Of a DNA stretch of 64,000 nucleotides, positions 1 through 64,000 are shown in pieces. Position numbers and translations under genes: made by a program. The notes below the pieces were generated by a model that did not search any database, had not been told where the DNA came from, and saw only the letters and a list, made by a program, of their open reading frames with translations. This stretch comes from Porpolomopsis calyptriformis. Its lineage: Eukaryota; Basidiomycota; Agaricomycetes; Agaricales; Hygrophoraceae. The stretch covers positions 2,108,001 through 2,172,000 of the forward strand of contig OX621168.1 of the NCBI GenBank assembly GCA_951640195.1. Direction: 5' to 3'. Within the stretch, counting starts at the first letter, position 1; every line of letters starts with the position of its first letter.

Positions 1-1
1 C

Positions 2-379
2 AAATGGTACAATATTCATCACTCCATCCTATGGGCAGAACGTGTATCTATTCAAAGATCCACTGGATTCTCTCCTTACTGGATAGTCCATGGAACCAAT
101 CCTCTCTTTCCCTTCGATCTCACCCAAGCTACCTTCCTAGTCCCACTGATGGATGCTCCGATCTCCCCAGCTGACCTACTAGCTACCCAAGCCTGTCAGC
201 TTCAAAAACAAGAGGAAGACCTAGCCCAGATCAAGCAACAATTACTGGATTCACAATTCAAATCAATTTGGGACTTCGAGAAACACCATGGAAAGCAAAT
301 CTGGGACTACAACTTTAAACCCAGAGCTCTTGTCCTCATCCGCTGTCATGATCCCAAACTGATTTGGTATCAAACTTAA
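2..379 (+). pseudogene. Ty3/gypsy integrase C-terminal fragment (element Z)
   Basis: Reading from base 2 gives an open frame to a TAA at 377-379. Its start (KWYNIHHSILWAE, then STGFSPYWIVHG and LFPFDL) is the typical region after the integrase catalytic core in agaricomycete Ty3/gypsy elements; the remainder is charged and Gln-rich. The 5' part lies outside the window. No chromodomain follows before the stop, so the end is truncated or belongs to a clade without one. The fragment is the oldest layer at this end: the downstream sequence was later split by element A. The integrase family is clear; the subfamily is not. Confidence 0.75.
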
Positions 380-867
380 CCAAAGATCATGTATTCAGCA
401 AGTAGCATCCTTAGCTCAAACATCCTCTATCTTATCTTGTCTTATCTTATCTTATCTTAGATAAGATATCACTGTCCCTCACATATTATCTTATCTCAGA
501 TAAGATACACTACTATCTTTACCTATGCTATCTTATCATGGACAATAGCATTCTTCCTCATTGTTCTCTAAGTCAGAATGACTCATATCCCATTTCTCTA
601 TTGTTCTGTCATTACTCCATTATTCTCTGAGTCACTATGACTCATATTAATCTCCTCCATTGTTCTCCTCATTGTCTGACTCATAGTGAGTCACAATTCA
701 AACTCCTCATTGTTCTTTTATCCATTGTTCTTATTTCCTATTGTTCTCAAACATATATAAAGGGCCCCCTTTTCACCAGTGAGGAGTTCAGTTCACTTTT
801 ACCCCACTTTATCCCCCCTCCCCCCCCTTTCCCTTGAACTCACCCCTAGTACTCAGTACCTAGTACT
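380..867 (+). promoter_or_regulatory. Probable LTR/3' region of element Z, left part
   Basis: No gene. The stretch has TATCT repeats and a palindromic AGATAAGATATC-type segment (about 430-510). It also has five TGA(C/G)TCA motifs within 115 bp (579-585, 628-634, 638-644, 677-683, 687-693), then a TATA box (ATATAAAG, about 752-759) and a pyrimidine-rich tract. This is the organisation of an LTR U3/R region in plus orientation, matching the integrase fragment just upstream. The LTR start cannot be fixed and only one copy is in the window. Element A interrupts it at 867/868; it continues at 16422. Confidence 0.5.
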
Positions 868-1256
868 TGTTATAAACTGGTTGTCGATGAGATGGTTTTA
901 CTTCAGAGAGCTCTGTCCCAAGACGGTGATAATGTCTCAAGTCCTAGTTATTGGGTTGCTAACGAGGAATCAGACTTAAAGTCTGAGTATGACTAACTAG
1001 GGGTTTATATACTGACTACACTACTGCGGATGAGTTAGTGTAAACACGAGGAATACATGCGACGAGTAGAGATAAGCATGATAGAAGACTCGGAGCATGT
1101 GAAAGGATGAAACATGATCGTCGGAAATGAAATGTGTCTTATCTAGGATATATGAAAAGATACGAAACTGTGGGGAATCCCAAGTAAAGATAAGACCTGT
1201 CCGACTAAGCGATAATAACTAACATAGAGAGAAAGTGAAAAATTACGTCCGTGACA
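868..1256 (-). repeat. Element A LTR (3' LTR in element orientation)
   Basis: 389 bp, TG...CA, nearly identical to 16033-16421 and flanked on its outer side by the GTACT duplication. It carries the same reverse-strand TATA box (TTTATATA on the plus strand) as its partner. Confidence 0.95.
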
Positions 1257-1290
1257 TACACCTCGTTTTTCGGGAAATTCGACCCGAATT

Positions 1291-2012
1291 TCAAACTTGG
1301 GTGGCGTCGGGCGTTTCGTTCTCTGAGGCCTGAGCTGGGGTTTCCTCAGTGGTGGGGGCCTCAACGACCACTGAGAGGGAAGCGATGGGGGTAGCTTCCG
1401 AGACTGCTTCAATGGGGGAAGGGGCTCGGACTGTCGCGACGTCGTCGTCGATCGGGTACTCTAAGTCGACGTTGATGGGGTATTCGACTGATTTCCCATA
1501 ATTGATTAACGTCTCCATCGTTGCGAGGTTGCGCTGGGTTTGGAGGAAATCCTCCCTGGAAAGTCGTTCAGCTCGACGAGCTTGATAATGATAGCGCAAG
1601 TGGTGACGTCGTAACAGTTGACCCATGTTCATTTCTTCTCCCATTGAAGCTCCCAACCTTTAAGCTCGCTCCGGTCCCAACGATCCTTCCAAAACATGAC
1701 ACTCTTTTCTGAAGCCTTGAGCTCAGCTTGTAAAACATCGCATTCTTGATGAAGTTCGTGATTCCAACTGCTCACACTGTTGTAGCTGGCCGTGAGGTGC
1801 GAGATGGTTATGGCGGGGTCTTCAGGAGGAGGGGTTTGCATAGGGTATTCCTTGAAGAAATCTTCGGCTCGTGCACGAGCTTGTCGGCGTAACTGTCGAG
1901 TGGAGGAGGTAGAGGTAGAGGGACCAGGAGTGGGGGAGTGGATGGCAGATGAAGGGATTCATCCAGCACGTCGGATGGCAACTTGAGGAGAGGGAGATCG
2001 AGTGGCAGGCAT
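1291..2012 (-). pseudogene. ORF3 of element A, coiled-coil protein of unknown function (broken)
   Basis: After the pol stop (2168-2170) a separate frame begins with ATG at 2012 (MPATRSPSPQ) and ends at 1291, immediately before the LTR. It holds one in-frame TGA after MPATRSPSPQVAIRRAG and a frameshift near 1640. Visible features are a Ser/Pro-rich N-terminus, QTPPPEDPAITISHL, a heptad-like stretch ending SVMFWKDRWDRSE, and an acidic Thr/Glu-rich tail. The same layout recurs intact in element C (43169-43747) and decayed in element E (19886-20585). It occupies the position used for env or other additional ORFs in some Ty3/gypsy clades, but no signal peptide or membrane segment is seen. Function unknown. 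Confidence 0.7.
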
Positions 2013-2167
2013 TGCGAATGATGGTTCTACGACATTGGTATTGAGTGAGTTTGTCGAAAGTGGGGAAAGACTGGATGGAATTGTATTAACGATTCTGAGT
2101 TTATAAGCGCCAACTCGATCTAAGAATAGAATTCAAAAAATGGACAGCCGGAATGATGACAAATGAG

Positions 2168-2581
2168 TTAAATCGCTGTTTGAATTGAGTCTTTGTAAGT
2201 CTTCACAATTTCCTTGGTGTGTCGCAAGACGTTCGATCGTTCTTCCCAAGTAGCTTCTTCGATCAGATAACCCTTCCATTTGACTAAATATTTTCGTCGG
2301 CGTTTAGCTCCGGAATGTTGAAGAATAGATTCGACTTCATATTCTTCTTCGTTCTCGATCAGATCTGGGGGAGGTTGAGATGTATCAGTAATATCAGGGT
2401 GGAGCGACTTATCTTCGACATTCGGTCTCAGGAGTGATACGTGAAAAACTGGGTGGAGCTTCCAAGTTCCAGGGATATCGATAAGGTACGCAAGATCCGA
2501 TACTCGTTTTAGGATCTTGAATGGTCCAGTTCTTCGGTTATCCAGCTTCTTGGTGGGTCGAGTCGTCTTGATGTTCTTGGT
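2168..2581 (-). pseudogene. Element A pol, C-terminal part with chromodomain
   Basis: This continues the integrase of element A on the far side of element B, beginning at the insertion point and ending at TAA 2168-2170. It contains the PVFHVSLLRP-like GPF/Y region and a chromodomain (EEYEVESIL, KYLVKWKGYLIEEATWEE). Chromodomains on integrases of chromoviruses are known to direct insertion to heterochromatin. The last residues (IVKTYKDSIQ) are shared with element E, showing that the two families are related. Confidence 0.8.
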
Positions 2582-2586
2582 ATCTA
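2582..2586. repeat. Target-site duplication of element B (ATCTA)
   Basis: ATCTA at 2582-2586 and again at 11344-11348, directly flanking the TG...CA ends of element B within the pol gene of element A. Confidence 0.95.
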
Positions 2587-2744
2587 TGTCATGAAATTGG
2601 CATTCACTCTCTTAAAATTTCTCTCTTTTCTTTGTTCTTTTCTTTTCTTTCTTATGATGGTTCTTTGGGGAGGGAGGCTGTCTTTATTGACAGCGGAAAC
2701 TACTTGTACAAAAGGAGGAGTCCATGTCTGACTAACTATTTATA

Positions 2745-3577
2745 CTAGTCCGTCTTGGCAATCTCCTGCACCATACTGTCCCTCAAGAACTCTACAAAAC
2801 TCGAGACTACTTGACCATCTAATGCGGCCAACTTGTTGCCCCAGTAGATTGCCCCATTAGTGTCACTGCCAGAGGCCTGCAACTCAGCAGCCTTCCCTTC
2901 AACAAAACCCATCGCTATCTTTCTCGCTTCCTCACCCAGCCAATTGTTGGTAGGACTCCACAACAAACTAGGAGGAACTTCCTCTTCCTCAATCTTGACG
3001 TTAACATTGGTCGATGACAAGGACAAATCTTCAACTAAAAAGATAAAGGATCAGCGGCTACGAAGAGAGCGAGAGAGTTAAGGGCATTACCACTAGATAA
3101 AGGACTTAATGGACCAGGGGTCCAAGGACGGAAAGGGGGACTGGCAGCCCAGTCAACTGCCTCCTTCTTGACGGAAGGAAGAGAGTCAGCCCACTTGTCG
3201 GACCCCCAATTAACCTGTTCCTCCAAAGGGAGCTGGGAAGTAGGGGGAGGGGCATCGTCATCCCAAGCTAAAAGAAGGAAAGCCTATTATCAACAAACAC
3301 AGACTAATAAAGACAAAACAAAATACTCACCAAGCGGATCCTCCATCAACCCACAAGCATGCTGGATTGGCCAGCGAACGAACGGACATTTCTTGACTTT
3401 GTGCTTGCCACCGCAAGCGAAACAGGAGAAGGAAGACCAACAGAGGTCGGCGTCGGAGGGGATGCGCTGGAGGTAGTAGTGAAATGAATCGCAATCGAGA
3501 AAGACAGGAGCAGTGCGGTGCACCACTCCAGACTGCTTGAAGAATCGGACGTAGTGGCCTTGGTGGGAAGGAGTCAT
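2745..3577 (-). CDS. LTR-embedded spliced gene, zinc-knuckle-like protein (5' LTR copy)
   Basis: Three exons on the minus strand: 3577-3331, 3267-3091 and 3034-2745 (247, 177 and 290 nt). Two GT-AG introns (63 and 56 bp) are both phase 1 and keep the frame, giving 237 residues. A TATA box lies about 45 bp upstream of the ATG (3627-3633) and AATAAA lies on the minus strand at 2689-2684, after the stop. The N-terminal third has a Cys/His cluster (CFACGGKHKVKKC: C-x2-C-x3-H-x4-C, one residue shorter than a classic CCHC knuckle). The middle is acidic and Pro/Trp-rich, and the C-terminus (WLGEEARKIAMGFVEGKA onward) looks helical. I do not recognise the family. It is antisense to the retrotransposon. 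Copies are at 9794-10626 (one nonsense codon) and 34560-35390 (intact). Confidence 0.8.
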
Positions 3578-3626
3578 GATGATTGACAAGGACTGAACTG
3601 AAGTGTAGGGATACAACCCCACACCT

Positions 3627-3633
3627 TTTATAT
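3627..3633 (-). promoter_or_regulatory. TATA box of the LTR-embedded gene
   Basis: TATAAAA on the minus strand inside GCATATAAAAGGTG, about 50 bp before the ATG at 3577. It is conserved in all three LTR copies (about 10676-10682 and 34504-34510) and diverges from the sense TATA some 300 bp away. Confidence 0.7.
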
Positions 3634-3933
3634 GCTCAGAAACAAAGGGAAGACCAAAAGGAGGTTCCTCAGTCAAAGAAGAGAAACCCGATACGCCGGG
3701 CAAGAGATAGAAACAACGGCGATCTCATGACCAGAAGAACAATAGAAACCAGTCATGAGATAACACAGCCTCATTCTGCGGAAGGCTATGCCCAATAGAA
3801 TTGAGTCATCAAAAGCACACAGCCTTTTGCAGAATGACTAGGAACAATGGCAAACCTTATTTGAAGGCTGTGAACAATAGAAAATGGGGTGACTGCGGAG
3901 GCTGACTCATAATGACTCCTATTTCAGAAATAC

Positions 3934-3974
3934 TATATAAACCCTGAGGGCGAAGCGGATCATCACTTCGTCCT
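3934..3974 (+). promoter_or_regulatory. Sense core promoter and predicted RNA 5' end of element B
   Basis: TATATAAA at 3934-3941. Thirty bases on lies CACTTCGTCCT (3964-3974), which is exactly complementary to the sequence two bases downstream of the LTR (4297-4307). The spacing fits a transcription start at about 3964, which would make the first 11 nt of the RNA the primer, as in Tf1. Confidence 0.7.
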
Positions 3975-4083
3975 CCTGTGAGATTACTTGTAGTAGCACG
4001 AACGCAATCAGAATCAACAGACTTCTTTTCCATCAGAACAAGAAAAGAGAAACATAAACCCATAACTATTGAGCCAATCGTTC

Positions 4084-4359
4084 ATGCCCATATTCCCTAA
4101 ACTCTCAGCAGAGGCACGCAACAGATTTAACTCACAGAACAACTTCTTTGTAGAAGTAAAACTAAACTCAGAAGGAATTATCACCCTTTACGAGGACGTC
4201 CCCATCAGAACTTTCTTCTACATCCTACTAGACTTATTAAGCTCCAAGGCCTGCCTTGTGATTGACAAAAAGACTTGCAACTACAGTTGTGACATTAGGA
4301 CGAAGTGTTGGAATCACACCGCAGACTGGTTATCCTGCTTAATATTGGACGACAAATGA
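4084..4359 (+). CDS. Short sense ORF spanning the R/U5-internal boundary of element B
   Basis: Begins MPIFPKLSAEARN, downstream of the predicted transcript start and upstream of gag; the stop is at 4357-4359, 65 bp past the LTR end. About 91 residues, hydrophobic in the middle (RTFFYILLDLLSSKACLVI). The LTR-encoded part is also open in the 3' LTR (from about 11133) and in the solo LTR on the minus strand (from about 34054), and several differences between copies are synonymous. It could be an upstream ORF that modulates gag translation, part of a spliced product, or chance. No known domain. Confidence 0.35.
   Translation: MPIFPKLSAEARNRFNSQNNFFVEVKLNSEGIITLYEDVPIRTFFYILLDLLSSKACLVIDKKTCNYSCDIRTKCWNHTADWLSCLILDDK
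4297..4307 (+). promoter_or_regulatory. Self-priming primer-binding site of element B
   Basis: AGGACGAAGTG, two bases after the 5' LTR, is a perfect 11-nt reverse complement of 3964-3974, just below the sense TATA box. This is the Tf1/sushi-type arrangement in which the 5' end of the element's own RNA primes reverse transcription, not a tRNA. Confidence 0.75.
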
Positions 4360-4486
4360 TACCATCTCCTCAGATGAGAAACGTTATTCTTTTCAGCAGC
4401 TAAAGGAAGCATAAACTACTTGGCCTACCATAAGCTTGCGAATAAGCCAATTACAATTCAAATAGATATATACGAAGACCCTAACT

Positions 4487-5917
4487 ATGAGTCAACCATA
4501 CCAGGATCCGAAAGATACCACTGTAACTGCGCTCAGTTACCAAGCAGGAATAGAGGACCCGGAGACTCCTGCAAGCTCCAAGAGTGAACCCCAAAAAGAG
4601 ACACCTGAAGGAGTATTCTGGGGGTCCACCACCAGTTTCTCTAGGACAGCAGATGAACCCGAAGATGAAGGAGATGATGAAACTGAAAAGGAGAAAGGGC
4701 TCTTCACCATGATAGGAAGGAAATTGAAAAGGAAGGCAGGAGGAGAACTTGAAGTGAGCAGAGCATTAAGTAGCAGAGGAAGGGGAATAGGAAGGGAAAG
4801 CACAACTTATGGGAGTCGAACTGGATTACTAGACCCAGTACCGACGAAACCAATAGAGAAAACAGGGCTCACCGGATGGGGACCGAAGATTCCGATTGCC
4901 CACTTGGGAATGGAAACACCGACCAAGGAACCAAAAGGGAAAGGAAGAGAGGAGCCACCTGAAGGAAGTCCCAAGAAAACTCCGATATTAAATCCATTTG
5001 CACCACCCCCTGGAGGATCAATAGGAGGAGGTGGGCAACCCGCAGGACCTGGAGGACCACCTGGAGGACAGCCACCTGGAGGACCGCCCCTAGGACCACC
5101 CCTAGGAGGACCAGGACCAGGACCAGCTAGAGGGGGAGTTCCAAATATAAGGATTCCTAAGCCGACAGAGCCGGACCATTTCGATGGGGACAGGAGCAAG
5201 TGGAGAACATTCCTCATCCAAGCCTACCACTATTTCCTCCATTTCCCTGACTTCTTCGATGAGACAACTAATTCCAGAAACCGATGTCTTTACTTATTGA
5301 ATTGGTTTACTGGACTTGCAAGGCCGTGGGCTGATGCAATATTGGTTACAAGAGATCTTCCACATGAATCTCTGATGCTGAGAGATTGGAGACTACTGTT
5401 AGAACGAGGAACCATTCTATATGGACCAATTAATGAAGTGCAGGATGCACGAGAAGCCCTAAGGACCATTAAACAGGAAAAATCGATCACGGATTATTAT
5501 GCTAAATTCCTTGAAAAGGCGCTCCAATGCGAATATGGAGAAGAGACCCTCGCCGAGATATTTTACCAAGGATTCAAAGATCAGATCAAAGACATCATGG
5601 TTACCATTGAGAGGCCCGGAACCTTGCAGGAATTATTGCAAGTGGCCTTAACCATTGAAGGAAGAATCTTAATAAGGGCCAAAGAAAAAAGAAGAGTCGA
5701 GCCCACCGGAGGCTACCGAAAACCTGTAGCCATCAAAGTCGCTCAACTAACAGAGGAAGAATGAAAAAGCCTGATGAAAGAAGGGCGATGCTTCTTCTGT
5801 AGACAAGCAGGTCATATGGCCAGAGCTTGCCCTAGAAAGAAATTTGGAAATATCCAAGCCAAGAAAGTTGATGAAGAAGAAAAGGAAGAGGGAGAGGAGG
5901 ATTTTGCTCAAGGCTGA
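4487..5917 (+). pseudogene. Element B gag
   Basis: The frame opens MSQPYQDPKDTTV and continues for about 425 residues to a TGA at 5762-5764 where homologous position and context expect Arg. It then continues to a zinc knuckle (CFFCRQAGHMARAC, C-x2-C-x4-H-x4-C) and stops at 5915-5917. Order: acidic N-terminus, a Gly/Pro-rich linker of GGPP-type repeats (about residues 175-215), the retrotransposon gag domain (HFDGDRSKWRTFLIQ to about residue 400), then the nucleic-acid-binding knuckle. Gag forms the virus-like particle. A GGATTTT heptamer at 5899-5905, before the stop, allows a -1 shift into pol. Confidence 0.9.
5899..5905 (+). promoter_or_regulatory. -1 ribosomal frameshift heptamer, element B
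   Basis: GGATTTT positioned as G_GAT_TTT in the gag frame. The -1 frame is open from here through the protease, while gag ends 12 bases later. The same heptamer occupies the gag/pol junction of elements C and D, and GGGTTTT that of A and E. Confidence 0.65.
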
Positions 5918-8900
5918 AGAAAGACTCTGCATTTTCTTTAGCCCGACCAAATAAGGACTTAAAGGACAAAGATCCGACTATGTACATTAGCGCCAACCCT
6001 AATGAAGGACAGATTTATACTCAAGTGAACCTTCATGAAGGAAAAAATGAATGGATGACCAAAGCCCTTATTGATTGCGGAGCATCCTCACTCTTTATCT
6101 CACCAAAGGTGGTAAAAAATCAGAAACTGAAAACTACACTACTAAAAAAACCCATCAAAATTACGAATGTTGACCAAACAATGAATCGAATGGGAAAAAT
6201 CACTCAGAAGGTTCAACTTAACCTAGACTTAGGAGGACATAAAATGAAAGAAGATTTCCTTATAGCAGGAATAGGAGAAGATGACTTAATCATTGGAATA
6301 GACTGGTTAAAGCAACACAACCCAGAAATCAACTGGGAAACAGAGAAAATTACCTTTAGCTGGTGCCCAAAGTTTTGTTAAACCAAGAAAGGAAGGAACT
6401 GCAAGAAAATGAAGATCCAGAAAATTAGAATGGAAGAAACAGAAATGGAATATTGGAGTCCAGATCTAGACAATACCTGGATACGAGAATGGAATGTACT
6501 AGGAGAATATCAACCTGAAAAAGGCGACCAGATCTTGATTCCGAAGAAAGGACTAGACAAACGAATAGCAGCAGGTTTCACTATATCTCAGAAGGTAGCA
6601 GAACCAACCACCATCAAAGAAGGGGCAAAAACCTTTGAAGAACTGGTACCAAAGTCTCTACATGACTATAGGGACGTCTTTGATAAAAAGGCATCGGAGA
6701 GACTACCACTTAGAAAAATGTATGATCACCCGATCAACCTTATACCCAAAAAACCACTCCCCAATAAAAAACCTTATGCAATGGCACCAATTGAGGCTAA
6801 AGCACTGAAAGAATTCATTGCTGAAAACCTAAAGAAGGGGTACATAGTCGAATCAGAATCTCGAGCTGCTTCACCAGTCTTCTTTATCAAGAAAAAGGAT
6901 GGGACACTAAGACTCATAGTGGATTATCGGGGATTAAACGATGCAACTGTGAAAGATCGATACCCTCTACCATTGACACAGAGACTACTCGATAACCTGG
7001 CTAGCGCAAAAGTCTTTACCACATTGGATGTGCGATGGGGATATAACAATATTCGGATCAAGGAAGGGGATGAATGGAAAGCTGCCTTTAATACAAAGGA
7101 AGGACTCTTTGAACCACAAGTAATGTGGTTCGGGTTAACGAATGCCCCAGCAACTTTTCAGTGAATGATGAATACTATTTTCCATGACCTAATTGGAAAA
7201 TATGTTGAAATATACATTGACGACATCCTTATATATTCGAAAGATGAAAAGGAACAACTAGGACATATCCAAGAAATACTCAAAAGGTTAAGAGAGAACG
7301 ATCTCTTTCTCAAACCAGAAAAATGCTACTTTTTCAAAGACTCTGTGGAATATCTAGGACACCTTATTAGCCAGGAGAAAATTGAGATGGATCCAGGAAA
7401 AGTCAAAGCAGTAATTGATTGGCTGACACCACAAAAAGTAAAAGAAGTGCAATCCTTTTTAGGATTTGCAAACTTCTATAGACGCTTCATTCCTGAGTTT
7501 TCCAAAACAGTGAGACCAATTACAGAGCTGTTAAGAAAAGGGAAGAAATGGGAATGGGGAGAGAGATAGGAACAAGCTTTTCAACTCCTTAAAAAGAGAT
7601 TCACCACAGCACCAATTTTAGCAATGGCGAACCCAGAAGAGCCATACATCTTAGAATGTGATGCCTCAGATTACGCCATTGGGTCTATTATTTCACAATA
7701 TGGAAAAGATGGAAAGATACATCCTATAGCCTTTTACTCAAGAGGAATGAATGACGCGGAAAGGAATTATGAAATTTATGACAAAGAACTGTTAGCCATA
7801 ATAGCGTCACTTGAAGAATGGAGACATTATCTGGAAGGGGCAAAACATCAAGTAACCATCTTGTCAGATCATCAGAATCTGCAGTATTTTGCCTCAGCAA
7901 AAACCCTAATGAGACAACAAGCAAGATGGAGCTTATTCCTAACAAGATTTGATTATATAATCAAACATCGGCCTGGAAGACTAGGGGGAAAACCAGATAA
8001 ATTGTCAAGACAAGCAGATTACCAGATAGAAGGAGAAGAAAACCAGGGACAGATTCTATTGAAGCCAGAAGTTTTCAAAATAAAAGCTCTATTTCGAGGA
8101 CATATGATAACAGTCAAAGATCACCCTATACTACAAAGAATTCGAGCCTCTGAAGCTTTCGACTCTGAAATCGAAGAAGCCTTGAAAATAGTTAAAGGAG
8201 GGATGCCAAGAAAACTCAGAAAAGGATTGGAAGACTGGAACACCGAGAATGGTCTAATCCTTTTCAAAGGAAAGGTCTATGTCCCAAAAGACGAGGAAAT
8301 AAGGAGGGATTTAGTACATCTGCATCATGATACCTTGGAAGGAGGGCATCAAGGAGAATACCGAACATTGGAACTACTCACCCGAAATTACTGGTGGCCG
8401 GGAATCACGACTTATGTCAAACATTATGTGAAAACCTGTGACACCTGTAATTGAAAGAAAAGATCCTATCACAGAGCCAAAGGAAGATTGACACCAATAC
8501 TACCTTCAGAAAGACTATGGGAGACGGTAACAAATGACTTTATTATAGAACTACCCAAATCGGAAGGTTACGATGCCATCTGGGTTGTGGTGGATCAGTT
8601 AACAAAAGAAGCTCATTTTATACCAACGACTACTAAGGTGGACACAGAAGAGACAGTAAAGCTATATATAAATCATATTTGGAGGCTACATGGGGTCCCA
8701 GAGAAAATGATTTCAGACCGCGGAACGCAATTCACATTGAAACTAATGAGGGGAATTTTCAAGAAACTTGGGATCGAAGGGGCCTACTCAACAGCATATC
8801 ACCCTCAAACTGACGGACAAACTGAACGCATTAACCAAGAGTTAGAACAATACCTCAGAACATTCTGTAATTATCGACAAAATGACTGGGCTAAGTTCTT

Positions 8901-9624
8901 ACCAATGGCAGAATTCGCCCACAATAACAATGAAAATTCGTCCACAAAAAGGACTCCATTCTATGCTGCAAGGGGATATCATCCAAAGATGGCCATCCCT
9001 CAGGCCGGAAAGTCTGAAGTGCCGAGAGCCCAAGATCTGACCGAAGAAATAAAAAGAGTTCAAGAAGAAATCAAGGCATCAATCAGGCTAGCCCAGAATA
9101 CAATGAAAGACTATTACGATAAAAAAACGGAAGAAGTACACAGGGAGGTTGGAGATAAGGTCTGGCTGGATGCAACAAACATCAGCACTACTGCCCCTAG
9201 CAAAAAACTGGCAGATAAGAGATTGGGACCCTTCAAAATAGAAAGGAAACTCTCAGACCAAGTCTACAAATTGAAATTACCAGGGACGTACTGAATGCAT
9301 CCAGTCTTTCATGGGAATTTACTCAGCACTTATGAAGATTCAGAAATAAAAGGGAGAAGATTGGAAGAACTGGAGGGAATAGAAATAGAAGGGGAGGAAG
9401 AGTACGAGGTTGACCAAATCCTGGATGGGAGGCTCTGGCGAAACCAAAAACAATATTTGGTACAGTGGAAGGGGTACTCTATTTCGGAAAACTCCTGGGA
9501 ACCTGGAAAAAATCTGGAGAATGCGGCGGAAAAGGTCTCGGAATTTCATGACAAGCATCCCGACTTCAAATTTGAGAGGAGAAGAGCTTTGGGTCCATCC
9601 TCGCATAGCTCCGGTGGACTCTAG
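5905..9624 (+). pseudogene. Element B pol (protease-RT-RNase H-integrase-chromodomain)
   Basis: One frame with five stops: TAA 6379-6381, TGA 7162-7164, TAG 7567-7569, TGA 8452-8454 and TGA 9292-9294. The TGAs fall at Arg-type positions (before MMNTIF, before KKRSYH, before MHPVFHGN). Protease: ALIDCGASSLF. RT: LIVDYRGLND, LDVRWGYNNIRI, and YIDDILIYS with both Asp present. RNase H: LECDASDYAIG. Integrase: His/Cys zinc region (HLHHDTLEGGHQG ... CDTC), then catalytic Asp in TNDFI, Asp in SDRGTQF and Glu in NQELEQYL. The chromodomain (EYEVDQIL, QYLVQWKGYSISENSWEP) is at the end. No frameshift is seen, so decay is recent. Confidence 0.93.
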
Positions 9625-9635
9625 GGAGGGGGTAA
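9624..9635 (+). promoter_or_regulatory. Polypurine tract of element B
   Basis: GGGAGGGGGTAA directly before the 3' LTR start (9636); primes plus-strand DNA synthesis in LTR retrotransposons. Confidence 0.75.
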
Positions 9636-11343
9636 TGTCATGAAATTGGCGTTCACTCTCTTAAAATTTCTCTCTTTTCTTCGTTCTTTTCTTTTCTTTC
9701 TTATGACGGTTCTTTTGGGAGGGAGGCTGTCTTTATTGACAGTGGAAACTACTTGTACAAAAGGAGGAGTCCATGTCCGACTAACTATTTATACTAGTCC
9801 GTCTTGGCAATCTCCTGCACCATACTGTCCCTCAAGAACTCTACAAAACTCGAGACTACTTGACCATCTAATGCGGCCAACTTGTTGCCCCAGTAGATTG
9901 CCCCATTAGTGTCACCGCCAGAGGCCTGCAACTCAGCAGCCTTCCCTTCAATGAAACCCATTGCTATCTTTCTCGCTTCCTCACCCAGCCAATCATTGGT
10001 AGGACTCCACAACAAACTAGGAGGAACTTCCTCTTCCTCAATCTTGACGTTAACATTGGTCGACGACAAGGACAAATCTTCAACTAAAAAGATAAAGGAT
10101 CAGCGGCTACGAAGAGAGCGAGAGAGTTAAGGGCATTACCACTAGATAAAGGACTTAATGGACCAGGGGTCCAAGGACGGAAAGGGGGACTGGCAGCCCA
10201 GTCAACTGCCTCCTTCTTGACGGAAGGAAGAGAGTCAGCCCACTTGTCGGACCCCCAATTAACCTGTTCCTCCAAAGGGAGCTGGGAAGTAGGGGGAGGG
10301 GCATCGTCATCCCAAGCTAAAAGAAGGAAAGCCTATTATCAACAAACACAGACTAATAAAGACAAAACAAAATACTCACCAAGCGGATCCTCCATCAACC
10401 CACAAGCATGCTGGATTGGCTAGCGAACGAACGGACATTTCTTGACTTTGTGCTTGCCACCGCAAGCGAAACAGGAGAAGGAAGACCAACAGAGGTCGGC
10501 GTCGGAGGGGATGCGCTGGAGGTAGTAGTGAAATGAATCGCAATCGAGAAAGACAGGAGCAGTGCGGTGCACCACTCCAGACTGCTTGAAGAATTGGACG
10601 TAGTGGCCTTGGTGGGAAGGAGTCATGATGATTGACAAGGACTGAACTGAAGCGTAGGGATACAACCCCACACCTTTTATATGCTCAGAAACAAAGGGAA
10701 GACCAAAAGGAGGTTCCTCAGTCAAAGAAGAGAAACCCGATCCACCGGGCAAGAGATAGAAACAACGGCGATCTCATGACCAGAAGAACAATAGAAACCA
10801 GTCATGAGATAACACAGCCTCATTCTGCGGAAGGCTATGCCCAATAGAATTGAGTCATCAAAAGCACACAGCCTTTTGCAGAATGACTAGGAACAATGGC
10901 AAACCTTATTTGAAGGCTGTGAACAATAGAAAATGGGGTGACTGCGGAGGCTGACTCATAATGACTCCTATTTCAGAAATACTATATAAACCCTGAGGGC
11001 GAAGCGGATCATCACTTCATCCTCCTGTGAGATTACTTGTAGTAGCACGAACGCAATCAGAATCAACAGACTTCTTTTCCATCAGAACAAGAAAAGAGAA
11101 ACATAAACCCATAACTATTGAGCCAATCGTTCATGCCCATATTCCCTAAACTCTCAGCAGAGGCACGCAACGGATTTAACTTGCAGAACAACTTCTTTGT
11201 AGAAGTAAAACTAAACTCAGAAGGAATTATCACCCTTTACAAGGACGTCCCCATCAGAACTTTCTTCTACATCCTACTAGACTTATTAAGCTCCAAGGCC
11301 TGCCTTGTGATTGACGAAAAGACTTGCAACTACAGTTGTGACA
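9636..11343 (+). repeat. 3' LTR of element B
   Basis: 1708 bp, the same length as the 5' LTR and nearly identical, followed by the ATCTA duplication at 11344-11348. The predicted RNA start carries one C/T change (CACTTCATCCT), so its complementarity to the PBS is one G-U wobble short of perfect. Confidence 0.95.
9794..10626 (-). pseudogene. LTR-embedded spliced gene, 3' LTR copy with nonsense codon
   Basis: Same three-exon structure as 2745-3577. Exon 1 has TGG changed to TAG (10418-10420) just after the Cys/His motif, at KKCPFVR, truncating the product before the first intron. Exons 2 and 3 remain open. Because the two LTRs were identical at insertion, this loss postdates integration and shows that the 3' copy is not now needed. 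Confidence 0.7.
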
Positions 11344-11348
11344 ATCTA

Positions 11349-14300
11349 ACCAAACCAAATCTCCAACTTTGAAGGAGGGAGAGAGTTTCCATTTTCGATC
11401 GGCATATTTCTTCATTGATTCTGCGGCATGTGATAGTGATTCACCGGCACTTTTCTGAGCACGCATGAGACGTTCATGGAAGGTGTTTGCTGCGGGGATG
11501 TTACTCAGGGATTCGATTGTGATCGGCAAATGAGGGTGACGGCCATATTCTAAATAGAAGGGTGATTGTGATGTGGCAGAGTGTTGTCGATTATTGTAAG
11601 TGAATTCGGTGGAAGCTAGCCATTCGGACCAGTCGTCTTGCATGAAGTTGGTGTAAAACTGTAAGTAGACTTCGAGTTCTTGGTTCGTTCGTTTGGTCTG
11701 ACCATCAGTTTCGGGATGATAAGCAGTAGACAGTCCAGAAATGGTTCCTAGGAGTTTATTGAGAGCTTCAGTGAATTTTGATGCGAACTGAACTCCACGA
11801 TCAGAAATGATCTTCTTTGGCCATCCATGATGTTTCCAAATGTGATCACGGAAGAGTCAGGCAGCGCCTTCTGATGAGAGATTGGAAGTCGTCGGAATAA
11901 AATGGGCGCGTTTCATAAAGCGATCAATGACTACTATTACAGCATCGTATCCAAGTGAGTCAGGTAGTTGAACAATGAGATCGACAGTTATCTCAGTCCA
12001 TGGTTCGGTAGCAGGGGGTATAGGTTGTAGGAGTCCTGTCGGCTTTGAAGGGTAATTCTTGTTTTGCTGACAAGCGGGACAGGACTGTACGTAGTTGATA
12101 ACGTCTTGAGAGACGCCATCCCAAACAAAGTTTCGGAGCACCAGCTCCTTTGTCTTCTCAATGCTAGGGTGTCCAGCATGGGGGTAGGCGTGGGACAGTT
12201 GTATTATGTCTGTGCGCAAAGATACTTCCTCTGGCACCACAATCCGACCTTCAACATCATGAACCAACCCATCAGCTTGGTCCCAAAACAATGAGGCATC
12301 CTCGATTCTCTGTGAGATCTTGTTTGGTATCGGCAACTTGAAGCGTAATCTTGCGAAAAAGTTCGGTTCTGAAAGTTTGATGATTGAATTGATCCAATGT
12401 TCATCCGCGATTAAAATCTCATCTTCCACTTCGCCTTTACCCTCGTCGAAATAATCCAGGCACCTAGATAATCCATCAGCCTTGTTCTTTCTCCCTGGGA
12501 CGTACTCGATCTTGTACTCATATCTCGACAGAATTTCTGACCAACGAGCACGTCATCCAAATAACACGTGAGCGATACTGAAATATTTAAGGGCGAGGCT
12601 GTCGGTACGAATCAGAAGGTCATGTCTTGAACCTTCTAAAAGATGTCGCCATGCTTTAAGACAGTCTATTATTGCCAGAAGCTCGGCGTCGTGAGTTGGA
12701 TATTTCTTTTCAGCAGGGGTTAAAGATCTTGAATGAAAGCCTACAGGTTTCCAGTCGTTTTCATGTAGCTGAGACAGTATTCCTCCCAAGGCAAAACCAG
12801 AGGCATCAGTCTCCAAGCAGTATGGTAGATCTTGATCCGGCACTTCGAGGACAGGGGCATTCGTGAGGGAATGTTTCAATTGATCAAAGGCGTGTTGTCA
12901 TTCGGGAGTCCATTCCTATACAATATCTTTGTGGAGCAATTGGTTAAGTGGCTGGGCGATCTTCGAAAAGTCCTTGATGTATTTTCTCCAGAAATTTGTG
13001 CTTCCGAGAAAGGATTGAAGTTGTTTTACGGTTCGAGGTTCAGGCCATTCGGCTATGGCTTTGATCTTCTTGGGATTGGTTCCGATATGACCTTTCATCA
13101 AGGTCATCCCTAGGTAGATCACCTCTTCTTTCTCGCATTGGCATTTGACGGGTTTACAGGAGAGTTTGTTCTTCATGATATCAAGGGTTGTGAACGTCCA
13201 GTAATGCAATTCTTCTAGATCATCTCCACAGATGAGAATGTCATTGATATAGATGAAAACACAACCTGATTTTAATACTTCAGCAAATCGCGTATTGATC
13301 ATCCATTGGAACGTGGCTGGAGAATTCCGTAGACCAAAGAACATCACTCTTGGAACATAGAGTCCCTTGACCGTGTTGAAAGCGGCTTTCCATTCATTGC
13401 CTTCTTTGATCCGAATGTTGTTAAATCCCCATCGGATATCTACGACTGTGAACAGCACAGCAGATCGTAACTTCAGTTGTTGAATGATTTGATGGAGGAG
13501 TGGTAGAGGATATTGGTCAGGAATGGTAAAGTGATTCAGGTAACGATAGTCTTCAATTGGTCTGTATCCAGCATCTTGTCCTTTCGCATTAATTTCTTCA
13601 GCTTTCTTGCTTAGGAAGAAGGGAGCGGCTTGAGGTGAGGATCCCTTGAATATCCGTCCAGTGGCCACATTTTCTTCCAAAAACTTCACTAGGAAGTCTA
13701 TCTCTCGAGGGGACATCGGATAAGTCGCGTCATTTTGAGGTACAAAGTTATCTTTAAGATCAATGATGTAATCGAACTCGGAATGAGATGGAAGGCAATT
13801 GAAGGACTCCTTAGCAAAGACACTAGCATAGTCTTTCCAATAGACCTCCAGTACAAACTTTCGCATATCTTCCTCCACCGTGCTGGCTCAAGATTCGTCC
13901 GATTTTGAAATACTTGTTATCGCCAGCGAGACCGATTCTACCACAGAGGGCTCTGCTTTGCCGCTACAATACCAATGAGAAATCTCTTTGCCTCCGAAAG
14001 CCAGTGTTGACTTCTCCCAATCGATACTAGGGTTTTGAGCTCTGAGCCATGGGTAGCTGAGGATAATATCAAACTTGGATCTGAGGTTGGTCACTTCCAA
14101 ACGGATCCTTTCAGTGTGTCCACCTGGAGCTTCTATCCAGACATCTGTGTCAAAAATGATCGGACCTCCTCAGTTCTCTGACCCATCGGCATTCCGTACG
14201 GGGATTGGGGTTTCCAAATCCTGAAGAGTAAATTTGTGATGAGTTGCGAAGTTCTCGTCCATAAAGTTTCCAGAAGCTCCGCTATCAATAAGACACATGG

Positions 14301-14469
14301 CGGGGACACGTCGGCCACTGTCTGAAGCTTTGATCCAAACATCCATCGTAAGTCCTGAATCGCCCTTTTCGATAGCACCAAGAGTTCGAAATGGATTGCA
14401 TGGGATAATGGTACATCGAGTGGTATGGTCTGTAATGTTGGGCTCATCGTCCGAACCTTTCAAAAACCC
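11349..14469 (-). pseudogene. Element A pol, protease to integrase core
   Basis: The -1 frame starts at the GGGTTTT heptamer (14463-14469) and runs down to the B insertion. Protease: CLIDSGASGNF (about 14290). RT at 13878-12916 has YLNHFTIPDQYPLPLL and VVDIRWGFNNIRI, but the catalytic box reads YINDILI, so the first Asp of YxDD is Asn. RNase H: ETDASGFALGG (about 12800). Integrase: HAYPHAGHPSIEKT ... CPACQ zinc region, catalytic Asp in EITVDLI, SDRG-type box and NQELEVYL. Stops interrupt at about 14172, 13890, 12889, 12552 and 11861, nearly all TGA where relatives have Arg, and one TAG. Inactive. Confidence 0.9.
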
Positions 14470-15665
14470 TGGGACTTCAAGTCCGCTGCCAGCCTCTTCT
14501 TTCGATCATCTGACCAATTGCGTATACCAGATTTCGCCATATCCGACGGAGTCTCGCCCATTCCCAGTGTAGGGGGTGAGTTGACATTCTCCATGCGGGG
14601 CTCAGTGGTAACGACACGTACGTCGCGTCCTCATCCTCGTCCTCGTCCTCGGTAACCACCTCTGCCTCGGAAATATCCTCCTTGACGTGAGGAAGAGGTA
14701 TCAGGTAGATTCTGCGCATTACCAGCGGCACGGTTTGGGCAGGCGTTCGCAAAGTGTCCTGGTTGGCCACAGGAATAGCAGTTTCCGTATGGGATCGTAA
14801 GGGCAGAAGAGGAAGACTCTTCTCTCTTGACGGTAGGGGCTGCTGATATTTGATGGGTCGTCGTTGCAGCCACATACAATCCTCGGGCAGGAAAGGGGTT
14901 CGAGTATTGGGGTCGGGATGTAGAGGACTGTTTCTGTGAAGCGAGAATGTCCTTTTGATGTTGGTAACGTGTCGTGGCATCCTTCCACTCTTGAAGTGTG
15001 GTCGGGATGGCGGGGAGTTGGTAAACAAATTCAATGAACTCAGAATCGAGTCCAGCTTGGTAAAGATCGATGAGGGCAGCATCATTGAAACCGGTATCGA
15101 CCTGTAAAGTGCCGAAGCGCAGGTTGTAGTCTTCTATTTTCTTTCTTCCTTGGCATAGATTCTTGATGTCGTTACGAGCACGGGACTGTCTGTCGATTCC
15201 TTCGAATGTTGTCCAGAATCAAGTCACAAATGCGGCCCAGGTAGCAGTCAGGCCAGTCCAATTGACAGTCCTCATGTCGTTCGTCTCCTTCTCGGACCAG
15301 GTTTGAGCGTTTGTTCCCTTCATGAAAGAAAGGGCAAAGGGGATCTTGTGTTCATCGCAGTATGGTTTCCCCATGAAGTACAATTCGCAGCTGTTGATAA
15401 ATTTGTCGACATCCTGCTGTCGACCAGTGAATTTGTCTGGCTTGGCCATCTTTATCTCAATGGTGGGAGCGGCAGGAGGTTGGGGTTGAGGTTGCGGTGG
15501 GGGCTGAGGCTGAGCTTGGGCGGCAAGTTGTTGGTGGAGATCTTGGGTCTCTGCCGCTTGATTCGCATTCGAAGCCTGGAGGTTAGCCATTTCCCTCTGC
15601 AAGTCATTCATGACTGCGAGAATCTCGTTGAGATTGGGAACAGGGGGGTTAGGGCGAGAACCCAT
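14460..15665 (-). pseudogene. Element A gag
   Basis: ATG at 15665 (MGSRPNPPVPNLNEILAV); the frame is open further upstream towards 16030 without an obvious ATG, so the true start may be upstream. A coiled-coil/Gln-rich segment leads into the retrotransposon gag domain (KPDKFTGRQQDVDKFINSCE). A TGA at 15219-15221 sits at an Arg position. Then follow the zinc knuckle (CYSCGQPGHFANAC), an RG-rich tail with a second TGA, and the terminal TGA at 14460-14462 immediately after GGGTTTT. Gag builds the particle and binds RNA. Confidence 0.88.
14463..14469 (-). promoter_or_regulatory. -1 frameshift heptamer, element A
   Basis: GGGTTTT on the minus strand, read G_GGT_TTT in gag and followed at once by the gag stop TGA. 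The -1 frame continues into protease. It fits the X_XXY_YYZ rule exactly. Confidence 0.75.
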
Positions 15666-16020
15666 TGGATCTGGTGATGGTGAAGGTGAAGGTGTTGTTA
15701 AAGGTGAAGAAGGTTGAGTAGGTTGTTGGAATGGAAAGGGTTGATACCTAACAGTAGGGGGAGTGATGGGACGTTGTGACTGGGCGGCGGCGAGTAAGCG
15801 AGTTGTTTCACTTCGAGTTCTTCCTAGAGCTTGCGAGATACCTGGTAAAGGAGGAGCTTGACTAGCTTCCTCGTTTGGATCTGGGAAGATTTGAGTTTGT
15901 GAGTAGAGCGACTGAGAAAGAGGGTTGTTCTGCTCAGAGGGATCATAAACGTCCTCGTCGTCATTGTCCAGTGTGAAGATAAGGATGGATGGATCAAGTA
16001 AGGGGGAGAGAGCAAGAAGG

Positions 16021-16031
16021 AAGTCTGATTC
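16021..16031 (-). promoter_or_regulatory. Self-priming primer-binding site of element A
   Basis: GAATCAGACTT on the minus strand, one base inside the 5' LTR (16033), is an exact 11-nt complement of AAGTCTGATTC on the same strand within the LTR (plus 16132-16142). That segment lies about 34 nt downstream of a TATA box (plus 16169-16176). Confidence 0.7.
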
Positions 16032-16032
16032 T

Positions 16033-16421
16033 TGTTTTAAACTAGTTGTCGATGAGATGGTTTTACTTCAGAGAGCTCTGTCCCAAGACGGTGATAATGT
16101 CTCAAGTCCTAGTTATTGGGTTGCTAACGAGGAATCAGACTTAAAGTCTGAGTACGACTAACTAGGGGTTTATATACTGACTATGCTACTGCAGATGAGT
16201 CAGTGTAAACACGAGGAATACATGCGACGAGTAGAGATAAGCATGATAGAAGACTCGGAGCATGTGAAAGGGTGAAACATGATCGTCGGAAATGAAATGT
16301 GTCTTATCTAGGATATATGAAAAGATACGAAACTGTGGGGAATCCCAAGTAAAGATAAGACCTGTCCGACTAAGCAATAATGACTAACATAGAGAGAAAG
16401 TGAAAAATTACATCCGTGACA
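16033..16421 (-). repeat. Element A LTR (5' LTR in element orientation)
   Basis: 389 bp, TG...CA, flanked outside by the GTACT duplication (16422-16426). It contains a minus-strand TATA (16169-16176), a TGAGTCA motif (16196-16202) and the predicted RNA start (16142). Confidence 0.95.
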
Positions 16422-17268
16422 GTACTATCTCTTATTGATACTACTTGTCTGTAGTCAATACATCCAATCCAATCTAGTCTATTAAGCTTATACCCTGTGT
16501 GATTTCGCCTAAGCCCTCTTACATTAAGAACCAACTTAGGAATCACCCCTTGACGTATTTCTGTAAGTTGAAGATAGCCACTGAGGACTATCTTATCTTA
16601 CCTCAGCCCCTGCTTATTCATCACATTCTCTAAGTCTCAGTCCTTATTAGAGAGACCTCACTGTGATACGTATTCTTCTAAGTTAGCTGTTGACTTCATT
16701 CTTGTTCTCCCAGTCAATACTATCTATTGAGTTTGGATAAGCCTGTTCATCTGTACATCCTAGCCAAGGATTACTCAAGCCCCATCAAAGGAGGAAGTGA
16801 TCATTACTCAATCAACTCATATCTCCCCCGAACAACTAGGACCTACTTGATTGACGTATAACTCCAGTAGTTCTAGAAGTGAAGTATTTATATTTCACCT
16901 GATACCGCAACTCTTCAACTGAACTGGAACTCAACCGAAAATTGAAGCCACAATATCTAGGACCCATGCTCATTGTTAGATGAACCTCCCATAGCGCCTA
17001 TATCATTTCGGAACTTGATGGAGCAGTTTCCAAACTTCCGATCACTGCCTTCTGCATTCTCCCATACTTTCCCCGCTCACATGCATCACTCCCAATCATC
17101 ACACAGAATAACTCCCTGCCAGACGGACACATCTCGGATAACTCCAATTCATCCTCAGAGACTGACTGACACATACCGGGACTTATCTTCACTTAGTTTC
17201 ACTTAGCACACACCCTCTCACTCATTTTCATCTAACTTCACTATTCCTCTATTCTAAAAACAGGACTA
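16422..17268. other. Continuation of element Z LTR/flank; no gene seen
   Basis: 16427 to about 16970 is the sequence that originally followed base 867 before element A inserted. It is non-coding and pyrimidine-rich and probably the R/U5 part of the Z LTR; its end is not recognisable. 16970-17268 holds only short frames with no support. Confidence 0.4.
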
Positions 17269-18039
17269 TTACATAGCCCATTTCCTTCCCTTCCCCTTCT
17301 TTTCCTTAGAGTCTGACCCCTTTTCCATCCAAGCCATCAGCCTATCCATTTGTTTGTCCATCTTGGCCTGTGCTCTCCTCCAACCCTCCAATGCCTCAGC
17401 TTCCCTCACGATGGCCTTTCGGACTGCATTCCGCTTCTCTTCCAACCCTACCGCCCAATCCTCTACTGCCTTCTCCATCTTCCCGCCTATCTCCCAAAGC
17501 TCTGTAAGCCTCCGGTGCCCCTCCCACACCAACCCACTATCCACACTCGACTGCCACGCCCTCTTCCAGACCCAGGTGTTCATCTCCTCCTCGCTCTCAC
17601 CCTCATCTCCACTCTGGTCATCCTCACCCTCTGAATCAACCACTGTCACCTCCCTTGCATCCCCCTTTATCTCCCCGGATCCTCGCACCTGCCTTACCGG
17701 CCTTGGAACCACCTTTGAAGGCTGCTTTTGCCTCGGCTTCACCTCCACGCTCACCTTCCACTTCGACCCACTAGACTTGGAACACGATGCATGGTCCTGT
17801 GCACACGGACCACACACCCCACCTCCTGGGTACTTCACGCAGTGGTTGCATGCTAGCTCATGACACTAAGAGATGTACATTAGATCATACATGCTAATAA
17901 AAATAAAAACCACACTTACCTGCATGACGGATTTGACCTGTCTGCCCTTCTTCGACGTTTCCTCCCCCACCCTGACCTCATCCTCACCGTTCCCAATGCG
18001 TTCCGACATCTCCGTTGCTGTTCCCCCCCTCTCTGTCAT
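17269..18039 (-). CDS. Two-exon Cys-rich hypothetical protein
   Basis: Exon 1 is 18039-17920 (MTERGGTATEMSERIGNGED...) and exon 2 is 17865-17269, joined by a 54-bp GTAAGT...TAG intron (17919-17866) at a codon boundary, giving about 238 residues. The splice brings together a Cys/His cluster right after the junction: CHELACNHC, then CGPCAQDHASC, plausibly zinc-binding. A basic linker, an acidic Asp/Glu/Ser tract (about residues 100-125) and a long coiled coil follow (GGKMEKAVEDWAVGLEEKRN and onward), ending Lys-rich. I do not recognise the family. The frame is free of stops although almost everything around it is transposon debris. The start could lie in a further upstream exon. Confidence 0.55.
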
Positions 18040-18049
18040 TATGACCAAA

Positions 18050-18640
18050 GGCTCCTCTGATGCCTTCGATCTGGTGATACGTCTGCTTCATGTATGAGAA
18101 CCAAACACAGAACAAGGTGCGAGGACAACTATAAAGAGTCTTGACACAGTCTATGATCGATGATTGTGGAAAGCAAGTCTTCAATCATTTGCGAACGTGA
18201 TTGATCAGGGAATCGGAAGAATCGGAAGATTGAAAGAGGAAATTGAGAGAAAGTCTTAGAAGATCTAGACTCGAGAGTGAGAGAGAAGTAAATATCTAAC
18301 TTGTTGAATCACTAGCTACAACATACAGTATATATATCTTCTAGTACAAGGATCCCTTTGAATATATATGATAAAAGGGAGCCTCTCTAATGATCTAAGG
18401 GAAATGTAGTGAATGGGAATGAAGAAGTCGAATGAAAAGGGAGAAATAGAAGAGAACTGATGCCTTTGAATAGTGTCTTCCCTTTGATATACAAACTTTC
18501 ATTCGCGTTCAGAAAGCTTTGATTGTGTCTGGAGAGTTTGATGATTCTTGAACTCATTCAGGATGTTCGGGAGCTATCGGGGGCATTCGGAGGGTTTGTG
18601 TTCATATTCGAAGGACTTGATAGCCATCTAGTATTTGTAT
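18050..18640. other. Intergenic stretch, no gene seen
   Basis: AT-rich sequence with a TATATATA run near 18330 and repeated GAAGAA/GGAGA motifs. Some of it (about 18240-18640) could be an LTR fragment, but no partner copy or target duplication is visible. Confidence 0.3.
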
Positions 18641-19208
18641 AGTTGAATATATGGTGCTTAGGGGACAGAGGAGTCATATCACCGGCCCCCAGCATCTTCT
18701 CCCAGCAGGCCCTCGCTCACTCTACCCACTCCTACTTCTCCTTCTCCTCTTCCTCAACTCTCTTCTCCTCCTCCATCTTTTCCATCATCTTCTCTGCTGC
18801 TGCCTTGACTTCTCACCTCTCCTCTGCGATTGCCTCCCCAGTTGCTTCAGCCTATGCCTCTTCCTCTATTGCCCTCTCCTTCTCCTCCATCACCTTCCTT
18901 TCTGCCTTCCACCCCTCCCCATGCTTCTCATATGCCTTGCTTATCTCCTCCGCAAGATCCTCCACCACTTGGGGAATCTCCTCCCCACCCTCTATTATCT
19001 CCGGAAGTCTCACTAGAAAGTTTGTCTGCACAAAACTGATCAGTTCAGTGTTAAGACATATCAAATAAAGACTTAACATGCGATCCACATTCTCCAGCAC
19101 CCAGGTGTCATACCCAGAGCTTTCTGGCCCCCCAGGATGGAGGACCAACGCATCTTGAAGTTCGATAACCAGACTCTAGAAGTCTGTCAGCTCATTGTTG
19201 TTGGACAT
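18640..19208 (-). pseudogene. Coiled-coil hypothetical protein pseudogene
   Basis: A minus-strand frame opens MSNNNELTDF at 19208, meets a TAG (Gln position likely), continues SLVIELQDALVLHPGG and WVLENVDRML, and passes into a Glu/Lys/Ala-rich helical segment (EIIEGGEEIPQVVEDLAEEI...). After a stop at 18852-18854 it goes on for about 60 more residues (AEATGEAIAEER, MMEKMEEEKRVEEEEKEK) with further stops. An intron near 19078-19027 is possible but does not keep frame by eye. The helical, charged C-terminus resembles the neighbouring gene at 17269-18039 in style. Family unknown; not functional as read. Confidence 0.4.
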
Positions 19209-19885
19209 TATCAAAGTCATTATTCAAAATGAAAATGGTGACATGTCACATACAGTCACATGTAAAACGCAGTCAACAAGATCATGTGACTTGATTCTAC
19301 TCTCACACCAACCAGGGATAGCTAGTATCTAACTACCCTAGATATGTAGGAGATCCATACTCCCTACAAATGGAAAACCTTTCCATTACACATGAGCTCA
19401 ACCTCACCAAATCTGTATACACATATCCCAAAAACCCGACCCTTCCAACCTTCCGATAAATGTTCCAAAACATCCACCTCTAACTGGAAAACTTCTGAAA
19501 ACATGAACTCCATCAGAAACACCTCTAACTGATTAGAAAGCCTCTTTTCTTTGTTTTCCTTATCTTATCTACCTTATCCTATCTTCCTTTCGCTTATCTA
19601 CCTAATTACTACTTACATACTCTTACAAAGGAACTATCCTTTGTAGACATACCTACAAAGAAGTTCCTTTATTCACCTCCTCTATATATATCAAGTAGAT
19701 AATCACTAAATACAACAGACACACCTTCCCCCAATACATATTTTCCCTTCCTACCCAATATATCAAGCCTTCATAAGCTTGAAACCCCCTTTCATCATCA
19801 TTAGATTACTGAATCAATCCCTACATGTTCCAATACCCCTTGGACGAATGAGAGGAATCTCCCTTGAGAAACCTCACACCTTCTA
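19209..19885. other. Non-coding stretch, possible LTR remnant
   Basis: Contains a TATATATAT segment near 19683. Read on the minus strand from 19825 it begins TGTAGGGATTG after a GGGGTATTGG-type purine-rich run, which looks like the 3' end of an LTR element. No second copy or duplication is present, and element E is truncated at about 19886 next to it. Confidence 0.3.
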
Positions 19886-20585
19886 CATCAGTTGTTTCAA
19901 TCTCTGAGGCTTGAGTCTGGATTTCCTCAGTAGTGGGGGCCTCGATAGCCACTGAGAGGGAAGCGATAGGATCGACTTCCGAAGTTGGCTGGGTGGGGGT
20001 AGGGGCAATGGTGACATTGCCATCATCCAGGTGCTCCAAATTGAGGTTGATAGGGTTTTCAACTGATCTCCTATACTTGATGAGAGTTTCCCTTGTCACA
20101 AGGTCTTGTTGTGTCAAGCCTTCAATAGCTCAACAGTCTTCCAGCATTTAGGAAATAATGGCATGGGTAGTGATATTTCTGCAGTCAATCTAGTTCCGTT
20201 TCTTTTCTCACTCGAGCATCCAGAGTTTATGCTCGAGTGTGTTGTAACTCTCCTTCCAAAACATAATATGTTTCTCCATCACCTTCAACTCTGCTTTCAC
20301 TGCTGTCAACTCTGCTCACAGCTCACAGTTCTATTGTCTGAAGTTTTCATTGTTGATGTTCAGATGGGCAATGGTGATATTGGGATGTTTGGGGGGAGGG
20401 GTTAACTCATTTTCAAAAAGGTTGGCAGCAGTCATGTGACATTGTCAGCGTAATTGCCTAGAGATGGGGATGGTAGTGGTGGAGGAGGGACCAGGGGTGG
20501 GGGAACGAGCACAAGGGGAAGGAATTTGTCCTTGGCAGCAGATGGCAACTTGGCATTCAGGTTTGGGGGTGTGAGTGGTAGGCAT
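19886..20585 (-). pseudogene. ORF3 of element E (decayed)
   Basis: Starts MPTTHTPKPECQVAICC at 20585, after the pol stop (20696-20698), and is traceable through several stops to TPPPKHPNITIAHL, HIMFWKESYNTLE and a Thr/Glu-rich tail (IASLSVAIEAPTTEEI). Each segment lines up with ORF3 of element A and, more distantly, C. Function unknown; broken. Confidence 0.6.
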
Positions 20586-20695
20586 TTCGAATTGTTGTGA
20601 AGGAAAGTGGAGATGTTTCGCGGTTTATAAAGAATGTCTCTAAAAATAGAGGTCAATTCTTGGCAGATGATATGATGACAAATGAATGTATAGAG

Positions 20696-21319
20696 TCAAG
20701 TTGCCATTTGAATTGAGTCTTTGTACGTCTTCACAATTTCCTTGGTGTGTTGTAAAATGTTTGATTGATCTTCCCAGGTGGCTTCCTTGATCAGGTAGCC
20801 TTTCTATTTGACTAAGTATTTTTGCTATCATTTAGCTCCAGAGTATTGTAATATAGATTTGACCTTGTATTCTTCTTCGTTTTAAATTAGATCAGGTGGA
20901 GGTCATGATGTGTCAATGACATCAAGGTGGAGCAATTTATTCTCAATGTTGGGTCTCAGGAGTGATACGTGAAAGACTGGGTGTAGTCTCCATGTTCTGG
21001 GGATGTCAATAAGATAAGCAAGGTCTGATATCTTCTTCAGAATCTTGAATGGTCCAGTCTATTGATTGTTGAGCTTCTTTGAAGGTCATGTCATCTTGAT
21101 GTTCTTGGTGTCCAACCAGACTAGGTCTCCTTCTTTGTAGGAGGGTGAGAATTTCTATTTGCGATCGGCGTATTTCTTCATCGATTCCATTGTCTTCAGT
21201 AAGGATCATTTGGCATTTTGCTGTGCATGTGTGAGACATTCATAAAAGGTATTGGCTGCTAGTACATTGCTCTGATCCAAAATGGTTATTAGGAGATGGG
21301 GATGGTATCCATATTCCAT
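20696..21319 (-). pseudogene. Element E pol, C-terminal part with chromodomain
   Basis: Minus-strand frame with several stops, carrying FSPSYKEGDLVWLDTKNI, the LHPVFHVSLLRPNIE region and a degraded chromodomain (EEYKVKSIL, KYLVK, KGYLIKEATWED), ending at TGA 20696-20698. It joins the integrase at 27787 across element D. Confidence 0.8.
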
Positions 21320-21324
21320 ATAGA

Positions 21325-21748
21325 TGTCAGGATTACCAAATGTCAGGATTACCATTTCCATCCATTTCCACTCTTTTCCCTTATTAGGACTTATCCGTCT
21401 TACTACGTCTCAGACCTATCTGTCTTGTAATGACTTGTCATGTCTTAGACTTATCTGTCTCATGATGACTTACTACGTCTTAGACTTATGATAGCTTACT
21501 ATGTCTTATACATGTCTCAGGACTGATCACCCTAGACATTCCGACACAGTCACATACATGTGACTACCCCTAATTATCCATTACTATATAAGACCAGTAG
21601 CTACCCCTGTATCCATAGTTTTCGACTTACTTGTCTGCATACCTGAACTTGGTATTGCGACAGCTTTTGTGCTCATCCATTCATTATCCCTGTCAACAAG
21701 TTTGTCCTTAGTCAGGCCTCAAGACCCAAACAAGCTCAGGTCCTGACA
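21325..21748 (+). repeat. 5' LTR of element D
   Basis: 424 bp with TG...CA ends. TATATAA at 21585-21591 is followed 29 bases later by the predicted RNA start (21614). Starts with a short direct repeat of TGTCAGGATTACCA. Confidence 0.93.
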
Positions 21749-21750
21749 GA

Positions 21751-21765
21751 AAGTTGAAAACTATG
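21751..21765 (+). promoter_or_regulatory. Self-priming primer-binding site of element D
   Basis: AAGTTGAAAACTATG, two bases after the LTR, pairs over 15 nt with 21614-21628 (one G-U wobble), which lies just below the LTR TATA box. Confidence 0.7.
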
Positions 21766-21826
21766 CTAACCTCGACCCCTGACACTTTGGATGAATAACC
21801 CCCCTCTTTTCCTACCCCTTATCAAC

Positions 21827-23071
21827 ATGTCTGACATCGACGAGGTCAAGTCTGTTCTTGAACAGATCAACCAGTGCCTTATTACCCTTGAGCAAAATGC
21901 AAATCCTGCTACCACTCTTGAGGGTTAGATAGGAGCTTTATCTATGCATTTGGAGGAACATCATGGGGAGCTCAATGATGAAATCACTGCCTTGGAAGAG
22001 TGCCTCACCCAAGTCACCTCCCTAACATCCTCCCCTCCAACTACGACCTCCTCTGAATGAATCAAGGTTGCCAAACCAACTGACTATGATGGCAGCTGTG
22101 ACAAATTCCCTACCTTCTACAGAGAACTCACCCTCTACCTTTCCATGTTCTCTAAAGCTACTGAGAGGGAGCGTGTAATCATAGTGCTCTCCTTCATGAA
22201 GGCTGGGACAGCTGCCACTTGGGCTAACAACTTTGTTGACAAGATCTCCCGTACTGAAGCTGATGGGAAGACCATCTCCTTTGCCACCTTTGAACAGGAG
22301 TTACAAACCGTGTTTGGAGACTCTGACCCAGGTGCCACCGCTCATCACAAGATTAGGATAGTCAAGCAAGGAGGATCCACTGCTGATGATTTCATTACTT
22401 GCTTCGAACAGCAGGAATTCCTGACAGGCTATGATGACACTGCTCTCATAGAAGCCTTTAAGGAAGGCCTTAATGCCCCTCTTGTGGAGAAGATATATGC
22501 ACTTCCTACCATGCCAATGACTGTGCAAGATTGGAAGGACTGGGCACAAAAGCTAGACTGACAATGGCGAGAGCTTCAACAACGCCAACGACGGGACCTC
22601 CCAAGACCTCGACTACTCCGAGCCCCACATGTTGGGATGGAACGACACATGCCCCCCTTCTCGAAACCATCTCAACCATCTCGACCACAATCTCAGCCTC
22701 ACCACTATCCTTCTACCCAATGAGAAGATATACCAATGGATATTGACCAGTCCAGGCGACAGCCCAAGTTCTCACCTATACCACCCAAGCGAGCTAACCC
22801 ATACAACTGTTTCAAGTGTGGAGCCCTTGGACATTTGGCTAGGGATTGCCGCCAGCCTGATCAACAAGGCCAACAGGTGCAAGTAGCAACCAAGAGTGCC
22901 AATGCCAAAGGAAAAGAAAGGCAGGCCCATACTATTGCACTCACTGTGCCCGAGATGAACACCCCAACTACTTCCCAACTGTGTACCCCCAAGGGTGCCT
23001 CTGATGTATCCTCTCTCTCGAAGAATGAGAAACATAGCTTGATTGCTGCCCTCTTACAGAAGGATTTTTAG
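21827..23071 (+). pseudogene. Element D gag
   Basis: ATG at 21827 (MSDIDEVKSVLEQINQCL), with an N-terminal coiled coil, then the gag domain (KPTDYDGSCDKFPTFYREL to about 22560) and a zinc knuckle (CFKCGALGHLARDC, about 22809-22850). Stops: a TAG near 21928 and TGAs near 22059, at 22559-22561 and near 22722, the TGAs all at Arg positions. The terminal TAG (23069-23071) follows GGATTTT directly. Confidence 0.88.
23062..23068 (+). promoter_or_regulatory. -1 frameshift heptamer, element D
   Basis: GGATTTT read G_GAT_TTT, followed by the gag TAG. The -1 frame continues LGWCNESPA into protease. Confidence 0.7.
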
Positions 23072-26000
23072 GATGGTGCAATGAAAGCCCTGCCATTAGC
23101 ACTGAATGTACTGTATCCAAGACAAATGAAACCGATCCTCTTTACGACTCCACACTTCCCCTTCAACCAACCCTCACACTTGGACAGTTAATCCAAGGGC
23201 AACAGAGCTTCTTGATAGAAGCTGTAGTAACTATGATAGATAGTGCACGGCGGTACCCCATGGCCTGTCTCCTCGACTGTGGTGCTACCGGAAACTTCAT
23301 GGACTGGAGCTGGGCCAAGCGAGTGAACTGGATAACCCATAGACTGGAGTCTCCAACCTCTGTAAGAAATGCCGATGGAACCCTCAATAAAGGAGGACCG
23401 ATTGAAGAAGAGGCTGATGCCCTCTTGATGATAGAAGACCACCAAGAATACCTGACCCTAGAGGTTGTTGACTTAGGTGAAAAGCAGAAGATTGTCCTGG
23501 GGCTGCCATGGCTTGAGGTGCATAACCCGCAGGTTGACTGGGCCAGGTGGACCATCAACTTTGTACGGTGTGCTGATAAGCATTGCTGGGGCACTAACAC
23601 CAAGTCTATAGCCCAACAACAACTGCTAAATGATACTATCCTAGTAGACTCATCTCCACCTACTTCCTCCCTTGATGCTGAAACCTATGCGCATGAGCGA
23701 CCATGCATGTATGCACATCCCCCCACTACCCCTGGCTTTGCAGCTATGCATGCGCATGAGTGACCATGTGTGTATGCGCATCCTCTTACGGCTTTTGCAG
23801 CTGCCTCCTCTATGCATGCGCATGAGCAACCGTGTGTGTATGCACATCTCCCTACTGCTTCTTCAGCTACCTCCTTTATGCATGCGCATGAACAACCACA
23901 TGTGTATGCGCATCCTCCTACCGCTCCTACCCCTGCTGCGTGTGCTAATGCTTTCACTCCTGGGAGCTCTGTGCATGCGCATGAGCGACCGCACATGCAT
24001 GTGCACCCTCCTACCACTCCTGCCCTCCCCTCCAGTGTATCTCAACCTGCACACATCAAATCTGGTTGACTTGCAGCTACCCCCCCCACTGCCTGTGCTA
24101 ACGCTTTCACTCCTGGAGGTCCTGTGCATGCGCATGAGCAACCAAGCATGTATGCGCATCCTCCTACTCCTCCTGGCTTCCCCCTTAGTGCATCTCAGCC
24201 TGTGTTCATCAGATCCAAGCAACTCATGCTTCCATCCTCTGCTGCCCCTCCCTTTACACATACCGGGATGGAATGTCGCACAGCAGTGGCTACAAGGGAT
24301 GATGCCTGGAATGCTTCATCCAGTGTGGAACAAGATATTGTCAAGTTCATCCCAGAGAAGTACCGTGGCTTTGCAGATGTATTCCGCAAGTCATTTTTTG
24401 ATCAGCTCCCTAAACGATCTGAGTTTGACCATGCTATCCACCTTGACAATTCATTCACCCCCCAACGAGGGAAGCTGTATCCATTATCCCCCCTGGAACA
24501 AGAGAAACTGGATGAGTTCATTGAAGAGAACCTCTCCACTAGGTGAATCCGTCCCTCAAAATCTTCACAGGCTGCTCCCTTCTTCTTTGTGAACAAGACA
24601 GATGGAGGCCTAAGGCCTACTCAAGACTACCGTTATCTAAACTCACACACCATTCATGACCGTTACCCCCTTCCTCTCATCTCAGAGATCTTCGACAGTG
24701 TAAAACAATCCAAGTACTTCTCCAAGCTTGATATTCGCTGGGGCTTCAACAATGTTAGGATCAAGGAAGGCAATGAATGGAAGGCAGCTTTCATCACCAA
24801 CAGGGGGCTCTTTGAGCCCACTGTAATGTTCTTTGGGCTAACCAACTCTCCTGCCTCATTCCAATGGATGATAGATGTCTGCTTTCATGCAGCATTAGCA
24901 ACTGGCCATGTCAAGGTCTACATCGATGATGTGCTCATCTACACTGACACCCTTGAGGAGCATGAGAAGGTTGTATGAGAAGTCCTCCAAACATTCTGCG
25001 CTTGTAACTTGTCATGCAAGCCTACCAAGTGTGCCTTTGAACAGACCCAGATTGAATACCTAGGCTCAATCATTGAGCAGGGCAGGGTTGAAATGCACCC
25101 TAACAAGATCTCTGCTATTGTCAACTGGTCTCCCCCCACAAAGGTCAAGGCTGTCCAAGCCTTCCTAGGGACGCTTAATGAATACCGTCACTTTATCAAA
25201 GACTTCTCCACAATTGCACGACCCCTTCATGACCTTACTCGAAAGGATACTCCCTGGAGATGGACGGACTGGGAACAAGGATCTTTTGATGGACCCAAAG
25301 CTGCCATCACGAGTGCACCTGTGCTACGAATTCCAGACCCCAAGCTACCCTACAAACTTGAAGCCGATGCCTCTGACTTTGCACTTGGTGCAATTCTCTC
25401 CCAACTCCATGATGATAATCTCTGGCACCCCACTGCCTACTACTCACGAACCATGACCCCACCTGAATGAAACTATCCTATTCATGATAAAGAACTACTA
25501 GTGATTATAGCTGCCCTTGAAGAATGGCGACACTACTTAGAGGGCGCACAGCACACTATTGCCATCCGATCTGACAATATTGCACTCAAGTACTTCATGA
25601 CGAATCATAACCTCTCAAGGCAACAAGCCCGATGGGCTACCTACCTATCCCATTTCGACTTCATCATTGAACACAACCCTGGGAAAACTAACAAGGCTGA
25701 TGGTCTATCACGGCAACCAGATCACCTTCCTGCCTCTCCTGACAACACTAACCAAGTGTTACTCCCAAGCACCCTTTTCCGGAGTGTGGCTATGATTGAA
25801 GGTGCGCATGAACAACTGCGTGTGTATGTGCAGCTCCCAACCACTCCTTCACCTGCTGGAGTTATACTTGCTAGTGAGAGTGAGAGACTTGATGGTAGGC
25901 TACGACTAGGGACCCTTCCTGGCCATATTAGAAGCAAACTTGAGGACAAGTCCACAGGATGGACGCAAGACCAGGGAATCACCTTTGACGAATGGCGATG

Positions 26001-27312
26001 CTGCTATGTCCCAAATACGGATAACCTTTGCACTGATGTTATCTATCAGTTCCATGACCCACCTCATGTTGGGCATCCAGGTATTCATAAAACCACCCAA
26101 CTTATCCTCTGTGACTACTTCTGGGATGGTATCCATAAGGACGTTACAGCCTATATCCATTTATGCCCTACTTGCCAACAGACTAAATCCTTTCCAGCCA
26201 AGCCTACTGGACTCTTGCAACCCATTCCTCCTCGCTCTACCCCTTGGGACGAAATTACAGCTGACCTAATTACCCAACTCCCTAATTCCCATGGCTACGA
26301 TGCAATCTTTGTTATTGTTGACCAATTTACGAAGAGAGCTCACTTTATCCCTACCACAAACAACCTTTCTACTGAAGGTGCAGCCCGGCTCTACCGTGAT
26401 CATATCTGGCGACACCATGGTTGGCCAAGGAAAATTATCACTGACTGAGGTAGCCAGTTTGCGGCACGCTTTATGAAGGCACTGAATAGGCTGCTTGGGA
26501 CCGAGACTGCCCTATCCACAGCTTTCCACCCACAAACTGATGGCCAAACCAAACGAGTCAACCAAGAGCTAGAACAGTATCTACACCTGTATACAAGCTT
26601 CATGCAAGATGACTGGTCTGAATGGCTTGCTCAAGCCGAGTTTGCATGCAACAACCGTGAACAAGTTTCAACTAACTTTTCACCCTTCTTCCTTGAATAT
26701 GGTCGTCATCCTCGAACCCCTTTGACTCCCTCTACACTGACATCTAACCCCTCTGCTAATGACTTTGTGGCCCATATTTGGCAAGCTCGAAGTGCAGCCT
26801 TGCAGGCCTTATCAAGTGCTGCTATATCAATGAAGAAATATGCAGATCAACACCACCAAGAATCACACCGCTATAATGTTGGCGATAAAGTTTGGTTATC
26901 AACTTCCCACCTCAAGACAGGAAGGCCATCACACAAGCTAGATGTCCGAAGGACTGGACCCTTTGCGATTCAGGAAAAGGTTAGCGATTCCGCCTACCGC
27001 CTCACCTTACCTCCTGGCTGGTGCGTACACCCCGTATTCCATGTCTCTCTCTTACAACCTACTATAATTAATGAAAAACTCCACCCAAACAACAAGAAAG
27101 CTTACCGACCACTACCGAATGTAATCGATGGTCATGAAGAATATGAAGTTGAAGGTTTATTAGACTGACAAGTTATCCAATGACAGGTTCAATACCTTGT
27201 CAAATGGGCAGGGTACCCAACATCAGAAGCAACATGGGAATCCCGCTCGGAACTTATCAAACATGCTCATGACATTGTCCTAGAATATGAAAGCCAACAC
27301 TACTCTCAATAA
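23068..27312 (+). pseudogene. Element D pol (protease-RT-RNase H-integrase-chromodomain)
   Basis: A single frame broken by stops at 23761, 24070, 24544, 24976, 25468, 26446, 27166 and 27181, all TGA, followed by peptides where relatives have Arg (for example before IRPSKSSQAAPFF, NYPIHDKEL and GSQF). Protease: CLLDCGATGNFMD. RT: LDIRWGFNNVRI and YIDDVLIY. RNase H: LEADASDFALGA. Integrase: HVGHPGIHKT ... CPTCQ zinc region, catalytic Asp in EITADLI, TD-GSQF box, NQELEQYL. Chromodomain: EEYEVEGLLD and QYLVKWAGYPTSEATWES. It ends TAA at 27310-27312. Between protease and RT lies the His-rich repeat array. Confidence 0.92.
23688..24180 (+). repeat. Minisatellite coding HAHE(R/Q)P-x-x-YAHPPT repeats
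   Basis: Seven imperfect in-frame copies of a unit such as HAHERPCMYAHPP, at irregular spacing, separated by Ala/Pro/Thr-rich linkers; a degenerate copy recurs near 25800 (AHEQLRVYVQLPTT). At DNA level each unit contains GCATGCGCATGAG and TATGCGCATCC, so the palindrome ATGCGCAT recurs throughout. The array keeps several frames open at once, producing a spurious 306-codon overlapping frame. Confidence 0.85.
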
Positions 27313-27357
27313 ATTGTGTAAGCTTCAAGGATGAAGCTTTGTTTTAGCCAGGGATAA

Positions 27358-27781
27358 TGTCAGGATTACCAAATGTCAGGATTACCATTTCCATCCATTT
27401 CCACTCTTTTCCCTTATTAGGACTTATCTGTCTTACTACATCTCAGACCTATCTGTCTCGTAATGACTTGCCATGTCTTAGACTTATCTGTCTCATGATA
27501 ACTTACTACGTCTTAGACTTATGATAGCTTACTATGTCTTATACATGTCTTAGGACTGATCACCCTAGACATTCTGACACAGTCACATACATGTGACTAC
27601 CCCTAATTATCCATTACTATATAAGACCAGTAGCTACCCCTGTATCCATAGTTTTCGACTTACTGGTCTGCATACCTGAACTTGGTATTGCGACAGCTTT
27701 TGTGCTCATCCATTCGTTATCCCTGTCAATGAGTTCATCCTTAGTCAGGCCTCAAGACCCGAACAAGCTCAGGTCCTGACA
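27358..27781 (+). repeat. 3' LTR of element D
   Basis: 424 bp copy of 21325-21748, followed by the ATAGA duplication (27782-27786). Confidence 0.93.
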
Positions 27782-27786
27782 ATAGA

Positions 27787-30706
27787 AGGGTGACTGTGAA
27801 GTTGCAGAGTGTTGTTGGTTGTTGTAGGCAAACTCAGCAGAAGCAAGCCATTCTGACTAGTCATCCTGTATGAAGTTGGTATAGAAATGTACATAAACTT
27901 CGAGTTCCTGATTGGTATATTCCATTTGACCATCTGTTTGGGGATGGTATGTAGTGGAGAGGCTGGAGATGATTCCTAAGGACTTGTTGAGAGCTTCTGT
28001 GAATTTCGACGCAAATTGCACTCCACGATTGGAAATGACTTTTTGAGGCTATCCATAATGTTTCCAGATGTGATTCCAAAAGAGTTTTGCAGCACCTTCT
28101 GATGAGAGATTGGAAGTTGTTGGAATGAAATGAGCTCATTTAGTGAAATGATTGACAATGACTATTACAGCATTGTAGCCTTGTGACTTGGGGAGTTTGA
28201 TGATAAGATCGATGGTAATCTCTTTCCATGGTTCTGTGGAAGGAGGTATAGGTTGGAGTAATCCTGATGGCTTCAAAGGGAAGTTCTTGTTTTGTTGATA
28301 AGCTGGACAAGATCGAATGTAGTTGGTGATGTCTTGTGGGGCACTATCCCAGGTAAAGTTATGAAGAATGAGTTCTTTCATCTTCTCAATGCCAGGATGA
28401 CCAGTGTGGGGGTAGGCGTGGAATAGTTATATAATGTCTGTGTGCAGAGATACTTCCTCCAGCACCACTATTCGACCTTCAACATCATGTACAAGCCTGT
28501 CTGCCTGGGTCTAAGTGAGAGAGGCATCCTTGAATCTATCTTGGATCTTCTGTGAGAGTGGGATTTTGAAGTGTAACCTAGAAAGAAAATTGGGATTCAA
28601 CAACTTGACAATTGAATTAATCCATCAGTCGTGTGCTATCAGAACTTTGTTCTCTACCTTGGCTTCGATGCCAGGCAAGTAATCTAGGTGCCTGGACAGA
28701 CTATTGGCTTTATTCTTCCTCCCTGGGATATACTCGATCTTGAACCCAAACCTAGACAGATATTCAGACCAATAAGTCTAGCGATTCAACAGATGAAGGT
28801 TTTTGGAGAAATATCTCAAGGCCAAACTATTGGTTCTGATGAGAATATCATGTCTTGCTCCTTCAAGGAGGTGGCGCCATTGTTTGAAGGAGTCAATGAT
28901 TGCCAGGAGCTCTAGATCATGGGTTAGGTAGTTCTTTTCAGCAGGGGAGGTGGATCTTGAGTAGTAGCTGACAGGCTTCCAGTGTCCATCGTGGAGCTGG
29001 GAGAGTATACCTCCAATCCCTATAATGGAGGCATCGGTCTCCAGGCAATAAGGGAGATCTCGATCAGGGATGTGGAGGATGGGCACATTCATCAAGAGGG
29101 ATTTGATGTTGTCGAAGGCCTCCTGTCTTCTGGGGGTCCATTCCTATGTGGTTTCATTGTGCAAGAGTTTGTAGAGAGGAGTAGCAACCTTGGAAAAACC
29201 CTTGATGTATCTTTGCCAGAAGTTTGCACTGCCTAAGAAGGACTAGAGTTGTTTCACCATTTCAGGAATAGGCCAAGACATGATGGCATCAACCTTCTTC
29301 AGGTTAGTGGTGATTCGTCCTTTGGATAGGACTACTCTGAGATAGATAACTTCTTCCTTCTCAAACTGGCACTTGATGGGTTTGCATGAGAGTCTGTACC
29401 TCTTCATGATATCCAGAGTCTTGAAAGTCCAGTATCGCAATTCCTGTAGATCATCTCCACGGATGAACACATCATCAATGTAGATAAAAACATTCCCAGA
29501 ATCCAGAACTTCTTTGAATCTTGTGTCGATCATCCATTGAAAGGTAGCTAGAGAGTTTCGCAAGCCAAAGAACATTACAGTGGGTTCAAAGGCACCTGCT
29601 TCAGTGATAAATGCAGCTTTCCATTTGTCACCTTCCTTGATCCTGACATTATTAAATCCCCATTGGATGTCCATAACTGTAAACAGGGATGCTGTTAGGA
29701 GTTTCGGTCATTGGAGTATTTGGTGAAGAAGGGGAAGGGGACAGTGGTTGGGAATCATATGTTCATTGAGGTAGTGATAGTCCTCGATAGGGCATAAGCC
29801 AGCATTCTTGCCTTTGGTATTCACTTCTTCAGCTTTCTTCCTGAAAAAGAATGGAGAGACTTGTTTCGACTTAGAAGTTTGTATTCGTCCAGTGGATAGG
29901 TTTTCATCTATAAACTTGTATAGGTGATCCATTTTGAGGGGAGACATTGCGTATTTTGCACCTTTGATTAGTCTGAAGGTTTCATCCAGTTCTATGGCGT
30001 GGTTGAATTCTAAATGCGGTGGAAGACAGTTGAAGGATTCTTTGGCAAAGACACTAGAATAGTCTTTCTAGTATACCTCTGGTACAAACTTTCACATATC
30101 TTCTTCCACTGTGCTGGCTCAGGATTCATCTGACTTTGATACATGTCAATTCATAGCTAGCATGACCGATTCCATTCCCAGTGACTCTGCATCACTGTCT
30201 ATCTATCAATGGAGGATCTCTTTGCTATCTAGAGCCAGTGTTGCCTCTTTCCAATCAATGTTGGGGTTGTGCTTTTTGAGCCATAGGAAGCCAAGGATAA
30301 TATCCATCTTAGATCCGAGATTGGTCACTTCCAATCAGATCCATTCATTGTGTCCTCCAGGAGCCTCTAACCAAATATCAATATCATTCTTGATGGGTCC
30401 TCCTTAGTTTTCAGATCCATCAGCATTCTGTATGGGGATTGGGGTTTCCAATCGTGTTAGAGTAAAGTTGTGGCAAGTTGCGAAGGATTTGTCTATGAAA
30501 TTTCTAGAGGCTCCATTATCAACCAGAGCAGTGGGTGGAACACATCAACTAGTGTTGGTAGCTTCAATCCAAATGTCTAAAATGAGTCCAAGATTGCCTT
30601 CTTCAACAGTGCCAAGAATTTGAAATAGATTGCATGGGGTGGTGATACATTCTTGAGTAGATACATCCATAATGGCAGGCAAAATGTTCAGACTCTTCAA
30701 AAACCC
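27787..30706 (-). pseudogene. Element E pol, protease to integrase
   Basis: Minus-strand -1 frame from GGGTTTT (30700-30706). Degraded protease at about 30600-30450. RT at 29947-29243 with VMDIQWGFNNVRI and an intact YIDDVFI box. RNase H near 29030 (LETDASIIGIGG). Integrase zinc region and catalytic segments near 28381-27800, with TYHPQTDGQ and NQELEVYV. Stops are frequent throughout, mostly TGA and TAG. The frame is the same from RT to integrase, so substitutions dominate over indels. Confidence 0.85.
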
Positions 30707-31854
30707 TATTCCTTCAGTTCCTTGATGAGCTGAGCTTTTCTTTCCTTTGGCCAGTGATTGATCCCACAGTTGTCCACCACTCAGATAGTTTCCTCCATAG
30801 TAGCTGGGGAAACCACCTCATCGACTCATTCTGTCTCAATGTTTCACATGTTTTGTCCTCATCCTCATCCTACATATGATCTTCCTTGTTTTCTGGCAAA
30901 GGTACTACTCAATGGGCATGCTGACAGAGAAGAGGTGAAAGAGGAATTGGGACACTTATTCACCCAATGACCTAGTTCTCCACAGCGATAGCAGTTGGCT
31001 CACAGAACTTGCAATATTGATGATGAGGAAGTTGTCTCCTGTTTGATAGGAGCAGAGGAGGGAGTTTGAGTCACCAGTCAAGCCATGGTCTCCCTGGGAG
31101 TGTAGTAGTTATTCCTGGGAGCAGCACAATGCTCAAGTGCAAGTTCAAGATGTTGTCAGTCGAAGATAGAAGCTTTTCTCTTCCATGTGGCAAGGGTGGT
31201 GAGGATGGGATCAAGGGCAAAGATTTTTTCAAGAATCCCTAGGTTAAGGCCATTTTGGTAGAAAACTTTGAGTGCATCATTGTTAAATCCAGTTTCATCT
31301 GCGAGAGCTCCAAATCATATATTATAATTGTCCACAGTGGAAGATCCTTGAGTTACCTTTTGTATTTTGACCTACACTATTGCCTTAGCATCAACATCTC
31401 CAAAGCTATCCTTGAGTTCCTCTATAAAGTCTTTGTAGTCGGCTCTGACCTATTGGGTACGATTGAATTCTTAAGTCTACTGTTGAGCCCATGATTGGGT
31501 GATACCAATCTTCATGAATGATAAGACATAGGTGATTTTCTGTCTGTCAGACCATTGGCTGTCATCAAGGACTAGATGACAAGCTTGGATGAAGCTTAAA
31601 CATTTGGCTGCAGACCTGTTGTATTTATTGGGTTTTACGATCTTGATGGGGGGAGGAGCAGGTTGTTGGGGCAAGGGAGGTTGTTGGGGAGGCTGAGGGG
31701 GTTGAGGAGGTTGAGGCTGCTGTTGTTGGTGTTGGAGCTGAGTGATCAGCTGAGTTTGTTGAGTAATGGTTTGCTCAAGTTGGTGAACAGTAGCCATCAA
31801 GGTTGTGATATCCATGGTAGGGTTGGTGGGGGCATTGGTGGATGTTCCTAACAT
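30697..31854 (-). pseudogene. Element E gag
   Basis: ATG at 31854 (MLGTSTNAPTNPTMDITTL), Gln/Pro-rich coiled coil, then the gag domain (KPNKYNRSAAKCLSFIQACH), interrupted by stops. A zinc knuckle (CYRCGELGHWVNKC) lies near 30990-30950. The terminal TGA (30697-30699) follows GGGTTTT, as in element A. Confidence 0.8.
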
Positions 31855-32256
31855 GTTAGCAGATGTTGAGGGTAATGGAGCTGTTTGAGATGTTACAGAA
31901 GAAAGTTGGGAATAAAGGGAACCATATTGTCCTGGTGGAGTTGCAGCTTATTGATGAATTGGTCTTGTTGCTGAAGTCAAAGATGAAGAAAAGAGTCCTC
32001 TTGTTCTTGATCAAGTTTGTGGTCCTAGAGGAGTGGGAGGGGCAGCTGGTGTTTCTTCAAGATCAGAAGAAAAGGAAGGTTCTTGTTCTCTGATGGCAGC
32101 TGAAAAGGTCAATCTCGAAAAAGGGTCATTGTACTGTTCAACATCCAAGTTGTCTGTGGAAGCCAGGATGGGAATGGGTGAGAGAGAGAGGAGTGATGTC
32201 AATGATCACAGTAGTAAAGTGGGGTTTGGATAAGCAAGTGGGAGAGAACCAGAAGG

Positions 32257-32267
32257 AAGTCTGATTC
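32257..32267 (-). promoter_or_regulatory. Self-priming primer-binding site of element E
   Basis: GAATCAGACTT on the minus strand, one base inside the LTR, is an exact 11-nt complement of the minus-strand segment at plus 32367-32377, about 35 nt below the TATA (plus 32405-32412). Confidence 0.65.
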
Positions 32268-32268
32268 T

Positions 32269-32669
32269 TGTTATAAACTGGTTGTTCAGAACCCGTTTTG
32301 CTTCAGATGTTCTGTCCCAAGAGTTAAGGTATGGTTCCAAGTCCTTGTTATTAGGTAGCTAATAAGGAATCAGACTTAAGGTGTAATATGTACAAGAGGT
32401 CCCCTTTATATACTGACTACTTATTGGTGTGAGTTAGTGTGATATAACATGAGTCAGAGATAAGAATGGGTCATTGTGATCAATGATGAATCATAAGGAG
32501 GTGAAACATAGATGGAAATGAAGTGAGTCCATATATGGATAAAGTCTTGGGGTAAGGCAATGGGGAATCCCTGGGGAATCCTAAGGAAAGGTTATGGGGA
32601 ATCCCAAGATAAGATAAGGAATTACATGGAGATAAAGGAAGAGAAAGATGAAAAATTACAACCATGACA
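32269..32669 (-). repeat. Element E LTR (5' LTR in element orientation)
   Basis: 401 bp, TGTTATAAACTGG...ATGACA, related in layout and in parts of sequence to the LTR of element A (minus-strand TATA, the same RNA start sequence). A TGAGTCA motif is at 32450-32456. No partner LTR remains. Confidence 0.85.
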
Positions 32670-33441
32670 GTGGATTGCATGCAAAGTGTTATCTGCAATA
32701 CCACCAGCAGCTACCACAACCAAAATCCTCTCTATGTTGCAATGATCTTGGCCAGTACATTGCTTAAGTAATGAAATACCTTGGGGCTAATGTCACATAC
32801 CCACACAGGGTTGGAGGACTGAAGATGCAAGTCCAGCTCCACCCCCCCCATAATATTCACAACCCACTTGACAACATGATCAAAAAAATTGTGTAGACCA
32901 TGAAAAGCATTAGGGGTTAAGAAGATGGAAGGATCTGTATAGGGCCAATCTAGCCAAAAGGGCTTGTGTATGCTAGTGAGGCCAAGGGGTTGGCAGATCT
33001 TCAGAAATTGGATGATATCAGAAGGATCACCTTGTGAGCAGGCTTGCAGGATACATTTGTATGTGTACTCACAAGTTCTGTGGGGATATTCAACACTATT
33101 ACCAAACTGAGCAATGGATGCAGTGGATATAGGAGAATTATTTTGAGTAACACATGCAATCAGGTGTTGTTCTGGAAGATCGGCAATCCAAGATACCAAG
33201 GGCAAATGAGCTAGTCACTTGCAACCTCATGGATTGGTTATAGTGATGCCATTCTGTGTAGCTATCTTCAATGAACCCATAATGATGCTAATACATTCAT
33301 GAAAAGTTCACACACCCAAAACAGCCTGCACCTCATGTGAAACATTCTGAAATTTAGGGATAGGGAGGTATATGAGAAGTGCAAAAGTGTGTGATGTTGC
33401 CTTCATATGAACACCTGCTTTGATATTAGCTAGAGACAGGA
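32670..33441 (-). pseudogene. Plavaka-type (CACTA superfamily) transposase remnant, part 1
   Basis: The minus strand encodes LANIKAGVHMKATSHTFALL, PIPKFQNVSHEVQ, WIADLPEQHLIACVTQNNSP, HRTCEYTYKCILQACSQGDP, KPFWLDWPYTDPSIFLTPNAFHGLHNFFDHVVKWVVNIMG and related segments, typical of basidiomycete Plavaka transposases. Stops and frameshifts interrupt (for example near 33210). The 5' continuation lies at 35759 beyond solo LTR H, and the 3' continuation (VVVAAGG-type) is cut by element E at 32669. Confidence 0.7.
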
Positions 33442-33841
33442 TGTCAGGACCAAGGTTCCAAGGGGGTTCTCTGGGCCTAACACGACACAATCTAGGGTTG
33501 ACAAGTGTTCCAAAGAAGCTATTGGATTCGAGGTGGAACCACAGTATGTAGATGAGTAAGTCAAAACTAGAGTAGTCTACTATAAAATGCGTATGTTATA
33601 TATGCATAGCAAATAAAGGGATTTTATGAAGGACTAAGAGGAACGAACATCTAAGGGTCGTAAGGACCTTGTATGTAAGGGGAAGTCATCTACAATATAG
33701 CCTTCAAAGGGGACTCTAACAGAATGTATGGGATGAAAAGTAGAAAGGGAAGAAAGGGACCATTATGGATGGTCCGAATGGTGGAGTGGCTCAGAGTGTG
33801 CCGGACGAGTGCACTCGGATGGCGCACAGCTTTAGGGATTC

Positions 33842-35548
33842 TGTCACAACTGTAGTTGCAAGTCTTTTCATTAATCACAAGGCAGGCCTTGGAGCTCAAT
33901 AAGTCTAGTAGGATGTAGAAGAAGGTTCTGACAGGGACGTCTTTGTATAGAGTGATGATTCCTTCTGAATTAAGTTTTACTTCTACAAAGAAGTTGTTCT
34001 GCAGGTTGAATCCATTGCGTGCCTCTGCTGAGAGTTTAGGGAATATGGGCATGAACGGTTGGCTTAGTAGTTGTGTTTTGTGTTTCTCTTTTCTTGTTCT
34101 GATGGAAAAGAAGTCTGATGATTCTGATTGCATTCGTGCTACTACAAGTAATCTCACAGGAGGACGAAGTGATGATCCGCTTCGCCCTCAGGGTTTATAT
34201 AGTATTTCTAAAATAGGAGTCACTATGAGTCAGCTTCCGCAGTCACCCCATTTTCTATTGTTCACAGCCTCCGGTTTAAGGTTTGCCATTGTTCTTAGTC
34301 ATACTGTGGAAGGCTGTGTTGTTTTGATGACTCAACTCTATTGGGCATAGCCTTCCGCAGTATCAGGCTGTGCTGTCTCATGACTGGTTCCTATTGTTCT
34401 TCTAGTCATGAGATCGCTGCTGTTTCTATCTCTTGTCCGGTGTATCGGGTTTCTCTTCTTTGACTGAGGAACCTCCTTTTGGTCTTCCCTTTGTGTCTGA
34501 GCATATAAAAGGTGTGGGGTTGTATCCCTACGCTTCAGTTCAATCCTTGTCAATTCATCATGACTCCCTCCCACCAAGGCCACTACGTCCGATTCTTCAA
34601 GCAGTCTGGAGTGGTGCACCACACTGCTCCTGTCTTCCTCGATTGCAATTCGTTTCACCACTACCTCCAGCGCATCCCCTCCGACGCTGACCTCTGTTGG
34701 TCTTCTTTCTCCTGCTTTGCTTGCGGTGGCAAGCACAAAGTCAAGAAGTGTCCGTTCGTTCGCTGGCCAATCCAGCATGCTTGCGGTTTGATGGAGGATC
34801 CGCTTGGTGAGTATTTTGTTTTGTCTTTATTAGTCTGTGTTTGTTGATAATAGGCTTTCCCTTCTTTAGCTTGGGATAATGACGCCCCTCCCCCTACTTC
34901 CCAGCTCCCTTTGGAGGAGCAGGTTAATTGGGGGTCTGACAAGTGGGCTGATTCCCTCCCTTCTGTCAAGATAGAGGCAGTTGACTGGGCTGCCAGTCCC
35001 CCCTTCCGTCCTTGGACCCCTGGTCCATTGAGTTCTTTATCTAGTGGTAAGCTTCTCAATTCCCTCCCTTTCTTCATGATTATTAACTCTTTATTCTTAG
35101 TGGAAGATTTGTCGTCATCGTTGACTAATGTCAATGTCAAGATTGAGGAGGAAGAAATTCCTCCCAGTTTGTTGTGGAGTCCCACCAACGATTGGTTGGG
35201 TGAGGAAGCGAGAAAGATAGCGATGAGTTTCGTTGAAGGGAAGGCTGCCGAGTTGCAGGCCTCCGGTGGTGACACCAATGGGGCAATCTACTGGGGTAAT
35301 AAGTTGGCCACAATAGATGGTCAAGTAGTGTCGAGTTTTGTAGAGTTCTTGAGGGACAGTATGGTGCAGGAGATTGCCAAGACGGACTAGTATAATTAGC
35401 TAGTCGGACATGGACTCCTCCCTTTGTACAAGTAATTTCTACTACCAATAAAGACAGCCCTCCTCCCAAAAGAACTGTCATAAGAAAGAAAAGAAAAGAA
35501 CGAAGAAAAGAGAGAAATTTTAAGAGAGTGAATGCCAATTTCATGACA
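33842..35548 (-). repeat. Solo LTR of the element B family
   Basis: 1707 bp, reverse orientation to element B, TG...CA, with GATTC duplications at 33837-33841 and 35549-35553. It is clearly more diverged from the two LTRs of element B than those are from each other, so it came from another insertion. It carries an intact copy of the LTR-embedded gene on the plus strand. Confidence 0.95.
34560..35390 (+). CDS. LTR-embedded spliced gene, zinc-knuckle-like protein (solo LTR copy, intact)
   Basis: Exons 34560-34806, 34870-35046 and 35101-35390 (247, 177 and 290 nt, the same lengths as the copy at 2745-3577) with 63- and 54-bp GT-AG introns in phase 1. TATAAAA at 34504-34510. It encodes 237 residues with CFACGGKHKVKKC, the WLGEEARKIAM segment and the ending MVQEIAKTD. 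Relative to the 5' LTR copy of element B, exon 3 differs at roughly 28 codons, about two-thirds of them silent, while intron 2 is barely alignable. All splice sites and the stop are kept. Nothing else of the retrotransposon remains here, so this copy behaves as a free-standing gene. Family unknown. Confidence 0.8.
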
Positions 35549-35758
35549 GATTCCAACGAACCAATTTCGGAATGAATCCGATCAGTAGATCTTGAGTTAT
35601 CTTTGAGTATGCTCGGATCGCGCAAGATAATATGACATCATCCAAAGGTGCGCAGGACAAGTATACTTGGATCGCGCAAGATGATATGACATTATCCAAA
35701 GGTGTGCGAAACAAGTGTGTTCAGATGGCGCAAGGTATCAGGTTTGAGATTTCTGACA

Positions 35759-35900
35759 CAGGAGTACCAGATGCATTTCTTTGTTTCCAGTGCCAACAGT
35801 CAGTGGGGTCTTGTCGGATGCAGCAATAACCCCTACTAATGATTCTCCATTATTCAATTTTGACTATATCATTATTGGCATGGATATCTGTAACAGATAT
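35759..35900 (-). pseudogene. Plavaka-type transposase remnant, part 2
   Basis: Minus-strand ESLVGVIAASDKTPLTVGTGNKEMHLVLL, which runs directly into LANIKAGV at 33440 once solo LTR H is removed. SDKT followed by a short variable stretch and SLANI is the usual order in Plavaka proteins. Upstream (beyond about 35900) similarity is lost. Confidence 0.65.
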
Positions 35901-38900
35901 GGCTGTTACAGAGCCTACAGAGGCCAGTGATCAGTGTTGATAGGTGTTTGGCACCTCAGAGCAGGCTGTATTTACCACTATTTACAGTATGTTTTAACCC
36001 TTTGCCACCGCTTGTACCAGAGATACTGCACCCAATAGATATTGGTTGTATTCAGTCTGGTCTTGAGCAAGGCAAGAACCAAAACCCTTACACAAAGGCA
36101 AAATCAAAACTCAAGACCAGTAAGTGTATTGACATTTCCACAATTTCTTTGATATCCAACAGATATTATAATCCAGGGAAGTAACATCACTATCAAAGAA
36201 TGATTGGTACTATCTTCAATATGCCCCCTGCCCCTCACATCCACATTATATCCACACCCTTGTTATAGAGGTCTACATATCCCAGTACTAGGCTAGGTAG
36301 AGAGGGGAGTAGCTTCTTGCTACTCTCTTAATAATAGCCTCTCCCCCTACTAGGGCTGCATCCCTTTGTAGCAGGACTCCTAAGCTAAGCCCCTATTACC
36401 CATTCTACCCTCCTCTCCCTTCCCTCCTCTACCTCTGCCCCTATCCCTGCCCCCTTCCCCTCACTCTACTACTACTATCACCTCCTTCTCTATTGCCCCC
36501 TCTCCCCCTTTTAACCCCTCCCTTGTATTCTTCCTACTCCTTCAACACTGAAAACTCCACTCTCCTTTCTGAGGATACTCAGTCTGCTGAGGATCAGCCT
36601 AAGAAAGATGCTGAAAGGGTATAATTTTACTTTTATCTTAGTTTCTTTTTTAATTCATGTCTATCTTATATATGCTTTTTATATACTCAGTTTCTTTTTG
36701 AATTTATACCTATCTTTCATTATCTGATTTTATAATTCCTAAACAACAATATTCATTAAGTCAATTTAAGTAACTAGTTTAATACTTCTAAGATTAATCA
36801 GCCTAATACAACTAAGAAAGTACTTATACTGCTACCTATATTATATATCTGAACTAAACATGATTGCAATATATCTAACTGAGAATTGTAGTATATATTA
36901 GACATGTCTGGTGTGTGCTACACTTCTCAGTTTTCTCCTAGTTTTGCCTTTTTTTCTTGTATTCTTTTACTCTTAATAGCTTCTTTTTGACTTCTAAGTT
37001 CTAGATACTTTTATTGCTTTAAAAAGGGTAGTAAAACCCTAGGCTCACCTCAACCTTGGGGGGAAATCACCTATAATACTAGTGAAGGAAATGAGAGCAA
37101 CTTGTACATATTTATAACCTTCAAGTCAAACACAAATCTAAACACTTTGCATATTCTTTGGGTATAAAATATAACTATAAATGCAACTATTAGGGTCATC
37201 ATATAGGATCTATTGCAACAGATGGCTATAGGATAATGTTACCATATTCCTATCCAACCCATATCCTACCCCTTCCACTACCCTTCCTTCTTCAAAACTT
37301 CTTCCTGCCTTGCTTATATATCTACCCACAATAGGGATAGCTATAGTACCAATGGTTCTGGCAGGGTTAGCATGAATGTCGCCCTAAGGATGCCCTTGGT
37401 GGCAATCAGTGGCATGATATTATTAACCTCTATCACAAACAGAGGGCTTAAAATGTGCACAGATTGAAGGGAAGGCCTTGAGGAAAGATATGCATGAAGG
37501 AGGGCCCAATTGATGTTGAAGCAGTTACCCCAATTGGCCTGTGTAAGACCCAGAGTGAACTTGGTCAAAGCACTCATAGGACACCTAGCAAATATCCTTG
37601 AGATATTGATTGTGTTGTAGTGACCTGGCATTTCTAGTGGTAATCCAGAGAGGCTATTAACTATGAATCATAGTATAGCAGTAATCTTAATAATGAGTTT
37701 TCTAGAAACATGAGTTTTTAGCTGAGGTTGTTTAGAGTAGCACACCTTCTAATAGTTGTAAAACAGTCAACTCCAATGTTATATTCCAATATCATATTTG
37801 AGACTGCAAGTGTATTAGGGTAGCATAGCAGCATAGCATGTGCTACATATGTTGGGTGATGCTTTATAACATTATTATACTACTTAGTAGAACAAACTTA
37901 GCTAAGAACTTATACTTCCAACCTGAATATAAACTCATTAACTATTATATTATATTCCAGTGTGTTTTTTTCTTTTTATACTGTACTATGCTGTACTGAA
38001 ATAGCAAGTTTCTAATTAGGTTAGAAGCCTAAGCTTCTAGCTAAGTATCTTTCTCAAACCTCACCTTGATAGGTAATAGAATCAACTTAGTAAAGATAGT
38101 GATACATCAATAATAAATAATGAGAGTGGGATTGTTTATCATAGTAAGGTCAAGTTCATCAAGACTGGGGCTTTATATACTAGTAGAGAAAACAAAATCC
38201 ACTGGTATATATTTATAACCTTTGAATTCAGGGGGTGACCACTATTAGAGTTCAGTTTAACTAAAGTCAAATACAAATCCTCAAACTTTATGTGTTCTTT
38301 AAGTATAAAATAGTTTACTTACTTACTTCACTCCCTTTATTTACTTGCTAACTAACTTAGTAGGTTGATTACTTACTTACTTCCTTACTTTACTTTCTTA
38401 CTTTTTCTTTCTTTTCTTTTCCCTTCACCCTCCCCTCACCTACTACCCTAAACCTCACTTTACTTCTACTTCTTCATACTCCTCTCTCTTCCTTTGCTCC
38501 CCTCCCTTCCTTCACTTACTTTCTTCTTCTTCTTTCCCACCTACTTACTTACTCCATTTAGTTAGTTACTTTCTTATTCACCTAGTTACTTCACTCACTT
38601 CTTTACTCACTTCCTTAGTTTCTTATTGTTAGTTACTCCCTTACTTACTAGCTTCACTTACTTGCTTCTTCACCTAGTTACTTCCTATTTACTTCTTTAC
38701 TAACTTACTAACTAACTAACTGATGGTGCTATAGGTTTTACATGTCAAGCTGCATTATAGATGCACTACCAGGAAACCCTGGCAAAGACTTTCTCCATTC
38801 ATTGGAGAACATGGATAAACTGATGTCAGAAATGGAATCATCATCTCAAGATGATGATGAAGCACAAGGCAAGGGGTTGTCAAAGATGGTAAGAAGAGGA

Positions 38901-39450
38901 GAGAAAAAATAATTTATTATAAGTCCCACTAATATGCTGCATGTTTTAGATGGTTTTGCCAATATTGTAGTGATGGTGGGTTATTTGTGGTATGCAGTGA
39001 ACCAGGGTGTGGTATCATACTGTATGTTTCCTCAGACTCAACTGCGTGTATCTAGTGGGATGTTTCTGAGGGAACTCCATAGTACTGCCTGAGGTATTGT
39101 TACCTCAAAAAATACTTCCCAAGGTTTGGATCTACTTTATACAAGACAATGCCACTGATTTTCCTTCTTCAGTATACAATCAACTTACAAATAAAATCAT
39201 TCTTCCATGGGGGGAGGGTTATAACCCCCCTCCTCTACATCCACATATACACATGTGAGACAAGAATGGTTAAAGAGATACTAACTGCCATAAATATTGC
39301 AGGGTGATTGTAAGACTGTTACAAGCACCAGCAGGATGACCAGGTGAGGGACATTTCATCAAATGACTGAGTGATTTAGGCTTATAGTATTCTATAAACA
39401 GCTCCAGACTATATATGTTTACTTGAATAATAGACACACTCTCAAAACAT
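35901..39450. other. AT-rich intergenic region with dispersed repeats, no supported gene
   Basis: Only short frames. 36760-37090 is similar to 58575-58925, and 38310-38720 is a TTAC-rich segment repeated at 57088-57512. A 96-codon minus frame (37341-37631, GLTQANWGNCFNINWALLHAYL) is coherent but too short and unplaced to call. Confidence 0.5.
38310..38720 (+). repeat. TTAC-rich dispersed repeat, copy 1
   Basis: About 410 bp, strongly pyrimidine-rich on the plus strand, built on TTAC/TTACTTCC motifs and collinear with 57088-57512, including non-repetitive landmarks such as CCTAAACCTCACTTTACTTC. Confidence 0.75.
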
Positions 39451-39452
39451 TG

Positions 39453-39575
39453 TGCTCACAAGCGGCAGAGTGGATAAGGCAATTCCAAACTTAGTAGTCC
39501 TTGTCATCCTTAAAGGCCATACTGCAGTTCAAATGGGGAAGTTAGTCTACACATTCCCAGGGGTTAAAGCCAACT
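39453..39575 (+). repeat. Possible tRNA-derived SINE, copy 1
   Basis: A tRNA-like head with an A-box-like GGCAGAGTGGATAAGG (39464-39479) and a B-box-like AGTTCAAATGG about 50 bp later, followed by ATTCCCAGGGGTTAAAGCC. The minus-strand copy near 56369 has a similar head and GTTCCCATGGGATTTAAGCC. Not a functional tRNA: no cloverleaf closes by eye. Confidence 0.4.
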
Positions 39576-39879
39576 GCCACACCTACATCACTGAAGTAAG
39601 TAGTTATTGGGGAACTTTATATGAAGATGCTATCATTGAACTGGAACTGAACTGGAACTGGTTTCCCCAGATTCTATGCACTACTATGCAGGATGCATAT
39701 AATCCCATATTTATGCAGAACCTATCAATTAAGGGCCTGATTGCCCTGTGCTGTGGGCACACATTTCACCATGAGGGAAGTCTACAGTTGTAGAAGTCCC
39801 TGGTTGAAAGGTATGTAGGATTGCCCTCTTCCCCTTCCCCTTTGCGACTTCTGCCCAACAATCAATGAATGGTTTTATC

Positions 39880-40383
39880 CTTCCTTCTAGTAATATCTTC
39901 ACTTGGGTCATTGGATTCTCCACAAAGATGTTATCACCTATCAAAGTTACATCTGCATTGCCATTATTCATTAAGCTAGCATTCCTTCAGCAAGAGAAGA
40001 ACATGCAGGATGTGGAGGAAGTACTGCATTAGTCATTTGACTGAGTAGACATCCTCTTACACACACCTGTCCTACTCATTCATGCATGGAAAGGATTGGA
40101 ATCAGAATTAGGAGGTGACATTTCTGTTACGCAATTCATGCTCTCCAATAAGGACTGCCCATGGGGAGTGGATCCTCTGGCATGTCTGACATGTGGTGTG
40201 GGCTGTTTTGTAATGTCAAGCATGCTTAATAAGAAGGGTAATTGGTGCCACCTTTCATGTGGATTCTGCAAGTTGCATGTGCAGAAGGTTTATCAACTTA
40301 ACTTTGTACAGGACTGTAACAAAAAGCACTTGCAGCTATACAAGTACTGTATTTTGCTATTACCTGTGCTGCCTGGTGCCTAG
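39880..40383 (+). pseudogene. Cys-rich hypothetical protein, decayed
   Basis: One plus-strand frame is coherent over about 165 codons with two stops (TAG and TGA near 40030-40045). It includes LFIKLAFLQQEKNMQDVEEVL, LLIHAWKGLESELGG, then a Cys-rich part: LACLTCGVGCFVMSSML, WCHLSCGFCKLHVQKVYQL. The CxxC pairs suggest a zinc-binding module. I do not recognise the family; probably a pseudogene. Confidence 0.35.
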
Positions 40384-40799
40384 GCACATGCTAAGTGGAA
40401 GGAAGGTGGAAGGAAGAAGGTGGGCAAAACCCAGTCAACATGAGTGGTGTGCATATATATGACTATATTGTACCACATCTTCCTTTGATAAAAGTTGCCT
40501 CCTGAGCATGGGGCATTGTTTGATAGTATCCTCTGTGTGATCAACAGATAAGTCCTTCATTGCAAGTCTGAGCATCTTTTACAAGCTTCTTCCAAGTTCA
40601 GTGTGACAGAGGCTAGCATTTATTAGTCAAAATCTGGTATTTATATATCAGTGGTATATTGTTCACAATACAGTATTAGGCCCTGCCTATTCCCCCACAC
40701 CTATCCTCATTCCCACCATTGACTCTGATCCCCACCTTACCTGTTCCTTCTCATTCAGACCTTACCTATAAAGGCTTCCTAGGCTAGCTAGGCTACTCC

Positions 40800-41791
40800 T
40801 GCCACTGCTCCTACTCCTGCTCCTGCTGCCACTGCTGCTGCTGATGCTAAGCTCAATCCAAACCCTCTTGGCCAAAGGTTTAGGGTGGTAAGTACTCCTC
40901 CCCCTTCCCCTGTTCATAGCTGATTAGTCTGCTGTCAGAGCATGGAGGCTAGAAGAAAGGCTCATAAGCATAAGCTGGCTTACAAAATGGTTATCCACAC
41001 TAAGAAGGAGACTGCCAGGCAGAAGGGCTTGGCTAAGCAGCAAAAAAATGCTAAATAGGCAGAGGCTGGCAATCAGGTTTTTGAATGGCCTGATAAAACT
41101 GGTGATGAACCTATCTGTTCTGCAGTCAAGGAGTTGCTTGGTGAGTACTTTGCTCTCTCTTTACACTCTTTTATTGATATCATAATCCATTCTAGCCAGT
41201 AGTGTTATCAAGCCAGGTTACCTCACTATGAGGAGACATGAGGCTAGGACAGTTATCTATGTAAGTTATTATTCTACTTCCACACTTGTTCATCTTCTAA
41301 TCTATTAACTAGGGGATATATTCATATAGGAAACTCTTTTACTACTGGAGTTGTATGACCCCCCCCAACTTGCTAGGTTTGAAGAGATCCCCAGGGTGGA
41401 TGGAGTTGATACAGTCAAAGTGGTGAACCTTGGCCACTCTGATAACCTTCCTCCTGATATCTAGCAAAGAGTCATTAATTCCATCACCTCTGCTACCATC
41501 AACCTTCAAAACAACCCCTCCAATCCCACTACCACCACCAGGGTTGAAAGGAGTCCAACTAAATGATGCTGTCAACTGAAGGCAAGCAAGGATGTCAAAC
41601 AGGACATTAAAATGGAGGCCAAGAAGAAAGCCAAGAAGTAGGCCCTTATTGAAAGCTTGAAGGGGAAGGAGAAAGGGAAGGGACAAGCAGAAGAGGAAGA
41701 GGAAGAGGAAGAGGAAAGGGAAGAGGAGGATGATAAGCTGATGGAGGAGGAAATGGATGTGGATAGTAATAACAGTAACTATAAGGAGTAG
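40800..41791 (+). pseudogene. Decayed Lys/Glu-rich gene, plus strand
   Basis: Exon-like blocks with splice signals: an Ala/Thr-rich block ending at GTAAGT (about 40889), then MEARRKAHKHKLAYKMVIHTKKE from about 40943 to a GTGAGT donor near 41138, and a last block from about 41340 (LLELYDPPQLARFEEIP) to TAG at 41789-41791 with a very acidic end (EEEEEEEEEREEEDD, MDVDSNNSNYKE). Three in-frame stops lie in the last block. Possibly a nuclear protein remnant; it converges with the RecQ-like pseudogene. Confidence 0.45.
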
Positions 41792-41924
41792 TTAGCTCTT
41801 ATTTTAATTTTTAGTATATATTCTATGTATCTGTTAGCTACTTTGCTTGTATCATATACACTCTTATTTTATTTGGATTACTTGGATTGATTGATATAAA
41901 AAATAAAACAAATGCAAAGTGCTT

Positions 41925-42719
41925 ATTGTCTTTGTAGCTATAGCCAAAGTACTAGCTCCAAGCCTCTGTTAAAGCAGTTAGCCTCATCCTCTTTAGCAGC
42001 TTATATAGCGAAATCCTGCAAAGTTGTAAAAGGTGAAAGCCCTCTCCAAATACTACATACTGAATTCCAAGTTAGTTTATCATGTCTAATATACTATAAA
42101 ATCCCTACCACAAAGTCCTCCATTAGGCATTGCATCCTTTCTCCAACCTTGAAAATAGGGTGACAGGTAGGTTGGTATTCTCCTTGTGGAAGACTGCATC
42201 TGTAGCAATATTGGAATGCTCATAACTTGATAAGCTTCTTGGAATTGATCCAGCCAATACTGTAGTATGGGGAACAGATTCACCCTCTGGGTCTTTGCAG
42301 GAGACAAAAAACTTGTGATCTGGAGTTTTTGAGGTGAAGCATCATTTCCAAGCCCAACAAACAACACATTTCCCAAAGAGCTGATGAGCCATTTGATTAA
42401 TATCTGCTAATTTAGTTGCCTTGGTAGCTTTTTTCCTCATATAAATAGCTTGGTTAAGCAGAATAGGTATAGAAGGTTTGGCAGATAGAGGAGGCTGATG
42501 AGGTTGTTGTAGAATGTGATACTGAGTATGTGTGGGGAGAGAACTTGTAGAATTTGCTGGAGGAATAATAGATGAAGTAGAGTGGTTTGAAAATTGAGAT
42601 ATATCAACCTGTAAAAAAAGGTTGTCATCTAAGTTACCCATATCAAAGTCTTCATCCTGGATAACTATAGGTGGAAGTGCTGGAGTACTAGAAGTGATAG
42701 GAGGTAGAAGAGTAGTGAG
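41925..42719 (-). pseudogene. RecQ-like helicase pseudogene, C-terminal part
   Basis: The minus strand, in shifting frames, gives LPPIVIQDEDFDMGN, ATKLADINQMAHQLFGKCVVCWAW, NDASPQKLQITSF, LFPILQYWLDQFQEAYQ and later short matches, resembling the Cys-containing C-terminal region of basidiomycete telomere-linked RecQ-type helicases. It is separated from the rest of the gene (49762 upward) only by element C, whose GTGAG duplication marks the junction. Multiple stops; the 3' limit is uncertain. Confidence 0.55.
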
Positions 42720-43088
42720 TGTTATGATTCGGTAGTCGAAGTTTTACTTCTCGCATTGGAGGGGCTGATAAGGAATATGAATTCGACTAAAGAGTGGGGG
42801 AGCTAACTAGGAATCGAACTTAACCTACTGACTAAAGGTCAGGCTTTATATACTAACTACCTGAGTCGCCATGAGTTAGTCGTATGTACGATTACAAAGC
42901 GGAATCCGGAATGTGACTAGTGAAGAGTCACAAAAGGAATAACGGAAATGGAATGTGACTCATGAAGAGTCGGAAGGAAGGTACATGTGATCAGTCTCTA
43001 TATATATAAAGCGGTAAAGCGGGAGGATAAACGGAATGGAGACTAATCAAGTATGACTAAAAAGAAAAAGAAAAAAGTGTCCGTGACA
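42720..43088 (-). repeat. Element C LTR (3' LTR in element orientation)
   Basis: 369 bp, TG...CA, with the GTGAG duplication on its left side (42715-42719) and a TGACTCA motif at 42956-42962. Confidence 0.95.
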
Positions 43089-43168
43089 TACACCCACACT
43101 AAAAGGAATTTCGTCCCAAAATTTGAGGCGGCTTCGAGAGTGTTGACGGGTGCGGAGGAGGGGAAGGA

Positions 43169-43747
43169 CTAGGATAAGTCCTTGTCGGAGACGGCGGTCG
43201 ACAGGGAAATAATGTCGGCCAGGGAAGTATCGTCGTCGTCGGGGATGGTGATAGGGTTCGACGACGAACTGGGGGGAACGATGAGTGGACCTGGGAAAAC
43301 AGGGGGAGCCAGGGAATCGAGATGGGGAAGTACCTTTGCGACTTCCTCGTATTTTGCCTCCCAGTGCTTGGCCTGTTCTCGCCAATATTCACTCGCTCTT
43401 CTCTTTCCGTCCAAGCTCATTCCTTGATTATACAACTCTTCATTTAATCTCGCAATTTTGTTTTTGTAGTATTCGACGTCCTTCTGCAACAACTCGATGA
43501 TTTGCTCGGGTGGGATGGGTGGTGTGATGATTTCCTCTGGCCATATGGGAAGGTCCCAATTACGTGCGCATCGGTTATGCTGCCAGAGTTGTCCGGCAAG
43601 CTCAGCTTCACTGTAGGCAGAGGAGGTGGAAGCGAGCAGAGGGAGAGCGCGATGAGGGGGTTGTCCTCCAGTGGACATACGAGGAGTGCGGGGTGGACGA
43701 CCACCAGTAGACTTGTGAGCAGTTTGGTGCGAGCGTTCTGTGGGCAT
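43169..43747 (-). CDS. ORF3 of element C, intact coiled-coil protein
   Basis: 192 residues from ATG 43747 (MPTERSHQTAHKSTGG) to a stop 80 bp before the LTR, without interruption although gag and pol of the same element are broken. Order: Arg/Pro-rich N-terminus (about 1-50), LPIWPEEIITPPIPPEQI (about 75-90), a coiled coil (VEYYKNKIARLNEELYNQG to SEYWREQAKHWEAKYEE, about 92-140), then a Pro/Ser-rich, acidic tail (ITIPDDDDTSLADIISLS). No signal peptide or membrane segment. The PP motif followed by a coiled coil ending in a Trp-containing (E/F)(Y/F)W-x-x-x segment is shared with elements A and E. It could be a particle or chromatin-associated accessory protein; function unknown. Confidence 0.7.
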   Translation of the reverse strand: MPTERSHQTAHKSTGGRPPRTPRMSTGGQPPHRALPLLASTSSAYSEAELAGQLWQHNRCARNWDLPIWPEEIITPPIPPEQIIELLQKDVEYYKNKIARLNEELYNQGMSLDGKRRASEYWREQAKHWEAKYEEVAKVLPHLDSLAPPVFPGPLIVPPSSSSNPITIPDDDDTSLADIISLSTAVSDKDLS

Positions 43748-43871
43748 AGCGATGTCGATTTCTGAGAGTGAAAGATGGAGATGAAAGAGATTATAAGGAT
43801 GAGTCGGAGTTTGGAAAAGGTGACAAAGGTGAAAAATATAAACGAGGGGAGTTGATACCGTGAAAGAATGA

Positions 43872-44832
43872 TTAGGTCGCCGTTTGAATTAACTGTTCGT
43901 ATTCTAGAATTCATTCTTTCGCATGGAGGAGGTTCTTCTTCGGCTCCCAAGTTGCTTCTTCAATGGGATAGCCAACCCATTTGACTAAATACGTACAACG
44001 TCGGGTAGACCTGTGATGTTGGAGAATTTGTTCAACCTCATATTCTTCTTTTTCTTGAATGACATCTGGAGGTGGGCGGAGATCATTGTCTACTTCCTCC
44101 GGGTGGAGATTGGAGTTAATGTTAGCAGGTCTTAGGAGTGAAACATGAAAGACGTTCTGTATTTTCCATGATAAGGGAAGGGCCAGGTGATAAGAGACTT
44201 TTCCGATTCTTTCCAGAACTTTGAATGGTCCAGTGTGTCGGACATCAAGTTTGAGGGTTGGACGACCTGTTTTTAAGTTACGGGTATCAAGATAAACAAA
44301 TTGACCTATTTGGAGTTGGGTATCTTTCCGTTTGCGATCTGCAAAGCGTTTTATGGTTTCGGCCGTTGTTTCCAGAGCTTTTGTGGCTTCTTCACGGGCT
44401 TCTGTGAGATGATCGTGAAAGGCATCTGCTGCGGGGTTGGGAGTAGAGGTCACAGGGACGGATGGGATGAAGGGATGTTGGCCAGTATCAAGGTAAAAGG
44501 GAGTGTGTTTCATTGAGGAGTGCTGTCAGTTATTATACGTGAATTCAGCTGGGGATAGCCAGTTGGACCAATCGTCTTGCATAAAATTTGTATATAAACG
44601 AAGGTATTGTTCAAGTTCTTGATTGGTGCGTTCCGTTTGACCATCAGTTTGGGGATGATAAGCGGTGGATAGACCGGAGATAATTCCCAAATGAGTGTTG
44701 AGAGCTTTCGCGAATTTGGAAGCGAATTGAGTTCCTCAATCGGTTATGATCTTCTTTGGTAAGCTGTGGTGTTTCCATACATTGTCCCTGAAGAGTTTTG
44801 CGACTCCTTCTGCAGAAATATTCGATGTCGTC
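43872..44832 (-). pseudogene. Element C pol, integrase C-terminus and chromodomain
   Basis: Continues the integrase beyond solo LTR F: KLFRDNVWKHHSLPKKIITD, a TGA where the SDRG-type Arg is expected (about 44736), GTQFASKF, then MKHTPFYLDTGQHP, FKVLERIGKVSYHLALP, VFHVSLLRPANIN and a chromodomain (EEYEVEQIL, TYLVKWVGYPIEEATWEP). A TGA at 43911-43913 replaces Arg; the frame then ends TAA 43872-43874. Confidence 0.88.
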
Positions 44833-45191
44833 TGTTAGACGGCAGTCTAGGGTTGATCGCAAGGTTTTACTTCAGGCTCTGGGTGTAGGGTTTTAAAGGG
44901 TTGGAAGACTACTGATTGGGGTGTTAACGAAAGAAACAGACTTATCCTAAGTCTATCTACTGCTAGCTTTATATACTAGCTAAGTATGAGTCATACTGAC
45001 TATGTGTGAGTCGTAACGACTATGGATGAGTCATGTAGATAAGGAGAGTGATGGTAGACTAAATATAGATATGGCTTGGTCACCTTCTATTACTAAGTGG
45101 AGCTTGGGTGGCTAAGCGGCTATTGATGTAAACTGTCTGATGTAAATAGGAATAGACGAGCAAAGGAAAAAGAAAAAATATATCTCTGACA
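44833..45191 (-). repeat. Solo LTR F inside element C
   Basis: 359 bp, TGTTAGACGG...CTCTGACA, TCGTC duplications at 44828-44832 and 45192-45196. The reverse-strand TATA (plus about 44949) and general layout resemble the A/C/E LTRs, so the minus orientation is likely. TGAGTCA motifs at 44987-44993 and 45027-45033. Its removal rejoins the integrase frame of element C. Confidence 0.92.
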
Positions 45192-45196
45192 TCGTC

Positions 45197-47802
45197 GGGA
45201 TGAAGTGAGCGCGTTTGGTAAAGCAATTGACAATGACTAAGACAGCATTGTAGCCAGATGATTGGGGGAGTTCCACGATTAGATTGGTGGTGATTTCTTC
45301 CCAAGGTCGAGACGAAGGGGGAATGGGTTCCAGGAGACCTGCAGGCTTTGAGGGATAGAGCTTGACTTGTTGGCAGGTCGGACAGGATGATACAAATACA
45401 CGGATGTCAGGGGCAGCACTACTCCAGGTGTAGTTCCGCAACACAAGCTCACGTGTCTTCTCGATTCCGGGATGGCCTCCATGGGGTAGGGAGTGGGTCA
45501 ATCGAATTATCTCTGTGCATAGCAATACGTCTGCTGGCATGACAATACGATCTCCTGCATCTCTCACAATTCCGTCAGTGAAGGAGTAGCTGGAAGAGGG
45601 ATCAGATAATTTGATGCGAATGTCCTCTGGGATTTGGTTGAAGTCGGGGAAGCGAAGTCTTGACATGAAAGAGGGTTCAGACATGGAAATGATAGCATTG
45701 ATAAAATGTTCGGGAGGGAGGAGGGCTTGGCCTTCTAATTCTTCTTCCGTACGACGGTGGTCGGGTCAGCGGGAGAGTCCATCGGCTTTGTTCTTGACTC
45801 CAGGGGAATACTCGATCTTGAAGTCGAATCTGCCTAAGAATTCCATCCAACGTGCTTGTCGTCTGGAGAGGGATCTGTTCTGCATGAAATACTTGAGCGC
45901 TAAATTGTCTGTTTTTATCAATACAGTATCCCTTGCGCCCTCTAAAAGATAGCGCCAATACTTGAGGGAAGTGACGATTGCAAGCATCTCTAGATCATGG
46001 GTAGGATAGTTGTACTTGGCAGGGAGCAAGGATTTCGAGAAAAAGCCAACAGGGTGCCAACCATTGTCGTGTTTTTGAGATAAGACCGTGCCAATACCGA
46101 AATCAGAGGCATCGGTCTCCAAGAGGTAAGGAAGGTCTGGCCGCAGGGTAAGAAGGACAGGGGCTGTAGTGACGAGACATTTGAGTTGTTCAAAGGCTTT
46201 TTGACATAAAGGAGACCAATCCCAAGGTTGGTCTTTTCGCAAAAGGCCACAGAGGGGACGAACGACTGAGGAGAAACTTTTGATATAACGACGCCAAAAG
46301 TTGGTGGTGCCAAGGAAGGATTGGAGGTCTCGCAGTTTTTGGGGTGTCGGCCAATTGATGATGGCGTCTACCTTTTTTGGGTTGATAGTGAGTTGACCTT
46401 TACTGATGATTGTACCAAGGTATGTAACAGAGGTCTTCTCCATTTGGCATTTGACGGGTTTGGCGGATAGTTGATTCTTCTCCATGAGTTTAAGGGTTTT
46501 GTCAGTCCAGTGGCGGATTTCTTCAGGGGTGTCGCCCATGATAAGAATGTCGTCAATATAGATGTGAACACAGCCAGAGTCCAGAACGGGTTTAAAGAGA
46601 ACGTCTATCATTCGTTGAAAAGATGCTGGGGAGTTTCGTAGTCCAAAGAACATAATGGTCGGTTCAAAGAGTCCTTGATTGGTGATGAAAGCCACTTTCC
46701 ATTCGTCGCCTTCCTTGAGTCGTATGTTGTTAAATCCCCATCGAATGTCGATAACAGTGAAGAGTGAAGCAGTGGCGAGCTTCGGTACTTGGAGGATCTC
46801 CGACAAAAGGGGAAGGGGGTAACGATCAGGAATGGTCTTTGAGTTGATATAGCAATAGTCCTGGATGGGACGTAGACCAGCACTGAGACCTTTGGCATTG
46901 ATCTCTTCAGCCTTTTTTGCAAAGAAGAAAGGAGCAGCTTGCGGCGATTTCAATGGACGTATCCGACCTGTTCTGAGATTTTCGTCAATAAACTTATTAA
47001 GTTCCACCTGTTCGTAGGGGGAAAGGGGATAGAGTTTTCCAACTTGATATTTGGTGTTCGGGTAGAGGTTGATCGCATGATCAAAGGGACGTCAAGGGGG
47101 AAGTTTGTCGAATTCTGCGGTATGGAAAACATGCCAGAAATTGTGATAATGACTGGGAATGAAGGATTTGATGTCCTCCTCAATGGAAACTGGTCGGGAG
47201 TGATCAACTCCAACCAAGCGGATAAAGGAGTTATGTTTCAGACTCGAATCAAAGACGTAGAGCTCTTCCTGTGGGGGCAACACTCTGACTCGCATACTAC
47301 TGAACAGCGTGTCACCAGATGCGAAGGTTAAGGTGCCTTTTGTCCAATTGATGGTGGGGTTGTGTCGCAAGAGCCATGGGAAGCCGAGGATGACCTGTTG
47401 CTTTCTTCCTAAGTTGGTGACCTCCAACTGGATTCGTTCTCGAAAAGATAGATCTGGTGCCTCGATAAACAGGTCTGTGTCGTGTGTGATGGGACCTCCT
47501 CGGTTCTCGGAACCATCAGCGTTTCATACTGGTACAACCTCATCCAATGGATAGGTCGATATCTCCATTTGACGAACGAATGCTTCGTCAATAAAATTCC
47601 CTGAGGCGCTAGAGTCAATGAGTGCTATGATAGCCACTCGTCGAAGATTGTTGGCACTCGTGATCCAAAGATAGAATTTGAGAGTGCCTTTGCCCTGTTC
47701 AAGTGTGCCAAGAAAACGAAAACTTTTCATAGATGGTGGTACACATACATGGGACACAGCCAAAGTGCTCGGGCTTTTAGCACTTGGCCGGACTAAAAAT
47801 CC
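45197..47802 (-). pseudogene. Element C pol, protease to integrase
   Basis: Starts in the -1 frame at GGATTTT (47796-47802). Protease: ALIDSSASGNFID, where the usual Gly of D-[ST]-G-A is Ser. RT (46990-46270): VIDIRWGFNNIRL and YIDDILIMGD, both Asp present. RNase H: LETDASDFGIG. Integrase: HSLPHGGHPGIEKT ... CPTCQ zinc region and EITTNLI, where the first catalytic Asp reads Asn. Stops are TGA at Arg positions (for example near 47525, 47093 and 45766). 413 residues of RT/RNase H (47007-45766) are uninterrupted. Confidence 0.9.
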
Positions 47803-49217
47803 TTTTGCTCTTTTAACACTCGAGCTAGCGCAGCCCGTCTCTCCTTGTCCCAATTCGCGATTCCCATATCCTTCAAGTCATCCTTTGCCGTCCTTTTCTC
47901 CTTTTCTTCATCCTCTGGTACTTCCTCTATCCACGCTTCCGATTCTTCCGTATCGACCCAATTGATCATTCAGACATTTCGTCCTTTACCTCGACCGCAA
48001 TTTCCTCCTTTTCCTCGAGTAGAAGTTGAGGTTTCATGACGTGCCGGAACGTCTTCAGCACGTGGGCTTCGACATTCATTGGCATAGTGTCCCTTTTTGC
48101 CACAGTTGTAGCAAGTGATGGAGGAGTTGTCTCGTTTCACTGTCTTGAGAGAGGCTTCTCTCGATTCTTGTTTGATCGGGGATGAAGTGGTGGTGGAGCG
48201 GGAAGGGTTTCCTCGGGGATTCGATTTGGTTTCAGACTTCTTTCCTTTTTGATCTCGACTTGACCACAATGCTTGTTCGGCTCATTGCTCCTGGTACTGT
48301 TCTTCGAACTGGGCCGCTTTCATCGTCCAGTCCAGCAAGGTCAACGGCATATTGTCCATCGAGTAAATCCGCGTTCGGATCGGCTGGGGGAGTCCGGCTT
48401 TGTAAAACCAAAGTAGGGCAGCCTCGTTGTACTCAGTTCTTGCTGCATGTTGCATGAACCGAAGGTTGTAGTCTTCAATCGTTCCTGTCATCTTCACTTT
48501 CTCTAGCTTGATCCGCGCCTTCGCTGCTGGGTTAATCCTTCCGAAAGCTTCCCTAAAATCGTCCAAAAATGTTGCGTAGTCCCACACGAAATTCCTCATT
48601 CTATCAACTCCTTCCGTGAACAGTCGTCCCCAAGCCCGTGGATTGCCGTCACCGAGATAAGAGAGCATGTAGATGATTTTCTGTTTGTCGTTGTAGTCCT
48701 TGACCACAAAATTGAGTCGACATTGATGAATGAAGTCTTCAAGCTTCTCAGAGGTTCCATCGTATTCGGTTGGATCGGCGATTTTGATTTTGGTGGGGGC
48801 TGGAAGTGTGGGGGGAGCAGTCGTCTGGGTGGGTAGTTGAGTGGGAAAGGTTGGTTGGAAAGGAGGTTGGACGGATTGGGTTCTTCTTGCAGGGTAAACG
48901 AAAGGATTCAAGGGGGAAAGTCCAGGTCCCCGAAGTACAGATCGTCGTCGTGGGGGAGGGGTGGCTAGTTCAGATTCTTCACGTCGACTTTCTTTGAGAG
49001 TTTTCAGTTCCTTTCGGAGTTCGTCATTGACGTCGACTTCGTTGTAGTACCAGCCACGGAACTGGTTGATTTGTGCTCTTAGGTCTCTGAGCTCTTGTTC
49101 CATGTTGAATGGGACAACGTCTTCTTCTTCTTCTTAGATGGTAGGGGGAATGTTGCTGGGTCCGGGTGCGAGAACAGTTTGATCGGCTTCATACTGTTGT
49201 TGAGATGTTTGAGACAT
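47793..49217 (-). pseudogene. Element C gag
   Basis: ATG at 49217 (MSQTSQQQYEADQTVLAPG); the frame is open upstream to the LTR. A TAA interrupts at 49134-49136. Then come a coiled coil (MEQELRDLRAQINQF), a Pro-rich linker, the gag domain (DPTEYDGTSEKLEDFIHQCR), a TGA at an Arg position (48282-48284), a Ser/Lys-rich linker and a zinc knuckle (CYNCGKKGHYANEC, about 48110-48060). The terminal TAG (47793-47795) follows GGATTTT. Confidence 0.88.
47796..47802 (-). promoter_or_regulatory. -1 frameshift heptamer, element C
   Basis: GGATTTT on the minus strand, followed directly by the gag TAG. Identical in sequence and placement to element D. Confidence 0.7.
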
Positions 49218-49380
49218 TGATGTCAGCGATGATGATGAGGGGGAAAGGGGGATGATGGATTGTGCAGGGGTTTGGAATACTATGGGTTGAAAGGGAGTAT
49301 CTGAATCTGCAGATGAGAAGATTGACCTTGTTAAGTCTTTGGCAGGATCCAGAGTGGAAGTGGTTTGGTGCGCAAGAAGG

Positions 49381-49391
49381 AAGTTCAATTC
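49381..49391 (-). promoter_or_regulatory. Self-priming primer-binding site of element C
   Basis: GAATTGAACTT on the minus strand, one base inside the LTR, pairs over 11 nt (one G-U) with the minus-strand segment at plus 49484-49494, 31 nt below the TATA (plus 49518-49525). Confidence 0.65.
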
Positions 49392-49392
49392 T

Positions 49393-49761
49393 TGTTATGA
49401 TTTGGTAGTCGAAGTTTTACTTCTCACGTTGGAGGGGCTGATAAGGAATATGAATTCGACTAAAGAGTGGGGGAGCTAACTAGGAATCGAACTTAACCTA
49501 CTGACTAAAGGTCAGGCTTTATATACTAACTACCTGAGTCGCCATGAGTCAGTCGTATGTACGATTACAAAGCGGAATCCGGAATGTGACTAGTGAAGAG
49601 TCACAAAAGGAATAACGGAAACGGAATGTGACTCGTGAAGAGTCGGAAGGAAGGTACATGTGATCAGTCTCTATATATATAAAGTGGTAAAGCGGGAGGA
49701 TAAATGGAATGGAGACTAATCAAGTATGACTAAAAAGAAAAAGAAAAAAGTGTCCGTGACA
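49393..49761 (-). repeat. Element C LTR (5' LTR in element orientation)
   Basis: 369-bp copy of 42720-43088, bordered by GTGAG (49762-49766). Confidence 0.95.
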
Positions 49762-52700
49762 GTGAGGCCAGAGGTGGGTGGTAGTAGTAAACATTGGAAT
49801 AGGTATCCTTGTTCAAAGAGAATAGATGGAATACCTTTGAGAATATCTGTATAAGGATCACAGATATCACATTTTTCTACACCTGGTAAATTGGCACAAG
49901 TGACTCTAGTACCATCCATTAGGGATGAAAGCCCAAGATATCAATAGTCAACTATGTTCCACATCCATTCTTTCCCTTCATGAACACCACTCAAGTCTTC
50001 TTCAGTATAAGAAGCTTAACTGATCTATTGAACTAGGCTATTGTCAACCAAAAAGATCATAGCAGGCTTGCCATTTTGTCTAGCATGCCTACTTCCTTGG
50101 AAGAGATTCATAGCACCATAAGGAAGGCCACCAAAGATAACAGCCCCCATATCTTGACAGTCCACTCTATGGATAGGTCCAGTGGTGGAAACAATCCACT
50201 AGTTAAGGCCTGCATACCATCTTTCCTCATTAGCCAGATGATCAGAGGGATCTAATTTAGAGTGAGAGGTGCACTTGTCAAAGGAAGCTCCAATTCTGTT
50301 GACAGCAGGAATGGAGGTACAGAAAATGATGCCCCTTCAAGTTGAACCAAGAAAGGAGGTGGTGATTAATTTAGCCAAGTCAATAGTGAAGTAATTCAGA
50401 ATAGTTTCACCAGACTTCACCATTTTAATGTAGTAGCATAAATTGGGTTGGTGAGTAGGCTCCCTAATAATGGTGGTGGAATCAGGAAGGGCAGTTGCAA
50501 GGAAGAATTGGTGCATGAGACAAGGAGGAAGTAAAGCTGAAAGGTAAATTTTCTGGACAGCAAATCCTGTCAAAGTAGAGATTCTTGTAAAGTGCTGATA
50601 ATAGTTGGCACAGGTTAAAACTTGGTGAGCTTCATCAAGCAAACAATAGACTTCTCATACTCTCTCCAAAAGCTACATACAAGGGATTTAATTAGAAAAT
50701 TATTATAACTGAATAATTAAATACTCACCTTTCAAACTTGATATGAGTTGCAGTTTCCAATACTACAAATAATACCCTAGCTGATTAATGGCTAATAGTA
50801 TTGGTTGTCCACTGAGCACAATCAATCCTAGCTTCTTTAGCTTTGTATAGCATATCCCTCAAGAGCATCTTGTTAGGTATGAGAACAATAGTTATAAAGT
50901 TCTCTTCTACCAGAGATGGCAAAATAAAGACTAGGCTTTTTCTACCACCAGTGGGTGAAATTCCAATAAAGTTACATTGCCATTCAATCACCAGTTCAAC
51001 TATTTTCTGCTGTCCAGGTGATTTGAACTACACACTAGGTATCTTGGGGAAGAAGCAGTGAAGAAGTTGATGGAGGGGATCTGATAATGAAGTTGAAGAA
51101 GCTGGGGTACTGTTTTCTTTGGATATAATAGTTAATAGATTGGATGAAGGTGTGAAGCTTGAGGTAGGAAGCAGTGGAAGGGCAATAGAGAGACTAGGAT
51201 TTGGGAAGGGATCATCAGAGTATACAATTCCTCCAAGTCATTGACCTAAGGTGTGACTAGTTCTTGAGGCTAAACAGGAGGATAAAATACTAATCCAGAA
51301 GGAGGGGGAAAGGTTGGTTAAGGAGGAGGAAAGATTAGCTGAGTAGAAGATGGGTGACTATAAAGAACTTCAGCTATCCCAGCTGCCACACTCTGTTGGA
51401 TTTGAGCAGTAAGTTCAACCCTCATTTGAGCAAGAGCAGTTGATATAGTAGCAGTCAAATACTCAATGATCTTCCCTGTATCCAAAGTAACAGGACCAGA
51501 AGGTGCTGAGTGATCAAGAGGGTTGGAAGAGTGAGAAGAGTGAAGGGAGTGGTGAAGTTTTCATCTCTGTTAAATAGGCAGTAAAGGAGGGTGACCAGGG
51601 TAAAATTAAACTAGCTTCCACCAGGCTTCTGAAATATGGCCAAATCATAAAAGGGTGTTACTAGACATGCAGGGAAGATATCCTTCTTGAGTGGCATACA
51701 TCCTAACCTGCATGTGATTACTATGATTAGCCTGCTCTGCTAAAGCATCTTGCTCATCTTACTCAATTTCATATTCTAAACCTAAATAGGTGCAAGTGAT
51801 GGTAATGATTAGTTGGTAGTAAGGTCTGAGGCTGAGTCCAACACCACAGTGAAGTTGAGTGAGAGTTTGAAGGGAATGGCTGAAGTGTTCTTCCTTGGTA
51901 CTAAGACCCATATTGACTCAAAGGTATTTATCATAGAGGTGATAGGCATCTTCCCCCTATAAAATCCAGGCAAACTCTTTCTCTATTAGCCTAATCACTA
52001 GCAAGTAGAACTAGAGAAGTTTGGCAAATAGGGGATTAAGTTTGGTTGGTACAAAAACCTCCTTTTTAATGAGGTTTTCATACTTGATACAATATGTAAC
52101 AAACCAAGTATCCCCATTATTCCCATACAAGTGGTTTCCAGCCTGGTGGAGTTCTTCACTTTGAGATTCATAAACTCTGCTCCCCATGAAGGTTGGCCAC
52201 AGGTAGCAAATCCAAGGACAGACAACTTCTTGTTGATATCTGTAGTAGCCTGTATTACCTTCAGCATTGCTGCTGTATTGTAGTAGATTTCTCCATCATA
52301 ATCCAAAGTGGCCAGCTGAGGATTTGAGTTACTTAAGAGAATCTTGATAAGAGGGTGACTTTCTTGAAGGAAGTCTCTATGATCAAGCCAGCTATATTTA
52401 TGTGTTTCCACAGTCCAATCATCAGGTACTTGAGTAGGGATATTGATTGGAATATCTTCTCCTTGGTATAAGACTTTGATATCCTCTTAGACTTCAGTAT
52501 ACAGGGTATGAAGTCTAGTAATCCATGTAGGAATATCTACAGTATATTCCTTGTAGGAGATTTTAGTGCTATTATCAGAGATATGAGCATAAGGTGGGGA
52601 GGATTGAGATATAGCTAGAGATAAAGCGTAACATTGGTAGTCAATGATAGTATTAAAAGGGGAGATGATTCCAGGCTTGAGACTTTTCAAAGCATAGAAT

Positions 52701-54800
52701 TCAACAGTTCTAATAAATAATATAGAAACTTTACTTTCAAGATTATCAACACAATATAAATTGGACTTACTTGTATAGATTATTGTTAAAATGAGTCTTG
52801 TTCTTTAAGGCTTCATAAAGAGTAGTTCCTCTGCAAGCATACTCTAGCTTAGCAAAGATCTGGGTAACATCCTTGGCCTGTTTGAAATTCCCATCTTCTT
52901 TAAGACAGGAAATGGCTAAAAGAATATTCAACCACCTCATCCCATTTGCTGTATTTAGTATAATCATCTTGGTTGGAATAATCACAGCCCAAGAGAAAGG
53001 GTGAAATGAAGTGGTAAAAGGCTAAGATAGGATCTCCAGCTTCTGTCTCTTCTTTATCCAAGATTCTGAGAAGAGAGAAGCTAGTATTTTCTTAATCCTT
53101 AGTAAGAGGGAACTTGTAGTTAGAGGAATGCCCTTAGAGAGTAAGAAGAATAGCATAGGAAAGGGTGTGGAGAATATGACTGTAAGTGCAAAGGGTTTGA
53201 TCACTAGAGTGGGGGTGCCAGTGTACTCCCTTTTGACTAGAGCTAATTTATAAGTGATCAAGTTAATATTCATCTAGTAAAAAAAAAAACAGAAAAGAAG
53301 TTTACCAAGGACATTCCATAAGCAAACACCTAATACTAATGGCTGAACTTTGTGCCATTGATCTGATCTCCTTCATATAGTCAAAGGCAATATCCCTAAG
53401 TTTATCCAGTCCTTTAGGTTCCTTAGCAAACACTGGTTGAACTAAGGAGAGAAGTGTTTTAATGCTAGTCTGAGTTTTAATATGATCAACCAAATGAAGA
53501 TGCCAACCAGTCACTTGAAGTAGAGGGGGGGATTTCATGGGTGTGAACAGGGGCACCAATTAAAGTAGATGCAAACTTGGGAACTTGTTTCTGCAGATAG
53601 ACTGCAAAAACACTTTGAGTGAGTGAACCTGTTTGAACTGGTAATACTTCAAACCACTGCTGAGGAGAAGGGTTGAAAAAGGTTTGAATGAAGCCAAGGT
53701 GAAAAGCAGAGGTAGCAGGTATCTTATTCTCTTTGTAAGCTAGTGACCAATGCTTTTTGAAAGTATTAAAGCTAGGTATACAATAGTTGCATTTGTTGCA
53801 ACAATGGCTATCAGAAGTAATGGTTAAACATTCCATAGGTGGACCTCTAGGCTTTGGGGTAGCTATATTGGTTGTAGTGCAAACACCTACCTCTACTATA
53901 GTTTGATTGAATTGAGATGTTTGAGCTTGGGTAAGCCTGATATTGTGGACTGTTAAATGATGAAGTGTAGTACTAGGTAAGGATATAGTGTGGCAAATAG
54001 TGCAGTGAAGAGTTTTGTGTATAGAATGAACTTGGAGTGAGAGGGAAGTTAAGAAGTTGATGGATATAAGTAGGGAAGTGGTTGAATTGGCAGGAGGAAT
54101 ACTAGATTCTACTAAATAAATAAACTAATAAAAGGGAATAAATTGATTAATCACAGAATTACTTACCAGTATTTTCAGATTGAGATATTAAAGGTTGAAG
54201 GCCAGAGAGTGGAGAAGAGAGATAACTCTTAGTAGCACCAACAGGGGTAGCAGGAATAGTGGTGGTAGTGGGAAGAGTCAGTTTGGATTTTTTAGACCTT
54301 GAACTGAATTGGTGAATGTTAGGATGCTTTACCCCTTTTGTAAAATCTTGATGATGATGGTTGACTACAAGTTAGCTATTATCATTATTTGTTAATGATA
54401 AGGGTACAGAGGCAGGATCAGAATCAAGATCAACTGCCTTCTATTCGACTTTAGTAGTAGAATAAATACTTTTAAGGTGATTGCAAAACATTTGAATGTT
54501 TGCATGCTCCTGTATGCACCCCTTGGTGGTACACCTGAGAAGCTCACTTTTATTGGAGCAACAAACTTGGATGGTTCCCTCTATGAATTATTATTATAAT
54601 TGGAGGATATTAGTAGAGTAAAGAAGAAGAAGAAGAAAAAACCTAACTTACTATTAGTAGTAATTTCATAAGAGAGGTGATGGCAGAAGGCTGAATGAAT
54701 CTTCTGGTTTCTATGAGGGACAACAATTTTGCAAACAGAGCAGAGGCCTAAACCAAACCAAAACTCAGAAAAAGGAAATGTCAGTTTGGATTGATATAAA
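49762..54800 (-). pseudogene. Telomere-linked RecQ-type helicase pseudogene, N-terminal and helicase parts
   Basis: Minus strand, N-terminus at the right. Zinc-finger-like segments: LCSVCKIVVPHRNQKIHSAFCHH (54.75 kb), LRCTTKGCIQEHANIQMFCNH (54.5 kb), LHCTICHTI (54.0 kb), CCNKCNYCIPSFNTFKKHW (53.8 kb). Then LGFIQTFFNPSPQQWFEVLP, MKEIRSMAQSSAISIRCLL, CLKEDGNFKQAKDVTQIFAK (52.9 kb) and LSVLGFATCGQPSWG (52.2 kb). The helicase core includes ISPTGGRKSLVF, a Walker A with Arg for Gly, DEAHQVLTCANY, and AVQKIYLSALLPP. Short introns remain (for example 54112-54166). Many stops; element C splits the C-terminus. RecQ-type telomere-linked helicases are often subtelomeric in fungi. Confidence 0.75.
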
Positions 54801-56279
54801 CTAGTGTTTGAAATGTACATAATCTAACTAAAAAGATCTACTGAAAAAAATGAAAACTAATAAGTTCAATAGCTACTCACATAGCAGATGATAGGATGGG
54901 AAAGTAGGCAGTTAAAAAGCTAAGCAGGTGAAGAACAAAAGCTCTTTTAATAGTGGTAGTAGTATTAAAGTGATAATGGTGGTAGTAGTAAAAGAGAGAA
55001 GTTGGAGTATATTTAGTTATATTTAGTTTTTGTTGTTTTGATAATTAAAGTTTGACCAACTGTACAGATTATGTAATCAGAGTTTAGCTATCTGCTAAAA
55101 GGGAATATAAGTCATCTAATTAGATTTAATACTAAGAGAGAAAGGAAAATACATATATTTTTAATACAAAAGGGTTAATCTCTAAAGTAAATATAGTGAG
55201 CAATAGTCTAATAGGCAATACTCTGTATTGAATCTAGAGTGAATACACTTAGTGGCTGCTTAAATCTAGATGCAGAAGAAAGTAAAGAAGATAAGCTTAT
55301 AGTCTTTGAATTAGCCTAAAGGCCTAACTCTGAGTAGCAAGTCCCATCTCCTTTAGCTTGCTAGTAATAATAATATATTAATATAATCCTCACCCTAACT
55401 AACTAATAACTTGAATTGTAACTAGCTAACTGTTACCTTTTAACTCAAACAGTTAACCAAAACCTTATTTACATAATAGCTTGTCTGAGTTTATCTGCAT
55501 AAGAGCCTATCTGACTGGTTTACTATAGCAGTTTATCAGATGATAACTGCAAGTACCACCACTGCTTTTTCTTCTTACTTTGTACTGTATCCCTTTTACT
55601 TTGGCTGTCAGTAGTAGTATACTATTATTTTTTAATTAGCTATAAAGATATAGCTGCAGGATGGGAACCAGAAAGGTGGGAGCTTAACTGAGTTAGCTAT
55701 TGCAATTGTATCATCCAGGAGCACCCCACTAGGTGCTTAGTCAATAGCAGTTTTAATATGAGTTTCTCACCCCCCCTAGAAACTTTGAAACCAAAAGTGA
55801 CAGTAGGTGTATTCTTGTAGACAACTTTTGAACTTGTCTACCTAGAGGCTTCTAGTTATTAGTTTTTAAATAAACACTCTATAAATATTAATCTATGTAC
55901 TTACATATAAATACTTATCATTACCTTGTACTTTCTTATATGTTTGCCTCACAAGCTCAATAAGGTTCAAACTATTTCTCCAACACAAACATATTATAGC
56001 TAGCACCTATTCACCATTGCCATTGAGAAGTACTAAAATGGACTGCTAATAACAGAGCCAACAAACTTGCTACTCTAAGTTACATACTTTGCAAATTTGT
56101 TTTATATTAAAGCTCTTATCAGCAAACCCTGATATGTAAATATCTGTATATCTTGCAAGTTAAAATTATTCTGAAACTTTTTTTCAACTTGATAAAAAAA
56201 TAAAAAAAGAGGGGTGACCATCCTATTTCAACTTTTGTACAACTAGGTTGTATAGTTTATCTCTAGAGAGAGACTGCTT
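54801..56279. other. AT-rich intergenic region, no gene seen
   Basis: Poly-A/T-rich sequence with only short frames; no LTR ends, terminal inverted repeats or RNA genes recognised. Confidence 0.5.
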
Positions 56280-56445
56280 GCCATGGCCAGCACACATAAC
56301 CAGAAGCACACAAGTCAATTGACAATTAGCAGGGGCTTAAATCCCATGGGAACAATGCCTCTGGCTTTGGGTGGATTAGAACCCATGGCCTCAATGCACT
56401 CCATTGAGTGTTTAACAGATTGTACAATATTATCCATTATACCAA
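56280..56445 (-). repeat. Possible tRNA-derived SINE, copy 2
   Basis: The minus strand has an A-box-like GGTATAATGGATAA and a B-box-like GGGTTCTAATCC (head about 56445-56369), then GTTCCCATGGGATTTAAGCC and a non-coding tail. Similar head and tail to 39453-39575. Confidence 0.45.
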
Positions 56446-56541
56446 ATTGTGATATACTTTTTTCATTCTTCTATCTAAAAATGACCCTAATCTCACCTCA
56501 TAGAGTGTCTCTGCCTTATCATCCCTCTGGTAAACACCTGT

Positions 56542-56788
56542 GAGGTTGGCACATAGGGTGGTTGATACCTAGATGGTCCTTAGGACTGGCTAATACCCTC
56601 TTGTAGGGCTTCTCTGCCTCTCATTGTGTCATCCCTGTGACTAGTAAATGCCTACAAGGTTGTGTACTAATGTAAGCATGTCTAGGTGGTCAGCACCCAG
56701 ATAGTCCTTGGGGCTAGTTAATACCCTCTTGTAGGGTGTTACAGTCTCTCATTGTATCATCCCTGTGACTAGTAAACTAGCATGAGGT
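56542..56788 (+). repeat. Tandem repeat, about 125-bp unit, two copies
   Basis: Units about 56542-56661 and 56662-56788 share GGTG/TGGT, CTAATACCCTCTTGTAGGG, TCTCATTGT(G/A)TCATCCCTG and GACTAGTAAA. A partial unit precedes (about 56490-56541). Confidence 0.7.
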
Positions 56789-56925
56789 TACAGCAATTTA
56801 ACCCTGTACTGAAGGCAAATACAGTTGCTAGTGAGGCTTTATATTTGGATTGGGGGTTTTGGAGGTGACTAGGAAGGATAAAGTGCCAAGATTCATACAT
56901 TTGGCTTGAAAGTGTTGAGATAAGA

Positions 56926-57045
56926 ATATAATATAGGGAAGTAACCCTACTCAGTAAGTAAGTGACCCTGCCCAGTAAGGAAGTAACCCCCCCCAGTAAG
57001 AAAATGACCCTAAAATTAAAAAAGCAGACTATTAATAAGTAGAGA
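56926..57045 (+). repeat. AAGTAACCC-containing dispersed repeat, copy 1
   Basis: Starts TAAGAATATAATATAGGGAA, contains four tandem AAGTAACCC/AAGTGACCC-CAGTAAG units and ends AAAAAAGCAGACTA. Copy 2 is at about 60083-60200. Confidence 0.75.
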
Positions 57046-57087
57046 ATACACTCTGTATTGATAGATAGAATAAAGAGAGGCACAAAA

Positions 57088-57512
57088 TAGTTTACTTACT
57101 TACTTTACTCTCTTCACTTACTTACTTAGTAGGTTACTTACTTACTTACTTCCTCACTTACTTACTTCCTTACTTTACTTCCTTACTTTTACTTCCTCTT
57201 TTCTTTCCCCTTCACCCTATCCTTACTTACTACCCTACCCTAAACCTCACTTTACTTCTGCTTCTTTATAGTTCTCTCTCTTTGTTGATCCCCTTCCCTT
57301 CCTTTACTTACTTACTTCTTATTCTTCCTCCCTACTTACTCACTTCACTTAGGAAGTTACTTCCTTATTTACCTAGTTGCTTTACTTACTTCTTTACTTA
57401 CTTCCTTAGTTTCTTATTATTAGTTACTCCCTCACTTTGTTATTATAAGTTACTTGTGCACTTACTTCTTCACTTAGTTACTTTCTAGTTACTTCTTTAC
57501 AAACTTACTTAC
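57088..57512 (+). repeat. TTAC-rich dispersed repeat, copy 2
   Basis: Collinear with 38310-38720 over about 420 bp, including CCCTTCACCCT, CTAAACCTCACTTTACTTC and CTTAGTTTCTTATT landmarks, with indels in the TTAC runs. Confidence 0.75.
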
Positions 57513-60082
57513 TTTAATAAGTCTGGGTAACTACAATTATTGCAATTCTCCTAGGAATAGTTGCATGGTGGGGTATACAGAACTCTGCACTGCTAGCACA
57601 CACTCTTCCTAAGCTATAAGCTAGTTTTGAAAGTTTTCCATTTCATTGTGGTACCACAACTTTTACTAGGACAATAAAATGCTCAATGGGGGTTGTGTGA
57701 GGTATAGTAAAAAAAACATATAGAGTATTGGCTAGCAACCTCCAGGGTCAAATCAAGGACCAAGTCAAGCTTAGCCTTGATGATATCCTGCAGCAACAAA
57801 GTCTTAATAGGCGGGGTAGTTATCAATGACAACTCTAGCAAAGGAGAACCTGCCAGCTAGTATTTACAGGTCCTTAATTAATCTGATTGCATCCATTAAT
57901 GCTTATAGAGCATGCACATTTTCATTCAGGTCAATTGGCAGAGATGGTTGAACATATATCTGTGTGGAGGGACAGTTAGATGGCATGAGTAACTGAGAGC
58001 TCAGGGGGGGTAGCAGCAGCTGAGATATAAAGTGAGAGAATGAGATGCTAGCCCAGGTAAAACAGTCACCTTCATCATCTGGCAAGGTGGGGAGGACCTG
58101 GAAATATAATGTAGTGCTATCCTGGACCTCTTGAACTTGACAATTTGTAGTAGGGTAATTTGTGCTAGGATGTTAAGTGAGAGAGTGTGTATCAAGTGCA
58201 TCAGGATCCAAGAAGATGTTTTGATAACCTGGGGTGCCACAGAGTTGTGCAAGGATAATGGGGATACCAGGAAGAGAGGGGATTGGATGTGATGGTATAG
58301 TAAATTTCACAAGAACATTACTCATTCGCAGTGCCATGAGTAGAGATTCTGGATGTTAGTTGAAGTTGTGGTGGAGCTTCAGATGCTTGTGGATTGTGTC
58401 ACCAGTGAAGACAGTAGTACATCAATGACAAATGATGAGAGCAGGGTCATTCTTCACAGTGAGGTCAAGTTCATTAAGGTAGGGGCTCTGCATACTAGTA
58501 AAGGAAATGAGGGTAGTATTATAATCTTAGTTTCCTTTTAATTCATGCCTATCTTTCCTCATAAATAATATTCATTAAGTTAATTCAAGTCAATTTAAGT
58601 CACTAGTACAATACTTCTAACTAAGATTAATAGCCTCATACAACTAAGAACCTACTTATACTAATACCCTTATTGGATATCTGAGTAGAGCATGATTGCA
58701 ATATCTCTAACTGAGAATTGTAGCACACATTGGACTGGTCTGATGTGTGCTACCTATCCTCATTTCATTATTGTCCCTCCTATATTAACTTTCATTCCTT
58801 GGTTTTAGGTCAATATACATACCATTTTTCACTTCTTGATTTTTACTATGTTTTGAACCCCTTTTTAAAATGCTACCAAAACCCTAGTATAACCTCAACC
58901 TTGTGGGAATATCCCCTATAATTTGAAAGTCAACAATGAGACTTACACTCTCATTGGAATTCACTTTTCAATGATAAGTTAATGCTTAGGATCAACAGTA
59001 AGTGAATGCACCTTTCTCTTTCCATATCAAAGTTGTGATTATAATTCTTTCACTTTCCATAATCCCAGCTTTATATTGCTGGAATAATAGGCAACTGATC
59101 CTAATCTTGGAAAGTACTCACATAACTTATATAGGGTTGATTTCAGTTTCACTTCAAATACTCACTGGGACAATTGTGTACAAACCACATGTTGGGTCAC
59201 TCAAAGGTCAGACCAGCCTCCTTGCTTACAAGTACACATGCCAGACTAAAGTACTTGTTGTTTATATAACTGGCACAGGATCAATTACCAAGTAATGTCA
59301 ATATAGGTTAGTGTCCTAGTGAGTGTTTGAAGCAAATAATTGTGAGTGAACCTGATCAATATGTTATCAGGGATCTGGTCCTTTTGTGTTGGCCTTGTGA
59401 GCTCAACAAGGCTATTCCTTCAACATATGTAGAACTAACTCTAACCACTATATCTCAGCACACTGTTCATGTATTATGATATAAAACACTAATATGTACC
59501 TTGATGGAATACATAAAGACTATGGGCATAGACAAATTTTTCATAGGAAATGAACAGTGGGGCCATATTTCTAGATGTCTTTACTACTGCTGGATAAGCT
59601 ATGAGTAAACAGTGCCTACAAGATAACATCTCAATGACTCACCTATTATATTCCTGTACCTCTACAAACCTAGTCCAATGTTGGAGGGAAGCAAAATGTT
59701 CTGGTAATACTAGCTTAGTACATTTGACAAGAATGACAGATGGTACCTCCTTCTTTTCCTCTAATAGCCAGAGCTTTGCATCTCATTGTAAGTCTGCATA
59801 GGTTTGTAAATAGCCAATCTTGTAAACTAGAAATGGGAAGAGGGAGGGGACATTATCAATTTCAACATCAATACATCCATCAGCCTCCTTCTCTCATAGA
59901 CAGATGTTTTCAGTATTGTTATAGAGGTCAAGGGTCCCAGTTCCTCCTACTTGCATATAACAATTTAATTGACCCCTCTGAGCTAGGATTAGAGCTTCTT
60001 TCTCCACAGCTGCAAGCACACTTTGGTAGGCTTCATATATTGGGCTCAGGGATAAGTGCACAACCACCTACTTTTTAGCCAT
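57513..60082. other. AT-rich intergenic region with repeat copies, no supported gene
   Basis: 58575-58925 is similar to 36760-37090. Minus-strand traces around 57720-58085 (LIKDL, FSFARVVIDNYPAY, SLPIDLNENVHAL) suggest a very old gene but cannot be assigned. Other frames are short. Confidence 0.45.
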
Positions 60083-60200
60083 AAGAATATGATATAGGGA
60101 AGTAACCCCACTCAGTAAGCAAGTAACCCTGCCCAGTAAGAAAGTAACCCACATAGTAAGTGAATAACCCCAAATTCAAAAAAGCAGACTACTAACTAGT
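60083..60200 (+). repeat. AAGTAACCC-containing dispersed repeat, copy 2
   Basis: Collinear with 56926-57045: TAAGAATATGATATAGGGAA, four AAGTAACC/GAATAACC units, ending AAAAAAGCAGACTACTAACTAG. Confidence 0.75.
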
Positions 60201-60303
60201 ATAGAACTAGCAAAGGCAACCTGTGGACACCACAGATTCTGTATATTTTATTACTCAACAATTCTTAGGTTTGAGTTTAGCTTAAATAAATATATTGCAA
60301 GTA

Positions 60304-61916
60304 CAGTAGCCCACAAAAGTAATGCACGCAGCAATTTGTGCAAACTTTTCACATACTGTAGGGGCAATTCATGAGATATTAACTTTGTATTGATGGTGGG
60401 GTAATGGCATATACATAGACAATAGCTCATAGCATTTATTTTTGAAGTGCAATCCATTTTGCAATTGCAGTGTGACAAAACCTCCAAATCAGGGTGTGCA
60501 TTACTTTTATGGCTTGTCACACATGTCACAAGACATCATACATCCTTTGCCAAGTCATCATCAAGAACTGCAATTCATATGTCTTTTCACCCCCACCCCC
60601 ACAGACTTCATTATCCGACACCATGGTCTACATGTCCCCCACCAAAAGAGCTCGAATTGTCCACTATAAGGCATTAGGCATGTCTTTTACTGATATCACT
60701 ACTCAACTCAATATCCATCAGACAACTGTTGCATGAATCTTCCAAAAATGCTCAGAAACCCAGGACTATTACCATATCAAACCAAAACCAGGCTGCCCTC
60801 TTAAGCTTACCCCCCATGATGTCTGCATTGCTGCTCAATTGCTTGCAAACACTGTTGCACACGATGTTGCTGACCTCTAGTAGAAGTGCTTTCCCCATGT
60901 ACATGCTGAAATGATCAGAAGAAGGCTTGGCAAGGAGGGCCTGAAGGCCTATGTATGTCGCAAGAAGCCTCTTTTGACAAAGGAACACAAGCGAAAGTGT
61001 TTAGAGTGGGCAGAAGCACATTAGGCATGGATGGTGAAGGACTGGAAGTTGGTAGTGTTCTCCGATAAGTCTAAATTCAACCTGGTGGGGTCAGATGGGT
61101 GTCAATACTGTTGGAGGAAGCCTGGAGAGGGTTTAGATAATCATTTTGTGAGGAAGACTATTAAGCATGGCAGTGGGCATGTTATAGTCTGGGGGTGTAT
61201 TACCGCCGAAGGGCTAGGTCGACTTGTTCGCATTGATGGCAACATGGATGCCAAACTGTACACCTAGATCCTCAAGGATGACCTTCTTGGGACCCTGGAT
61301 GACCTTGCCATTGACAAAAAGGATGTTTATTTCCAGCAAAACAATGACCCAAAGCACACCTCGAAACTGGCTGTCACATGGTTCAAGAAGAACAAAGTCG
61401 ACATGCTTGGTTGGCTACCTAGTAGCCCCAATTTAAACATCATTGAGCATGTCTGGGACTACCTGGATCAACAAGTGCATATGTGGGAGGTTCTCCCATC
61501 CAATAAGGATGAAATGTGGGAGGCATTGTGGGAGGAGTGGTGCAACATTGAGGAGGAGTATATCAACAAATTATTTCAGAGTATACCCAAATGTGTAGAG
61601 GCATTATTGGAGGCTAAGGGGGGGTATATCAAGTACTAGATAGAATTTTTTCAATCTACTTTGAATTACATTTTATTTTGGGCAAATACTGTGTTTGCCT
61701 GATGAGACTACAAAAGTAATGCACAGTACCATTCAGCTTCCACAACACTTTGCTATTTGAATAGAACTGAGAATGGGATTTTTACTACTCACACAAGAAA
61801 GGGATAGTATAGACATCATGTAACAAGTTTTATTACTAGGCTTTCTCCTCAATTTGGCGAGGGAAGGGTCATTTACCCAAATCTGGCAGGCTGTGCATTA
61901 CTTATGTGGGCTACTG
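60304..61916 (+). mobile_element. Tc1/mariner-type DNA transposon
   Basis: Terminal inverted repeats begin CAGTAGCCCAC and match over about 24 bp at both ends, flanked by TA at 60302-60303 and 61917-61918. A shorter copy of the terminal motif (AAAAGTAATGCAC core) lies inverted near 60494-60520 and again near 61700-61724, so each end carries a face-to-face pair about 215 bp apart. It encodes one broken transposase and abuts the Helitron helicase stop. Confidence 0.9.
60623..61639 (+). pseudogene. Tc1-like DDE transposase, inactive
   Basis: ATG 60623 (MVYMSPTKRARIVHYKAL), about 338 codons in one frame. Helix-turn-helix N-terminus (GMSFTDITTQLNIHQTTVA). Catalytic region: first Asp kept in FSDKSKF; the second motif reads FQQNNDPKHTS, where the usual QQDND Asp is Asn; the Glu is kept in NIIEHVWDYL. 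Stops: TGA 60734-60736 (Arg position), two TAGs near 60878-60883, one near 61022 and one near 61265. Catalyses cut-and-paste transposition in active relatives; here the missing Asp and the stops rule that out. Confidence 0.85.
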
Positions 61917-61921
61917 TACAA

Positions 61922-64000
61922 CTAATCCAAGAGTACTTCAGGAAATACAAAATTTTTAGTTACAGGAGTAGGAGAGGTAGAATCCTAGATAGCTTTTATT
62001 CTGTTGACAGAAGTATCCCTTGAGATAGTAACATAAAATTAACTATGAGTAAAAACAGGAGAATGAAGATCCTGTTTCAAAGACTGTCCTTGAGCTTTAT
62101 TAATTGACATAGAGAAAGCATTCCCAACTGCAAATTGAATATAACAAAGTTGGAAGGGAATCTGTGCATTAGAAGGATAGCACTTGATTCTAGGTAGGAA
62201 AACATGTCTTCCATTATGATCACCTCCAAGAATATGAGTCTCTAAGATACAATGGCTTATACATGTTATAATTCCTCTTGTGCCATTACAGACACCCTCT
62301 GCTGGATTGAGATTATGTAGAACCATAACTGGAGATCCAGTCTTCAAAGTAAGCTTATGCAAAGGAAGACCTGAGGTATTGATAGTATTAAGATACTCTG
62401 TGGGATACATCAACACTACTCCATGATCAGCTGTATCCTCTTTAATAGAGTCTGCACTATAATACACTTTTTCAGCACCAGGAAATTTGTTGAGAATTTT
62501 AGAGTTAAGATTATCAACATCATCATTCCTTGCAGAAACAATGCATCTTTCCATAAAGTACTGATCAGGGGGGTAAGGCAATTGGTCAATGCCAGGGTAT
62601 AATGTGTCCACCAAAGACTCCAGAGTATTTTGAGAACAACCAAAGTATGGAGGCAAGGTGATATTATTATTAGTATCAGTATATTTGCCATGTCTAACTT
62701 CTAATTGCCACTTTGCAAAGTCAGCTTCTTCTTGATTACTACCTAAGTGCATATTCATCTTCAAATGGAGGATTTTAAGATGGTGCCAGATGTATGAACT
62801 TTGAATGCAAGCATTGACAATGATAGGTCTAGAGCCTTTGATAATAACAGGGAGGATTTGCTGAAAGTCCCCTCCAAAGACAACAGTTAGACTACTAAAT
62901 AGTTTGTCTGAAGCTCTAATATCTCTGCAAGTATAGTCAAAAGCTTCCTGGCAATGTCTATGCTGCATAGTAACTTCATCATAAATGAGGAGAGAAGCCT
63001 TCTGAATTGATTTAGCTTCTAAACAAGTTTTTTTGATAGCACAGAAGGAATTCTCATTTATATTGATAGGGATTTTTAGCCTAGAATGAGAAGTGCATCC
63101 ACCATTTAATAGTAGTGCTGCAATACCTGAGAAAGCAACACAGAGAACAATAAGACCTTGAGAATGAAGAGCATAACACAAAGTGTTGTAAACATAAGTC
63201 TTTCTAGTGCCACATGGACTATAGAGGAACAAACATTGACCTGAGTGAGACTCAACAGCATGTAAAATCTAATCAAAGGCAGAGCACAGATCAGGATTGA
63301 GATGAAGAATGTGCTCTGTAGCGAACTGCTGCTGTTCTTCTTAATTATAATCTAACTGCTCTATGATAAGGTGGTTACCTAATATTTGTGCCCAGTCCAT
63401 CTGAGATAAAGGCATAGGAGGAAACTTTTCAAGAGAAGAGCCTTGAGCTTTAAGCAACTGATCCATTAAATAAAGACTATAATCATAAACTTGATCATTA
63501 GTAGGATCAGGAATGCCTTTTTGTTGAAGCTTATAATACAAATCATTACAAATGGTAGGGTAAAAGTACTCCCAAAGGGTATGGGGCTCAGTAGGAGTGC
63601 CACCAATGAGAGTTGTAACAAAAAGAGAGTGAAGTTGACTACCAGTTTGCATATGTCCAGCTTCTTCAAGACACTGAATCCATTCACTATCATCCTCTAG
63701 AAAACCCATAGCAATGTATGCTTCTTTAAAGGTATTATAAGTAACATCATTTACAGTACATAAATGCTGAAATGATGTACCACCTTTGACTGCTGTAAGA
63801 AGCAAGCATAGATAAAAGTGATCTCCAGAGGAAGGATGAATATAGTACATTCATCCAATAGCAAAAAGATTCTTCTTTCTTGGTTTCCACACTCTTGTCT
63901 TTAGATTCCAGGTAGATTTCAAGGGCATATCCTGGTAGAGAAGTTGGCATGCAGTAGGGTATTTCTGATTAGCTTTAAACCAAGCCATCAAAGTACTATC
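61922..64000 (-). pseudogene. Helitron Rep/helicase protein, PIF1-like helicase part (runs off window)
   Basis: A single minus-strand frame from the window edge to TAG 61922-61924 (FVFPEVLLD end). Upstream linker: FYLCLLLTAVKGGTSFQHL and WIQCLEEAGHMQTGSQL (63850-63341). Helicase core (63232-62039): Walker A reads SPCGTRKTYVYN, so the GxGKT Gly residues are lost; Walker B LIYDEVTMQHR; VFGGDFQQILPVI; MVLHNLNPAEGVCNGTRG; SINKAQGQSL. Stops at about 63851, 63338, 63269, 62036 and 61976. The HUH Rep domain would lie beyond 64000. Helitrons move by rolling-circle replication. The 3' terminus is not identified because the Tc1-like element sits right after the stop. Confidence 0.85.

What the first reader, a model, noticed from the sequence alone, without database searches (positions are those of the whole stretch)
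2587..4294. Complete spliced gene carried antisense inside the LTR of a Ty3/gypsy element
The 1.7-kb LTR of the B family contains a minus-strand gene with its own TATA box, ATG, three exons with two in-phase GT-AG introns, stop and AATAAA. Because it lies in U3, every insertion delivers two copies and every solo LTR leaves one intact gene. The product has an unusual C-x2-C-x3-H-x4-C motif and no family I recognise. LTRs are normally regulatory; a conserved intron-containing antisense gene would be a new way for a retrotransposon (or a captured host gene) to spread. Introns survive because the gene is antisense to the genomic RNA and is not spliced from it.
Basis: partly seen in the sequence, partly recalled or inferred. 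Interest (0 to 1): 0.92.

Follow-up and report, generated by a model that had tools for sequence, protein, structure and literature searches.

The report
Antisense spliced gene inside fungal retrotransposon LTR
A fungal Ty3/gypsy retrotransposon appears to carry, backwards inside each of its long end repeats, a complete three-exon protein gene that selection has preserved about as strongly as the element's own gag gene, so repeats usually seen as mere switches also spread a protein gene of unknown family.

Summary
The 1,708-bp LTRs of element B (2587-4294, 9636-11343; TSD ATCTA) and a solo LTR (33842-35548; TSD GATTC) carry a minus-strand gene with three exons, two GT-AG introns and 237 codons. 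In 60 distinct LTR copies from the same 33.5-Mb genome both introns keep GT..AG in 60 of 60. CDS length is 714 or 711 nt in 57 of 60, while intron lengths drift. Variants carried by six or more copies fall at codon positions 24/15/91, p=5e-18. dN/dS is 0.115 over 57 copies; gag gives 0.176 over 13. An 11-nt match between R and PBS (Tf1-like self-priming) places U3/R near 3962-3964, so the whole gene lies in U3, diverging from the sense promoter. 'Every solo LTR leaves an intact gene' is too strong: 32 of 60 copies are intact, and the window's 3' LTR copy has a stop. No match in Pfam or in a 5.8-billion-protein set poor in fungal relatives, and only insignificant PDB hits. Best reading: an element-encoded, LTR-resident antisense accessory protein, probably a nucleic-acid-binding regulator. 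Function is inferred; transcription was not testable here.

The parts
2587..4294 (+). 5' LTR of element B (U3 2587 to about 3962, R-U5 to 4294)
   Evidence: 98.6% identical to 9636-11343; TG..CA ends; TSD ATCTA
9636..11343 (+). 3' LTR of element B; its gene copy has an in-frame stop at codon 69
33842..35548 (-). solo LTR of the same family, TSD GATTC; gene on + strand about 34560-35390, frame intact with a 54-nt intron 2
3331..3577 (-). exon 1 (codons 1-82 and first base of codon 83; C-x2-C-x3-H-x4-C motif)
   Evidence: common variants at codon positions 3/6/28
3268..3330 (-). intron 1, 63 nt, GT..AG
   Evidence: GT..AG in 60 of 60 copies, 61-65 nt
3091..3267 (-). exon 2 (acidic, Trp/Pro-rich linker)
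   Evidence: common variants at codon positions 13/5/19, p=0.018
3035..3090 (-). intron 2, 56 nt, GT..AG
   Evidence: GT..AG in 60 of 60 copies, 53-58 nt
2745..3034 (-). exon 3 with TAG stop (KIEEEE motif, C-terminus predicted helical at low confidence)
   Evidence: common variants at codon positions 8/4/42; dN/dS 0.062 in the first 40 of 57 copies
2683..2688 (-). AATAAA poly(A) signal of the antisense gene, inside the LTR
   Evidence: kept exactly in 46 of 57 copies
3625..3632 (-). antisense TATA box (TATAAAAG), 47 nt upstream of the ATG
   Evidence: 57 of 57 copies
3934..3941 (+). sense TATA box of the element
   Evidence: 56 of 57 copies
3633..3933 (.). divergent promoter region between the two TATA boxes, with AP-1/Gcn4-like heptamers at 3903-3909 and 3802-3808
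   Evidence: heptamers kept in 52 and 53 of 57 copies; name of the motif recalled
3964..3974 (+). start of R: 11 nt complementary to the primer binding site (self-priming)
   Evidence: exact in 29 of 60 copies, 28 more differ only by one CpG transition, 3 otherwise
4297..4307 (+). primer binding site (AGGACGAAGTG), 2 nt after the 5' LTR
4487..9294 (+). gag-pol of element B (interrupted in this copy by in-frame stops and frame changes)
   Evidence: Retrotrans_gag, rve, SH3_Tf2-1 in Pfam; ORFs

Best explanation
The U3 of this self-priming Ty3/gypsy family is a divergent transcription unit. One TATA box drives the genomic RNA rightward. A second, about 300 bp upstream and facing left, drives a short mRNA that is spliced twice, polyadenylated before the LTR ends, and encodes a 26-kDa accessory protein. 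The introns survive retrotransposition because the genomic RNA carries the gene only as its complement at the 3' end (U3). The protein (basic N-terminus with a CCHC-like knuckle, acidic Trp/Pro-rich middle with a KIEEEE motif, probably helical C-terminus) most likely binds nucleic acid and regulates the element's own LTR transcription or RNA, working like HBZ/APH or as proposed for Retand TRP28 proteins, but unrelated to them. Shown: gene anatomy, conservation, location in U3, selection on the protein. Inferred: transcription, splicing, function. My split: real, selected spliced antisense gene 0.95; regulator of the element itself about 0.5.
For: Splice sites 60 of 60; CDS 714/711 nt in 57 of 60 while introns vary 61-65 and 53-58 nt. 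Variants in six or more copies: N 39, S 91, nonsense 0, against a neutral N/S expectation of 2.33. Codon-position bias in each exon in the spliced frame. dN/dS 0.115 over 57 copies; at dS 0.09-0.2 it is 0.159 (243 of 1,596 pairs), against gag 0.176 at mean dS 0.164 over 13 copies. Both TATA boxes nearly invariant, with AP-1-like heptamers between. U3/R placed by the self-priming match, chance 0.002 in random trials. Exon 1 pI 8.6, residues 83-170 pI 4.05. 30 of 30 loci returned by the protein search lie in an LTR of this family.
Against: No transcript, protein or function data. No homologue to borrow a function from. The knuckle has one residue fewer than a canonical zinc knuckle (recalled consensus) and Pfam does not call it. 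AlphaFold models of exons 1 and 3 are too weak (pLDDT 52.8 and 51.4) to support a fold. Variants in two to five copies (N 61, S 43, nonsense 8) look no more purified than private ones (N 48, S 37, nonsense 8). The noncoding 5' part of the LTR is also conserved (26.5 distinct indels per kb against 12.6 in exons). A protein acting in trans from very many copies should relax selection on each copy; why it is kept is unexplained.
Confidence: 0.55

Rival explanations
1. Copy-number controller: the protein (or its mRNA, complementary to the U3 end of genomic RNA) restrains the element, as Ty1 p22 (recalled) or APH-2 do, and is kept because moderation avoids host damage or excludes competitors.
For: Gene copies outnumber internal regions: 336 exon matches in 150 scored candidates against 13 near-full-length gag matches and 15 full-length matches of a 294-residue pol piece, so the dose would rise with solo LTRs. 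The mRNA is complementary to U3 by construction.
Against: Selection among copies normally favours a copy that escapes its own brake, yet nonsense alleles are absent from variants in six or more copies (0; 16 in rarer classes). An RNA-only effect would not give codon-position bias.
Confidence: 0.2
2. Captured host gene carried as a passenger: a cellular gene entered U3 and is spread by the LTR; the host or the gene itself, not the element, is the beneficiary.
For: Two spliceosomal-type introns; no family in Pfam; no match inside the four pol-related elements looked at other than weak ones (best E 0.027, in a Gag knuckle region).
Against: No copy outside an LTR in 30 of 30 protein-search loci, although that search is saturated by the family. 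Private variants carry nonsense at about the expected rate (8 seen, about 6 expected from X/S 0.172 and 37 S), so landed copies seem to decay instead of serving the host.
Confidence: 0.15
3. Chance open frame in a young repeat family, kept open by recent common ancestry.
For: Copies read are 84-99% identical to the window's LTR.
Against: Mean dS 0.33 with dN/dS 0.115; codon bias p=5e-18 in the spliced frame; distinct indels 12.6 per kb in exons against 160 in introns and 304 in the 3' flank (26.5 in the 5' flank).
Confidence: 0.02
4. The 1.7-kb unit is an independent mobile element with 5-bp TSDs, and the 'solo LTRs' are its own insertions, mobilised in trans by the gypsy machinery.
For: 40 of 58 full LTR copies are single units with an exact 5-bp TSD, more than the internal regions found; it carries its own gene.
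Against: LTR-LTR recombination gives the same structure. A solo unit transcribed from its R would not contain U3 upstream, so it has no obvious replication route.
Confidence: 0.04

Closest known systems
HTLV-1 HBZ and HTLV-2/3/4 APH proteins
   Same: Antisense, spliced mRNA driven by the LTR's bidirectional promoter; several repress LTR transcription (PMC10186651, passages read).
   Different: Retroviral; driven from the 3' LTR. That most of their coding sequence lies outside the LTR is recalled, not read. No sequence relation found. Here all exons, promoter and poly(A) signal lie in U3, so both LTRs and solo LTRs carry the gene.
Retand/Grande/RIRE2 antisense ORFs (TRP28) of plant Ty3/gypsy elements
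   Same: Conserved antisense accessory gene in a Ty3/gypsy element, proposed DNA-binding regulator (PMC11963269, abstract and passages read).
   Different: Located internally between pol and the 3' LTR, not in the LTR; plant; TRP28 (PF04195) domain, whereas Pfam finds nothing here.
HIV-1 LTR antisense gene (HAP)
   Same: Proposed antisense gene in U3-R of an LTR (PMC1654176, abstract and outline read).
   Different: The abstract describes a transcript overlapping the start of sense RNAs by 25 nt; here the gene has two introns and its TATA box lies about 330 bp upstream of the sense start.
MMTV Sag
   Same: Protein encoded in an LTR (recalled; a paper on sag capture appeared only in a listing).
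   Different: Sense strand, unrelated protein, retrovirus (recalled).
Tf1/Tj1 self-priming Ty3/gypsy elements of fission yeasts
   Same: PBS complementary to the 5' end of the element RNA (PMC4600332, passages read); SH3_Tf2-1 domain in integrase.
   Different: The passages read mention no LTR gene; LTR lengths of those elements were not checked.

Membership tests
Self-priming Ty3/gypsy (Tf1/sushi type) | PBS complementary to the 5' end of the element RNA | tested here: met
   11 nt, 3964-3974 with 4297-4307, 23 nt after the sense TATA; chance 0.002; the minimum-energy fold of 3962-4330 pairs them, though the leader is not unusually stable (z -0.38). RNA 5' end not measured. Exact in 29 of 60 LTR copies, 28 more with one CpG transition.
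Self-priming Ty3/gypsy (Tf1/sushi type) | Ty3/gypsy domains and integrase type | tested here: met
   Retrotrans_gag, rve, SH3_Tf2-1 above Pfam cut-offs; polypurine tract before the 3' LTR. No RT tree was built.
HBZ/APH antisense retroviral genes | Antisense transcript, spliced, from an LTR promoter | not testable with these tools
   No RNA data; conserved TATA 57 of 57 and GT..AG 60 of 60 are indirect.
HBZ/APH antisense retroviral genes | Sequence homology (bZIP in HBZ) | tested here: not met
   No Pfam match at E up to 1; three PDB hits at E 0.13-0.43, none a bZIP.
Retand-type antisense ORF | TRP28 (PF04195), located between pol and the 3' LTR | tested here: not met
   No Pfam match; gene lies within U3 of both LTRs.
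Retroviral zinc knuckle proteins | C-x2-C-x4-H-x4-C (recalled consensus) | tested here: not met
   Spacing is C-x2-C-x3-H-x4-C, kept in 31 of 32 intact proteins; no Pfam call. A weak BLAST match (E 0.027) of this stretch falls in the Gag knuckle region of a related element.
Solo LTRs | Single LTR flanked by a 5-bp TSD | tested here: met
   40 of 58 full LTR copies exact, 5 more with one mismatch, 13 without.

The most novel reading that the evidence does not exclude
The LTR is itself a mobile gene cassette. Every insertion plants two copies, LTR recombination leaves a free-standing spliced gene, and a family of probably more than a hundred such genes forms a dispersed trans-acting regulator of the element (and possibly of host genes near solo LTRs) from a divergent U3 promoter: LTRs as protein-coding genes, not only switches.
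Probability: 0.35. Interest if true: 0.88.

Novelty: new variant of a known kind. Interest (0 to 1): 0.74.

Why it matters
Antisense accessory genes are known in a few retroviruses and plant retrotransposons, but a complete intron-bearing gene confined to U3 means that solo LTRs, usually treated as regulatory debris and commonly masked before gene annotation (general knowledge), can hold protein genes with a history of selection. It gives a simple route by which introns pass through retrotransposition (the gene rides as its complement) and a testable system for how a retroelement keeps a trans-acting gene in many copies.

Tried and rejected
Homologues: two searches of the 5.8-billion-protein set and two viral-contig scans found no relative; Pfam gave no family; three PDB sequence hits at E 0.13-0.43 were dismissed. 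A control search with the element's Gag found one relative only (P0002), so the set seems to hold little fungal material and the negative is weak. Sister families: four pol-related elements (41-46% identity over a 294-residue pol piece) were fetched (L071-L074). None has the gene in its own sequence: best weak matches E 0.027 (L071, in its Gag knuckle region), 1.1 (L073), 0.32 (L074); in L072 the strong matches belong to a B LTR into which that element is inserted. Their LTRs are 112 bp (L071), 624 (L072) and 359 (L074); no LTR pair was found in L073. The window's other three families have LTRs of 391, 425 and 369 bp. So I found no diverged relative of the gene outside this family, but the genome search is saturated by near copies and cannot exclude one. 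Fold search was not run because both models were below pLDDT 55. A sense-strand coding explanation was set aside: the position bias follows the spliced antisense frame in each exon and is scrambled (29/64/67) when introns are read through. Rows dropped before the statistics (position classes) and 46: L045, L046 (old, many stops) and L040 (truncated), leaving 57 of 60; these statistics map copies onto the window copy, leaving out inserted bases and skipping gapped codons. In one search, six of nine exon indel calls are not multiples of three; all six lie in one stretch of exon 2 (LTR minus-strand 1097-1131) where a subfamily differs and the shifts cancel, so I read them as alignment artefacts. 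Private variants give an N/S ratio 0.56 of neutral, and exon 3 singletons still show position bias (6/6/23), so 'neutral decay' after insertion is approximate. An early guess that the host is Heterobasidion was not tested and is not claimed (one search was a paper search only). A tree of the 60 LTRs put the two full-element LTR pairs that were read (window; L015/L021) at separate places among solo LTRs. Nine paper searches found no report of this arrangement; only open-licence papers are held there.

Full report
What is there. The window holds a Ty3/gypsy element (B) from 2587 to 11343 on the + strand with 1,708-bp LTRs, TG..CA ends and TSD ATCTA, and a solo LTR of the same family at 33842-35548 with TSD GATTC. 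The minus strand of the LTR reads: TATAAAAG 3632-3625, ATG 3577, exon 1 to 3331, intron 3330-3268, exon 2 3267-3091, intron 3090-3035, exon 3 3034-2745 (TAG), AATAAA 2688-2683. The product has 237 residues (26.3 kDa, pI 4.96).

Copies. The genome (33.5 Mb, 17 contigs) gave 43 DNA matches with 40 of 295 candidates scored and 336 protein matches, exon by exon, with 150 of 570 candidates scored; both are lower bounds, and at up to three exon matches per copy the second suggests more than a hundred copies. I read 60 distinct LTR copies with a match of at least 1.4 kb. Both introns keep GT..AG in 60 of 60. CDS length is 714 or 711 nt in 57 of 60; intron 1 is 61-65 nt and intron 2 53-58 nt. Copies whose intron 2 differs by one or two bases still have exon 3 in frame once spliced, as splicing predicts. 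32 of 60 are fully intact (ATG, single terminal stop). Among 58 full-length LTR copies 40 have exact and 5 one-mismatch 5-bp TSDs, i.e. look solo; 13 do not; 25 of the 40 are intact. The window's 3' LTR copy has a stop at codon 69; its 5' copy and the solo copy are open. Near-full-length gag matches number 13 and full-length matches of a 294-residue pol piece 15, so most gene copies read sit in solo LTRs.

Selection. In 57 copies (3 of 60 dropped as truncated or badly decayed), variants carried by six or more copies number 39 nonsynonymous, 91 synonymous and 0 nonsense; the neutral expectation from the noncoding LTR spectrum is N/S 2.33 and X/S 0.17. Variants in two to five copies are 61, 43 and 8, private ones 48, 37 and 8, i.e. 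much closer to neutral. Codon positions of the six-or-more class are 24/15/91 (p 5e-18), and 3/6/28, 13/5/19 and 8/4/42 in exons 1, 2 and 3, against 30/41/25 (p 0.12) in the neighbouring 5' stretch and 29/64/67 when the introns are read through; the 2-5 class of the control stretch gives p 0.03. dN/dS is 0.107 for 26 intact equal-length copies and 0.115 for all 57 (mean dS 0.33); at dS 0.09-0.2 it is 0.159 (243 of 1,596 pairs), against 0.176 for gag in 13 copies at mean dS 0.16. Widely shared, i.e. repeatedly transposed, variation is strongly purified; rare variation looks closer to decay. So the protein matters to lineages that transpose. Distinct indels per kb are 12.6 in exons, 160 in introns, 304 in the 3' flank and 26.5 in the 5' flank, which holds promoter, R and U5 and is itself conserved.

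Where in the LTR. The 11 nt at 3964-3974 are complementary to the PBS at 4297-4307, two bases after the LTR, with a 0.2% chance in random trials. They lie 23 nt after the sense TATA box, and the predicted leader fold pairs them, without unusual overall stability. This is the Tf1/Tj1 self-priming arrangement (PMC4600332, passages) and places the start of the genomic RNA at about 3962-3964. The 11-mer is exact in 29 of 60 copies, 28 more differ by one CpG transition, 3 otherwise. The antisense unit is therefore wholly in U3, and the 301 bp between the two TATA boxes (kept in 57 of 57 and 56 of 57) look like a divergent promoter with two AP-1/Gcn4-like heptamers (52 and 53 of 57; motif names recalled).

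How it probably works. Genomic RNA carries the gene once, as its complement, in the 3' U3; reverse transcription copies it into both LTRs with introns intact. From either LTR, or from a solo LTR, the leftward promoter can make an mRNA that ends inside the LTR. The protein's make-up (basic N-terminus with a CCHC-like motif, acidic Trp/Pro-rich middle, KIEEEE in 30 of 32 intact copies, conserved C-terminus predicted helical at low confidence) suggests a nucleic-acid-binding regulator. This step is inference. Transcription and splicing are inferred from conservation.

Compared with what is known. Antisense regulatory genes driven by LTRs are known in deltaretroviruses (HBZ, APH; PMC10186651, passages), claimed in HIV-1 (PMC1654176, abstract and outline) and common in plant Retand elements between pol and the 3' LTR (PMC11963269, abstract and passages). 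None of these, as far as I read, is a multi-exon gene confined to U3 of a retrotransposon. Nine paper searches found no report of such an arrangement. I rate it a new variant of a known kind.

Limits.

Noticed in passing
43169-43888 (-): Open frame of 239 codons, sense, between pol and the 3' LTR of the D element (LTRs 42720-43088/49393-49761); its 201-residue core has 110 matches in the genome, many without stops and down to about 53% identity: a conserved extra 3' ORF with no Pfam match.
   Followed up: partly
17269-17865 (-): Cysteine-rich 198-codon frame repeated in the genome (25 matches, many near 80% identity), no Pfam match; possibly an element or gene-family protein.
   Followed up: partly
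L072 (1271-7747): A different gypsy element with 624-bp LTRs is inserted inside a B-family LTR, near the intron 1/exon 2 border of its antisense gene.
   Followed up: no
23648-24592 (+): Internally repeated stretch (self-matches at 23687-24215; Met/Cys/His-rich in one frame) between the gag and pol parts of the C element.
   Followed up: no
62039-63268 (-): Helicase-like 409-codon frame, resembling a Helitron/PIF1-type helicase by eye (recalled, not tested).
   Followed up: no
3974-3964, LTR copies: The self-priming 11-mer shows two alternative CpG transitions (20 and 8 of 60 copies), suggesting methylation-type decay of LTRs.
   Followed up: partly
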